The position numbers were made by a program, and so were the translations under genes. From contig OX411552.1 of NCBI GenBank assembly GCA_948146395.1, positions 4,959,501 to 5,023,500 of the forward strand: a stretch of 64,000 nucleotides of DNA, given 5' to 3'. This document shows, piece by piece, positions 1 to 64,000 of this stretch. How positions within the stretch are numbered: position 1 is the first letter of the stretch; every line of letters starts with the position of its first letter. The DNA is from Fragum whitleyi. Its lineage: Eukaryota > Mollusca > Bivalvia > Cardiida > Cardiidae. The notes under the pieces are model-generated. The model saw only the letters and a program-made list of their open reading frames with translations, made no database searches and was not told where the DNA came from.

Positions 1-1264
1 TCGACCGCAGTTGTGTTAGAAATAAACCCGACTGGTAATGTTGAATACGTTCTTTTGATAGAACCCAAAGTTGAGAAGTAACGGCTAGTTCGTCGAACTT
101 TTGAAAAGAAAATGCATTTCCTTGAAACGTCAGTAAAAGGCATGGATACTTTGAATTCTTAATAAACACTGTGTTTGTACGATTTGTGCCATCTGCTGTC
201 CTGCGTTGTCTTTGTTGAAGAATTACGCCGTACATGTGATAAGGTTGAAGGCGCATATTTCTACTATAAATTATGTTTTCATTTCTGCGTATTTGTGATT
301 TGAGCATTTGCAACTCGTGGCGTTTAATTTGCCTTTCAAAATTGGCGTACTTTTCAATTGCCCTCCTTTGTAACATTTGTACATCAATTTTATTTATGAT
401 TTCGTTATAAGCTGATCTTTTTCGCCTGTTTTTGTCTTCTTGTTCGAGCATTGTAGTCATTAACAGGTACTGGTTTATTGTTTCGTCAAGTACTTCATCC
501 ATCCCAACAAACGTTTTTACAGTTGACCCATTAAACGACAGAAATGTATCAGATAGCTGTGACATTAATTCAGTGTTTCTTGAGATGAGATAAGTCGCTT
601 CATCTAATTTACCCGTTTCTTCGCTTTCCGGATCCAAAGGAGAATCGTCATGAGCATAATCATCATCGTCGTCATCTGACTCGACATTCATTAGTTCTTC
701 AGCATAACCGATGTATTCAAGGGCTTCGTCAGGTCCTGTCACGTTTACTAAATTCTCCACCTGATCTTTCATCAAATCATTACAACCCTTAAGATAAGAA
801 AAAAGAGAAGCAGATGACAGGTATAAAGGCAATGCAAGGCCTTCGTTGTCTGACCACGCTTTTCTTGTCTTTCTTTCTTCGTTTGAATCACACCCGGCTC
901 TAGATGTTTCTAAAGGCGTTAAGGAGTCTTGTTCGTTTGACAATGAATCAAAACTATTTAACATATTATCGCCTGTACTGTCGAATGTGTTTTCGAATTT
1001 AGAATCAGGATTGCGTTGTTTTAGGTCATCCCTCTTTTTGAAAAGGTTTCCAGCTTGAATGACCTTCTGCATGACACTATTTACGTCAATTCGCTTTACC
1101 CCCCCTTTATGTTCCTCCTTATCGTGATTGTAATCTATATGCCCTGGATTGTCTTTAGAATCAGCTTTCATCTCCTGCAAGTTGGCCTGCAGGACGAGAT
1201 GGAATTCTTGCAACATCAGCAACAAAATCGACAACACGGCTTCGTTTCGTTTTCTCCGATTCAT
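1..1264 (-). CDS. Secreted acidic precursor-like protein, partial exon open at the left edge
   Basis: A 421-codon stop-free frame read leftward from ATG at 1264 to the window edge, far longer than expected by chance in AT-rich DNA. The start MNRRKR followed by AVLSILLLMLQEFHLVLQA (residues 9-27) resembles a signal peptide. An acidic run (SDDDDDD, about 196-202) is followed by a furin-type site RRKR before S284, so the product may be a cleaved precursor. Residues 325-360 are Arg/Gln-rich. Residues 366-421 (FIKN, PCLLL, QLW, SGLFL) have the spacing of a beta-trefoil/ricin-B-like repeat, which is only a suggestion. NVT, NGS and NRT are possible N-glycosylation sites. A tract of nine T then ATTCCAG ends at 1272, just upstream of the ATG, so this is an internal or second exon with its 5' UTR elsewhere. 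The C-terminus is missing. I do not recognise the family. Sure that it is coding, unsure of function. Confidence 0.8.
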   Translation of the reverse strand, partial: MNRRKRNEAVLSILLLMLQEFHLVLQANLQEMKADSKDNPGHIDYNHDKEEHKGGVKRIDVNSVMQKVIQAGNLFKKRDDLKQRNPDSKFENTFDSTGDNMLNSFDSLSNEQDSLTPLETSRAGCDSNEERKTRKAWSDNEGLALPLYLSSASLFSYLKGCNDLMKDQVENLVNVTGPDEALEYIGYAEELMNVESDDDDDDYAHDDSPLDPESEETGKLDEATYLISRNTELMSQLSDTFLSFNGSTVKTFVGMDEVLDETINQYLLMTTMLEQEDKNRRKRSAYNEIINKIDVQMLQRRAIEKYANFERQIKRHELQMLKSQIRRNENIIYSRNMRLQPYHMYGVILQQRQRRTADGTNRTNTVFIKNSKYPCLLLTFQGNAFSFQKFDELAVTSQLWVLSKERIQHYQSGLFLTQLRS

Positions 1265-1271
1265 CACTTCT

Positions 1272-1290
1272 CTGGAATAAAAAAAAATGT
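1272..1290 (-). other. Splice acceptor before the left-edge coding exon
   Basis: Read on the minus strand, an uninterrupted T9 tract is followed by ATTCCAG, with the AG at 1273-1272. The ATG follows seven bases later. The frame stays open back through the acceptor, so translation could start further upstream, but the hydrophobic segment directly after this Met favours it as the start. Confidence 0.6.
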
Positions 1291-2260
1291 GCGCGTACGA
1301 GGTGTGTTCTGAACGTTTTGGTGTTGTGTTTTTATCTTTTGAACTCTAAGTAGAAGATTAACGAAACCTATTTCATCATAAAGCAGAGCTTCTTGTAAAT
1401 TAATACGCGATAGGTATTTAGAACGTTTTGAAACGTCGAAGAGGATCGAAAACTATTTCAACATAAGGTAAAGCTTCTCGTAATGAATCAATGGAGAATG
1501 TTTCGCACGACAAGAAACTGTTATTCTGTTCTAAAAAAAACAAACATGGAAGATGAAATTAACTTTTTTGTTTAATTCTTTTAAACTGCTTTCTGTAATG
1601 TTTTCGGTTTAAATATCTAGGAATAACGGTTGATGGTCATTTGATAAACTCATTGCCTAACCAGTAAAATGATCACAAACTTATCCTCCACTTTCGTTCA
1701 TTTGACCCTTACTGACTTTATCTAAGCGGAGCTCATTCAGTGTCGTCATAATGAACGGTGCAGATAAATCACGTGCAAAATGACGCGCTTAAGGAAACTT
1801 TTTCCAGCAAATTTTCACATTTTGTCTCATTTTTTGCATAGAGGAAATATTAGCACTTATTTTTCAAATAAGATTGATATATTTCATTTCGTGAACAAAA
1901 ACGATCGATTATTACTCGTTTGTCTAAAGCTTTTGAAGTTCACTCAATGAAATATAAATCGATCTTACACGGAAACAGATCATTATCCTCTATATATCTT
2001 GGCTGGTAGACAAAAATGGGTTAAAATAGAAAAATCGAATTGAATTTACGACGGTTTGTCGGCCTGTTCTAAACAGCTATATGTCCACGACCTCAAAAGC
2101 CTTTAATTCAATATTCTTTGCTAACAAATTTTGATAAAACTCAACTAAATTGAATTTTGCATCGGTATTAAAAAATGAAGATTGAAATCGGTCAACAGCA
2201 GTGATTTGTTTTCTATAGTACTGTTAGATATTTCATGAAATTGACATTCATCTCAATCAA
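1291..2260. other. No gene seen
   Basis: AT-rich sequence with no long frame, no RNA-like fold and no clear repeat that I can identify. It is presumably an intron or upstream region of the left-edge gene. Confidence 0.4.
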
Positions 2261-2705
2261 TACAGTTAACAACATCGTGAAATTGACAAGGTGAATGATT
2301 TTGGAATTGTTAAGGAATGAAATCGAATGAGTGTGTGGATCGAGTTTTAAGTGAATTAAATGGGAGTTAATCCTGTATCACAAATTTTGTTCAGGATAAA
2401 CAAATTTAGCGATATTGATTACCTCCCTTTAATAAAAATGTAATAAAAGTTATATAGATAGCTTCCTATTTCTTCAATTACCTACATGTAAGAGACGTTA
2501 ACAATTTGAATTATGTCGATGAACTCGCGATTTTTCTCTTTCAAATTTATTTTGAATGACGTTGTTGATTCTATATTTTTCAATGGGTTTGATCGTTTTT
2601 GAAGGTTTGAGTGAGTGATTGGAATGTACAAATGGAGCGCTGAGTGAGCGATTTAGAATGGTTTTGATTGAGGTGAATATCAATATCACGATGTAATTAA
2701 CTGTA
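2261..2705 (+). mobile_element. Foldback MITE, family A, full-length copy
   Basis: Starts TACAGTTAACAACATCGTG and ends with the complementary CACGATGTAATTAACTGTA, giving terminal inverted repeats of about 27 bases that include a TA at each end. The middle has a second palindrome (TTTTGTTCAGGATAAACAAA) flanked by GGGAGTTAAT and ATTACCTCCC. There is no coding capacity. The TA ends and short length suggest a Tc1/mariner-type non-autonomous element; that assignment is inference. Confidence 0.8.
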
Positions 2706-3080
2706 CCATTCTAATTCGCACACTATGCACTCCATTCATTTATTCCAAAAGCTCACTCAAACCATTCAAAAACGCTCCAAATTCAATAAACAAAATGAAA
2801 ATAAAAACTAGAAAAAATCACGATTTCACTTACATTATTGAAATTGTTAGTGTCTGATCGGTTCTTGGAGAATTGTGAAGCTATTTATAAAAAATATAGG
2901 CATATTTTATTAAAAGGATGTAATAAACATTACGAATTTCGTTCATTCTAAGCAAATTAGCTATATTGGATTACCTCCCTTTGATTTCACTCAAAACTTA
3001 CTCCTCTCGCTCATTCAATTTAATTCGAAAATCTTTCCAATTCCATTCGCCATTTCAATTTCACGATGTTGTTAACTCTA
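2706..3080 (-). mobile_element. Foldback MITE, family A, opposite orientation, one end lost
   Basis: Abuts the previous copy and reads as its reverse complement, ending TTTCACGATGTTGTTAACT. The other terminal repeat is missing or shared with the neighbouring copy. Confidence 0.65.
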
Positions 3081-3181
3081 ACGTGTGCAATGGAGGACAA
3101 CCTCTGCTCAACATTTTAAAGAAATAGAGGATATTGAATGAATGGTCATGGAATACCGATTTTATTTAACTAGTGATCTAT

Positions 3182-3222
3182 AAACAGATAAAAACGAGAC
3201 TGCGCCGAGTTTTTATCTGTTT
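3182..3222. repeat. Perfect 14-bp hairpin
   Basis: AAACAGATAAAAAC and its exact reverse complement flank a 13-base loop. It is probably part of an old foldback repeat. Confidence 0.5.
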
Positions 3223-3527
3223 TAGATGACGAGTTTAATAAATTCTGTATTTTTGCGTAAAATCGTCGAAATTCTTGAAATTTAACATTTCAATTTTCCG
3301 CCTTTTAAAACTAACATCACAATAGATACATTATGACGTAATTTTCGCGGTTACAAAATAGCGTCGCTTTTCGTTTTGAGCTCATTTGCATAGTTATTCC
3401 ACTAGTGTAATAACACCCGTGTAATATCAAAAATATTCAACGGGTTTATTTCACTCCCGCGACGTAGGTCATATTATAATGTTTCATATCAAATGCTTAG
3501 TGTCTACTTATTTTTTCTAGAATATTA

Positions 3528-3718
3528 GGTTAGTGGACCCGTATTAATTCCTAAATGTTTCGGAAGTGAAATTTAATTGAATTTAACAATTGAATAACAT
3601 TGAATTTAAACAATGTTATCCGATGTTTCTTCATAGTTTCATTATGAAAGCTCATTTATCATTATGAAAGATCATGAGTTCCGAAATTTTACGAAACTAT
3701 TACGGGTCCACTACCCTG
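3528..3718. repeat. Short foldback element with GTGGACCCGTA ends
   Basis: TTAGTGGACCCGTATTA at the left and, inverted, GTAGTGGACCCGTAATA at the right, with a further inverted TTTCGGA/TCCGAAA pair inside. About 190 bases, no coding capacity. Confidence 0.5.
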
Positions 3719-4719
3719 AGAGAGAATATCATTTGAGCAGCAAAGGGGGTGTTCCAAATATATAGTAAAATGTGCCCACGCTTAGATTTTTATGATATTA
3801 CGGGTAATTGTAGTATTGGGTATACTGATTAAGGAAATGACTTTTTTCCAAAATGGGTAAAGAGGGTTGACCATAAAGTACCCGAAAGCACATCTTATCA
3901 AATGCAAAGGGGTGTCAGGAAAAAAATCACCTTGCAAGGAAATTTTGGAATCTGTAAAAATAAATTGTTACTGATTTAAAAGACAATTGGTACCTGTATG
4001 TTTTTGTATAGGTTGGGATCTTATGTCTGTTTCCTCCTAACAGATAGCCCAAAAAGTTCTTGAAAAAATCATGAAAATTTGAAAAAAATGAAATAATGTT
4101 CTGAGTTAAAGGGTTAAATTTTTTAACTTGTAGCTCTAGTCCAGTTATCAAACTCTTTAAAAATTAAGATACAATATGTTCTTAATGTTTACAGAAAGTT
4201 TCATTGAAACTGAAAACCGGTAAGTTAGTTTTTATTGCAATTTCAAGAACAAAGTTTGCAATGGGTTTCCAAAGGAAAATTCTGGAAAAGTTGCATGAAA
4301 TTGGCTTGATGGTTCAGGAGGAAATGTTGTTCAAGGATTTAATAGTGAAAAAAGCCATGGTCATATTTATGGGCCTCTCCGAATTTTGCGAACAATCTTT
4401 GCAAAGGGTTACTCAAGGAAGGTTCTGGCAAAGTGTCATTGAAATTGCCTTGAGGGTTAAAGAGGAGAACAAGTTTTAAGAAATTTGGAAGACGGAAGCC
4501 ACATGATGCACAACCTGCGACGGACTAGGGATCCTAAAAGCTACCGTCGGGAGTGTTGTTCTCTGGAGAGCTAGAAATCAAGAAACGATACAGTTCCCCA
4601 TTTCGTTAAATTATATCTAAATATTACATTTATAACTAAAAAGCCATGAATGGCTTGAGTCGCTCCACAGCCTTGAAATTCTTGTAAAAGCAAATAAATA
4701 TTTAGACTAGATATTTGGG

Positions 4720-5715
4720 GTTCTACTGATGTTGAAAATGATTTTCAAAGTTTCAACTATATATAACAGATAGAGAAGTGACCTCCGCTTTAAAAGACAT
4801 ATTTTTTTATCAAATCAAAATAATTTTTGGCTGCATGATAATGGGTCACCGAAAGATCATACCAAAAAGGTTTGATTGATATCCATCAGTTACATTCTGA
4901 GAAAATGATTTTCATAGTTTCCACTATTTAACATACTGAGAAATGACCTTCACCCATAAAATGTATATTTTTCATCCAATTAAAATAATTTTTGGTACAC
5001 TGATAAAGGGTCCCTCAAGGATCACTCCTGTGAAATTTGGTTGATACCAAAAAATTAGATACTGAGAAAATGATTTTCAAAGTTACCACTATATAACATG
5101 TAGAAAAATTACCTCTGCCCATAAAATGCATATTTTTGGTACACTGATAATGGGTCACTAAAGGATCATTCCAGTGAAATTTGGTTGATATCCATTGGTT
5201 ACATTCTGAGAAAATGATTTTCAAAGTTTCCACTATATAACATAAAGAGAAATTACCTCTGCCCATAAAATACATATTTTTCATCAAATCACATTAGTTT
5301 TTTGTAGACTGATAAAGGGTCACTCAAAGATCATTTCAGAGAAATTTGGTTGATATCCATCAGTTACATTCTGAGAAAATGATTTTCAAAGTTTCCACTA
5401 TATGATATTTAGAGAAATGACCTCCGCCCATAAAATGGATATTTTCCATCCGATCACAATGATTTTTTGTAGACTGATACAGGGTCACCCAAGAATCATT
5501 CATGTAAAATTTCATTGGTATCCATTGATTAGAATCTGAGAAAACTCACTTTTTACCATATTTGGAAACTAGCCACACCCATTAAAACCATGTTTTTCAT
5601 TGGATCAAAATTTCTTGAACAACTTTGAAAGAGGGTCACTCAAGGATAATTCCTGTGAAGTTTGGTTGAAATCCATCCAGTAGTTTCTGAGGAGAAAATT
5701 TTTAAAGAAAAGTTT
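4720..5715. repeat. Satellite block, about 160-bp unit, six diverged copies
   Basis: Each unit contains a GGGTCACT-type core, TGAAATTTGGTTGATATCCAT, TTCTGAGAAAATGATTTTCAAAG, CCACTATATAACAT and a CCCATAAAATG segment. The GGGTC cores lie near 4844, 5006, 5151, 5316, 5479 and 5630, so the unit is 145-165 bases. Open frames here are by-products of the repeat. Confidence 0.75.
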
Positions 5716-5775
5716 ACGACCGGACGCACGCACGCACGCACGGACAGACGGACGCACGACGGACACAACGCCATG
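5716..5775. repeat. CGCA/CGGA-rich simple repeat
   Basis: A run of ACGCACGCACG and GGACAGACGGACG directly after the last satellite unit, closing that block before the CCAGTGGAGCTAA segment. Confidence 0.7.
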
Positions 5776-5879
5776 ACAATAGCCCCAGTGGCTTTCAGCC
5801 AGTGGAGCTAATAAAACTAAAAAGTTTAAGAGATATTGTGTAGCCAATTTAGTGAAAGTAAGACTTTAACCTCTGAAGT

Positions 5880-6135
5880 TGCGACAAATGACATTTTCTG
5901 TTTTTTTTCTGATCTAGAATTGTGTTTATTTAATCAAATTAAACCAAATAGTTTATAGTAATTCTTTTAGACATTTGGGACAGAATTAGGACATTAAACC
6001 AAAAAGAAACAAAAGATGTTTTAAAAACATTTATGCCCCAATAAGAGCAAGCCAATGACCTATTCCTTGTCAATTAACCAAGGCCTATATCTCAAAAAAT
6101 ATGATGAGTAGAGTTCGTGCTCAGGTGAGCTAAAA
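5880..6135. repeat. Dispersed repeat fragment ending CTCAGGTGAGCTAA
   Basis: The end TTCGTGCTCAGGTGAGCTAAA is complementary to the GAGCTCACCTGAGCAC segment at 11626, so the two are pieces of one dispersed family in opposite orientation. There is no gene. Confidence 0.4.
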
Positions 6136-6384
6136 ACAAACATAGAATAAACAAAAATGCTACGTTTTTGTATTTTATTTTAGTGTAACCTTGTTTGCTG
6201 ACAATGACCTTGGACATTTAAGACTATCAACAACTTACTGGATGTGTTAACCTGAGATCAAATATCCAACCAAAAATAAACATTGTAATTCTTGAATAGG
6301 CTTGCATGTTTGTTTATTTTTGCTAAGTTTAGCCTTTTAGGTGAAATTGGACATAGAACTTGAATGTGTATTCATACATACTTT

Positions 6385-7530
6385 TAAGCAATTTTTATTT
6401 TCGAGTGTGTAAAAAATTGTCAAACAACATAGAACTTTTCATTTTATATATTCAATATCTTAATCAATTTCATAGCCTTTACAGTACATGAAAACTATGC
6501 ATATGCAATGCATAAAGTACAAAGAAATTATAGCAAATTAAACTACCCCATCCACTGAACTAAACATGGATGACCTTGACCTCATAGATTTCAGATCTCA
6601 AGTAATTTGATTCATTATGATGTCACATATGAGAAGTGTATCTAGAAAAGGATTGAAGTAATTGGCAAATATCATTTTTTATGATGTGCAGACAGATAGG
6701 CAAATATCTAAGAGACAGACAGACAGACAGATAGAAAGCCACTCACTAGCACACAATATTTTTCCTATTCTTTCTACTCAAGCAAATAAGAACAAATTCT
6801 GTAAAACTTACTGTTAGATACTATTGGAATTTTTGCAAGGTTTAAAGAAAATCAAGTAAATTATATTTTTCATCTTACCCCACCCACTTTTTCAACATTG
6901 GGGTAAAGCAATGGCTGTAATTTGACCCAGTTTAGTGATACAAAAAAATCTTATGCAGTAGATACCTTGACTAATTGTTTTTTGCAAATTTGTATAAAGA
7001 TCAATGCATTGGCACTTAAATAATAGCTATTTCAGGACATAATACAAGATTATGGATGAATTTTGAAACTAAAGATATGTATTTATAAGCATAAAAAATA
7101 ATGTTACCGGTTTTCAATCTTCTTTAAATTTTTACACGTTTTTACACATTTTTACAACAAAGAAGGATAGTAGAGCTTATTTTTTTGAAGAGTAACTAAA
7201 CTGGACTAGCATCAGAAGGTACTTATCTATGCGCTCAAAATTTATATTCACCTCAATTTTTTTTAAAAAAAATAAGCAATTTTTATATTCAAGAGTATAA
7301 AAATTCGCCAAACAACGTAAAACTTGCCATTCATATATACATTATCTTAATAATTACTAAAAACTTTACAGTACATAAAAAACAATTAAAAAATTGATAA
7401 GTATAAAGAAATTATAGCATATTAAATTACCCCACCCACTTACCTCAACATGGATTAAGACAAGGGGCTGTAATTTGGCCTCTTTTTGAGATATTGACAA
7501 ATGAAAGTTTGTTCTGTGGTACATTTAATG
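6385..7530. repeat. Diverged duplication with 888-bp offset
   Basis: The segment around 6385-6640 reappears around 7275-7530: the TTTACAGTACAT words and the CCCCAYCCACT words are both about 888 bases apart. A partial third copy of the CCCCACCCACTT word lies near 6880. A (GACA)n tract is at about 6714-6733. There is no coding capacity. Confidence 0.55.
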
Positions 7531-7737
7531 TGTAGAATGTATTTGCAAAGTTTCATGAAAATCTATGCGTGGGCACTTTTGGAACACCTCCTTTCAAAAA
7601 CCTCAAATGTATTGATGTCGCGCACAGTAATGCGGCACAAAAATGCAACGTCAAATTAGCGAACGTCGATGGTGTAGCGTCTAGTTTTGTTATAATCCCC
7701 CGCCGATGAAATCATCGGGGGGGGATATTGTTTTTGC

Positions 7738-7788
7738 CATGTCCGTCCGTCCGTCCGTCCTACAGTCCGTCCGTTCGTCCGTCCGCCA
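7738..7788. repeat. (GTCC)n simple repeat
   Basis: Repeated CCGTCCGT words follow a short palindrome CCGATGAAATCATCGG at 7702-7717 and lead into the satellite block. Confidence 0.7.
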
Positions 7789-8985
7789 TTCGTTACCGCG
7801 CTATTTCTTGAAAACTATAGACCGGATTTCAAAGAAACTTGGCACACAGCTTCACTACAATGAGGACATGCGCATATCGTCGGGGTTACCCGGTTCGACC
7901 GTCGAATTTAGAGTCACTGCCCCTGATTGTTGAAGCAATATACGAACATAGTGATATTCGTTTCCGCGCTATTTCTTGAAAACTATAGACCGGATTTCAA
8001 TGAAACTTGGCACACAGCTTCACTACAATGAGGACATGCGCATATCGTCGGGGTAATCCGGTTCGACCGTCGAATTTAGAGTTACTGCCCCTGACTGTTT
8101 AAGCAATAGACATACAGAGTGATATTCGTTTCCGCGCTATTTCTTGAAAACTATAGACCGGATTTCAATGAAACTTGGCACTTAGCTTCACTACAATGAG
8201 GACATGCGCATATCGTCGGGATTACCCGGTTCGACGATCGAATTTAGAGTTACTGCCCCTGACTGTTGAAGCCATATACATACAGAGTGATATTCGTTTC
8301 CGCGCTATTTCTTGAAAATTGTAGACCGGATTTCAATGAAACTAATGAAACTTGAACATAGCTTCACTACAATGAGGACATGCGCATATCGTTGGGGTTA
8401 CTCGGTTCGACGATCGAATTTAGAGTTACTGCCCCTGATTGTTAAAGCAATAGACATACAGAGTGATATTCGTTTCCGCGCTATTTCCTGAAAACTATAG
8501 ACCGGATTTCAATGAAACTTGGCACACAGCTTCACTACAATGAGGACATGCGCATATCGTCGGGGTTACCCGGTTCGACGATCGAATTAAGAGTTACTGC
8601 CCCTGACTGTTTAAGCCATATACATACAGAGTGATATTCGTTTCCGCGCTATTTCTTGAAAATTGTAGACCTGATTTCAATGAAACTAATGAAACTTGGC
8701 ACACAGCTTCACTACAATGAGGACATGCGCATATCGTCGGGGTTACCCGGTTCGACGATCAAATTTAGAGTTACTGCCCCTGACTGTTGAAGCCATATAC
8801 ATACAAAGTGATATTCGTTTCCGCGCTATTTCTTGAAAACTATAGACCTGATTTCAATGAAACTAATGAAACTTGGCACACAGCTTCACTACAATGAGGA
8901 CATGCGCATATCGTCGGGGTTACCCATATACATACAGAGTGATATTCGTTTCTGCGCTATTTCTTGAAAATTATAGGTTGATGTA
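7789..8985. repeat. Satellite block, about 170-bp unit, seven to eight copies
   Basis: Units contain CGCGCTATTTCTTGAAAACT, GGATTTCAATGAAACTTGGC, CTTCACTACAATGAGGACAT and GACCGTCGAATTTAGAGT. The CGCGCTATTTC words recur near 7798, 7965, 8134, 8304, 8477, 8646 and 8823, with a truncated unit at the end. Identity is high, so amplification or homogenisation looks recent. Three units carry an extra nine-base ACTAATGAA duplication. Confidence 0.8.
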
Positions 8986-10623
8986 GATAAAAGATAACCT
9001 GTACCTAAGTTTGATATTAACTCCATAGACAATTAAATTATGTTCGGCTGGGGATATCAATTCAACGAATTTGCTTGTTGTTGCTGTTTTTTTTTTCCGG
9101 AAAAAAGTTAACGTAATTATTATATTGCTCATTCTCTCTACAGCAATAGCAATGTCAGAATATATAGTCATCTGTAAAAAATTAAAACTCGCCCCTTTTC
9201 CCTCGCGAAGAATGAAAAATGTCTCATAATTTCAACTTCGCATAGATGTATAGATATGCGAATACTGGATCTTCCTTATGTTGGGCTCTAAATCTGAGAA
9301 TGTATTTGGTTGGGCGCTTCTTTTAAAAATTATTTAAGTTATAATGTAGAGGTAAATCTTACATTCTAAATCCTCACCCTATTTTTATTGCAATGATCAA
9401 TTCGAACCAACAGCAGTTTGTTCTCATAAAGTGATGGCATCAATACACACATTTTGGTAACAATGACACATTTCCCCATGTTCTTTGAATGTTTAAAAAA
9501 GTTGTTATATTTAGTTGAGCTTTCTAAGAACTCACTATTCTTGGGTCTATGGAATATCGATTAACAATCTGAGAATACAAGTCTTAGCGAAAAATATTTC
9601 AAACATTCTTTTTTTGCAATCAAATTAACAGGAGCGATTTCGGGCTATATTGACCCTCTTGTTTATACCTTGTTCTTCTTTTCCCTCTACTCGAATCGCC
9701 ACTTCCACACAGATATGCTTTTCGCATTGTGTTTCGCTTTATTTTCTTATTTTCATTCACATTGTGGATTTTATCAACTTTTGAAGGCGAGTCGATTCTA
9801 TAAGTCAACGAATCAAACATGACGTCACTCTAAAAAGGCGCGTTTTAATGAAATCGTTCCACACGAACTAATATCAACATATATCTTTTATTTGTAAATA
9901 ATTTTCCTTGAAATTTTAATATGATTATCAAGAGAAAAATAATATTTCTTGGCTAAATTTAAATCATCCTATGAATAAAGAAACTGATTTTTTAGCGCAT
10001 TTAAAATGTAAAAAACAGTTTTTTAACAGCTTGAAAAGATTTCGTTCCACAAAAATTTCAGCTTTTTAATTTTCCGTTCAAAACTCAAATTGATATTTAT
10101 TTACAGCTTCAAGAAATACAGAAAAATGATATTTCAAATATCAAGTTTGGTTTGGTTTAATGAAAATATAAAAGAAAATCGTCAGTTATTCGGCGTCATA
10201 AAGCTTGATGTTACGCTTCACTTTTTGTTAAACATAAAACGGTATTTTTCTTATTTGTTATTAAAATTCGATCTCCGTTGATTAAATTGTTGGGTGTCAT
10301 ACCAGTTCAATTTTGATGTATTTCCAAGTAGTTTCAATATTATTAAACTGTTTAAAATATAAGATGTGTATCTCTCAGTGATGCTTGCGTGTTACATGTT
10401 ACACGCATTTTTTTCGCTAAAATTACAAACTGAAACTCCTTTTTACGAATTTGTACCAAAATAGTTTGCAATAAAAGTGTGAAGTATAAATTGATCATGG
10501 TTTTAGCGTTATTTTGTTATAGGATTTAAAGATGGTGCGAGCAAGGAGTCTTGTAATGATAAGTTTTAAAACACAGAGGGTGACGTTTTTAGGAAGTGCC
10601 GCATTACCGTGCGCGACGTCATT

Positions 10624-10740
10624 GTATATAGGATAATCAAGTGGTTATGTCTCATATGAAAAATATTTTACGAGAATGCGTAATTAGGCGTTAAAAAACG
10701 AGTCCGCAGGATATAACCAATTGATTATTCTATTTATTAT
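10624..10740. repeat. Short foldback around ATAATCAAGTGGTTAT
   Basis: GGATAATCAAGTGGTTAT at 10631 and ATAACCAATTGATTATTC at 10713 form an imperfect inverted pair. A similar ATAATCAAGTGGTTA word occurs near 54222. Confidence 0.4.
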
Positions 10741-12179
10741 ATTTTCCACGACTCTTATCTTTATTCCCAAAACTTATTTTGTCATTTTCTAACGTCCTCG
10801 TGCCTTGAAAATTTCGCGTATTGATACGAAGACAATTAATTTCTTGTTGCGATCCCGGATTACGCTTTCGAAATTCAGGGAAATTTAAAGATACTTTGAA
10901 GCAAAAAATCTATCCTTTGGACGTCCCACAATTTCAAAACGAGGGGCGATACTAATTTGGACGAATCTTAAACTATATAGACTAAGAACGACAACTTTGT
11001 CAACGATGTAAACATTGAAAAACCGGGATTCTTTGGGACGACTGGGTATTGTGAAACATCGTTGACCTGTCACTCATTATTTTTCGTCAAGTTTCGTTAA
11101 TATCCGTGAGGTTAATCAAAGAATTTTATTTCAAAATCAAATAAAATACTGCAATCATTATAATTGGGTCCGTAATGCAGTGGTCTAAACCGTTTTCCTC
11201 TCAGATTTATAGAACTAACAGTCTCGGTTCGAATACGCACGCAGTCGGATACAGTTAGTTTTCCAAAAATCGTTTTAATTTTAATTTTATTATTGAATAA
11301 ATGAACAGTTTTATTGTCTCTTAAACTTCTTGTTTGTAATATTCTATATTGAAAGGGTTTTTTTCTTGATCAAATCTCGCATTACGTTAATGTTCATGGA
11401 ATTAATAAGCTGTTGTCACCTATTCAAGCCGAAGACACGAGGCTTTTGATCGTCACTTAAACCTTTTTACGTTCCTTTAACGCAGCACCTAAGCGACGGA
11501 ATCGAATTATCTTTTTTCGTACATGACCTTTAATGCTATCTTTCTATCGTACGATACATTTCATTTCTTGTCGTTACTTCTGTTAATTCTGTTAATTAAT
11601 TTAACGGAACACTTTATCTATTTTTGAGCTCACCTGAGCACGAAGTGCTCAAGGTGAGCTTTTGTTGTTAGGTAGATGTCCGTCGTGCGTCGTCCGTCGT
11701 CAACATTTGCCATAAGATTAACTTTAAACAATGATAAGTTAGTATATCGCATTAGTAAAGTAGCAATATACATGTAATGTATGTTATATCAGACACAATC
11801 GCCGTGTCTAGAATATTATTTCATTATAACTATGATACTATATGTATCTCAGGCAAAATACAACGCTAACAACATAAATAATTAATAAAAAATATTTGAT
11901 TGATCAACATGAAAGCGCCATTAACTTGCTGTGATCTAGATACCTCGTGTTCAAAAAGCGAAGGTGTTTGCGAACGTTTGCAGTTAGCAAACGGCTTTGT
12001 GTACCCCCGCGGCTATCCTAAATTTTGGCGTGTCCCTCGTCTGTTTATCTAACAAAGCACTATATTTAAGTCTCGGACTTGTACCGTCGCTGTGCGGTCT
12101 AATTGTCGTATCTACGGCTTGTATGTAGCCGTAGATCTGACTATTTGATTGTCCTCCATCGGTTTAATTTTGATCTAGC
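10741..12179. other. No gene; one hairpin repeat fragment
   Basis: AT-rich, without supportable coding sequence. At 11626-11660, GAGCTCACCTGAGCAC and its inverted copy AAGTGCTCAAGGTGAGCT form a near-perfect hairpin, followed by CCGTCGTGCGTCGTCCGTCG. This is a truncated copy of a dispersed repeat. Confidence 0.4.
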
Positions 12180-12325
12180 GGCTGGAGGCTAGGAAAGAAT
12201 GTGGTGGTTGTACCGGTGATAGAAATACCAGGAATCCAATGTTAGGTGCTCCAGCCGCCGCGATATAACTGAAATAATGTTGAAAGCGGCGTTAAACTCC
12301 ATTCAATCAATCAATCAATTTATTT
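12180..12325 (+). repeat. Dispersed repeat B (ATTCAATCAATCAA tail)
   Basis: Runs from GGCTGGAGGCTAGGAAAGAA through GGTGCTCCAGCCGCCGCGAT and GCGGCGTTAAACTCC to a (CAAT)n tail. Related copies are at 49041-49169 and 60298-60552, the latter with a tRNA-like head. Confidence 0.65.
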
Positions 12326-13300
12326 TTGATCACGAAAACTACTCTATTTGTCGACAGCATGGAAGTTTTGACTGAATCCTGATCGAGCCTAAATCCTTTC
12401 CTGAGGTCATTGACTCATTAAAAATTGACATGAATTAGAAAATATGCCCAATGTAAGTTTGTTTTTAAGTCTCAACTCTCAAAAGGTGCATATAGCTCGA
12501 CAATTACAAATGTCAAATAGTTTACAACTACAAATTTTGAATGTTGTGATTGGTACTTTCGTTTCAAAATCAAACTCCAGCATACGATGATAAAATATGA
12601 ATCATGACATCTTTCTCTTTCGGTAGATTATCGAGAGATAACGGACGGCTATCACTTGATAACCTCACCGCCAAACCATTGAAATTATCAGTTCGTTAAT
12701 ACCAATCCATTTAATGTTATCTAAAAGAAATCCAATAAATAAATGCCAAAATGCTACATAGTAATTTCGTACAAAATGAGCCATGTTTAGTAATTTGGTA
12801 CCAAAAATTCTTTTTCTCTTCTCATTTTTGCATGAAAAAAAATTATCATCTGTTTCATTGTACATGTTTTTTTTAACTAACGATTTAAGCAAAAAAGAAA
12901 GAGCCCGATGTCCTTCTAGCCGAACATCGTTGCTCTAACAAATTCGAATTGTTTGAAAAGGGTTGTGGTTACCATGTTGAAGTCGCCAATTCATGAAATA
13001 GCTAAAATGATTGATGTCAATAGTATTCAGTAATGCCATTTTAACTGTTTTGACAATGCATATTCAATTAATAGATGTTTGTCTGATATATAGAAAATTG
13101 ACAAGTTACAATATAGAGTACTTAGCATGTTGTTAGATCTTCTTTTAAAGTTGAGATTAGCCTCTGCATGGTTGTTTAAAATAACACATACGTTTCGTCA
13201 GTATGTCAACTGTTTGGAGAGAACTCGTGGTCTGTCTATATTCATGGTATAGAGACATAATACGCTATTGCTCTAAGCAGATATTAATAATAATCAAAAA
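12326..13300. other. No gene seen
   Basis: AT-rich unique-looking sequence with only short random frames. Confidence 0.35.
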
Positions 13301-13309
13301 TACATATTT

Positions 13310-13640
<331 letters not shown>

Positions 13641-13649
13641 ATAGATTCA

Positions 13650-14040
13650 AACTAGCAAATAACTCATTACCCGAAAGTTGTTAATTCTGCTAACATAACG
13701 TGTAATGCAGTGGCAAAATTGAAATAAATAGATAAATAAATAAACATTTATAATCGACAGAGGTCATTCTCGGGTCAATAGAACTGAGATATATGTGTAA
13801 CTAACCCAATATATCTTTGTTTAATTGTCGCAACCTCGCTTACGATATATGCACGTAACAATTTTAGTATCCAGCAGTCATTACTAAGGACAAAACTTGT
13901 AGTTTTTTAATCCTTGATATTGCTGTTGGAGGCTGTGGGTATGGTTGTTTCAAAACACACTTACAATGATTATGAAAGATCAATTTTTGTAAGTCATCTT
14001 ACACCATGTATAACTGGAATAAAAGCATGTTGTAGTCTCT
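13650..14040. other. No gene seen
   Basis: Contains an (AAAT)n-like AAATAAATAGATAAATAAAT tract near 13721-13743 and nothing else recognisable. Confidence 0.35.
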
Positions 14041-14041
14041 A

Positions 14042-14148
14042 AGCGATATATCGTCGATTTTCTGCCAAATCCTCGTAACTACAACTTTAAACAAGCTGCG
14101 GTTGCGGGATTTTGGCAGAACACCGACGATATCGTGATTTCAACAACT
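14042..14148. repeat. Palindromic element around TTCTGCCAAA
   Basis: GCGATATATCGTCGATTTTC through CTGCCAAATCC pairs with the inverted GGATTTTGGCAGAACACCGA and CGATATCGTG. A related word CCTCGTAGCTACAACTT recurs at 14916 inside another imperfect foldback (14905-14985). Confidence 0.5.
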
Positions 14149-15501
14149 TAGTTTTATAGCGAGAGAATCATTTGTATTTAGAATTATTATGCCTGGTTAA
14201 ATGTCTTGAATAGTCTTGCTTAAGAAATATTTTCGTTCGGATGACCATTCGCTTTAGACCAACAAAAATAAAAAAAAAATTAAAAATAAAAAAATCAATG
14301 CTACAAACCACTTTTTCAAACAATTAAACAGATTGCAAAAATATCGCTTAAAAGTATGGACTCTTACAATGTTCGTAAATCAATCGGAAAAATTGAATCA
14401 AGACAGTTAGTAAGTGCCTACTTATAGCGGGATATCTATAACTATTATACTTTGCTATAAGCTTGTACAAGATAATTTACAATAGTGGTTTCCATTTTAG
14501 TTCTAATGCGAGTGGTCGCCTAATAAAGGTTGACGTATACATGTATTGATTTATTGGCTAATCATTTGTTTTTTGTTATTCGTTGACTTATACGATACAC
14601 TCTTTTGTATTCATGTTAAGATGCTAAACCCCTATCGTACTAGGTAAATCATACTCCCAATGTATACAAAGATTGAGCGGACAGTGTGGACTGAGATCAA
14701 CCTGCACAAATATGCAGTCTGATCCTGGCCTACTCTGTCTGTTCTCTATTTCATTATTGTGAGCCAGAATTTTTGACAAAAAAAATGGTTAAAACTACAT
14801 TAAGTATCGAACAGTACTATAGTTAACCATCCGTTAACATTTACTGTGAAGTATAACGATGCGAAGGTTAAACGTCACTCTTTAACAAGACCATACCGTT
14901 ATGCTGCTTCTAAAACCTCGTAGCTACAACTTATTTTAAGCTTCAGGTACGATGTTTTGGAGGAGCATGGGCGATAAGTTGTAAGTATTAATACTGTGTA
15001 GAGGCTCATTATATAGCTATAATGATATCATTCTAGATCTTTTTAAATTAGTTATCATAAGTCTGTTCATATTTAGTATTGCATCCTTCGTCCGACCTTT
15101 AAAATTGTTACATATCTCGATAAAATTATCTTCTAACACCATTAATACTTGATAAAAAAAATTGATATAAAAATTTGAATATGTAATAATAATGATTTGT
15201 AGTGACACTTGTCGTTCAACGTACTCAGTCACTGTCACAGTATCTTATATGAACCAAGAACGCATTTTTTTCCCTCTCACTTATCAACCATGTTTTGTAT
15301 TCATTTTCCCATTTCATACTCTTTTCAATCACACGAACAACTTAAAGATAAGGACACGTGCAAACATAGAGGAACTTGCAAAACATTTCAGTTCACCAAA
15401 TGTTATGATGTCTTTCTTTCTATGAAGGTTTCGAACTACTGTCTGAAAATTGTACCTATATATGAAAACAGAGGATTAAGTTTTGTACTTAAAACACCAC
15501 A
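14149..15501. other. No recognisable gene; LINE 5' side
   Basis: Includes a segment (about 14680-14765, with TATGCAGTCTGATCCTGGCC) that resembles a dispersed repeat. A 103-codon frame at 15209-15520 directly precedes the LINE endonuclease, but I see no ORF1 features (no RRM, coiled coil or zinc knuckle), so the LINE may lack ORF1 here. Confidence 0.35.
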
Positions 15502-16162
15502 ATGCAGAATCTTAAAATAATGTCTAACAACTGCAGGGGTCTGAATAACACGAAAAAAAGAGTTGACATATTTAAATTATTTAAAGAAAAAAATTGCAGA
15601 CATTGTCTGTCTTCAGGAAACCCATTTTACTAAATGTATGGAAAAAACAATTTATACAGAATGGAATGGAGAATGCTTTTTCAGTCACGGCGCAAATAAT
15701 GCAAGGGGAGTGGCTATTTTAATAAAAAAACACACGGATGTTAAAGTGATTCACATGCATAACGACAACAACGGACAATTTATCATTCTAGACTTGATAA
15801 TAGATAATATTAAGTTTTTGTTAATCAATTTATACGCCCCAAACAATGACCAGCCAATTTTTTTCAAAAACATATTTGACTTAATTGAATCTTTTTCCTA
15901 CGAAAACTTTATTATATGCGGCGATTTTAACCTCGTCTTAAATCCAACGCTAGATTATCAAAATTACAAAAGTCCCCACCACAATAAAAATGCAAGAGAG
16001 TTTTTAAGAAGGAAAATCACAGAATTAAATATTGTAGATGCTTTCAGGGAAATCCATGGAAACACAAATAAATTTACTTGGAAAAGATTTAACCCATTAC
16101 AACAAGGAAGGCTCGATTTTTTTCTCATTACGAACAACCTTATTGAAAATATGAAAAACTGA
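15502..16162 (+). pseudogene. LINE endonuclease domain, frameshifted
   Basis: The N-terminal strand of the AP-endonuclease fold (MSNNCRGLN) starts at ATG 15502 in one frame. The continuation with IVCLQETHF, INLYAPN and ICGDFNLVL is in the next frame from about 15580. The last motif, with SYKSDHSII, falls in a third frame from about 16160. Both frame changes sit in runs of A (15578-15584 and 16153-16157), which fits small indels or sequencing error in homopolymers. In the family this domain nicks the target DNA to prime reverse transcription. As written the protein is not translatable in one piece. Confidence 0.8.
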
Positions 16163-19100
16163 TACATACTTAAGCTATAAATCGGATCACTCAATAATAT
16201 TTCTAGATTTGAACTTCAACAAAACAGAGCACGGAAAAGGTTTTTGGAAATTCAATAATTCTTTATTAAATGACACTAATTTTATTGATTCGGTAAATAA
16301 AAAAATAAATGAAGTAATTCTGCAATATTGTCTTCCTGTCTATAATTTTGAAAGTATTTTAATGATGGATAAATCGGAAATACAATTCATTATAGATGAC
16401 CAGCTTTTTTTAGAAACCCTTCTTATGGAAATTCGTGGACAAACTATTTCCTATTCAAGTCATAAAGCAAAAGAAATTAATAACCAGGAAAAAATATTAA
16501 TAGAAAAAATCGAAACAATAGAAAAAAAATTGAGCGATGATAATAAAGATACATTACAAATACTACAAGATGAGTTAAATACTTTAAGAGAAACGAAATT
16601 AAAAGGTGCATTTATTCGCTCAAGGTCGCACTGGATCGATAACGGAGAAAAAACAACACGTTATTTTTGTAATTTAGAAAAGCAACATAACCAGAAGAAA
16701 AGTATTCCCTTTATCCAAAATAATGAAGGTAACTACATCTACGACCAAAAGGAAATACTAAATGAAACAAAACAATTCTATGAGAATTTATATACTGAAA
16801 GAATAACAAACGAACAATTCGACTTAGCTTATAAATACCGCAACCTTAATATCAAAAAATTAGATAACAACCAAAAAGAAAGCCTAGAAGGCCTATTGAC
16901 GTACGAAGAGGTTACAAAAACTTTGAAGAATATGAAAAATGACAAAAGCCCTGGATGTGATGGTTTTAGCGCAAACTTTTATAAAATGTTTTGGAATAAA
17001 ATTGGTCATTTCGTTGTTAGAACATTGAACTTTGCATTCGAAGAAAACTTATTTTCAAAAAATATAAAATTAGGAACTATAACGTGTATACCAAAAGAAA
17101 ATAAACCTAAACAATTTTTAAAAAATTGGAGACCAATAACACTTTTAAATGTACTGTATAAACTAGCTTCTGGCTCAATTGCCAACAGACTTAAAAATGT
17201 ATTAGATCATCTGATTTCAAGAGATCAAACTGGATTTCTTAAAGGAAGATATATTGGAGAAAACACTCGGCTTGTATATGATATTATGAAATATTGCGAG
17301 GACAATAATATTCCAGGATTACTCATGCTCATTGATTTTGAAAAAGCTTTCGACTCCCTTTCATTCCATTTCATTGAAAAGACACTGTCTTTTTTTAATT
17401 TTGGGGATATGTTTAGAAAATGGATTAAACTCTTTTTATACAATACGCAAGTATGTGTTCAACTTAATGGATTCTTATCTGAGTTTTTCACTGTTAAAAG
17501 AGGCTGTAGACAAGGTGATCCCATATCATCATACTTATTTATTCTTTGCTCAGAAATCCTTAGTATTGAAATAAAACATAACCTTAAAATAAAAGGAATT
17601 AAGATAAGAGGCGATGAATATATCATTTCACAATTCGCTGACGATACCTCTCTCCTATTAGATGGGTCAGAAGAATCTTTACATGCTGTTCTTGAAACAC
17701 TAAACTACTTTTCCGAAATATCAGGCCTTAATGTAAACTTTGACAAAACCAAATTGATTTGGATAGGATCAATGAAATATAGCACCAGATCAATAAAAAC
17801 AAGATGGAAACTATCTTGGGGCGACACAACGTTTAAATTATTAGGCATAAACTTTAGTATAGATCTTACCTCGATGGAAAGCCTTAATTTCGATACCAAA
17901 CTAGAAAATTGCAGAAAGATCATTTCTTTCTGGAAGAGAAGAAAATTAACTCCACTGGGTAGAATAACAGTTGTTAAAGCGCTATTGATTCCAATATTTA
18001 CACATTTATTTATCAGTTTACCAACCCCGAAAAATGAGTTTATCTTCAAATTAAATGATTTATTTACCGAATTCATATGGGATGGTAGACCAAAAATCAA
18101 GCATAGCATAAGTATTAAACAATACTGCGACGGAGGTTTGAAGACCATTGACATCAAATGCTATATTCATTCAATGAAAGTTAAATGGTTACAGAAAATG
18201 ATAATACATAGCGAAAACGCATGTTATAGGCTTGCAAATAATTTATTCGATGTACAAGGGATTTTAACCTTCGGAAAATGCTACAGCAACATAATAAGCA
18301 AAAGACTCAAAAATCTTTTTTGGATCGATGTTCTCAAATCCTATAGCGCATTTATCGAAAAATATCAATTCACAAAATGGAAACAAATCTTACATATGCC
18401 CCTTTTCTACAATGAAAAAATCACTATTAACTCAAAATATGTATATTTCAGAGATATTTATTCAAATGGCTATCACTTACTCAAAGACATTCTAAATGAT
18501 GATTACTCATTTAAAAATATCGAACAAGTAAGAGAAAATTTAAAGACGAATATTAACTATCTTAATTTTTATAGCCTACGTAACGCAGTAAAGTCCTTCC
18601 TTTCAAGATTGAATATAAATACAGACTGTAATATTCTATCAACGTACCACAACCCCTCGGTCAATTGTTATTTTCATGAAATACTTACACACTCGAATAA
18701 ACATATTTACAATACGCTTATATCGAATGATGACATCCCCACTAGTCAACACAAATGGTCATCAATCTATACCCAATCGAATATAGATTGGAAACATGTG
18801 TACAGTAATATTTATAAGATAACTAAGAATACCTACTTACAGTGGTTACAAACGCGAATAAACCATAGAATATTACCAACAAATAAACTTTTATTTAAAA
18901 TGAATATAAAACCAAATTCTGAGTGTTCTTTCTGTGGTATAGAGGAAGAATCACTTATTCACTTATTTTTTGATTGCAACAATATAAAACCAATACTTGA
19001 TTTTTTAATACAAAAAATAAACTTTTACTACCCTGCTTTCACCTTAAATAGTGAGAATTTACTACTCGGCTATAAAAATGATGATATTAATATTCTCTTT

Positions 19101-19277
19101 CTTAACTTCAAACGTTACATTTTCACATGTAAAATCAAACACTACAAACCTTCTATAAGAGGCCTGATACACGACCTGTCTTTGTCATGGAGTATACAAA
19201 AATTATCAGATGCAGATCCCTCAACCTTTCAAAACTGGTCAGTGGTTAAGAGCCTTGTAGAGAGACAATCTGAGTAA
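16163..19277 (+). CDS. LINE reverse transcriptase with C-terminal zinc knuckle
   Basis: An open frame whose continuous part from 16209 is 1022 codons; it begins on a TTG, so the real start lies upstream in the endonuclease. A Lys/Glu-rich helical linker (about 86-130) precedes the RT. RT motifs are SPGCDGF (247-253), WRPITLLN (307-314), LIDFEKAFDS (374-383, catalytic Asp 376), RGCRQGDPIS (431-440) and FADD (476-479). The thumb and C-terminal region include TPLGRIT. A CCHC knuckle CSFCGIEEESLIHLFFDC lies near 905-922. No RNase H domain is evident. The reading frame is undamaged, so this part may have decayed little since insertion. Confidence 0.9.
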
Positions 19278-20490
19278 ATCTTGAAACATTTATGACATTA
19301 TCCCTATGAAGTGTTCGTGTGATTGCTAATTCTTTCATCCATCATTTTGTTTATGTAAATTGTGTACTGTTGTTCTTTTTTGTATTTACATGCTACTGTT
19401 TTTCCTTGTACTTTTTGAAAAAAAATCTCCTTTTTTCAATAACCAATACAACCACTATCCATTGATATATCTGACGTTGACACTTTACAATTACAGTTTC
19501 TACAAGTTGTGGTTACAATGTTTCAACAGCACTCATTTATTTCGGAGAAATTTTGCTTGCATTACACAGTAAACTTTGTATAGTGATAGCTATCTAAGCG
19601 ATTCTATTTGATCTTTAAAAATGAAGTCAACCTTGTCAACCTGATGCCAAATTATTCCTTCTTTGACAAAAAGTATAGAAGGGGATCACCAAGCACATAT
19701 CGGCATTTTGATCTAAAGCTGTACAATTTAATTTCATATTCTAACTGTACAATCCGAATTTCTCGTTAAATAAAAAAAAAACGTAAAAAATGTCAAATTT
19801 ATTATTCTAAGATGATTGTTTCAGCTTGACAAGGGTAAGTACTCGATCTAAAAGTAATCGATCTAAATACAAAGTTCGATCGCTATGAATGAAATTTCTA
19901 ATGATAGAATTCTTAGAATTAAAAAAAATATGTATATCGTATGAATTTTGTTGACAGGGCAGGGCGAAGCTAAACAAAACAATTGATATTACGAGTTCAA
20001 TTTTATATACAGTAAAAATTTGTTGAGCAACTACTGCAACCACCACTCAAAAGTAGTCGATAAAGAAAAGGGCCGCCTCATATAGGCATTTTTTGTAAAT
20101 AAGCAACATCATTTTCGACTGAAAATGCATATTCTTGCAAAACTCTCAAAAACACATTGTTGTTAAATCTCAGGAGAACCGCCTTGAGATGATTCTGGTG
20201 AGTTGTAACAAAATTATGATTCATTTTTAATAATTTTTTAGACCAACTATTTATACCATTTAAGATATTTTGATTTATAGAAAGGGTTTTTTTTTTTGTT
20301 AATAAAAGATGGTCGCTTAATAGACTACCGTATAGTCGCTCTAGCAAAATTGTTTGTAGATATTTATTTTAGATTAGCTGTACGGTTTACCGTTAAGCTC
20401 CCTTAATACCCGCCCTGCCATGCCAATAAAGAATTTGCTATATCAACTTGTAACTATAAAAAAACATATTGTACTATTGGAAAAGAGAGA

Positions 20491-20493
<3 letters not shown>
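19278..20493. other. LINE 3' flank, no gene
   Basis: AT-rich sequence with only short frames. I could not place the LINE 3' end; there is no clean poly(A) tail next to the stop codon. Confidence 0.35.

Positions 20494-20522
<29 letters not shown>
20494..20522. repeat. Poly(A) tract, 29 bases
   Basis: Uninterrupted A run immediately upstream of the word AATGTACATCCATTTCCTTG. It could be a retrotransposition tail, but the source element is not identifiable. Confidence 0.7.
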
Positions 20523-20524
<2 letters not shown>

Positions 20525-20540
20525 TACATCCATTTCCTTG

Positions 20541-20986
20541 TACAGTTTAAAACATCGTGAAATTGACAAGTTGAATGATTGTGCAATGATGTAGTATGAA
20601 GTTGAATGAAGGTGAGGGGCGACTTTTGGATGAATTTAATGGGAGGTAATCCAGTATTGCAAATTTTGTTCAGTATGAACAAAATTAGTAATATTGATTT
20701 CCCCCCTTTAAAACAAATTGTATACAAGTTCTATGGGTGGCTCCCTATTTCTTCAAGAACCTACATGTATTACACGCTTACAATTTCAATTAAATAAGTG
20801 AAATCCCGATTTTTTCCCAGCTATTTGTATTTTGAACGAAGTTGTTATTAAATGTTTTTCAGTGAGTTTGGAGCGTTTTTGAATGGTTTGAGTGGGTTTC
20901 TGGAGTGAATGAATGGAGCGCTGGGTGAGCGCTTTGGAGTGGTTTTGATTGAGTTAAATGTCAATTTCACGATGTAACTAACCGTA
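20541..20986 (+). mobile_element. Foldback MITE, family A, full-length copy
   Basis: Starts TACAGTTTAAAACATCGTG and ends TTTCACGATGTAACTAACCGTA, with the central palindrome TTTTGTTCAGTATGAACAAAA. A 22-base direct repeat (AATGTACATCCATTTCCTTG plus TA) lies at 20521 and again at 21025, on both sides of this copy. Confidence 0.75.
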
Positions 20987-21660
20987 ATAAGAAGAGAAAA
21001 TGTTTACTAGATGCATCGCGGAATAATGTACATCCATTTCCTTGTAAACGATCGAATGTCAAACCCAGAAAGTCAGAACAAATGATGTATACTCAGCATC
21101 GATATTCCTAAAACTATCGTAAAACCATTCGACATAGGAATAAAAAAGGCCAATTTTTAAAAGGGTGTCCAACTTTTCTGTGTTTTTCCTAGGGAAAGAT
21201 GAAATCTCACAAGTGGCATTTTATGAAAAGTTTGATAAAAATTTATACCCATCACTTCTTATTTTAAAAGTATTTGTCTAGGAACAGCGAGAAACATAAA
21301 GTTTAAGATTTCCCACGAGGGTACGTGTTTAATGTCTAACTCTGGATATAAATTCAGATTGCCCCTGAAACAAGTGATATTTAGGGGGTCTTGAAATTAC
21401 TCGAGATTAAGTCTTAGTGATTTAAGATTTCTAAATTCAAGGTAAACAGATTCAAAGTACGGCATGTGTGGACCACAGGCAATAATAATCTTCTTATTGT
21501 CAAATAGATTACCAGTTAATATATAACCACGCATGTGACGAAAACATTTTATGAAACAATTGCCTGTGGAACGGATAGAGGAGAATTCGTGAATGATTTG
21601 AAAGGGAGAATAGTACATGTATTAACATAGAATGAATTATTTATGATCCGCAGTAACATG
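20987..21660. other. No gene seen
   Basis: Holds the second copy of the 22-base word at 21025-21046. A minus-strand 73-codon frame at 21397-21618 shows no recognisable feature. Confidence 0.35.
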
Positions 21661-21780
21661 AACAGTCAATAACATCATAAAATTGACAAGTTGAATAATT
21701 TTGGAACAGTTTATGAATGAAATTGGATGAGTCTAATTAGCTAGTTTTGACTGAAATTAAATGAAGGTAATAGAATGTCG
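21661..21780 (+). mobile_element. Foldback MITE, family A, 5' fragment
   Basis: Begins ACAGTCAATAACATCATAAAATTGAC and loses similarity before the central palindrome. Confidence 0.5.
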
Positions 21781-21919
21781 ATGGTTGCGTTCAGTTTGAC
21801 GAAACAAGTGATTTTCTGTTAGTTCCATTTGATATGAGCTACGTATTTTCGTGCCTTTATGTCCTTACAGAAGTTTTAAAATCTACTGACCATTCAAAAT
21901 GTTTGAATGATTTAATAGA

Positions 21920-22363
21920 TACAGTTAGTTACATCGTGAAATTGGCATTCACCTCAGTCAGAACCGTTCTGAATCGCTCACTCGGCGCTCCCTTCATTCA
22001 GTCCACACGCTCGCTCGATCCGTTCAGGGACGCTCAAACCCATTGAAAAATATAGAATCTACAAAACCATTCAAAAAAGAAGATGATAGAGAAAAACTGC
22101 GAGTTCACTGAAATAATCCAAATTGTAAGTGTCTCATAGGTTTTTGAAGAAATAGGAAGCTATGTTTATAACTTTTAAGCATTTTTTTAATTAAAGGGGG
22201 GTAATCAATATCGCTAATTTTGTTCATCCTGAACAAAATTTGCGATAATGGATTACCTCCCTTTAAATTCACCCAAAACTCGCTCCACACACTCATTTAG
22301 TTTCATTCCTTAATCATTCCAGGATCATTAAACCTTGTCAATTTCACGATGTTGTAAATTGTA
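21920..22363 (-). mobile_element. Foldback MITE, family A, full-length copy
   Basis: Begins TACAGTTAGTTACATCGTG and ends TTTCACGATGTTGTAAATTGTA. The centre has TTTTGTTCATCCTGAACAAAA bracketed by GGGGGTAATC and GATTACCTCCC. Confidence 0.75.
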
Positions 22364-22417
22364 GATTGATGGTTTTGGACGATTTCGAAGCGTTTTTATG
22401 TATTTGCAGTAAAAAAA

Positions 22418-22420
<3 letters not shown>

Positions 22421-22453
<33 letters not shown>
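22421..22453. repeat. Poly(A) tract, 33 bases
   Basis: Uninterrupted A run with no identifiable upstream retroelement. Confidence 0.7.
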
Positions 22454-22454
<1 letters not shown>

Positions 22455-22787
22455 ATTTGCCCTGTATGCACTCTAGACGCCTCATTTTTTGCCCGATCAA
22501 CAATAATATTAGGATAAAACTGTTAAAATGACACAAAACACATAATTTTATCATGTTATTCACTCATAACTATATCTGATATCCCTATAAATTACAGAAA
22601 ACTAATTTAGACATCTCTAAAGTCGATTTCTACATTGCCTTTAACTTGATCACAGACTGTTAAAATTTCAAAGTGTATGTCGTTACAAAGAAAATCGCAT
22701 TCGTTTTGATTATCTATCTAAACGCAAATATATTGACTTTGAGAGAATTGGATTATTTTAAACAATTGCATTAGTTTATATTTTTAA

Positions 22788-24490
22788 TGGCCCTGTCAGA
22801 CCTCAACGTTTAAGCCAGCGTGTGCCTAACGCGTTTGAGAAAACGACTAAGTCCGCAATACGTCGGCATACGCTGACCTAGATTTTCTTTTTGTCAATTC
22901 ACGACACGCTTGTAGCGTGTTCATAACGAGTTTGAACGTGTAAGTAACGCGTGAGTAACGTGTCTAGAAGGCGTTGATAGCGTATGTCAGCTTATACCAA
23001 CGTTCTTGAGCGTGTGTCCAACGTTCTCGTAACGTCTTCAGAACATGCTTAGCGTGTTTGTAACGCGCTTCTAGCGTGTTATAACGTGTTAGCAGCGTGT
23101 TTTAGATGTAAATATAAATTCTGCAAGAAATTACCGCTTTAAATTCATTCTTTTAATATATAAAGAGGCCACCGGCCACTACAAATATTCAAATTCAAAG
23201 TATGTTGGTTCATGTGAAAGAAAATAGGAAAAGACGAAAAGAAAAAAAAAAACACTGACACCTGTTACACATGAAAACATGCATATAACAAACTTATAAG
23301 ATTTCAGACTGATTAAAGCTTCTGGTACTTTTCACTCAAAAAATATTGCGAAAGGGTAAGGAACTATTTATCATAATGCACTCCTTTCTTTCTCCATATG
23401 CTCTACCATGTAGGATGACTTTCTACAACCTCTCTTAATCTTGAATAGCTAGTCTTATATTGAGGGGGAAAATGTGTACCAAATATCAAACTTGTAGTAC
23501 ATATAATAGAATCAAATATTCTGAACAGAACAGAATAGAGTAAAACACGTCTTGTATTATGACCGCTAGGTACAACGATGTACTTGTCTTTTTGGTATAT
23601 TGATAATGATCAAATGAGACGAATGAATGTTTGTATTTTCGCGAACGTATTGTTATTCTGACCAAAGAGCAGAAGCACTTGTTAAGTCATAAATGCAATG
23701 TTTAATGCACATTTAGGCTACATTCTCCACCTCGACAATCTAAGGAATTAAGAAAATCAGTAAAGGATTTATATGGAAGAAAAGACAAGCAGCTTATAAC
23801 ATAGCATAACATAACATAAGTTTTATTTATATGACTTGAACGAAATCGTTCATCGTCAAATATAGAGATTGCTACTTATAATCGAGTTTTCAAGTCATTC
23901 TTAGACTTGTCATGAGGAAACATGCAGATATGAACATGTCAAAAAGGTCATACACACGTATATGCACAAATTTGTTTATTAACGACAAGCTGATGGTAGA
24001 AATTCAAGAAAAATATGCTGCGGAACTTATATATTTTTTATTGAAAACTGAAACACTATCATACGCCAGAAACACGCCGTGAACTCGCTGGCAACGCGCT
24101 AGACACACGTTCAGTACGCTGAAGACACGCTATGCACACGTTCCCAGTACGCTGGAGACACGCTAGAAGCACGTTAAACTTTTGGCGAACGTGTTTCTAG
24201 CGTGTCCGTAGCGTAAGTGAACGAGCTCCTAGCGTGTCTCTGGCGTGCTGAGCGTGTTCGGAACGTGTGCGGAGCGTGTTCCAACACGTTCGGCACACGC
24301 TGAGAAATTTTATGCATGCACAAAATTTTATGAGATGCTCAGCGTATCGCAACGTGTGCCAACGTGTTACAGCGTGCCGATTGCGTGTGCGGAACGTGTC
24401 CATAGCGTACCCGACGTGTTCGCAGCGTGTTATAAAAATCCCAACACGTTCCGCACACGCTGGCTAAAACGTTAAGGTGTGACAGCCCTA
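22788..24490. mobile_element. 1.7-kb TIR element with dense subterminal motif arrays
   Basis: The left end (TGGCCCTGTCAGACCTCAACG) and the inverted right end (TAGGGCTGTCACACCTTAACG) form terminal repeats of about 45 bases, both running into TAGCCAGCGTGTG-like sequence. TAA lies just outside each end, fitting the 3-bp target duplication of PIF/Harbinger-type transposons; the superfamily is inference. Inside each end (about 22820-23105 and 24060-24480) are dozens of 7-10 base words of the type AACGTGT, AGCGTGT, AACGCGTT and their complements, a pattern usual for transposase-binding sites. The middle is non-coding and carries an inverted LINE-tail fragment at 23167-23177. Confidence 0.65.
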
Positions 24491-24493
24491 TAA

Positions 24494-25051
24494 GCTTATT
24501 ACACTAGTTATTATTCATTATTAGCTCGACTGTTTTCGGAGAAAACCAAATGTTTTGTTATAGCCTTGTTTTGCTATAGCGCTATCGTCGTCGTCGTTGA
24601 CATTGGCAGTTTGTGATATTATTGGTTCTACTGAACACATTCACTTGAAACTTGATAAATGTTTGGAGGATTAATTTAAATAAAGAAAATTGTTTACAAG
24701 AATGTAGATTGGTCAATCTAGATACAGACAATCAGCCAAATGCGAAAGGTTTCGACCGTCGTCAGCCTGTCCAGTCCGTACGGTCTAACAAGGGTAGATA
24801 CTTCACGCACTACCCAGATGGTCCCTTTTAGTGTGACTGTCCACATAAATGAAACGAATGTAAGCTAAACATTATTGTTTATGTATTAATTTTTACCAAA
24901 ACTTTGTTCATCATAGTGTATTAAGGAGTCCCCAAACAATGGCTTAAAGGTAAAATTAATGGCTAACTTCAAACAGTTTGTCAGGGATTTCAATTTTACT
25001 CAAGAGGACGTGGAATAGATGCAAAACAGGTTACTGTACAAATCTATACAC
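24494..25051. other. No gene; dispersed repeat fragment
   Basis: The part around 24698-24848 (with GCACTACCCAGATGGTCCCTT) is a reverse-complement relative of 26890-27050. The rest shows nothing recognisable. Confidence 0.4.
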
Positions 25052-25438
25052 TACAGTTAACAACATCGTACAATTGACATTCATCTCGATCAAAACCATT
25101 CCAAATAAGTCTGTCTGCGCTCGATCCATTCATTTCAAACACCCACTTAAACCATTTAAAAAAGCTCACTGAATAAAGTATCAACAACGTCATTCAAAAT
25201 AAATAAAGCTAGAAAAAATACACGTTTTCAGAGGCATAATTGAAATTTTAAGCCTCTGACAGATTCTTTAATTGATAGGAAGCTATTTATAGAACTTGAA
25301 TGCACATTTTTAAATGGAGGTAATCAATGTCGCTAATTTTGTTCTCCCTTTGACTTCACTCAAACCTCGCTCTACACACTCATTCTATTTCATTCCAAAA
25401 TCATTCACAACGTCAATTTCACGATATGGCTAAATGTA
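25052..25438 (-). mobile_element. Foldback MITE, family A, slightly shortened copy
   Basis: Begins TACAGTTAACAACATCGTAC and ends TTTCACGATATGGCTAAATGTA. Part of the central palindrome has been lost. Confidence 0.65.
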
Positions 25439-25696
25439 TAATACAACATTCAACATGATATAAACTATCACAAGAGCACTGCAAAGTTGATTCGACGCTC
25501 GGTTTTAGGCTAGGTTTTCTTACTCTAACTTAAAAGTAGAAACAGGCAGTGTATGCTGTGATCAAACTGTACATCTGTGACAGCTGGGACCGAAACTTCT
25601 TGCCTAGGAAGGTCCAATGAACACTAACATACCACTATCGCAAAAACCTTAGGGATCGCATGGTGACCTAGTCCTAAGGACTATATGATAATATAT

Positions 25697-26113
25697 TAAA
25701 GTTAACAGCATAATGGAATCGACACTCATTCAGACCAAAACCATTTAAATTACCCGCAAAGCGATCAATTTGTGACATTCAAACCACTCACGCCAATCAC
25801 TCAAAACGTTCTGAAACTGCTCAAAAACGCTTCGAAATGGCTTAAAACGTTCGACATCTTATCCATATCAATTAAACCAGTTGGCTATTTCCGTATATGT
25901 CGTGTCTAAATGGCCCACGAAGTCACACAAACTTAAAATAACGTATAGTTTATAAAAGGGAGGGAAAAGATATAGCAAATCTTGTCCAAAATTATCGACG
26001 TGGTTTACATCCATTGAAACACACTAAAAGCTCACTCATCACTCACTCATTAAATATCACTACGAAACCATTCTAAAATCACTCAACATGTCAATTTCCC
26101 GTTTTCAACCATA
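25697..26113 (-). mobile_element. Foldback MITE, family A, degenerate copy
   Basis: Recognised from AGTTAACAGCATAATGGAATC at the start, TCAATTTCCCGTTTTCAACC at the end and internal GAAACCATTC words. Heavily mutated. Confidence 0.45.
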
Positions 26114-26433
26114 TATTTCAGTATCATTCCTAACTATCCCAACTGATTTTTTTGTTCAAGCTGTATTTATAACATTTTGATGACCGACTCCCCGGTAAGA
26201 AATTCTAATGGATCCGCGCCTGATAGTCAGGTCGGTGTCTCGTCTATGTGCAGATAACATTTTTATCAATTGCATTATTATTTTTTTTAATATTGTATTC
26301 ATAAAAAAATACGCAATTTGATTTGCTTAACAGATAGATTTGGTCCTCAGTGAACGATTGAATATGTAGTTATCATATTAGCTTAGGCAAAACTAGTTCC
26401 ATCAACATCGGTTTTAGAGTGGATCATTTTTTC

Positions 26434-27155
26434 TGATCCGTCACGCGAAAAGGGGTCATCTGGGAAAATCGTGAAAATTTTTTTGAAAAAGAGATTGTTT
26501 CTAGTAGGCCTACGGAAAAACCAGAGGTTGCTTTTCAAAAATTATTTCATACATGTAGGAAGGAAGATTACTTATTCTAGATGCAGAAAATAAGTATAGT
26601 GCGAATTTAGTTTCACACTTAAATTAATTCGAAAAAAAAAATCTCATTGTCTCTTTATATTTTTTTTAATTTGAAATATTTCGCATACCTGGGTTGTAAA
26701 CCAATAACGGAATGAACCACTCTCCGAACTGTTCGGAGTTGCACACTATGTTATGACGAAGAAGGAAATTACAAAATTTAGGTAAAACCCACTGTTTATT
26801 TTTTCGAGAGGTCCGTAATATAGTCACGAATAATTGTAAATTGATGTGACCTGTTTCCGCGTGAATGGACCGCTTGGTGAATTCTAACAGACATTTACAA
26901 ATGTGACCTGCCACGCGAAAAGGGACCATCTGGGTAGTGCGTAAAGTGTCGACCCTAGTAAGACTGTGCAGACCGACAAGGGTCGAAACTTTTTGCACCG
27001 TACTTATTTTCTTAATCTAGAATAACCAATCTACCTTCCTGTGAAAGAATGTTTTGAAATGCGACTTATGTTTGACCTATGGTGAATCTAATCTCTTTTT
27101 CAAATACTCATTTTACAGAATATCCGGATGGTCCATTTTCGCGTGACGGGTCACA
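26434..27155. mobile_element. 0.7-kb long-TIR foldback element
   Basis: TGATCCGTCACGCGAAAAGGG at the left matches, inverted, CCATTTTCGCGTGACGGGTCA at the right. The similarity continues inward for roughly 150-200 bases, including GAAAAAGAGATT and TATTCTAGAT words. A third related end (GACCTGCCACGCGAAAAGGGA) at 26897 suggests a second element nested inside. Non-coding. Confidence 0.55.
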
Positions 27156-27663
27156 TATATAAACAAGAGTTTTAGTGCGACGGTGGTCAATACTACAGAC
27201 CCAACCCTGCGTCCAGGATGTAGAAAGGTTTGCAAACATTTAAAAATGTATCCAGCTTTAGATGTGTCCATTCAAAGCAAGGTATCATTTCATAAGCGGT
27301 TTGCTAACGTTTTTATCTTGATCACAGATCATTTAATGTAATGTACGTACGACAAAACATAAAGAAAAAAGTAGTTTTTTTATATGGATATAACAAGTAC
27401 CGCACATTTCTTCCAACTGGACGAAATTAGCAATAGGTTCTAACCTCTCCTTAAGTTTATTCAAAGCTCGCTCCTCCGCCTTCTCAGTAAATTTAATTCC
27501 GCATTCATTCCAAAATTAATCACCTGCTGTTCAGTTTCAGGACGTTATAAAATATATTTATTTTGAATGCAGTGCACGTTTCAAAACACGCCAGTTTAGA
27601 GACGGCTATATATACTTCTGGCGTATCTCGAACAGATAAAAAAATGTCAGTCAAATTACCCGG
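27156..27663. other. No gene seen
   Basis: AT-rich sequence between two foldback elements, with no supportable feature. Confidence 0.3.
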
Positions 27664-28101
27664 TACAGTTAATCACACCGTGAAATTGACACTCTTCTCG
27701 ATCAAATCATTCCAAATCATTCACTCAACACTAAAATCATTCATTCAAAATAACCATTCAAACCATTCAAAATCTATCCAAATTTTTCAAGAACAATTAA
27801 AAGTCGTTCATAATGATTGACATTTCATTAAAATATATCAAATCATTACAAAATTCTATCATCATAAGTGTATTCCAAAGCGTCTGTTTAGCCCGAAAGG
27901 TAGACAAACAGGAAAATACTATGATATGTATGAAAGGGAGGTAATAAATCATCGCTAATTTCGTTCAAATTGGACGAAATTAGCGATATGTATTACCTCC
28001 CTGAAAATTCATTTAAAAGTCGCTCCACGCACTCATTTAATATCATTCCAAATCGCTACAAATTCCTCCAACTTTTCAATTTCACGATCTTGTTAACAGT
28101 A
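27664..28101 (-). mobile_element. Foldback MITE, family A, full-length copy
   Basis: Begins TACAGTTAATCACACCGTG and ends TTTCACGATCTTGTTAACAGTA. The centre, GCTAATTTCGTTCAAATTGG and its inverted partner, is bracketed by GGGAGGTAAT and ATTACCTCCC. Confidence 0.7.
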
Positions 28102-28448
28102 GTCCAATCTTGTATATCATGTCAATCAATCTTTGAATGGATAGCAGATTATCGGCTGTAGTTGCGACATATCGACCGATCAGCGACAAGATATTTGAAC
28201 AACTGAAGGGTTACTGTGTTTTCTATTTTTGTTTTAAAAGTAACGAGATAGAAGGGCACAAAGTATCAATAAAGATGTCAAAACGTACATACATGTACAG
28301 TTTTCATCCTTTACTTTCTGTGCGACTATTGTCAACGAACAATTCCTTCTTTCCGGATATAACGAAGCACAAGCGGCGGAACCCATCCCGTTTATTGGAA
28401 AACGCATATTGGAAAACGCATCAGATACGTTTCCCTGTGTTATATACT

Positions 28449-28710
28449 GTCTCGGTGGCCGAGTGGTAAATGCACTCAACCCGTGACCTGCAGGTCCGTG
28501 GTTCGAGCCCCACTGTCACCGGGGTGTGTTTAAGGGCAAAACACTTAATAGCCAGCCCCAGGTCACCCAGCTGTAAAATTGGGTAGCAGTGGGTTTAAAA
28601 CCACTGCCTCTCTCTCAGGGACGTGAAAACATCAGGATTGAGAGTTCGAAAGCGATTCAATAAGCTTAAGCTTTCGTCGCAATCGAACTAAAATAAATAA
28701 GTATAAACTA
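28449..28710 (+). mobile_element. tRNA-headed SINE
   Basis: A canonical Pol III A box TGGCCGAGTGG (28456-28466) and B box GGTTCGAGCCC (28500-28510), 33 bases apart, lie in a 75-base tRNA-like head resembling a Ser/Leu-type 5' half without the long variable arm. A body of about 180 bases follows and ends near AACTAAAATAAATAAGTATA. The head is not a functional tRNA because it continues directly into the repeat body. Confidence 0.7.
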
Positions 28711-29208
28711 ATGTACACAACAATTTCATGAGCGTTCGCTTGCACTACGTTAACTTACATGCAGGGTAGAAGATCGAAGCACAAACGATAGCTTAAAATT
28801 TGAAAAAAAAGGGGGTTAGATACGTTTTACTGGGTAATGTATATTGCTATTTCTGGATCACTTGTGCCCTAAGTTGGCATCACGCATTTATTGATTTATT
28901 AAAGTCAAAGTTTTTGAGGCGTTCGCCTGTGCTGCCTCATCCTGCACGTAGGATTCACATCCCATATTGTCTCACATGTGGCAGTATCAAAGAAATTATA
29001 AAAATAATAATCATTAAATGACAAGGTGTCTTTCAAAAATTCCAGGTCAACATTCAAATCAATATTACCAAGATTTTTTTGCATAAATACAAAAAAAAAT
29101 GAAATGTATCTTTAAAGCACATATAAATTTCTATATGAATGCGAACTTTTGTTAAAATTGGCCTTATACTAACAGAATAAATAGGAAAAATACATCCTCA
29201 AATTGCAA
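28711..29208. other. No gene seen
   Basis: Short random frames only. Confidence 0.3.
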
Positions 29209-29600
29209 GGACATCACTGAGGTGACGATTTGTCTTTGTTTAGAAGCATTCCAAATGAAATTGTTCAGTTTTACACTATTTAATTGGCTATAAGAGACAC
29301 CCCCTAATACATCACATTGTTTACAGACCAATCAACCAATCAGGTCAGTTCAAATCATATGATATGACCCAGTTCTGCAACAAACCAATATGGAGGATAA
29401 GAGAGAAAGTTGACAATAGTGCTTCTGATTTAAACGGTTTGTAACATTTTAAAACTCACTTTGATCAGAATAAATGGCTGGATTTACAAGAAAATTGTAA
29501 CATATCCTTCTATGATTGAACATTTCCTGCATGACTTTTACTTTAATTTTTCATTTTCCCCTGACATTTAAGGAATCCAATAGTCACCTCAGTGATGTCC
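29209..29600. mobile_element. MITE with perfect 18-bp terminal repeats
   Basis: GGACATCACTGAGGTGAC at 29209 is exactly the reverse complement of GTCACCTCAGTGATGTCC ending at 29600. The 392-base element has no coding capacity. Its superfamily cannot be told from the ends alone. Confidence 0.6.
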
Positions 29601-29724
29601 TCGAGTATTTTCAATGAAAGAAGGCTTGTCTATATTTAGCAAATATATAAAATTTTGTAAAAAATGTTTTGATAACACCACCTTGGTATTATCTCGCATT
29701 TTGGTTTATTTGTTCAGTTGAACA

Positions 29725-30125
29725 TACTGATAATCGCATCGTAAAATTGACATCCATCTCGACCAAAGCCGTTCTTAATCGCTCGCAAAGCGCTCTATTC
29801 GTTCGTTCCAAACACACATTTACATTATTCATAACGCTCAAAATCGTTCAAAATGGTCAACTTTTCGATCACATCGTTCAAGTTATTGCATGATTTTACT
29901 AGCTGGTGTTGATTTTTAACCTTCAGGTATCTTCCGTGAAGAAACAAAATCATTAAAGTACGTAGATTTCATTAAAGGAAGGTAAAAATATTTCTAATTT
30001 CGCCCAAATAAACTAAATAAGCGTTATGTTTTAACTCCCTTGAAAATCATCCAAACCCATTACACGCATGGAATTTTCATTCGAAAATCATTTAATTTGT
30101 CAATTTCACGATAGTCCTAATTGTA
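29725..30125 (-). mobile_element. Foldback MITE, family A, degenerate copy
   Basis: GCATCGTAAAATTGACATCC near the start and TTTGTCAATTTCACGATAG near the end, with a weak central palindrome. Confidence 0.5.
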
Positions 30126-30248
30126 TATTTATTTCACTCGACAAAAAGATATTGAATAAAGATAAAAGTCGAGTCAACTTTAACCCACACTCCAGAAATG
30201 CTAGGGTTAGAGATATTTGTAAATTAAACACGCTTAGAAAATGATCCG

Positions 30249-30520
30249 TAACAGTTAACAACATCGTGAAATTGACAAGGTGAATGATTTTTGAATGATT
30301 AAGGAAAGAAAGTGAATGAGTGTGTGGAGCGAGTGTTGAGTGAAATAAATGGGAGGTAATCCTATATCGCATATTTTGTCCTGGATGAACAAAATTAGCG
30401 ATATTAATTACCTCCCGTTAAAAAAAATGCATACATGTTCTATACACAGCTTCCTTTTTTTCAAGAACATATCAGGCTAATAATTCGAATTATGTCAGTA
30501 AAATTGACAATATATTTTAA
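30249..30520 (+). mobile_element. Foldback MITE, family A, 3'-truncated copy
   Basis: TAACAGTTAACAACATCGTG start and the central GGGAGGTAAT / ATTACCTCCC palindrome are present. The right half stops after the GAATTATGTCAGTAAA segment. Confidence 0.65.
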
Positions 30521-30991
30521 CTTCAATTCTTACACAGTGGGAAACTTCTTAGCCATAAACCAAGAAAAATAATGTATTTTCCAAAATGTATGGGATTCTT
30601 TGAACCTGTTTATGTGACCCCCACCCTCCAACCGGATGTATTACGCACGGGAGGTAATAAAAGTGGAAACATTAAAGAAAATAGAGATGTTGCTTGCAAG
30701 CATCTTCTGACTTTTCTCAATGCTTCCTTCAACACTTTGCGTCTTTTTTCAATTTCAACGCAAAATTAATTTACGGTGGAATTTTTTTGAAAATTGATAA
30801 GCCGTTACTCGTAATGTAAACTAGGGTTAAGACCGATAAAACGCCGTTATTTAGACAGGTTTTCCCGCATGACGGATCAAATAATATTTTTTTTAATATA
30901 AGATCACCATCTGTAATGGATAATTTATGTAACTGTTGTGTCGGCTTGCCCTTACACATTATCATCGATGTCAAGAGTTGCGAATAAGAAA
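30521..30991. other. No gene; left flank of the outer retrotransposon
   Basis: AT-rich with small frames. The last four bases before the LTR are GAAA, which recur after the 3' LTR and may be the target duplication. Confidence 0.4.
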
Positions 30992-31534
30992 TGTTATGTA
31001 TAAGCTATAAATAAACCTAATAGTATTTACCGTGTCTATTTTTAGACTGGGAATTTTCCTATCTCTTGATTCTGTTAGGTAAATGTATGTAGAATATTGT
31101 AGATCTTTCTAGAAAGGACTTCTGGAAAGTGATTCAGACTCTAGAGTATTCTTATGTTCTCTGCTATTCTAGATTATTCTATGGTATTATATAAAGGGGT
31201 TCCTACAGCATTCTTGGTTCACTTGTTTTAGACTTATGGTTTCATTTAGTAGTACTGTGTTAAACTAAAAGGGGATTTCTTGTTATCTTAAAAGTGTGTT
31301 TAAAAGCGTGTTTAATTTTGAATTCGGATATTATTGGACTTAATATTTGTGGACCAGAAACTTAATTAAATTGGATCTAAAATCAAAAACTTTAGGATTA
31401 AACATGCAAGGTATTGTAATTTGTTTTTGTATTAATTTCATATTGTCAATAATTCTGTTATTATTGTCAATAAATATTGTTAATTGTAAAGTTTGTTGCT
31501 GGCTTCTTTGTTCGTGTTACATTGGCACGTAACA
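30992..31534 (+). repeat. 5' LTR of outer element
   Basis: Begins TGTTATGTATAAGC and ends CACGTAACA. Contains a TATATAAA box at 31188-31195. About 80 bases upstream of it are two TTCnnGAA palindromes: TTCTAGAA at 31107-31114 and TTCTGGAA at 31120-31127. AATAAA words near 31009 and 31468 could serve polyadenylation. The first 14 of the 543 bases differ from the 3' LTR at one position. Confidence 0.92.
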
Positions 31535-31537
31535 TAT

Positions 31538-31555
31538 TGGGGGCTCGTCCGGGAT
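31538..31555 (+). other. Primer-binding site, tRNA-Pro type
   Basis: TGGGGGCTCGTCCGGGAT lies three bases after the 5' LTR. It is the 18-base tRNA-Pro primer site also known from murine leukaemia virus-type elements, and it primes minus-strand DNA synthesis. Confidence 0.85.
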
Positions 31556-31733
31556 ACGAACATCAGACAACCAAACAAAACAAAACAAATCAAACAAATT
31601 CTTTATTTAAATCTGCTGTTAAAAATTATTTAAGAAATTAATTTCATAATTCAATTTTGATAAATCTAGAGTGTACTTTCACTATTATTTATCGAAATCT
31701 TACATTCTTGTTTGAATACAGCAACAAGCTACC

Positions 31734-32719
31734 ATGTCTTTTGACTTAGAAAAAATTACGCACGAACCTTCCATGGAGCTATTGAATTTGGGTAAAAAGC
31801 CTGATTTGCTCAATCTTGCCAAGCATTATGAATTAAAAGAAGTCAAGTCCTCATTGCGAAAGCATGAAATTAAGAATATTTTGGTTCAATATTTTGTTGA
31901 TGAGGACATCTTTGATGAAAAGGCTCTGTCTCTCATTGTTGATGTTCCATCAGTTTCAAGCTCAAGAGATCTTGAACTGTTAAAACTCCAACAAAGAGAG
32001 AAGGAATTGGAAATAGAAAGAGAGAGAGAAGAGAGAAAATTTCAAGAAAAGCAATTAGAAATTGAAATTGAAAGAGAAAGAGCACAGAGAGAAATTGAAG
32101 AAAAAGAAAGAGAAAGGCAATTTCAAAGAGAAGAAATAGAACGAGAAGAAGAGAGAGCAGAGAGAGAGAGCGAGAAAAAGAAGGAGAATTTCAATTACGA
32201 TTAAAATAATTAGAAATACAAGATAGAGCAAATCAGCCCAGATATATGTATAATGACAATTTTGATGTAACAAAACATTTTAGGCTTGTTCCTCAATTTC
32301 AAGAAAATGAAGTTGATACATATTTCGAACATTTTGAAAAAGTTGCAAATAACTTGAAATGGCCAAAGGAGCAATGGACCTTACTTCTCCAAAGTGTCTT
32401 AGTAGGAAAAGCTCGCAATATTTATTCACAACTTAGAACAGAACAAAGCAATTATTATGAAACTGTAAAAGAACTCATTCTCAAAGGTTATGAGCTGGTA
32501 CCAGAAGCATACAGACAACAATTTAGAAGTTGTAGAAAAGAATCTGGCCAGACTCACGTTGAATTTGCAAGAAATGAAGAAAAATTATTTGACAGGTGGT
32601 GCTATTCTAAGAAAATAGACCAAAATTATGATAATCTTAGACAACTTATATTAATTGAACAATTCAAAAATTGCATTCAATCTGACATTAAGTCACATTT
32701 AGATGAAAAAACTGTTTAA
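31734..32719 (+). pseudogene. Outer element gag, broken
   Basis: ATG at 31734 in a good context (ACCATGTC). The N-terminal 75 residues include LNLAKHYELKEVK, followed by a long Glu/Arg/Lys coiled coil (about 75-150). Near 32170 the frame shifts, a TAA follows around 32204, and the capsid-like part continues in a second frame (FRLVPQFQENEVDTYFEHF, WTLLLQ, YRQQFR). That frame meets another TAA at 32717, after which the same frame stays open into the nucleocapsid and protease region. Gag would form the particle and bind genomic RNA. The N-terminal SAP-like and EVDTYF features resemble gag of other animal Gypsy elements. Not translatable intact as written. Confidence 0.8.
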
Positions 32720-33394
32720 ACTATACATGAAGCAGCTCGTTTAGCTGATGATTACTACCTTACACACACAAATTCTTTCGTTAATAAAGCAAAACCTGCT
32801 TCCTCACATCCCCAAAATAAATCTATGTCTGGTGATTCATCTAGCATGTCTAGTCAATCGAATTCACCTAAACCAAAGTCTACTGGTGAAACCAATGTTC
32901 AAAATCCCTTATCTCGAGTACATTGTACTTTTTGTAAAAAACCAGGTCACCTTATTTCAGAATGTTTTAGATTAAAAAGGAAGAAGGAACTGAGTGCAGC
33001 CAAACCTACAGGGCTCACCAGCCTTCAGCCTAAATCACAGCCTTCTTTTGAGTTAAATTCAATTGTTAAGGCAGAACCAAATTCTGATTCCTGTATGGAG
33101 ATTTTTGAACCGTTCATGTTAGATGGTTTTGTATCACTTTCAGGTGATTTGTGCCCACCTACCCCTATTAAAATTTTAAGAGACACAGGAGCTTCTCAAT
33201 CTCTTATTTTAGCAGATGTTCTGCCTTTTTCTGAGAAGACTTCGTCTGGTACTAGCGTCCTTATTCAGGGTGTAGAGTGTGGTATTATTAATATTCCTCT
33301 TCATAAGGTTAATTTGTCTTCAGATTTGGTTACTGGTTCTGTGGTTGTTGGTGTTAATATTCTTTACCATTTAAAGGTGTACATTTATTGCTAG
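32720..33394 (+). pseudogene. Outer element nucleocapsid knuckle and protease
   Basis: In frame with the preceding gag part beyond its stop codon. A CCHC knuckle CTFCKKPGHLISEC (codons from about 32927) is followed by a Ser/Pro-rich linker and a retropepsin active site DTGAS (33182-33196) in the context LRDTGASQSLI. The protease flap and C-terminal helix region switch frame near 33358-33370, so the frame ends prematurely at 33394 while the LLLGNDLAG continuation is in the integrase frame. Retropepsin would process the polyprotein. Broken here by the frameshift. Confidence 0.82.
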
Positions 33395-34491
33395 GCAATG
33401 ACTTAGCTGGAGATAAGGTTGTTTTTAATCCTCTTGTAACTGACACACCTAATGTAGGTCAAACAGATGATCCTATTTTGCAGGAAATACCTGATTTGTA
33501 CCCTTCATGTGCAGTAACTCGGGGTATGGCTAAAAAAGCTTCATTGAAAAATTCAAATGATATTGACTTAACTCATACTTTTGTTGGTCAATATTTCAAT
33601 GACGAGATTAAAAAGTATTTAAATCTTAGTCTGCCTGATACTCAGACAGACTCGTCAAAATTTTGTCAGTCATCTCCAAGGTCAAATGACCAAGGTCATG
33701 AAACGCATTCAAAGTCAAAGTTAATCCAGGAACAGCAAAATGATCCTGAGATTTCAAAGTTAATTGATAGGGCATTACCCGGAAAAGAAATGTCTCAGAA
33801 TCCTGTTTGTTACTATAAAAAGAATGGTATTCTGATGAGAAAATGGCGACCATTTGATGTCCCAGCTGATGACGATTGGGCTGTTCATCACCAAATTGTT
33901 GTTCCAAAGTCATATCGCCATGAAATACTTAGTATAGCACATGAAAGTCCAATGTCTGGTCATTTAGGTGTAAACAAGATTATGACTCATTTCTTTTGGC
34001 CTGGACTTAAATCGGACGTTTCCAAATATTGTAAAAGTTGCCACACTTGTCAAATGGTAGGGAAACCTAACCAAGTTATTTCAAAAGCAAGGTTACAACC
34101 CATTCCAGCTTTTGATGAACCTTTCAGTCGAATAATAATAGACTGCGTTGGTCCTTTACCAAAAACCAAGTCAGGTTCTGAATATTTGTTGACAATTATG
34201 TGTGCTTCTACTCGCTTCCCAGAAGCAATTCCTTTAAGAAACATTAAGGCAAAGTCAATCGTTAAGGCTCTTGTCAAGTTCTTTACTTTTGTTGGCCTTC
34301 CAAAATCAGTTCAGTCTGATCAAGGATCAAACTTCATGTCAGGCATATTCCAACAGGTTATCCATGAATTAGGTATCAAGCAATATCGGTCATCTGCTTA
34401 TCATCCTGAAAGTCAAGGTGCTTTAGAAAGATTTCATCAGACCCTAAAGAATATGATAAGGTCATATTGTTTTGATACTGAGAAAAACTAG
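33375..34491 (+). pseudogene. Outer element integrase, N-terminal and catalytic domains
   Basis: 367 codons are open from 33388. The HHCC zinc domain is HESPMSGHLG and CKSCHTCQM (about residues 187-225). The D,D-35-E core has IIDCVGPL, SDQGSNF and the glutamate in GALERFHQ, so all three catalytic residues are present. The frame ends in TAG at 34489-34491, a nonsense change after which the same frame resumes with DEGIHLLLF. Integrase inserts the cDNA into the genome. It lies upstream of RT, the reverse of the usual Gypsy order, and this placement rather than the protein itself is the unusual point. Confidence 0.88.
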
Positions 34492-35390
34492 GATGAAGGT
34501 ATTCATTTGCTATTATTTGCAGTCAGAGAATCTGTTCAAAAATCTCTTGGCTTTAGCCCCTTTGAGTTAGTTTTTGGTCATTCTGTTCGTGGGCCATTAA
34601 CACTCTTAAAAGAGAAATTTCTTGCTGATGATGAAACACCCTTGAACTTATTACAGTATGTTTCTGACTTCAGAAATAAACTGTCTAGGGCATGTGAGGT
34701 TGCTACGTCAAATCTTAAATCATCTCAGAGCAAAATGAAGGCAAGATATGACAAGCATAGTGTTGATAGGAAATTTGAACCAGGTGATAAAGTCCTTGCT
34801 CTTTTGCCAATACCTGGCCGACCCTTACAGGCAAGATATTATGGCCCGTATGCTATTGATAAGAAAACAAGTGATTTGAATTATATCATCAATACTCCTG
34901 GAAGGCGTAAAAATAAACAAATGTGTCATGTGAATATGTTAAAAAAGTATTTTGACAGAGATAGCTCTATTTCAAAACCGGTTACAGTTGTAAACACTGT
35001 CCCACAAGAATCAAATGTGATTGAATCAGAAGTTAATTCAGACTTTAGTGAAAAATCCGTTCCTGGTCCACCTAAACTTGAGAACTCTGAAATACTTAAG
35101 AATCTTGACGACAAACTTTCACATTTGGAGCCATCTCAACGAGAAGAGCTGAAACAGTTGATTAATGAATATGAACACTTGTTTCCTGACATCCCAACAA
35201 GAACTGATAAAATATATCATGATGTCATTGTGGAAGATTCTCAACCAATAAAACATCCTTATAGAATGAATCCAGTGAAACAAAAAGCCCTTCAAGATGA
35301 AGTGAATTACTTATTGGAGAATGACTTTATTGAACCCAGCCAAAATAATTACAGTTCACCATGTATATTAGTTCCAAAGCCAAATGGAAC
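34492..35390 (+). pseudogene. Outer element integrase C-terminus and start of RT, cut by insertion
   Basis: In frame with the integrase beyond its TAG. LGFSPFELVFGHSVRGPL is the usual post-core integrase segment, followed by a GDKVLALLP and YYGPY module (GPY/F-like) near 34780-34860. A Ser-rich linker leads into the RT N-terminus with IKHPYRMNPVKQ, LLENDFIEPS and SPCILVPK. The frame is cut at 35390 by the younger element. The RT continues in the same sense at 45556, with GAAC duplicated at the two junctions. The last 22 bases of the apparent frame (to 35412) are LTR sequence. Confidence 0.88.
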
Positions 35391-36575
35391 TGTAACGTTC
35401 GTGCATTATTAACTTAGCATCTTAGCAGCTTCTCTTACGATTGCTCAGTGTTAAAAATCAGGATTGTACGATTTCTGCTTTTTGGTAGTCGAATTTGCAT
35501 TTATTTCTAGTGCTAGATAACTTAGGGTTAAAACTAACTTGTATTCTTGTATTGCAATAGTTTTTATGCTGTTAATTTACCTTTATGAATGGCTATTGCA
35601 TTTATTCTTAAGCATTTCGCTCTATTTATTACTGCTTTCTCGTGAGATTCTTGGAAAGTCGGCCATATTTGTCTGAAATGCTGTGGTTTGTCCGTTTACT
35701 TTTCCATATCCAAGAGGATGCGATTTTACTAGTAATTTTAATAGAGGCGTAAGGATAGTATCAGTTGTGTTCCGATTGAGTACTATACTTCCGCCAGCGT
35801 TTCACGAGATGTGACGTCACTACCTGCGTCATTTTTAGTATAAATAGCGCGTTGTTTTGAATTTTCATCAGAGTTTTTCTCGCTCTCAACAAAAGCACAT
35901 CGCTTCGTTATTAAATCAAAGGCTAGAACCCTATTTCCCCCAACGACCTTCATCTAATCCCGTCAAGTGTAATAATAGACACATACGTCGGGATGCCCCA
36001 AGAGGTAATAAGGGAATAGAGGTTTAATTTTGTACCCGACCGTTGGAGGATTCTGGAGAATTTGACGACATTGGAATAATGTGGTCAACCCCACCCAGAA
36101 TTCTCCAATACTAGACTCTCCAAAATTCTCCGTTCCCAAGGTTTACTGAGAAAGCTTCGATTTCTCCAATATTTATCTTTTGTAAAATGAAACATGAATT
36201 GTAAATTTCTAACATCTTTGGAATAATATTAGAGTAGCCAAACATTAAATGTGTAAACTGTTATTCCGTTTTGGGTGGTATTTTCTTTTGCCTTTATAGA
36301 TCTATTTAATCCCAATCTAGATCTATCTCCCCAAGTATTCTCCAGAATACTCCATCTTCCATATTCCTATCCAAAAGCCGGGTCCAGGACGATCCCGTAA
36401 ACGTGACGGGATATATCCCCCAGTATTTAAGTCTCTTGTTGGACTTCGAACCATAAACGGGTTAGGGTTATACACCCTTAGAATCCGTTCATTGTGTTTT
36501 GGCGTTGTGCGTCTGTCGGTCTGTGTCTGCACGGTTACGTGTTGTTGACGACGTTCTAAGTGGGGGTCCGTTACA
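35391..36575 (+). repeat. 5' LTR of inner element
   Basis: TGTAACGTTCGTGC to GGGGGTCCGTTACA. Contains a CRE and TATA pair (separate entry). By eye the only difference from the 3' LTR is T versus A in the word just before TATAAATA. Confidence 0.95.
35812..35846 (+). promoter_or_regulatory. CRE and TATA box of the inner LTR
   Basis: The palindrome TGACGTCA (35812-35819) lies 19 bases upstream of TATAAATA (35839-35846); the same pair is at 44792 and 44819 in the 3' LTR. TGACGTCA is the consensus site for CREB/ATF factors. About 30 bases further, around TCATCAGAG, is a plausible start of the R region. That cAMP or stress kinases drive this LTR is inference. Confidence 0.6.
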
Positions 36576-36581
36576 GAAATT

Positions 36582-36599
36582 TGGTGGCAGCGGTGGGAT
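36582..36599 (+). other. Primer-binding site, tRNA-Leu type
   Basis: TGGTGGCAGCGGTGGGAT begins six bases after the 5' LTR. It matches the complement of a tRNA-Leu (AAG-type) 3' end ATCCCACCGCTGCCACCA; the assignment is from memory of the animal tRNA sequence. Confidence 0.75.
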
Positions 36600-36676
36600 C
36601 TGTCATCTTGGAATCGGTGGATAGTTAAATTTGTCTATTTTCCTAACTCAATGGGACAAATTAGAGAGACATAAGT

Positions 36677-37990
36677 ATGGAAGATTCGGGGACAGTTACA
36701 TTTAATCCCGATAGGCTACAAAATTCCATTGAAAATCATAATTCAGAGGATGAGACCGATAATGTTAGTAGTAACGATTCACATAGCCCCGGGGACGGAG
36801 AGTCTGGAAATCCTGTTGATCAAATTCGCCAATGTATGCGGGAAATAAGGTCGGAATTGGCCATAGATATAAAATTGCTTAAGTCTGAAGTTCGCAGTTG
36901 TTTGAGTGACTTTGACAATAAATTGCATGATTTGCAAACTCAAGTGCATTCACAACCTAGCAATTACAGCTCAAACAACCGTCGAAATGTTCGCAACTCT
37001 AGCTCCCCTTTTCCCCCATGCATTGATTTTGATGAGCACGGTGATCGGCGTATACACAGTACCCCTGATCACATTGATAGTGTAGGTAGTCGTCGCCATG
37101 AAAGTCGCAGCCAATATGCTTTATCTAACCCTAGCACCGGTAATATTGGACCGTCGGGTTACGACCATGTATCTGGGGGTAGGGATAAAATACGACCACA
37201 GATATTTGATGGCTCTGAAGATCTGGACGAATACCTTACACAATTCAATATCATTGCCGACTTAAACTCTTGGGACTATAAAACAAAGTCCCTTTACTTA
37301 GCTAGTAGTCTGGGCGGATCGGCTCGAGCGCTGCTGGGTGAATTAGACTCAAATCAGCGAAGAGATTTTGTGAAATTAGTTGAGATCTTGAAAAATAGAT
37401 TTGGATCTGTTAATAGAGCGGAAGTTTTCCGATCAAAGTTACAATCAAGAAAACTAGGCAAAAATGAAAGTTTACCAGAACTAGCTCAGTCAATTAAATG
37501 TCTTACTAGGAAGGCATATCCATGCGCTTCCATGGAAGTCATTGAGATTTTAGCTTTAGACCATTTTATTGATGCTATACCAAACTCAGACATTCGACTC
37601 AGACTTCGTGAAGTGGGACCTGGCACGGTGACCGAGGCCGAGCAAATCGCAGTGCGACTAGAAGCCCACAGGATAGCGGATCGTAGTCGTGATGGACACC
37701 ACGTTCGCGGCGTCGAACCCGTTGAAACCCAGTCTACGAAGACTGAAGACAAACTGGCCGAACTTTGTAATAAAATGTCGGAATTGGTGAAAGAAATGGC
37801 GAATTTTAAACCCAATGTAGAAAATCGGCACCAGGAACAAAATAATGGCTATAATAATAAGAAATGGCAAAAGAAGCGTAAATTTCAGAATTGGAATAAG
37901 AAGAATGAGGGAAACGGACAAGGGTCGAGTTCGTCGGGGACCGAAGGTCGACCACAACCGAGAGATCCCCAGACAAACCAATCCCTGTAA
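36677..37990 (+). CDS. Inner element Gag
   Basis: 437 codons from ATG 36677. The N-terminal 47 residues are acidic and Ser/Asn-rich, 48-92 are a probable coiled coil, and a capsid-like core runs from about 173 (PQIFDGSEDLDEYLTQF) to about 335, with the usual LYLASSLGGSARALL and SLPELAQSI helices. The tail (about 388-437) is rich in Asn, Lys and Gly (NNKKWQKKRKF). No CCHC zinc knuckle is present, unlike the outer element, so the basic tail may bind RNA instead. The frame overlaps pol, which lies in the -1 frame. Gag builds the particle in the cytoplasm. Intact, no internal stop. Confidence 0.9.
   Translation: MEDSGTVTFNPDRLQNSIENHNSEDETDNVSSNDSHSPGDGESGNPVDQIRQCMREIRSELAIDIKLLKSEVRSCLSDFDNKLHDLQTQVHSQPSNYSSNNRRNVRNSSSPFPPCIDFDEHGDRRIHSTPDHIDSVGSRRHESRSQYALSNPSTGNIGPSGYDHVSGGRDKIRPQIFDGSEDLDEYLTQFNIIADLNSWDYKTKSLYLASSLGGSARALLGELDSNQRRDFVKLVEILKNRFGSVNRAEVFRSKLQSRKLGKNESLPELAQSIKCLTRKAYPCASMEVIEILALDHFIDAIPNSDIRLRLREVGPGTVTEAEQIAVRLEAHRIADRSRDGHHVRGVEPVETQSTKTEDKLAELCNKMSELVKEMANFKPNVENRHQEQNNGYNNKKWQKKRKFQNWNKKNEGNGQGSSSSGTEGRPQPRDPQTNQSL
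37909..37970 (+). promoter_or_regulatory. Candidate -1 ribosomal frameshift signal, gag to pol
   Basis: The slippery heptamer G GGA AAC (37909-37915) is in the correct phase of the gag frame. Pol is the -1 frame and is open from just before this point. Seven bases later GGTCGA (37923-37928) can pair with TCGACC (37948-37953), and loop bases GGGGA (37936-37940) can pair with TCCCC (37966-37970), giving an H-type pseudoknot. A nested hairpin TCGG/CCGA is an alternative. GGGAAAC is an established slip site in some retroviruses. Confidence 0.7.
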
Positions 37991-40900
37991 ATCCTGTTTA
38001 CCGCATTCAAGAAGATGGCTTGTTTGTAAACGCTACGATACATGACCAGCGATTATCTTTCTTAATTGACACTGGTTCAAACATCAGTATTTTGAACAAA
38101 AATATACTTCATTTATGGTCAAATAAAAGTGACTTAAAAATTGAACCTGTCTTCCAGTCTATGGTGACTGTTACTGGCCAAACGGCACCCTTTCATGGTA
38201 AAGCAAATTTTTCTATAAACATTGGAACTCAAACTTTTGAACATAGCCTGTATCTAGCCGATATAAACAATGACGGAATTTTGGGCATTGATTTTCTACA
38301 AAGGTTTAACTGCAATGTTTTGTTAAATAAACGATGTTTAGAAATCGGGAGTGAACGCATTTCTTGCTACTCGTTAAAAAGTACTGAAAACTATAAATGT
38401 TGTCGTGTAACAGTGAAGGAAAACATGGTTATTCCTCCTGAAACGGAAATAATTTTACCAGGCAAATTATCTGGGCCTGTATCGCATTCCGTGGGAGTTA
38501 TAGAACCGCATGAAAAATTTGTCTCGAAAAGCGGATTATTGATCGCGAAAAGCGTGATAGATCTTAAAAATGGTGAAATTCCTTTGCGAGTAGTGAATTT
38601 GGGTATCGAACCTTGTACCGTGTACAAAGGGACTGTGGCTGCAGTTTATGAATCTGTTTCTGAACAAAACATTCAATCCTTAGAAGCCATATCGGTAAAC
38701 AACTCCTCAATACTGGAGTCCCTTCCGAACCACCTTACTCCAGTTTTCGATAAAGTTGACAAAACATTGTCTGAAGAGCAAATTTGCACTGTCAAACAAT
38801 TGCTCGTGCAGCATCAGAACTTGTTTTCAAAAGATGCGGACGACATAGGTCGTACTCACTTGGTAGAACATACCATTGACACGGGAAACGCTAAGCCCGT
38901 GAAATTACCACCGTACCGTATACCCCTTGCTAAACGCGCGGTTGCAGAGCAAGAAATTAAAAAGATGAAAGAAAGCGGTATAATAGAACCTTCTTGCAGT
39001 CCTTGGAGCAGCCCGATCGTCATTGTTGCTAAAGGAAACGGTAGCGTAAGGTTTTGCTGTGATTTTAGGAAACTAAATGATCTGACAATAAAAGATAGCC
39101 AACCTTTACCTCGTATTGACGATACTCTAGACGCTTTATCCGGCTCAGTATGGTTTAGTACCATAGACTTAAAATCCGGTTTTTGGCAAATTGCGATGTC
39201 TGAGAAAGACAAACCGAAGACTAGTTTCTCCATCCAGGGCTCTGGGCTCTGGCAGTTCCGAGTAATGCCATACGGGCTCTGTTGCGCCCCGGCGACCTTC
39301 GAACGCTTAATGGAAAGAATACTGTCGGGTTTGACGTGGCAAATATGTCTAGTATATCTGGACGATATTATAGTCTTTTCTAAAACGTTTTCTGAGCACG
39401 TTGAGAATTTAAAGACTGTATTCGCACGTCTGCGGGACGCTAATCTAAAGCTTAATCCCGAAAAATGTAATTTGTTTCGTAAGAATGTCGCCTTTTTAGG
39501 ACATGTAATAAGCGAGTCTGGAATTGCTACCGATCCTGCGAAGATCGAGAGCGTTAAAAACTGGCCTATTCCTAAAAACGTCAAAGACGTACGCAGCTTC
39601 CTTGGCTTATGCTCATACTATCGTCGCTATGTCTTTCAATTCTCAACGATCGCCAAACCGTTACATAAATTAACGGAAAAGGGTGAAAGGTTTGCTTGGA
39701 CACAAGAGTGCGACGAGGCTTTTAATTTATTGAAAAGCAATCTTTTAAAAGCACCGGTCTTAGCATATCCAATTTCGGAAGGAGAATTTATCCTTGACAC
39801 GGACGCGAGCGGTTACGGTATATCAGGTGTTTTATCACAAATTCAGGGTAATGAAGAGAAAGTAATTGCTTACTATAGTAAATGCTTATCAAAAGCAGAA
39901 AGGCGGTATTGCGTAACAAGGCGCGAATTGCTCGCCGTAGTCAATTCTGTAAAACAGTTTCATCATTATCTTTATGGTCAACATTTTTTGGTACGTACAG
40001 ACCACGCATCCTTAAGGTGGTTGACCAATTTTAAAAATCCAGAAGGGCAATTGGCTCGCTGGATTGAACTTTTGTCGACATACGATTTTCGGATTGAACA
40101 TAGAGTGGGACGTTCCCATTGTAATGCCGATGCTTTATCGCGTAGACCGTGCGATAACATAGGCTGTAGTTATTGTGAAAGAGCGGAAGCTAAGTTCGAA
40201 TGCGCGGAGGGTAAGCGTTGTGCACGTGTTACATATAAAACCGACAATTTGTCAAATTGTAAGCATAACCAAAGGCCCATGACCAGGTTTGAACGCTTTG
40301 AGACAAGTACCGAAAGTACGCCTAATTTACTTGGTGTGGTGACTTGTGAGCGCCAAAGTGTGAACTTGCCGTGTCGAAGAGTTGAGAATGCTCCCGAGAT
40401 TAATAACATAGAGACCTTTCAACCTAAGGTAGTTATTAATAAGCATTCCCCGAGTAGTTGTAATATTCCTAAAAGCGAACAACATAACGAGGCACACCTC
40501 AATTATATTGATGAGTGCATGTTGTCGTATGCGGAGGAAGCGAAAGGCGCGAAGTTTGAACTCTGTAATAACTACAATATACAGAACAGAACGTCGAGAG
40601 AGAAAGTAGGGAAAAGCGTTAATCATAATTTGTCGTCAAATAGTTCATGTCACGTAGAGTGCATTTCTGAAACTTGTCTAATTAAAGATAAAAGTGCTAA
40701 ATGCTCCGTGAAGAATCGGTGCTGTAATACTCAAATTCAGGGTCAGTCAGATGACCATAAGCATACTTCTTTAAAGTCAGCCCAAGAAGCTGACCCGACT
40801 ATCACTTTACTCAAGGAGTGGAAATCTCAGAATGTCACACCGTCATGGTCGGATATATCTGAACGATCAGCCGAGACTAAGTTCTATTGGAATAGGTTAG

Positions 40901-42081
40901 ACTCTCTTCTTATAAGCGATGACTTGCTCTGTCGCAAATGGGAGAATGAGATCGGAGACTATCACGAGATTCAGATAATCCTTCCCAGGTCCTTAGCTCC
41001 GGAAATTCTGAGAGAATTTCACGATAGTCCTACGGGAGGACATTTGGGCATTACTAAAACGCTAAGTAAATTACGCACTCGATATTTTTGGTATGGTATG
41101 CGAAAAGATGTGAAAGAATGGTGTAGGAAATGTGATCGGTGTGCAATGCGTAAAAATCCGAGACGCAAGCCAAGGTCTGCTTTAAAGCAATATAATGTCG
41201 GTTTACCACTTGAGCGGGTAGGCATTGATATAATAGGACCGGTTGTTCAAAGCGATCACGGGAATAGATACATTCTTACCATTTGCGATTATTTCACAAA
41301 GTTCGTAGTCACTGTGCCGATGAAAAATCAAGAGGCTAAAACGGTAGCTCAAAGTTTAATAGACCGATTCGTCTCGATATTCGGTATACCTCTGCAGTTA
41401 CACTCCGATCAGGGCACTAACTTTGAATCAGTTCTATTTAAAGAGATATGTTCTTTACTGGGTATTGACAAAACGAGGACAACGGGTTTCAGACATCAGT
41501 CTGATGGCCTCGTCGAAAGGTCAAATCGAACCCTTCAAAACATGTTGGCAAAGTTTGTATCCCAGAATCCGAATGAATGGGATCAGTACTTGCCTTTAAT
41601 AACATTGGCATATAATACGTCTGTCCAAGAGACTACGAAATTTAGTCCATGTAAACTCATGTTTTGTAAAGAACTGAATTTACCCGTAGATCTAGTGTAC
41701 GGAAAGCCTCCGGGGCAATCAAAATTGACAAGTGATTACGCGAAAACAGTCGAGGATAAATTATCGCAAATACATGATATCGTGCGTAAAAATATTGCGT
41801 TAGCAAGTCACACGCAAAAGAAAAATTATGACCATAAAATAGCACAAAAGCTGTACAATGAGGGAGACCTGGTATGGTTATTTAACCCAAAACCAAAAGC
41901 CGGTAAAAGCTCTAAGTTCAGATGTCCGTGGGATGGTCCATGGGTCGTAACAAAACGCTTGAATGACGTTATCTATAGAATACAGAAGTCGCCTCGTTCT
42001 ACTCCGCGTGTTGTCCATCACGATCGATTAAAACGATATGAGGGTTTAAAAACGTCTTGGCTTAGTGAATCAAAGCACTGA
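37916..42081 (+). CDS. Inner element Pol: protease, RT, RNase H, integrase
   Basis: Open in the -1 frame relative to gag from the slip site to TGA 42081; the part from 38020 is 1353 codons. Numbered from 38020: protease DTGS at 17-20 in FLIDTGSNISIL; RT with CDFRKLN, VMPYGLCCAPATF and YLDD near 445-448; RNase H DTDASG near 591 and ending ADALSRR near 705. A linker of about 220 residues with many Cys (CDNIGCSYCERAE) and low similarity to anything I know follows. Integrase has HDSPTGGHLG and CRKCDRC (about 1001-1040), catalytic D in GIDIIGP, D in SDQGTNF and E in VERSNR, and a C-terminal WDGPWVV (GPY/F-like) module without a chromodomain. All catalytic residues are present, so the enzyme set looks functional. 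Confidence 0.93.
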
Positions 42082-42121
42082 TAGCACTGCACTGCCAAAC
42101 GGCAATATATGCAACAACTGA

Positions 42122-42142
42122 AAAACTCTCTTCTCTTTACAG
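42122..42142 (+). other. Candidate splice acceptor for the cargo transcript
   Basis: AACTGAAAAACTC (branch-like) is followed by TCTTCTCTTTACAG, with the AG at 42141-42142, 60 bases after the pol stop. The zinc-finger frame begins directly after it and has no ATG of its own before the finger, which fits entry by splicing. The donor was not identified; the leader or gag region is expected. Confidence 0.55.
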
Positions 42143-42622
42143 TTTGCCTGTGACATTTGTGACAATAAGTTCACAAAATACCACCGAGCACAGCGGCATG
42201 TCCAAGAAAAACACTCGGGGTTCCAGTTCCAATGTAGACGATGTAGGAAATTGTTCTCCAGGAAGAACTATAAACATGGGTGTGGCAAGGTTGAGAAGGA
42301 CGATCTCGAGTTACTGTCACGGGAAGGAGTGCGTGGGGAGGAGGCATATGTACTTTTCCGACAGTGGAAGAGAAATGTCCAGGCAAAGATCATCAAGGAT
42401 GTTCCTGAGCGGCTAGTGCTGGTAACTAGCGAACCAGAGACTCTCCCAACTACTGGAAAGAGAAAACAACCAAAGGAGACAAACCTTGATGAGTTTCAGG
42501 CCCCAGGGAGATTGTCGCCCCTTCCCCGTCACCAATTCGTAAAAAGGGAAAATTCGAACGAATTGAAACAGATACTGAAAGTGACAGTGACTCTGAAAGT
42601 GAAACTGAACGTGAACACATGA
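42143..42622 (+). CDS. Cargo frame 1: C2H2 zinc-finger protein
   Basis: The frame starts at the acceptor and shows a C2H2 finger CDICDNKFTKYHRAQRHVQE-KH (C-x2-C-x12-H-x4-H). A second, irregular CRRCRKLFSRKNYKHGC motif follows, then a basic and helical stretch (LFRQWKRNVQAKIIKDV) and a Pro/Ser-rich linker. It ends at TGA 42620-42622, inside the ATG of the next frame (ATGA overlap). The last 40 or so codons look unlike protein (LKVTVTLKVKL), whereas the -1 frame over the same bases (42493-42618) is acidic and protein-like. The true reading may therefore change frame near 42500-42550. Likely role: nucleic-acid binding. Alternatively, the N-terminal part of one fused protein broken by an indel. 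Confidence 0.6.
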   Translation, partial: FACDICDNKFTKYHRAQRHVQEKHSGFQFQCRRCRKLFSRKNYKHGCGKVEKDDLELLSREGVRGEEAYVLFRQWKRNVQAKIIKDVPERLVLVTSEPETLPTTGKRKQPKETNLDEFQAPGRLSPLPRHQFVKRENSNELKQILKVTVTLKVKLNVNT

Positions 42623-43305
42623 ACAAGGAACCAAGTGAAACAAACAAACAAACTGAACAGATTACCAAAGTACAAACTGGTCAAAATAATCCAGAACGAA
42701 CTGAAAAGAACGCAAATGTACAAACGGAACAACATACTCAAGACGAAGTCAAAACTAAACAAAATGCGGAAAGAGACATGGAGCACATCTTATCCACTGC
42801 GGGGCCTGACATAGAAGCCGACATTTCGAGAGAGTTCCCCGGAGTAGAGTTCGACCCCCCTACCCGTGTCACCGAGAGCCCCAGACCGAATGGCCTAAGC
42901 GCCAAGCTCGAGGCGTTCAAGAACGCGCAGGGGCAGCGGGTTGTTTTGAATGTTGGTGGGGTCCGCTTTGAGTGTTCGCGGGAAACTCTCAGACGAGACC
43001 AAAACAGCCTTCTCGCCGAGATATTTGATGACCAATCGACTGTTAAGCCTACCCTTGGAAACCAGTACTTTTTCGACCGGGACCCAGCCCACTTCAGATT
43101 CATTTTGAATTACCTCCGGAGCGGTTGTAAGGTAGACCTTAGGACCCTGCCAAAGGACGCCCGTTACCTCTATGAACTTTTCTACGAAGCTGAATATTAT
43201 CACCTCAACAAGTTAATGGAGGCCATCGTAGCAAAGATAGAGCAAATTAACGTTGTAAATGTAAGCTTGCCTGGTCATCCAAAGCACGTATTCCATGTGG
43301 AATAA
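42619..43305 (+). CDS. Cargo frame 2: KCTD/Kv-type T1 (BTB) domain protein
   Basis: 228 codons from ATG 42619. Residues 1-100 are polar and low-complexity (Thr/Gln/Glu-rich). Residues 107-205 are a T1/BTB_2 domain with the diagnostic words VVLNVGG (108-114), RETLRRD, YFFDRDPAHFRFILNYLRSG (150-169) and LPKDARYLYELFYEAEYYHL. The family comprises Kv-channel tetramerisation domains and KCTD adaptors of Cullin-3 ligases. There is no transmembrane segment, so KCTD-like is the better match. The frame stays open upstream to 42493 with an acidic Glu/Ser/Asp stretch, so ATG 42619 may be internal. The segment is visibly GC-richer (about 60 percent in a 60-base hand count at 42841) than pol. This fits capture of a host gene. 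Confidence 0.85.
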   Translation: MNKEPSETNKQTEQITKVQTGQNNPERTEKNANVQTEQHTQDEVKTKQNAERDMEHILSTAGPDIEADISREFPGVEFDPPTRVTESPRPNGLSAKLEAFKNAQGQRVVLNVGGVRFECSRETLRRDQNSLLAEIFDDQSTVKPTLGNQYFFDRDPAHFRFILNYLRSGCKVDLRTLPKDARYLYELFYEAEYYHLNKLMEAIVAKIEQINVVNVSLPGHPKHVFHVE

Positions 43306-44358
43306 TTATCGACGTGCATGAATGACTCCGAGTATCTCTCCTTGCATTGGTGAATGCTATTAAAGCGCCACCAATGGATAGAGAATACTCCGAGTTCCGT
43401 TAACTGTAGACTACCTCCCTCATGGAAACTCATGTACTTAATAGTCCATGAGTTTGCGAGTGAGTGGTGGTCCATTTTCCTATTTTCAGGGACGTAATCA
43501 TTGTATCGAAATTAAAACACTTCAAAATTGATTTACGGTCGGAACTCAAAAGTTGTTGTCATTTTCAATAAATTATATTTCTGCAGTTCTTATCAGAGAG
43601 AAACTTGTTTTTTTTTATTTTTTAAGTAAATAAGTTTTATACTTTCTCTCAAACTTCAATTTCATACTCCTGATGCATGGTATGAACGTATCAGTGTATC
43701 CGGAGTGTGTTGTTTAATACTCAGGTATTAGCTACTTTATAATATTGTTAATTGTTTTAATACTTATTGGTGTTCTGTGCGAAATGCATGATGGATTCCA
43801 GCTCGAGGCATGATTTGTAAAGACAATCGTCACGGTTGTAGTTACCTTGTTTTGCATTTAGCATTTTTCTATAAATTGCTGATTTTCTAGTCAGATTTGA
43901 GTTCGGAACACTTAACTTTTAAGAAGGTCCATTATTAATTGGGTACTTGTTATCATTACTCAAATGCCTTTGCAAGTACTGTCAAGGTTTTTGAGTTATG
44001 TTTATTTAATTATTAAATACAAATATTGATTAGGAAGTGTTTCCTGGCAAACAAGTACACCCATTGTCTTTGCAACCAGTAAAGATAAGTGTCATAAGAT
44101 ATTCAGAAAAATCAAAGTACTGAAGACACTGTTTGGCCATTTACTTCAATCTTTGGAATTTAAGTTTTAAAGTGTTCCGAACTAAGAATCATGCATATTG
44201 AACTTAATTTCTATTTTCACAGAACACATGACTTGTGTTTTGAACATGTATTGTTGTTTAAAAATTTTAATTTGTTAGTTTAACCATGTTTCTAGCACAT
44301 GTCCTTACATAGAGCTTGTCTGTTTTTGCCTGCCTATTTGAGGTCAAATACCTTACTT
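43306..44358 (+). other. Inner element 3' non-coding region
   Basis: About 1 kb without coding sequence. Right after the T1 stop, two arms near 43325-43395 (ACTCCGAGTAT and GAATACTCCGAG with an ATTGGTG/CACCAAT pair) can form a stem. A separate 282-base inverted-repeat unit lies at 43901-44182. Confidence 0.6.
43901..44182. repeat. 282-bp inverted-repeat unit inside the inner element
   Basis: GTTCGGAACACTTAACTTTT at the left pairs with AAAGTGTTCCGAAC at the right (44169-44182), the arms continuing imperfectly. Either a MITE inserted in the retrotransposon or a structural part of its 3' region. Confidence 0.55.
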
Positions 44359-44370
44359 GGAAGGGGGCAA
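44359..44370 (+). other. Polypurine tract of inner element
   Basis: GGAAGGGGGCAA immediately precedes the 3' LTR and would prime plus-strand DNA. Confidence 0.8.
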
Positions 44371-45555
44371 TGTAACGTTCGTGCATTATTAACTTAGCAT
44401 CTTAGCAGCTTCTCTTACGATTGCTCAGTGTTAAAAATCAGGATTGTACGATTTCTGCTTTTTGGTAGTCGAATTTGCATTTATTTCTAGTGCTAGATAA
44501 CTTAGGGTTAAAACTAACTTGTATTCTTGTATTGCAATAGTTTTTATGCTGTTAATTTACCTTTATGAATGGCTATTGCATTTATTCTTAAGCATTTCGC
44601 TCTATTTATTACTGCTTTCTCGTGAGATTCTTGGAAAGTCGGCCATATTTGTCTGAAATGCTGTGGTTTGTCCGTTTACTTTTCCATATCCAAGAGGATG
44701 CGATTTTACTAGTAATTTTAATAGAGGCGTAAGGATAGTATCAGTTGTGTTCCGATTGAGTACTATACTTCCGCCAGCGTTTCACGAGATGTGACGTCAC
44801 TACCTGCGTCATTTTAAGTATAAATAGCGCGTTGTTTTGAATTTTCATCAGAGTTTTTCTCGCTCTCAACAAAAGCACATCGCTTCGTTATTAAATCAAA
44901 GGCTAGAACCCTATTTCCCCCAACGACCTTCATCTAATCCCGTCAAGTGTAATAATAGACACATACGTCGGGATGCCCCAAGAGGTAATAAGGGAATAGA
45001 GGTTTAATTTTGTACCCGACCGTTGGAGGATTCTGGAGAATTTGACGACATTGGAATAATGTGGTCAACCCCACCCAGAATTCTCCAATACTAGACTCTC
45101 CAAAATTCTCCGTTCCCAAGGTTTACTGAGAAAGCTTCGATTTCTCCAATATTTATCTTTTGTAAAATGAAACATGAATTGTAAATTTCTAACATCTTTG
45201 GAATAATATTAGAGTAGCCAAACATTAAATGTGTAAACTGTTATTCCGTTTTGGGTGGTATTTTCTTTTGCCTTTATAGATCTATTTAATCCCAATCTAG
45301 ATCTATCTCCCCAAGTATTCTCCAGAATACTCCATCTTCCATATTCCTATCCAAAAGCCGGGTCCAGGACGATCCCGTAAACGTGACGGGATATATCCCC
45401 CAGTATTTAAGTCTCTTGTTGGACTTCGAACCATAAACGGGTTAGGGTTATACACCCTTAGAATCCGTTCATTGTGTTTTGGCGTTGTGCGTCTGTCGGT
45501 CTGTGTCTGCACGGTTACGTGTTGTTGACGACGTTCTAAGTGGGGGTCCGTTACA
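44371..45555 (+). repeat. 3' LTR of inner element
   Basis: 1185 bases, the same length as the 5' LTR, with one difference noticed. GAAC follows at 45556, matching GAAC before the 5' LTR. Confidence 0.95.
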
Positions 45556-46667
45556 GAACATACAGAATGTGTACTGACTATCGAAAAGTGAACTCTGTGA
45601 CAAAAACTGACTCTTTTCCAATTCCAAGAATTGATGACTGTATTGACAAAGTCGGTAATTCTAAATATGTCACAAAATTTGACCTTCTCAAAGGATTCTG
45701 GCAAGTTCCGCTCACTGATAGGGCTAAAGAAGTATCAGCATTTGCTACTCCAACTGGTCTGTACCAGTACAAAGTTATGCCGTTTGGGATGAAAAATTCT
45801 CCTGCGACGTTTCAGCGGCTTGTAAATATGGTTATAGCTGGCTTAGATGGCTGTGACGCATACATCGATGATGTCATCATCTATACAGATACATGGAGTG
45901 ACCACCTTCAAAGAATCAAACAATTCTTCGACCATCTCAGTGAAGCAAAATTGACTGATAATCTGGGAAAAACAGAATTTTGTCATGCTACTGTTACTTT
46001 TTTAGGACATCTTGTGGGACAGGGTCAAGTTAAACCTTTAGAATCTAAGGTCAATGCTATCTCTGAGTTTCCAGTGCCTGCTACTAAAAAGCAACTGATG
46101 CGATTTCTTGGTATGGCTGGCTACTATAGAAAGTTTTGTAAGAATTTTTTTTCTATAATAGCTGAACTTTTAACAAATTTATTAAAGAAAAATGTTAAGT
46201 TCAAATGGAATGATAACTGTCAAGTTGCCTTTGATCGCTTGAAAGCCATACTAAAGAGCACACCAGTTCTTTTAGCACCTGATTTTGACAAATGTTTCAA
46301 ATTAGCTGTTGATGCAAGTGATGTGGGTATTGGTGCTGTTCTCTTGCAAGAAGATGGTGATGGTATTGATCATCCCGTTTGTTATTTTTCTAAAAAATTA
46401 AACAAACATCAGAAAAACTACTCAACCATTGAAAAAGAATGTCTTGCTCTGATTTTGGCAATCCAACATTTTGAAGTTTATTTAACATCTGCAACTTCTC
46501 CTATAGTTGTTTTCAGTGACCACAATCCCTTAAGTTTTCTTCACAAACTTAAGAGTAAGAACCAAAAATTATTGAGGTGGAGTTTGTCACTTCAAGAATT
46601 TGATCTTGATGTAAGACACATTAAAGGAAAAGACAATATTATACCAGATGCTCTGTCAAGAGTCTAA
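45556..46667 (+). pseudogene. Outer element RT (remainder) and RNase H
   Basis: Continues the RT of the outer element after the insertion. Motifs: CTDYRKVNSVT, KFDLLKGFWQV, VMPFGMKNSPATF and the IDD box in AYIDDVIIY. RNase H has VDASDVGIG, KECLAL and FSDHNPL and ends with PDALSRV at stop 46667. Nothing coding follows before the LTR, so RNase H is the last domain, as expected when integrase is upstream. This 370-codon piece has no stop or frameshift. The apparent start of the frame at 45540 is only LTR sequence. Confidence 0.9.
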
Positions 46668-46936
46668 AATTTTGAATTGTCTTATCTTTAATATAAAATT
46701 GAATTTAACAGTACCATTTCACTATATTTTTTGTTTATATGTATGTATATATGTTTGTATATATATATCTCTTTTTCAATTCTTTTGATGAAAATTGTTT
46801 GTATTTTCATGCTAGATGTGCTGAAATGTTTCAACAAATCATGATATTATCAATTATGTAAAGTATATTATCATTGTATATGCTAAAGATAATACAAAAA
46901 GAAAGATTTATTTCATAAACCTTTCTTTTTTCTTTC
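46668..46936 (+). other. Outer element 3' untranslated region
   Basis: AT-rich with a short ATATATATAT tract near 46760. No coding sequence. Confidence 0.6.
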
Positions 46937-46947
46937 AAGGGGGAAAG
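46937..46947 (+). other. Polypurine tract of outer element
   Basis: AAGGGGGAAAG directly before the 3' LTR. Confidence 0.85.
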
Positions 46948-47490
46948 TGTCATGTATAAGCTATAAATAAACCTAATGGTATTTACCGTGTCTATTTTTA
47001 GACTGGGAATTTTCCTATCTCTTGATTTTGTTAGGTAAATGTATGTAGAATATTGTAGATCTTTCTAGAAAGGACTTCTGGAAAGTGATTCAGACTCTAG
47101 AGTATTCTTATGTTCTCTGCTATTCTAGATTATTCTATGGTATTATATAAAGGGGTTCCTACAGCATTCTTGGTTCACTTGTTTTAGACTTATGGTTTCA
47201 TTTAGTAGTACTGTGTTAAACTAAAAGGGGATTTCTTGTTATCTTAAAAGTGTGTTTAAAAGCGTGTTTAATTTTGAATTCGGATATTATTGAACTTAAT
47301 ATTTGTGGACCAGGAACTTAATTAAATTGGATCTAAAATCAAAAACTTTAGGATTAAACATTCAAGGTATTGTAATTTGTTTTTGTATTAATTTCATATT
47401 GTCAATAATTCTGTTATTATTGTCAATAAATATTGTTAATTGTAAAGTTTGTTGCTGGCTTCTTTGTTCGTGTTACATTGGCACGTAACA
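46948..47490 (+). repeat. 3' LTR of outer element
   Basis: TGTCATGTATAAGC to CACGTAACA, 543 bases, about six differences from the 5' LTR by eye. GAAA follows at 47491. Confidence 0.92.
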
Positions 47491-48275
47491 GAAAAAGATA
47501 AATGTGTTGGTATAATTTGTTGCTATTCTGTATTGGCAGTTACAATTATTTCTAACTGAGCAATCGGCAATATTATAGTGTAAAAAATCATAGTAGAACG
47601 TAAATTGGGAACAGTCTGTAAAATGATGTTTAAAAACAACCAAAACCGCAAAAAGATCTTAATACCATACAGCAGAGCTAAAGTTAAGGTCCGGGAAATA
47701 ATCGACTGTTATTCCTGAAGAAAATCGGACAAAATGATTCTTTGTATAATTTGTATTCAACATTTTGACTTTCAATTGCTGTAAACAAATCGAAACAAAT
47801 TTCATTGCTAAACATATTACTGGGTGTGTATTTCGTGTTCTGAAAAAACATACAGAGTGAACAGGATTTATAGCATTAAATTCACGTTTTCGGGTCGTTT
47901 TCGCCATACGTTAATGCACAAAACCCGGGCGTTAACGGAAGAAAACGTGGAATAATAAGTGAATTCACGTGCCGTTAACGCTCGGCTTTTTTCACTTAAA
48001 TATCCTCAGTCTCGGCCAATACACTTAATCAGTTCTTTGTATATCATTAATATAGAGCATGATTAAAGACGTCGATCCTATTCCCGCGTTAATTTTTGTG
48101 ATGTCACTAATTTACCAAGCAACGTCGGTACAAAAAAAAATACGGCACAATGCATAATGCAATTTTTTCGGCCCATTATTTCTTTTGGAACTAGTTTTAA
48201 ACGTTCCAATGAATTCTTTTGCAATTTCTGTTTGAAAAGGCACTAAAGTATTGATTTTCAAGTTTGCAATAATAG
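47491..48275. other. No gene; right flank of the outer retrotransposon
   Basis: Contains several CGTTAACG words (47908-47985) related to the palindrome that follows. No supportable gene. Confidence 0.4.
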
Positions 48276-48415
48276 CGTTAATTCACGTGATTTTCGTGCG
48301 TTAACATTTGCAGAGACCCTCTAAGTGCCTTAACGCCCTCGCGCTTCGCACTAGGGCGTTAAACCATTTTTCGTGTCTCTGCAAATGTTAACGCCCTCAA
48401 ACACGTGAATTAACC
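48276..48415. repeat. 140-bp palindrome with TTAACATTTGCAGAGAC arms
   Basis: CGTTAATTCACGTG through TTAACATTTGCAGAGAC (48276-48317) pairs with GTCTCTGCAAATGTTAACGC and CACGTGAATTAACC (48375-48415). The loop contains a second pair (TTAACGCCCT / AGGGCGTTAA). Confidence 0.7.
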
Positions 48416-49040
48416 CTATAATATATGGGAGTAAACAGGGTATATAATGTTTAAAAGCTCTCAACATCAGCAGTGAATATGGAGGGTCCGATTGACACCA
48501 GCTGGATGAAGTCCTTTTCCCAATCCGGAACTAAAGGATATCCAACGGAGGCAATCGTTCAATTTTGGTACAGGCCCTGAAGCTGCCAAGAAATTTCATG
48601 TTGGTGATAGCTAGTTGACATAGGCCTTGTCGGTGGTTCTAAATGAACCCTTTCATGTCTACGTTTAGACTGAACAGCACTGATCACTCAATTGTGCACT
48701 AGAAACAAAGTAGTTGAACTCAAACGTTTGAAAAGCAATGTCAAGCCATTGCAATTGGTAAAGCACAGTTTGCATCTTTTATTTGTCCTCGTGTTTTTGC
48801 ATATGACTATGTTCTAAAGATACTATTTAAAACTAGAAGCCGTCCCATTACTTTACTTCTGCAGTATACTTTGAACATTTTTACTGTTGGCAAAGTAGGG
48901 CATGAAATGATACACAGAAACTACGCTTTAACCGAAATTTGCAAAAAACGTCCAATGCATGAAAGTGTTATTTAAAAAAATGACAGATGGGCTGTAACTC
49001 ATTTAAATGTACATACACTAGTAATAGCCTGATTATATGT
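48416..49040. other. No gene seen
   Basis: No long frame and no clear repeat. Confidence 0.3.
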
Positions 49041-49169
49041 TCGAACGGCGTTTAACGCCGCTTTATTAAACCTTTTTATTATATCTCAGATGCTGGAGCA
49101 CCTAACAATTGATTTCTGGTACTTCTCACACAAGTAATTCTATTAAATCCTTGGCTTGCCTCCAGCTGC
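49041..49169 (-). repeat. Dispersed repeat B, truncated copy
   Basis: Shares CGTTTAACGCCGCTT, GGAGCACCTAACAAT, TGATTTCTGGTACTTCTC and GCCTCCAGCTGCT with the copy at 60298-60552. A family A MITE follows directly and may have inserted into it. Confidence 0.6.
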
Positions 49170-49618
49170 TACAGTTAAGAAAATATCGTGAAACAAGGTG
49201 AATGATTTCGGAATAATTTTGGAGTGAAATTGAATGGGTGCGAAGAGTGAGTTTTGAGTGAAATTAAAGGGAGGGAATCCAATGACGCTATTTTTTTCAG
49301 GATGAACAAAATTAACGATATTTAATACCTCCCTTTAATAAAATATGCATAAAAAATCTGTAAATAGCTTCCATTTTCTTCAAGAACTTGTCACACGACA
49401 AAAATTCCAATTTTCTCAGTTAAATTGCGTTTTTATAGGTATAAATTATTATAGCTATAATTATTTTGAATGTAGATGTTGATCAGATATTTTAAAGTGA
49501 TTTTGCGTTTATGAATGGTTTGAGTGAGTGTTAGGAAAGAATGATTGGAGAGCTGAGAGAGTGCTTTTGAATGGTTTTGATTGAGATGAATGTTAGTTAT
49601 ACGACGTTACTGACTGTA
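49170..49618 (+). mobile_element. Foldback MITE, family A, diverged full-length copy
   Basis: Begins TACAGTTAAGAAAATATCGTG and ends ACGACGTTACTGACTGTA, with the central GGGAGGGAAT / ATACCTCCC palindrome. Confidence 0.65.
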
Positions 49619-51408
49619 TCCTAAAGATTGACACTCCGACGCTACGAACTGCTCCATGACGACGCCTACATGAATAGCAGGGCAAAAAGTCGCCTTTTCG
49701 TTTAAAACAGCCTGATTAAGGCAGTAAGTGACACAAGCTCGATCTTCAATAGCTAGCGTGGAACGTAACATTGTTTTTTTTTCCTTACGGCGTTTGAGAA
49801 CCTTTCCAGAGATCGAATTTGAAAACTAGTTAACTCTTATCTTGCTGAATTCTTATTTAGTTAACAAACTTTGATTGTTCTTGGCATTTCGGCCAATATG
49901 TATCACGTTTACCTCCACAATAAGCAAGTAGGTATGCGGTGTAATAAGTCAGTAAAGAGTTAACGATTACTTTGGAATAAATATTCTTCCAATCATAAGG
50001 TCAACTTGCAAGTAAAAAGTATATCGAAAATGTTTTGTGATGTGTTACTTTTGTTGTTCAGTATATATAAAAAATTGGCAGGTTTCAAGAAAAAAAAACC
50101 ATTTATTTTTTGTTGAGAGCTTCAAAGTTAGGCGAAGTATACATACAACATGATACAGGTATAAAATAAAACATTTATCGCAATTTAACAGAAAACTAGT
50201 AGGTTAATTTCAAACAAAGTTAGGACATCTAGGATTGTTCATTGAGTAAATCTCACTCGAAGATTTCTAAAGATCTTTTAATGGCACATTTATAAATGCA
50301 CGACAGGATTGGGCTTATTTTGAGTAAAAAATATTGCCACTCTATCATGATATATACATATATGCATGTTAATATCATTGAGTTTCAAAACTTTTCTAAG
50401 TAATTAATAAAAGAATACTTTTCCCATTTAGAATCAATACTTAAACAATATATTTACGATAAACTTTATCTTGAAAAAGCTTTTGGGCACTGTTTTAGGG
50501 TATCTTCACAAAATTTCTTATGACCTTCCATATCTTACCGAGTTTGTCATTCGATTGATAGATATAAATAAGCCAGTGGAGCGATACTAGCAATCTTGTG
50601 TCTCTTGTTTACAGGCCCTGCAGGGCGGCCAAAAAAAGGTCCTCGCTAAAAAAATCTTCGCGGCGAGCGCTTTCATTGTACATGGCTATACTTTTTATTA
50701 CCAGATTATTTTAGAATATTTACCAAAAATTGAACTATATGATGTCATCAGCAAGAAGCATTTAATACAAAAATTCTACAAGATTCAACTATCTCCACAT
50801 TTTAAAGCTGCTCTTTCGCAGTTTTCCGTAGAAAAAATACAAAACTTGTTCTTAGATTTGGAAATGAGTGTTTTAAGAACTAAGAATGGTCCAAGGGCAT
50901 CAGCACTAAAAATAACATATTTCAATAATTTTGTTACTTATTTTTTCGAAGCGGCAAGATCAGTAAGGGACCCAGTCCATTCGAGTCTTTAAATTACAAA
51001 ATCGTTACTTTCCGTGAATAATCTTTCATTTTTGCTTGTACTGATATGAAGTTTTCAGCTGTCAAATATTTTTACCTTTATCTGTGATTGAAGAATTATT
51101 TTTAAGGCGTAGGTAGATGCTTTATTTTTTCAGAATGATATTTTGCTAAATTCGGGAAAATGTGTCTTTCTTTCCATGTAATATCAGATTGAATCTTATT
51201 ATTTTAAAGTTTTCAACATGATAAGGTCGTTACTTCCAAATGATTTTACGAAAATTTAAAAGCTCAAATTTTCCTGATCTGTGAAAGAGCAGCTTTAATT
51301 ACATAAAATAAGTCTATGTATACATTGTAAATGTCCATACATGTATCCAGTGTGTCGAATCAAGGGTTGAGACCCTAATGCATGTACACGTAGCTGTATT
51401 CATCTGAT
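49619..51408. other. Mostly featureless; 3' side of the FReD gene
   Basis: No coding sequence supported. On the minus strand, ATTAAA at 51299-51294, about 110 bases after the FReD stop, is a possible variant polyadenylation signal. Confidence 0.35.
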
Positions 51409-52143
51409 TTATCCATCAGAAATGAGTGACATTTCTGTTTGGATAATTTTGTTGTTACCCCAGCAGGGCTGGTACGAGAGGATAGGCAAACCGTGAGGGC
51501 CTTCTAACATGGGACCGTTTAACTGAAATGTTTCACACCTACTCCCGAACCACCAAGCAGTTTTGAAAAGCTCGGAACAATTTGTAGAATCATCGTGGTC
51601 GTTATCAGCATCAAATGTGGAGAACATCATACCGGTGCCCACCTTATATTCATCCAATTCTTTAGAACATTCGTCGCCCATATTTTGTAGGCTGTAAAGA
51701 ATCATCCGATATTTTTGTCTTGCAACCAGTCTGAACTCCTTAAATTGCAAAGACGCAAAGACTTTAGAACCGGGTTCATCTATCGTCAAGTGAATGTACA
51801 GCCCGTATTTATTGGTGTTTGTCAAGGTAGCGATATGTTCAAGACCCAGCCAATATTCAGTTTCATGAGAAGCGTTCCCAAACCCCGACACATAATCGGA
51901 CCAAGGGCGGTAGAAATCCAGCGATCCAGAATATCTGGATTGAAACACTGTTAAAGGACCAGTGTTGATACCGCCTGGCAGGATACACCTAACGTATACA
52001 GTACTCCCCGTTTTATTAATATATAGAGGATATACTCCCTCGTCTGAATGTCCCGCCTCTTTGTGTTTGTTACAATCTTGTCGTGGTATGGTTGTTACTA
52101 TGTTCTCTGGGTGTTGTGTAGTGCTCACTTTTGTAACAGGCAG
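51409..52143 (-). CDS. Fibrinogen-related domain (FReD) protein, C-terminal exon
   Basis: The exon starts at 52143 after TTTCTTTTTAG and ends at TAA 51409. Numbered from the first GTG at 52128 (239 residues), the FReD runs from about 16 to the end: first Cys pair C19-C48, TVFQSRYSGSLDFYRPW (60-76), GFGNASHETEYWLGL (82-96), the Ca-binding DADNDHDDSTNC (173-184), second Cys pair C184-C198 around AWWFGSRC, and NGPM...TEMSL at the C-terminus. This is the lectin-like domain of ficolins, tachylectins and invertebrate FREPs, which are secreted pathogen- or glycan-binding proteins. The usual GGWW is TAWW. The acceptor is phase 0, and two phase-0 first exons lie upstream. It is complete, with no stop or frameshift. 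Confidence 0.92.
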   Translation of the reverse strand: MPVTKVSTTQHPENIVTTIPRQDCNKHKEAGHSDEGVYPLYINKTGSTVYVRCILPGGINTGPLTVFQSRYSGSLDFYRPWSDYVSGFGNASHETEYWLGLEHIATLTNTNKYGLYIHLTIDEPGSKVFASLQFKEFRLVARQKYRMILYSLQNMGDECSKELDEYKVGTGMMFSTFDADNDHDDSTNCSELFKTAWWFGSRCETFQLNGPMLEGPHGLPILSYQPCWGNNKIIQTEMSLISDG

Positions 52144-53559
52144 CTAAAAAGAAATTTTAGAAAAAGGAATAATGCTACGTGTGCGGCCCTATATATCTTT
52201 TTTTTTAAATAGAATCTTTGTAAAAAAACAATTCATATACGTCCATCAGATTTCATGACCTCTTATTGGCTTTAGAATTGGAATTATTTCTATTTGGAGT
52301 TTTTTGGAATAACTATTTTTTGAAGTTCGTGCACAAAGTAGGCCCACCAAATGATTCTAAATACTGAGAAATCTGTAAGTGTTATATCTCCATGAACTCA
52401 AGTTTCGATGGTCCTAAATCAAAATATAATTCTTCAGATACTTGAACGTTTGCTTTGTTAGTGAGGCTACTAATAATGATAAGTTAAAGCTTTTGATCAT
52501 CCCGAAATGAATAATCAATTGACCTTACTTGGAAAACCCCATGATGTCATTGATATAAAGGGGATGTTTTTTTTCTTTTGATAACATATACTAGCGCGAA
52601 ATATGCGAAAGCATTTTTTTATCTATAGATATATAGAAAATTCATCGTTTTCTAAGAGAAATTTCATTTCAACAGAAACAAGTTATATCTGTTTTATATG
52701 CAAAGAGTGTTAACCTTATTTCAGAAAGAGCACCGAGTGCGCATGAAAACGCTCGGCTGAAGGTGCTGGATAATGCAAAACCTCTACGGAAAAAAAACAC
52801 AATTCTTACAAAAATTGCGTCTAGAGTCATTCGCAATGATATTTTGAATAGCTCTTGTGCTGATAAATACACTCGGAAAATCATACATAACTCCATGTAA
52901 TACTTTTAGGTCTTATTACAAAGGAAGATGTTTCCTGGTATTATACCTAAGTGGTAGAAAATGTCTGTCAAATTCTCAAAAGAAAGGTCGTAAAAATGCA
53001 TGTCATATCCCATCCTTAACTCAGCCGACGTCGATATAAAATGCTTCAGTGATAAACTTGTTAGTTTTTAAACAAGATTTTGCATTTATTTGCTTTCTTT
53101 TAGATAATAGACGGTATCGCTTATGCAATAATCTTGATCAAATGCTAAAATGATAACACTTTTTAAGGTAGAGTAAGAAAAGTGAATAATCACTGCATAA
53201 GATCAATCACAAGCCAGTTTTCCATCTTCTATTACATTGAAAAAAAAAATCAACACTGAAAAGACGTGATATTTCTGCTACATGTACGTGGCCATTATTG
53301 AAGCCATGTCGTCATTCTACGCGAGATTTTCTTTTATTTGAGACTGATTTATCGGCAAGGTAGATTTATAACAATTATTCCAATTTTCGCTGAATAATGT
53401 ATGGAAATTAATGCTGGTTTTGAGGTTAAATAACGTAATGGTACAGTCTAAAATGTTTATAAAAGATTGGGATATGTGTCAAATGGTGTTAGACTATATT
53501 TAGTTCTCTCGTCATGACTCTAAGAGAGAGAATGGTATAGGAGAACATCTGGTTGGGCA
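52144..53559 (-). other. Probable intron of the FReD gene
   Basis: No coding sequence supported; the minus-strand frame at 52669-52896 shows no domain or splice context. Begins, on the minus strand, upstream of the acceptor TTTCTTTTTAG. Confidence 0.5.
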
Positions 53560-53740
53560 TACAATAACATCGTGAAATTGACAATATTAATGATTTTGTG
53601 ATGATTGTTGAATTAGATTAAATAAGTGAAGGAACGAAATTTGAATGAAGTTAAAGACAAGTAATAAAACACCACTTATATCGTCCAATTGGAGAAATGT
53701 CGCTTCGTCTTAATACCCCCCTTTAAAAAGATTACGTAAT
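53560..53740 (+). mobile_element. Foldback MITE, family A, left half
   Basis: TACAATAACATCGTGAAATTGAC start and a decayed central palindrome (ATCGTCCAATTGGAGAAATG). The right half is unclear; weak traces lie near 54060-54150. Confidence 0.5.
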
Positions 53741-54276
53741 AAAATGATTGTCTTCACTAATCATGACCTGAGGTTATTAAACTTTCCCCATTCTCAATTC
53801 AATTTTTTCTCAAATTCAAATTTAAGATTGAAGCCGTAATTCTGTTTTAATACTCCTATTAATGTTTTCTGATTAAAGATAATATTAATAAGTTGTTATT
53901 GATAACAACTTATTAATATTAGCTTTTATTTTCATACATTTATTTAAATTTAAGATTTGAGAAAATTTTCAGTTGAGCCTTAGAAAAGTTTTATAACCTC
54001 GGGCTCAGGTGCTTTCCCACAAATACCAGCAAAAATAAATCGTCGAATTATAGATTGTTTTAATTGAAATATTGATTGCTATGAGAGTTTTCGAGATGTT
54101 TTAAAATGATTGCGATGTGTTTTGTAATAGTTTTGTCTAAGATTAGGTACAATTTTTCAATGTTGATAATTATATAGCTTCGAAATGGTTAAATTCAAAC
54201 CCTAGCACCTGTGTCAGGAAAGATAATCAAGTGGTTAGAAAATTGTTCTCGAAATCCAATAACTTTTAATCTTTTA

Positions 54277-54544
54277 TATACTAGGACGAAACGAAACGCC
54301 GGGATACATAAAATATGCAATTTAGACGAATCAGGGCTGCCATAGCTGCGTATGGAGGACACACAAGATACTGATATGTCCGCTCGAGTTTCGCAAAACA
54401 AGAAGGGTCATCATTAAAAAGGGGTATTTTTTCGTATAATCAGATGAAATTTCATACAAAAATGAATATAATAATCCAATAATACAATTTGTCCTTAAAA
54501 CAATAATAATAGGTTACCCGGCGTTTCTTTTTCGTCTTAGTATA
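54277..54544. mobile_element. MITE with GACGAAA...GAAACGCCGGG ends
   Basis: TATACTAGGACGAAACGAAA and CGCCGGG at the left match, inverted, CCCGGCGTTTC and TTTTTCGTCTTAGTATA at the right. 268 bases, inside the probable FReD intron. Confidence 0.6.
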
Positions 54545-54576
54545 TTTCGCCAGGATCCTGTTCGTCCTCGAGACGG

Positions 54577-54768
54577 GGGCCAAGTTATTTCTTGTCCTGG
54601 GCGGGTATTGTTGCCCGCTTTATCAGAGTACCTTTCAGACAACGGGCTTCTAGCTCTAGGCTGATCTCATAATAGACTATCAAAAAAGCTAAGAATAGGC
54701 TATCCTGATATTTGATAGCGAGATCAGTCCGTACCTGACCCGAAAGCGGGCCAGAAATAAGATGGCCC
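54577..54768. repeat. Foldback element with TTATTTCT arms
   Basis: GGGCCAAGTTATTTCTTG at the left and, inverted, GGCCATCTTATTTCTGG at the right, with a second inverted pair ATCTCATAATAG / CTATCAA-type words inside. Confidence 0.5.
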
Positions 54769-54966
54769 GGTTTTTCATCTATGTTCCGTTACGGACTTCG
54801 TTTGTTTGTAAAACTTAAACACTATTTGCTTAATGTTTAGCAGTATATTTTCTATTCTACATTTCATGTACAGGAGAAGGTATTAGAATTTCTCATATAT
54901 AAGACACATATAGAATGAGCCTTCGATTATCAAAAGATCTTGAACCGTCGTTCAATCGAAACTCAC

Positions 54967-55140
54967 CATGGAAAAGTTCCAACCGGATACTTTCGGCGAT
55001 TCTACGGAATAATCCTCGAGAATAATGAGGGCACAGTAATTAAATCGCGTATCATCGCACGTGGGTTTATGTGACACCACAAACATTGCTGTAGATGACA
55101 TTGCGAAAAATAAAATCAACGTAAGGTAAAAACTTGTCAT
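54967..55140 (-). CDS. Signal-peptide first exon, candidate start of the FReD gene
   Basis: ATG at 55140 opens 58 codons: MTSFYLTLILFFAMSSTAM is a good signal peptide, followed by a short stretch with two Cys (TCDD, NYCA) and an N-glycosylation site in NFS. It ends in ATG|GTGAGT at 54967/54966, a near-consensus splice donor in phase 0. The next acceptor I can support downstream on this strand is the phase-0 FReD exon at 52143, 2.8 kb away, so joining the two would give a secreted FReD protein of about 300 residues. Additional small exons in between cannot be excluded. Without the splice, the frame closes five codons after the donor. Confidence 0.6.
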
Positions 55141-55561
55141 ATTATAATTTGAAAACAAAACGCAGTGTTTTACTGCGTTTTGCTTTCAAGTTATTACATG
55201 CCAAAACGATTTCTACAGACAATTGGAAAGCATAAAATGGAATTTAATATTCTTCGTTCTTCGAGCATACATATATTGACCAAAGTACCACCAAACGCCG
55301 AATTGTCTAAAAAGTGACCCTACATTACTACACTAATGTCCGAGGGACTTTTCAGTTAACGGAAAAGTCCGAGCGATGCTCCGAATGAAAAAGTTCATAA
55401 GTCGCGAAATGTCATACTCAGAATAAAATATGTTGTTATAAAATACTTGAATTATTAGAATTATGTACGTCTGAAAAGATCGACAAAACTTCGTTTCTGT
55501 CTGTTAAATTTTTTACAAAACCGATACAATAAATCGGTGTATTGTGACCACTTTATCAATA

Positions 55562-55882
55562 TCAAACTTTTTTACATTTGAATACCTCAGTATAATGTCC
55601 ATAGAATTGTGGTGCTAGATCCGGATTATGGACATTGCTTGTATCCAGGTCTTTATTACAGGTACATGTCTGATCCTGGTCGTTGTAGTATAGCGACAGT
55701 CCAAATCTTCTTTTACATTGAAAGGCACAGTGTAGAAGTCTCTTCGTTCTTTCATCAGACATCACTATTGAATCCTTTATTGGTCGATAAACTGTCTCGA
55801 TATGCAAGTACTGTCTGCCTTCAGATACATAACAGTGCATCATAAATACGCATATCAAAAAGATAAACCATTTTGGAGGCAT
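55562..55882 (-). CDS. Signal peptide plus PAN/apple-like exon
   Basis: ATG at 55882 begins MPPKWFIFLICVFMMHCYVS, a signal peptide. Residues 49-76 (LLHCAFQCKRRFGLSLYYN, QTCTC) have the Cys pattern and spacing of a PAN/apple-type module (C52, C56, C73, C75). Two readings are possible: a complete 106-residue secreted protein ending at 55562, or an exon ending at 55586 with donor GAG|GTATTC in phase 0, which would fit the phase-0 FReD acceptor. PAN-FReD fusions are known in bivalves, so this could be an alternative first exon of the FReD gene or a separate neighbouring gene. Confidence 0.55.
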   Translation of the reverse strand: MPPKWFIFLICVFMMHCYVSEGRQYLHIETVYRPIKDSIVMSDERTKRLLHCAFQCKRRFGLSLYYNDQDQTCTCNKDLDTSNVHNPDLAPQFYGHYTEVFKCKKV

Positions 55883-56520
55883 TGTTCTTGTAAACCTTAT
55901 ATTTAAAACACTTAAAAACTGATCGGAAATTACGTCCACTCTCTTTGAAAACAACACCAAGCTTCAAGAATTGTTCTTTTACTTGTTATTTCGTAGCATT
56001 ATACAATTTATAGATTAATCAATCTATATTCATGATAATTTCGGTTTCATTAAAACATTAAATATCAGATTCGACGACTGACAGACAGATCAAATTAAAA
56101 GATCGATGTTGCCAATCAAAATATTGATTGAATAATCCAAACATTCATTTATAATGAAATTGTTATTGAGCTCAGACGCTTTCTGCCATTTTGTTTTAAT
56201 TTATTTGTAAAAGGCGACTCAAACGACGTACCTTCAGCTTGAATAAGCTGTAGTTACGACGTTTAGATCGACCTCTAGACTGGTTCTCGTCCCAATGATA
56301 GAAAAATGCAATGTATGTTAAAATACAATTGAATAGATCTTATGCTGACAGGCTGTTATCTCTCTGTTGTGCCGATCAGTATTTGAGAATATAGGGGGCA
56401 ATTTGAATTAAAAAAGTAAAACATGGGCAGTCTACCTTATGAATTTTAAAACATGCTGACAGCTAGGCAAGGTCGCTCTCCAATAATAAACTGATAGTTT
56501 CATGTCAGTGATCCATATAC
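55883..56520. other. No gene; upstream of the PAN-like exon
   Basis: Contains promoter-side sequence of the minus-strand exon but no clear TATA box. The last seven bases, CATATAC, are the target duplication of the next element. Confidence 0.4.
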
Positions 56521-56880
56521 CAGGGGTGTGAAAATACGAATTCTTCCACTTGTCCCTGGAAAAGAAAAACATGATTTTCTACTTGTCCAAGATCAAAGTG
56601 AACTTGCCCGCAAAAAAAGAAAAAAGAAAAATAAGAGAAAGTGTTGTTTTTAGAGAATAAAATGCTGGAACCCGGTATTTTCTTCACTGAAAACAATATT
56701 TTCTATCTTTTGATACAAACACTGGGCTAATTAATTTCTTACATCTATCAAGTACCATTCCAAGACTTGTCCCAAATTTACTTGTCCACGGACAAGTCGC
56801 AAAGAAAAGTGTACTTGTCCGCAGGTAGAAAAAAAAAAAACCTTTGTCGGATAAGTCGGGCATGGGAATTCCACCCCCTG
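56521..56880. mobile_element. 360-bp hAT-like MITE
   Basis: Ends CAGGGGTGTGAAAATAC at the left and, inverted, CAGGGGGTGGAATTCCC at the right, the CAGGGGTG type usual for hAT transposons. CATATAC occurs directly outside both ends (56514-56520 and 56881-56887), a target duplication of seven clear bases (hAT makes eight). Inside are six or more ACTTGTCC-type words, in both orientations, typical of subterminal binding sites. A minus-strand 63-codon frame here is a by-product. Confidence 0.75.
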
Positions 56881-56887
56881 CATATAC

Positions 56888-57268
56888 TTTACATTTGAAT
56901 AAGATTTTACAGTATGAGTGGTGTGCTGTGACCGTAGGCTAATGGGCGAGGCCAGCGAGCCATCTTTCTAAAGATAGTGGATAAAGAATTGTTTTCCTTC
57001 AAATAATATTATAAACTTCTACTAAAGCGCTTTTGTCAATTGCAGAATACATTCAGGGTTATTCTGCATTTCAAATTCGCACATTTTCACGAAAAGTTTG
57101 ATAAATAGTACACCGCATTGTACCTAATCTCATGTGCAAAGCGGATTACAATTTCTAAACGTACGAAGAAATTTTTGAACGAAGATATAGGGCATGTTTT
57201 AAACGTTTTATAAAAAAGTTTTGAGTGTCATTATTTCATAGTGAGAGTTAAAATAGTTCTATACTGTT
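56888..57268. other. No gene seen
   Basis: AT-rich flank without supportable features. Confidence 0.3.
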
Positions 57269-57585
57269 GCAGTTAACAACATCATGAAATTGACAATGTG
57301 ATTGATTTTGGAATGAAATGGAATGAGTGCGATGAGTGAGTTCTGAGTGAAATTAAAGGGAGGTAATCAGATATCGCTTATTTTGTACAGGATTAACAAA
57401 ATTAGCGACATTCATTACCCACCTTAATAAGAATAGGCATACACGTTCTATAACTAGCTTCCGATCTATTCAAGAATCTGTCAGACGCTTATAATTTCAA
57501 TTGTGTCAGTTAAATCGCGATTTTTTTCTAGCCTTTTTTAATTTTGAATGGCGTTATTGATATTTTTACGATGTAGTTAACTGTT
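57269..57585 (+). mobile_element. Foldback MITE, family A, internally deleted copy
   Basis: GCAGTTAACAACATCATGAAA start, central GGGAGGTAATC palindrome, and ACGATGTAGTTAACTGTTA end. About 120 bases before the right end are missing. Confidence 0.65.
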
Positions 57586-57689
57586 AAACAATACTACAAG
57601 ACAATGATAGAGCGATGTCAATAACGCGTTAGCATAATATAGTTACATAAATCCAACATTGTAATTTTGTATAACACCATCCTATATGC

Positions 57690-57975
57690 GATAGGTAGGC
57701 GAGTGTGCGTCTTTCCTTTGGCCCATGAGCTAATGTTACCGTTTTTGATATAAGTCAAAAATTGGAAATCGAAACATGCGCCTGTTGGTCTACCAATGCT
57801 AAAATTGCTTGCAGGGTTATTATTGTAATATCCACGATAGATGCGAGTGTAGGTCTTTTCTTTGGCTCATGAGCTAATGTTACCATTTTTGATATAAGTC
57901 AAAAATTGGAAATCGAAACATGCGCATGTGGGTCTACCAATGCTAAAAATGCTTGTATACGATATAGAAATCTTC
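57690..57975. repeat. Tandem duplication, about 145-bp unit
   Basis: CATGAGCTAATGTTACC, AAGTCAAAAATTGGAAATCG and GGTCTACCAATGCTAAAA each occur twice at an offset of about 145 bases. High identity; no coding capacity. Confidence 0.75.
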
Positions 57976-58059
57976 TCCCGATCTTTGCTATTAGTCTCCA
58001 TGCTATTAAAGTATTGTAATCTATTGCATTTCGGTGGTAATACGATTGGAAGAAATAGA

Positions 58060-58502
58060 TACAGTTTACGACATCGTGAAATTGACAGGGTGAATGATTT
58101 TTGAATGATTAAGGAATGAAAGTGAATGAGTGTGAGGAGCGAGTTTTGAGTGAAATTTATGGGAGGTAATCCTATATCTCAAATTTTGTTCAGGATGAAC
58201 AAAATTAGCGATATTAATTACCTCCCTTTAATAAAAAATGCATACATGTTCTATACATAGCTTCCTTTTTCTCAAGAACATATCAGGCGCTAATAATTCG
58301 AATTATGTCTGTGAAATCGCGATTTTTCTGTACTGTACTGTATTTATTTAAAATGACGTTAGTGATTCTATATTTTTCAATAAGTTTGAGCGTTTTGAAT
58401 GGTTAGAGTGAGTGTTTGGAATGAATGATTGGAGCGCTGAGTGAGCGATCATGAATGGTTTTGATTGAGGTGAATGTCAATTTCACGATGTAATTAACTG
58501 TA
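58060..58502 (+). mobile_element. Foldback MITE, family A, best-preserved copy
   Basis: TACAGTTTACGACATCGTGA start and TCACGATGTAATTAACTGTA end. The centre reads AAATTTTGTTCAGGATGAAC with its inverted partner, bracketed by GGGAGGTAAT and ATTACCTCCC. 443 bases. Confidence 0.8.
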
Positions 58503-58514
58503 TATATATATTTA

Positions 58515-58876
58515 CCTCAATGAACGAGAGGAGCGAGTTTCTAATGAACTTTAGGGAGGTAATAAAAATCGCTTAGTTCGTCTAAATATTTTGTTTCCCC
58601 CCATTCATAGAATTTAAGTGTTCCATTTGTGTATCTTCACGAACCAATTATACGCTTAAATCTACACTAGCCTGACACCATGGAATGAACTGAGTGATTA
58701 AAATGAAGTAAAAATCAAATGAGCGTTTTGAAAGATTTTGAATCAGTATTTTGAACGATTTCTGCCTGTTTTTAAGGGTTTGAAGTTAGTTTTTAATGCA
58801 TTGAATGGATCACCGAGCGAGCTATTTGGAATGGTTTTGATCGGTAGTAGTGTCAATTTCACGATGTTTTTTACTC
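58515..58876 (+). mobile_element. Foldback MITE, family A, left end missing
   Basis: Follows the previous copy directly. GAACTTTAGGGAGGTAATA and the right end TCAATTTCACGATG are present; the left terminal repeat is lost. Confidence 0.5.
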
Positions 58877-60297
58877 TGCCATATTTGTAACGACATCGAT
58901 GTAACCATAAACAAGTACATGTTTTTTGCAGGAATATATTCTACAAGATTAAACGATTTGAGATCCCTACATTTTTGGTGAACGAACGTCGTTCACCAGT
59001 GTTATATACCATGTCAGGAAAATCCTGTTGGATGTTAATACATTTGAAATAAAGTAGCGCCTCTTAAAATTCAATTTAGTATCTTTCAATATTTTTCTCC
59101 GCAAAATCTCTGGGTTTTTTTTAAAAGCGTGCTACTAGTTTTCTTTATCAAGTGAAAATAATGAAAATTCGCCTTGAAAAACACAAAATGATCTTGCAAT
59201 GTTTATCAAGGGAATTTTTGATCGGCGTAAGCTTGTCGAGAGTTTAAAGCAAAAACAAAGTTTGTGTCTAGACACCGTAGAGACAGATACTATGTTTTTG
59301 ACCCAAGCCTTCGCTGTTGCAACTTGTAGTAATTAGCCGGAAATACGAGTTTATTTAGGTCATGTCATCTTGAACTTACATTCGGCAATACTCGGGCGAT
59401 CTCCGACGGCTCCGATTTAAATGTAGGTAAGAGGAATCGGCCGAGTTGAGACGAATGACACATCAAGACACCTTGTGTCATTAGAAACGGTAACGCGGTT
59501 TTACATAACTTTTCAACTAGCGACAGTCAGTCTCGAGACGGGTTTTAAGAATGATTCGACATGTGTTTTACATGTACGAACTTTCTTTTACTTTTATTTG
59601 AATAGGGATGAACGCCGCTATTAAGATTTTTCTGTAAAATTGCGTTGGCTGAAGTAGGACTTGTAAGGATACACTCGAATATTCGGTGAACTTATTCCCA
59701 GCGAAAACGTTTCGTATTCGTCTGTCTCAGAAGCGAATATTTCCGAATACCAAATGCGACAGGCACGGAAGATATTTCATTGGGGCCATTCTAGTTTGCA
59801 TTTTTTCAATCTGTAAAACCATATCAATTCAAAATTCTATTTGAAAATTAAATAAATGATAGCTAAATATTCAACCCGAGATACCACTCCAATTGACGAG
59901 TAGATATTGCCGTGGTCAAGGGGGGACCAGATCCGTCATGCACTTGTTTACAATTCGACAGGCGGGTTTAGTTGTTAAATTATTCTGGAAAAGTCATTGC
60001 GTTTTTTACAGAAATCATAAAAATCTAAATCGATGAATAAAAACTGGCTCCATCCTTCCCAAAATACGTTTAGAATTGGTTAACTACAGTTTAAGCAAAA
60101 ACTAGCTCCGAGCAGAAAGTTTAATATCAGACGCAATACTGTAATAAGATATCGATAGTGAGTGATTTTACAAGCATCCAAACTCTTGAAGGTAAACAAT
60201 AGGTTCTCGTGCAAAAAATAAACTGACAATTGTAAGGATTCTCATTTCTTTTTGGAAAGAAAGTCGGAAGGAAAAAAACATTGTATTATACTTAATT
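58877..60297. other. No gene seen
   Basis: Unique-looking sequence with a few small palindromes: GTGAACGAACGTCGTTCACC at 58978-58997, and AATGACACA / TGTGTCATT near 59453-59481. No frame, RNA or element can be supported. Confidence 0.35.
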
Positions 60298-60552
60298 GAT
60301 TGATTGAATGGAGTTTAACGCCGCTTTCAACATTATTTCAGTTATATCGCGGCGGCTGGAGCACCTAACAATGGTTTCCTGGTATTTCTCTCACCAGTAC
60401 AACCACCACATTCTTTCCTAGCCTCCAGCTACTATCTCACATAGGTCTACGATTATCAACCTATTGGTGAGAGACAAATAGTCGGAAAGAATGAGTGCCG
60501 CCGTCGGGGATCGAACCCGGGACCTCTAGATAAAAAGTCCGACGCGCTACCA
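60298..60552 (-). mobile_element. tRNA-headed SINE, repeat family B
   Basis: On the minus strand, starting near 60552, TGGTAGCGCGTCGGACTTTT and GGTCCCGGGTTCGATCCCC give an A-box-like and a good B-box sequence. The repeat body with GCCTCCAGCTAC's complement and GGAGTTTAACGCCGC's complement follows, and the element ends in a (CAAT)n tail. This links the headless copies at 12180 and 49041 to a Pol III-derived family. Confidence 0.65.
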
Positions 60553-61744
60553 TGTATTATACTTAAGCATAGTTATAGACATAGTCATGCAATTATTACC
60601 TCCCTTTAAAAAATAAACTTCTTAAATAAGATTCTTATTCGCTTTTGATGTAGAAATTACGTTACAAAAATAATATTTATAAAGACTTTTAGTATGCAAT
60701 TTACTATTGAGCAATTGTTTAATATAAATAGTTGTACTTTAATTTCTAAACCTGAAACAGAAATTATCTATGAATTATACTAATAGGGCACTAGACCGCC
60801 TTTAACCTATCTAAATACTTCTCATCCTGCAGTGTTATAAAATTGAATAACGACATTAGTGTCAACCACGGAAGTGGTTGTGGCTTCAAATATGTTAAAA
60901 ACTAATCTCTCAGGTTATGGTTCAAAATACTATTTTTAAGTTAACAAATCATAACTTTAAACAATGAGTACAGTTCAGGACTGACTGATATTCATAGGTG
61001 TTTCTTTGGTTGGTACTCAAAGACCTTTTCATCCTCTGAGAAGAAACAAAGATAGTTAAAAAAGATAAAACAAATACAACAAATTTACTTGAAATAAGCT
61101 TAAGCATGATAACAACTACTTTTGTAAAAACAAACACCATTGTTCATGGGTTAAAGACAGTTTTAGATAGGATTAAATCGTTTTCTCCATTTATGTTTAA
61201 TTAATAAATGTACCTATTTCAAGTGTGTAAAAGAAATTTTCACAGAGTAACATCTAACAAATGTTTTTTCGAACAGGATTTTCCTCTCTTTCCCTTTCTT
61301 TGAATTGGCAGTGAAATTTCCGAATAACGGAAATTTTGTCGAGACAATTCTTCCCACTTTTTTTACATTCGTAATTTCTCTTTTCTAATTGATTCAATAT
61401 ATCACTCTAGAATGCCATCAGGTTCGTTCACCATCAGTACTTTCAGTGCTTTGATTTTATTAAGGTGGAAGAGGACAATAGCGTTTTATGAGATAAGTGA
61501 ATAAATTTTGGTTTAAATATAAACTCTTGCTTAGTGCGATTTCAACTGCAAGTATTTTATTGCTTTTTATCATATAACTATTTAAACATCCGTGTGATAA
61601 CATTCCGTATGATATTTTTTATGATATCACATAGTTATTTTTAGAACATGATATAATACGGTTATTTTTAGTAACGTGCATTTCAGTTAGAAACACCGAC
61701 GAAATCAAGACAAATAGAGATTATAAGATAAATATTATACGTAC
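60553..61744. other. No gene seen
   Basis: AT-rich, with a ATTACCTCCC word at 60595 that may be a trace of a family A MITE. A minus-strand 63-codon frame at 60949-61140 begins with a hydrophobic stretch, but nothing else supports it. Confidence 0.35.
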
Positions 61745-63480
61745 TTTCCCTTTTCATAAACGATTTGAATGACACTATGATCGAAAATAACGTGAGGAGA
61801 ATTCAAATTTTTCCAAGTATAGTAGAAATTTTTATGTTAATGTTTGCAGATGATTTAGCTTTTATAGCGGATACAATAATAAATTTACAAAAACAACTGA
61901 ATATATTAGATAGTTTTTGTGGTGTATATGGTTTAAATGTGAACGTAAATAAAACAAAGATAGTGTTTTTTAAAAAAGGTGGAAACTAATCAAGAAAAGA
62001 GAAATGGTGTTAAAGAGGAAAAGCTTTAGAAGTTGTCCAAAGTTTCACTTATATTGGTTTACTCTTCACTAATAAACTGTCATTATTTAAGATGGCTGAT
62101 GATCAATCTACTACAGCTAAAAAAGCACTAAATTTTATTTTGAATTCTACAAATCATCTTCCTAGAATTCACTGTGACACTTTTTTCAAGATATTTGACT
62201 CAAAAATAAGACCCATTTTATCGTATGGCTCTGAGCTATGGGGTTTAGAAAAGATACAATCCGTAGAACAAGTACAAATATATGCATGTAAAAGGTTTTT
62301 AAACGTTGGTACTGAAGCTTGTAACATGGCTGTTCTTGGTGATACTGGCAGATTTCCCATCAGTATAGAATCGACATTTAATTGTATAAAATACTGGCTT
62401 TGGATCATTAATTTAACAAGTGACAGATATGTAAGGCTTTGCTACGATATGCTTGTTCACTTTGATAATCTTGGACATAATAACTGGGTGACAACAGTAC
62501 GATCCCATTTGTATATGAATGGATATGGCTATAGTTGTACAATTTATAGTGAGGCGTCAAAGATCAATTTTACATTGAAAATGATAGGCAATAACGGTTT
62601 CTCGATACTCACATAAACTTGCGGAACTATATATATTTGGGAAAATCAACATGTATTAAATGAAAAAGGCTTTCCTACAACAATACAAACAAAGACTGAA
62701 AGATCAAAATTCACAAGAATGGCATACAGCTTGTACTCAAAATCCTAAATTAATATACTATTCTCTTTATAAACAAGAACTTCGACTTGAAAATTATTTC
62801 AAATATATTGATAATGACAAATTTAGAACATGTTTAGCTAAATTTAGATCCTCGTCACACTCTCTAATGATTGAAAAAGGTAGACATTATGGAATCCCGA
62901 GAGAAAACAGATTTTGTGTATACTGTGATGGTATTGTTGAAGATGAGCTACACTTGCTTTTAAAATGCCCACTGTACAATAATTTGCGTGAAAAATATAT
63001 CTCAAAAGATTACATCGTTTCACCTTGCCAACGTTATTTCACTCGTCTCATGTCATCGGAGAATAAAAAAGAAATCCGAAATTTGGCAATGTATCTATTT
63101 CATTCTTTCAAGCGCAGGAAGGAATACATTGAAAATCAAGAGTGAGAAAATGATATAATTAGCATTCTCTTAGACTGGTATTAGTTTAATAGAAAAAGAT
63201 TATCTGTGAACGTGAACAAATGTATTTTTCTGTTTCATTAATAACATTCTGTTTGTGTCTTGTTTTATATTAATATGCAATTTTATATGAGTCTTTCAAA
63301 AACATGGTTGAATTATGTAATTGTTAAGCATATCTAATATGTTGAACCTTAATTCGTGAGAGTTCTCAAAAATTGTTCATATATTGTTTTTTTGAAGTTT
63401 ATATATCTGCTTGTATATTCTCTTCCCTTAGTATGAAAATTCTTCTATGTATAAATAAATATGTGTGTGGGCCGGTGGCC
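61745..63480 (+). mobile_element. 5'-truncated degenerate LINE
   Basis: Starts within an RT at LFINDLNDTM. The FADD box is at about 61849, then TKIVFFKKGG, a broken stretch, and a frame with FTYIGLLF, LSYGSELWG and AVLGDTGRFP (62092-62616). After another break comes a frame with a CVYCDGIVEDELHLLLKC zinc knuckle (62660-63145). At least two stops or frameshifts separate the pieces. The 3' region ends in GGCCGGTGGCC and an AATAAATAATTGAATTG-type tail. The RT upstream of FADD is absent. Clade not assigned; it differs from the L1-like LINE at 15502. Confidence 0.8.
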
Positions 63481-63507
63481 TGTTTGTACAAATAAATAAT
63501 TGAATTG

Positions 63508-63638
63508 TACTAAGTGTATTGTATGAAAAAAATATCTAACTCGGTGGTAAGAATTGATAATTGTCTCGGCAGAGCCTCGACAATTTTTAAATTCTCCCAA
63601 CCTCGTTAGATATTTTTTGTCATATCATACACTAAGTA
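63508..63638. repeat. 131-bp near-perfect palindrome
   Basis: TACTAAGTGTATTGTATGA and AAATATCTAAC are mirrored by GTTAGATATTTTTTGTCATA and TCATACACTAAGTA around a central GTCTCGGCAGAGCCTCGAC. Could be a foldback MITE or extrude as a cruciform. Confidence 0.65.
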
Positions 63639-64000
63639 CGTATTATATATTTAATTTAGAAATAACTTTACCATGACGTCGTAAAAATGACGATTTGGCG
63701 CGTTTTTATAAATGACCCTACTCCAAATTATTAAGTAAAAGACTTTTTTGTTCCGTGAATTTCACCAAGATGGAGCTGAATGAATGGTCATTATGCAAAT
63801 GCTTCATTAGAATTTGTGCATCTTAATATATAGACAAATTAGTTGCTTGAAATCAATATTGACATTTCTTATTGTTCCAAAATCTCACTTTTAACATTTT
63901 TTTTTTATTTATTTATTTTTTTTTTTAAATTGGCTCGATGAATTTGTTACAATTTTTATATTTTTGTCTGCTATACTAATCCGATGAACAGGAGAGTTTT
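63639..64000. other. No gene seen
   Basis: AT-rich to the right edge, with a long T/A-rich tract near 63898-63930. Confidence 0.3.

Follow-up and report, generated by a model that had tools for sequence, protein, structure and literature searches.

Genes that follow pol in LTR retrotransposons are often read as env relics. In the window, by which we mean the whole 64,000-nucleotide stretch of Fragum whitleyi DNA analysed here, this position of a Ty3/Gypsy-type element holds sequence for a zinc finger-T1 protein that has been kept under selection. What is this protein, how is it expressed, and what might it do for the element? We see about an even chance that the locus is a young Gypsy element whose third gene, ORF3, is likely expressed from a spliced LTR mRNA and encodes a predicted self-assembling, nucleic-acid-binding regulator.

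The element spans positions 35391-45555, has TG...CA ends and is flanked by a 4-bp target site duplication, GAAC (35387-35390 on the left and 45556-45559 on the right, unstranded); all its other features lie on the plus strand. Alignment of the 5' LTR (35391-36575) with the 3' LTR (44371-45555) gave one mismatch in 1186 aligned columns, and overruns the LTR by one base because the target duplications begin with G. The 5' LTR contains a TATA box, TATAAATA, at 35839-35846, assigned by consensus match only. A 437-codon gag frame (36677-37990; weak Retrotrans_gag match, E 0.026) is followed by an open pol frame (38020-42081) in which Pfam coordinates place protease, RT, RNase H and integrase in the Gypsy order. 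After ORF3, a non-coding tail (43306-44370) ends in a purine tract, GGAAGGGGGCAA, immediately before the 3' LTR. This is a young Ty3/Gypsy-type LTR retrotransposon, and the LTRs, target duplication and open gag and pol bear out the original prediction of a young Gypsy element with an intact pol. Among the best 120 of 537 pol matches, named relatives came from Pinctada, Mercenaria, Solemya, Ruditapes and Mytilus. Troyka is likewise a Gypsy-like LTR element; however, the available part of its description gives it 3-bp duplications and CG...CG ends in place of 4-bp and TG...CA, and we rejected membership on these two differences (PMC12440569).

The element sits within the pol frame of another Gypsy-like element (30989-35390 and 45560 to about 47244), which has 300-base end-repeat pieces, starting at 30989 and 46945, that are 99% alike. 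These are nested recent insertions, and the outer element is also young. Elsewhere in the window, 15563-19277 holds Exo_endo_phos endonuclease, RVT_1 and zf-RVT frames of a LINE-type element, and an open frame at 51409-52128 on the minus strand encodes a fibrinogen C-terminal domain (PF00147, E 7e-35) and is possibly part of a host lectin-like gene. There is a 168-base repeat array at 7676-9000 and a short-unit self-complementary repeat array, with a spacing of 8-14 bases, at 13234-13665.

Two separate frames, one with C2H2 fingers and one of 228 codons with a T1 domain, had originally been read after pol. Both are present on the same strand in the env position, the latter at 42619-43305, but they are parts of one gene encoding one protein, the 228-codon frame being the second half of ORF3. 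In three of six near-identical genomic copies (on contigs C11, C3 and C4; 387, 387 and 384 codons) ORF3 is a single uninterrupted frame: it starts at a CAG that resembles a splice acceptor, encodes a C2H2-C2HC finger pair and then a linker, and ends with the T1 part. ORF3 is broken in the other three copies: in the window copy the linker differs in length by one base and the frame stops after 159 codons; in C14 it stops after 180 codons; and in C1, where the strict frame-search string was not matched, the finger part and the T1 part lie in different frames. In the window copy the finger frame opens directly after the CAG ending at 42142 and comprises C2H2 and C2HC fingers (42143-42283; zinc ligands and model), followed by a helix with an RG.EA motif (42335-42391; conservation and model), a charged linker with the frame change (42392-42939; copy comparison and low pLDDT) and the KCTD-type T1/BTB_2 domain (42940-43221). 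In the three intact frames the first methionine comes only after the fingers, at codons 213, 160 and 157.

Profile searches and structure models were used to characterize these domains. The T1 frame matched PF02214 over residues 108-201 (E 3.4e-20; 72.6 bits against a cut-off of 21.4), ending 27 residues before the C-terminus of the protein, so the absence of a T1/BTB match named beforehand as a possible refutation did not occur. A Pfam scan of ORF3 gave no env-like family, and only BTB_2 was above cut-off. The C2H2 assignment fared less evenly, as the finger pair of an intact copy gave only a weak Pfam match (zf-C2H2_4, E 0.35), below cut-off; however, all eight zinc ligands are kept in distant relatives and the AlphaFold2 model of the finger part forms a C2H2 helix and a second finger, with a further helix at the RG.EA motif. 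This model had a mean pLDDT of 74, with blocks of residues 1-90 at 78-92 except residues 41-50 at 63; pLDDT was low in the linker. Comparison of the finger-part model with the PDB returned mostly DNA-binding fingers, none significantly. The T1 model (residues 91-210) had block pLDDT values of 81-97 and matched the structures of the oligomeric BTB domains of KCTD13, 16, 17, 15 and 10 by Foldseek (E about 1e-7).

We searched the 1.2246 Gb assembly (38 contigs, with the window on C10) using positions 42143-43305, and found the six near-identical copies (97-100%, the window's included) and a diverged relic on C12. The LTR pairs of five of these copies differ at 1, 2, 2, 2 and 2 sites, and that of the C14 copy at 20 of 1056; 4-bp target duplications also flank the copies on C11, C3, C4 and C1. 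Over the six copies, with codons gapped in any copy removed and broken copies read in the reference frame, ORF3 had a pN/pS of 0.18 over 379 codons, on roughly 43 synonymous and 30 non-synonymous changes, and the 477 codons of the pol end had one of 0.29. This shows that ORF3 has been under purifying selection across the copies, and was therefore constrained while the six copies arose.

Among at least 32 LTR rows we identified eight copies with internal sequence, of which seven carry ORF3 or its remains, a tally in which copies lacking ORF3 may be undercounted. The T1 domain is thus not the one-off insertion that had been named as a refuting outcome. Full-length single LTRs on C11 (47.59 Mb), C6 (62.55 Mb) and C17 (33.18 Mb), and fragments on C1, C2, C3 and C7, lie outside this count. 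The eighth copy (C12, about 43.89 Mb; rows L059 and L060, C12:43.886-43.897 Mb) retains gag, pol pieces and the tail at 96-99% identity but lacks ORF3: a deletion at a CAT microhomology has removed what lay between a few codons past the acceptor and the T1 tail. About 11.5 kb of other DNA interrupts its 5' LTR. Either some copies can do without an ORF3 in cis, or the loss post-dates insertion; this deletion is our chief finding against ORF3 being essential to each copy. Together with the three broken frames, it would also suit the view that ORF3 is a passenger, host sequence picked up a single time that now drifts and does nothing for the element. We regard that view as very improbable given the pN/pS of ORF3 and the wider distribution and ancestry of the module.

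This distribution extends well beyond the window family. The T1 frame had 32 matches in the genome, 15 of which represent 13 loci with both fingers and T1; pol sequence adjoins 12 of these loci, the exception being one on C16 with no pol match in the piece examined. The remaining 17 matches, to judge from those rows that were examined, resemble host KCTD or Kv genes. Two copies on C15 form a distinct family with the same pol-finger-linker-T1 order, which is 50% identical to the window family in pol, 43% in gag (full length, one copy), 39-47% in the finger part and 42% in T1. Their LTR pairs are 99.5% and 99.9% identical; one copy (C15b) has a CTAG duplication and the other (C15a) has no matching 4-bp duplication. 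In both families gag ends in a basic Asn/Lys/Arg-rich tail (36677-37990 in the window; L051 and L052 for C15), and no CCHC knuckle or CX2C pair was seen when the gag sequences were read.

In Mytilus edulis a single predicted protein, P0066, combines RT, RNase H and integrase with the same kind of finger pair, charged linker and T1. The module is probably also present in Ruditapes, where the source contigs of P0137 (T1) and P0020 (pol) are of equal size, 199,630, which suggests that they are one contig; predicted P0137 begins in the linker, so the finger region lies outside it. A profile search recovered 45 proteins at E <= 1e-8, some of them host-type, such as coral P0159. A pattern search identified complete finger pairs in P0066, P0143, P0147, P0149, P0150 and P0152, and a few other profile-matched proteins start in or near the second finger. 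The 22 pattern matches among viral contigs included no relative. Identity between the four lineages is 37-57% in T1 and 45-50% in pol, and the zinc ligands, helix motif and T1 domain have been kept across this distance, which argues further against a drifting passenger. ORF3 is a real third gene, common to several elements and under selection.

Some annotated bivalve proteins may accordingly be retroelement genes. In Ruditapes philippinarum, P0137 and P0138 contain a T1 of the ORF3 type; these are likely to be genes of retroelements that have been misnamed, as flap endonuclease 1-like and nipped-B-like. Five further T1 proteins, P0142, P0148, P0005, P0135 and P0136, are close to the element group, and some of them may be host genes derived from ORF3.

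The original prediction had a young element capturing host sequence, and proposed a phylogeny against host KCTD genes as a check. We built a tree of 33 T1 domains, 17 labelled as element, 11 as host KCTD-like and five as Kv-like; the element labels rest on likeness, with neighbouring pol checked for a minority of the 17 rows. The KCTD-like domains formed one group (100/99) and the Kv-like domains another (100/99), with the element domains outside both, and a single clade of all 17 element domains was not rejected (p-AU 0.40), a result that falls short of demonstrating one origin. We rejected recent capture of a host KCTD exon in view of a module common to elements with pols 45-50% identical, shared with the C15 family, M. 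edulis and probably Ruditapes, and the position of the element domains outside both host groups likewise leaves such an origin unsupported. A T1 that is not nested within the host KCTD-like group also argues against the passenger view.

No ATG precedes the fingers, and in both families the LTR's first-ATG leader meets a phase-matched donor; translation of ORF3 is therefore likely to proceed from an mRNA that begins in the LTR and is spliced. A pyrimidine tract and CAG directly before the first finger form a predicted phase-0 3' splice site, at 42126-42142 in the window and in the same arrangement in the C15 family. The first ATG lies 154 (window) or 118 (C15) bases past the TATA box, and its frame reaches GAG|GTA in phase 0 after four codons (MPQE) or six (MPMKEE). 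In the window the predicted leader exon would have the coding end ATG CCC CAA GAG (35993-36004), next to a candidate donor, GTAATA, at 36005. Unspliced, the leader ATG gives a frame of only eight or nine codons.

Both donors score weakly against the consensus, at 2.4 bits in the window (first of 161 GTs) and 1.4 bits in C15 (sixth of 185). A search of gag and the leader for a strong donor gave the LTR site itself as the best GT of the window element, and five sites of higher score in C15; there we prefer the LTR donor because of the position of the first ATG, not its score. The leader and donor layout is alike in the two families, yet blastn of the window LTR against the C15 locus aligned only pieces of 22 bases or less. 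Shuffled leaders yielded such a first-ATG/donor site in 123 and 61 of 5000 trials, figures to be read with the pattern having been chosen after it was seen. The site is unchanged in ten LTRs of five other copies and, in the 89% C12 relic, differs by a single synonymous change; a C7 relic has GAG|GTT and one changed leader codon.

What would a protein made in this way do? We infer from its domains that ORF3 may bind nucleic acid and oligomerise, and a multimeric RNA- or DNA-binding regulator fits the combination of a finger pair, a T1 oligomer and a spliced mRNA. In such a scheme the leader exon (MPQE, or MPMKEE in C15) would be spliced in phase to the CAG ahead of the first finger, the T1 domain, of a type that forms rings in other proteins, would make a ring-like oligomer and so bring the finger pairs together, and the oligomer would coat or cluster element RNA or DNA. 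It might then control the export or transcription of the unspliced genome, as Cer1 CERV or Rev- and Tas-type regulators do; the retroviral Rev- and Tas-type proteins serve here as a comparison of how ORF3 could work. We put at somewhat below an even chance the reading of a long-lived molluscan Ty3/Gypsy lineage with its own LTR-leader-spliced regulator, in which a T1 ring multimerises the fingers in a Rev- or CERV-like, or a Tas-like, manner. If true, this would offer a way to study genome regulation and export in animal LTR elements without env.

The T1 domain could also serve a different end. Lentiviral accessory proteins use other cullins to degrade host factors, and ORF3 could be a Cullin-3 adaptor whose T1 recruits Cul3 and whose finger end selects a host factor involved in silencing or restriction to be degraded. 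The nearest solved T1 domains, by sequence and by fold, are KCTDs, several of which bind Cul3, and KCTDs commonly assemble as Cul3 ligases, according to the available part of a KCTD study, in which the T1 protein KCTD1 acts as a transcriptional repressor without binding Cul3 (PMC7618933). The Cul3-contact loop has a proline in 15 of 17 element T1s against 6 of 16 host T1s, a weak hint against such an adaptor; in the accessible text of another report this proline is proposed to block Cul3 binding in KCTD1/15 (PMC10856315), but the KCTD7 and KCTD5 sequences also hold it, which weakens the argument. KCTD proteins, moreover, have an N-terminal BTB followed by a C-terminal substrate domain, whereas the T1 of ORF3 is C-terminal with the fingers ahead, and we judge the adaptor role unlikely.

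Still less probable, in our view, is that ORF3 builds or targets a particle or integration complex, with the fingers binding genomic RNA or target DNA and T1 linking copies. Gag of both families lacks a CX2C pair and the fingers are conserved along with pol, as such a role would have it, but a separately spliced message alone would not place ORF3 in a gag-pol particle, and no known contact links ORF3 to gag or integrase.

ZBTB factors carry a dimeric-type BTB at the N terminus and zinc fingers at the C terminus. ORF3 likewise joins zinc fingers to an oligomerising BTB-superfamily domain, but its domain is of the T1 type (PF02214, the only family above cut-off) and the order is reversed, fingers first; we therefore rejected its assignment as a BTB-zinc-finger factor. 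With KCTD proteins it shares the T1/BTB_2 domain by profile (PF02214, E 3.4e-20) and fold, yet the order differs and the element T1s fall outside the host KCTD-like group (100/99). Neither a word search of open papers for an LTR element carrying T1, KCTD or BTB, nor our literature searches for this potassium-channel/KCTD oligomerisation fold as a retroelement regulator, gave an example among the papers listed. One of the closest classes of elements is that of bdelloid rotifers, where, in the accessible part of the report, LTR retrotransposons have an added, family-specific, non-envelope ORF3 after pol, typically expressed from spliced messages, and some ORF3 types are common to distant elements (PMC5408684). 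The rotifer types are GDSL esterases, DEDDy exonucleases, coiled-coil and transmembrane proteins, whereas the window ORF3 is a finger-T1 protein, and the words 'BTB' and 'zinc finger' are absent from the available text of that paper (PMC5408684). The element itself is of a known kind, and what is new is the type of ORF3 that it carries, a finger-T1 protein.

The nearest worked example that we found is CERV of Cer1, an LTR retrotransposon of C. elegans. CERV, like ORF3, is an extra element protein; in the available part of the report it is made from a spliced mRNA, self-assembles and is needed for genomic RNA export, and ORF3 is predicted to share the splicing and self-assembly (PMC10309623). 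That text calls CERV a novel protein and its available part mentions no finger or T1; we liken the two by putative mode of action, not by homology (PMC10309623).
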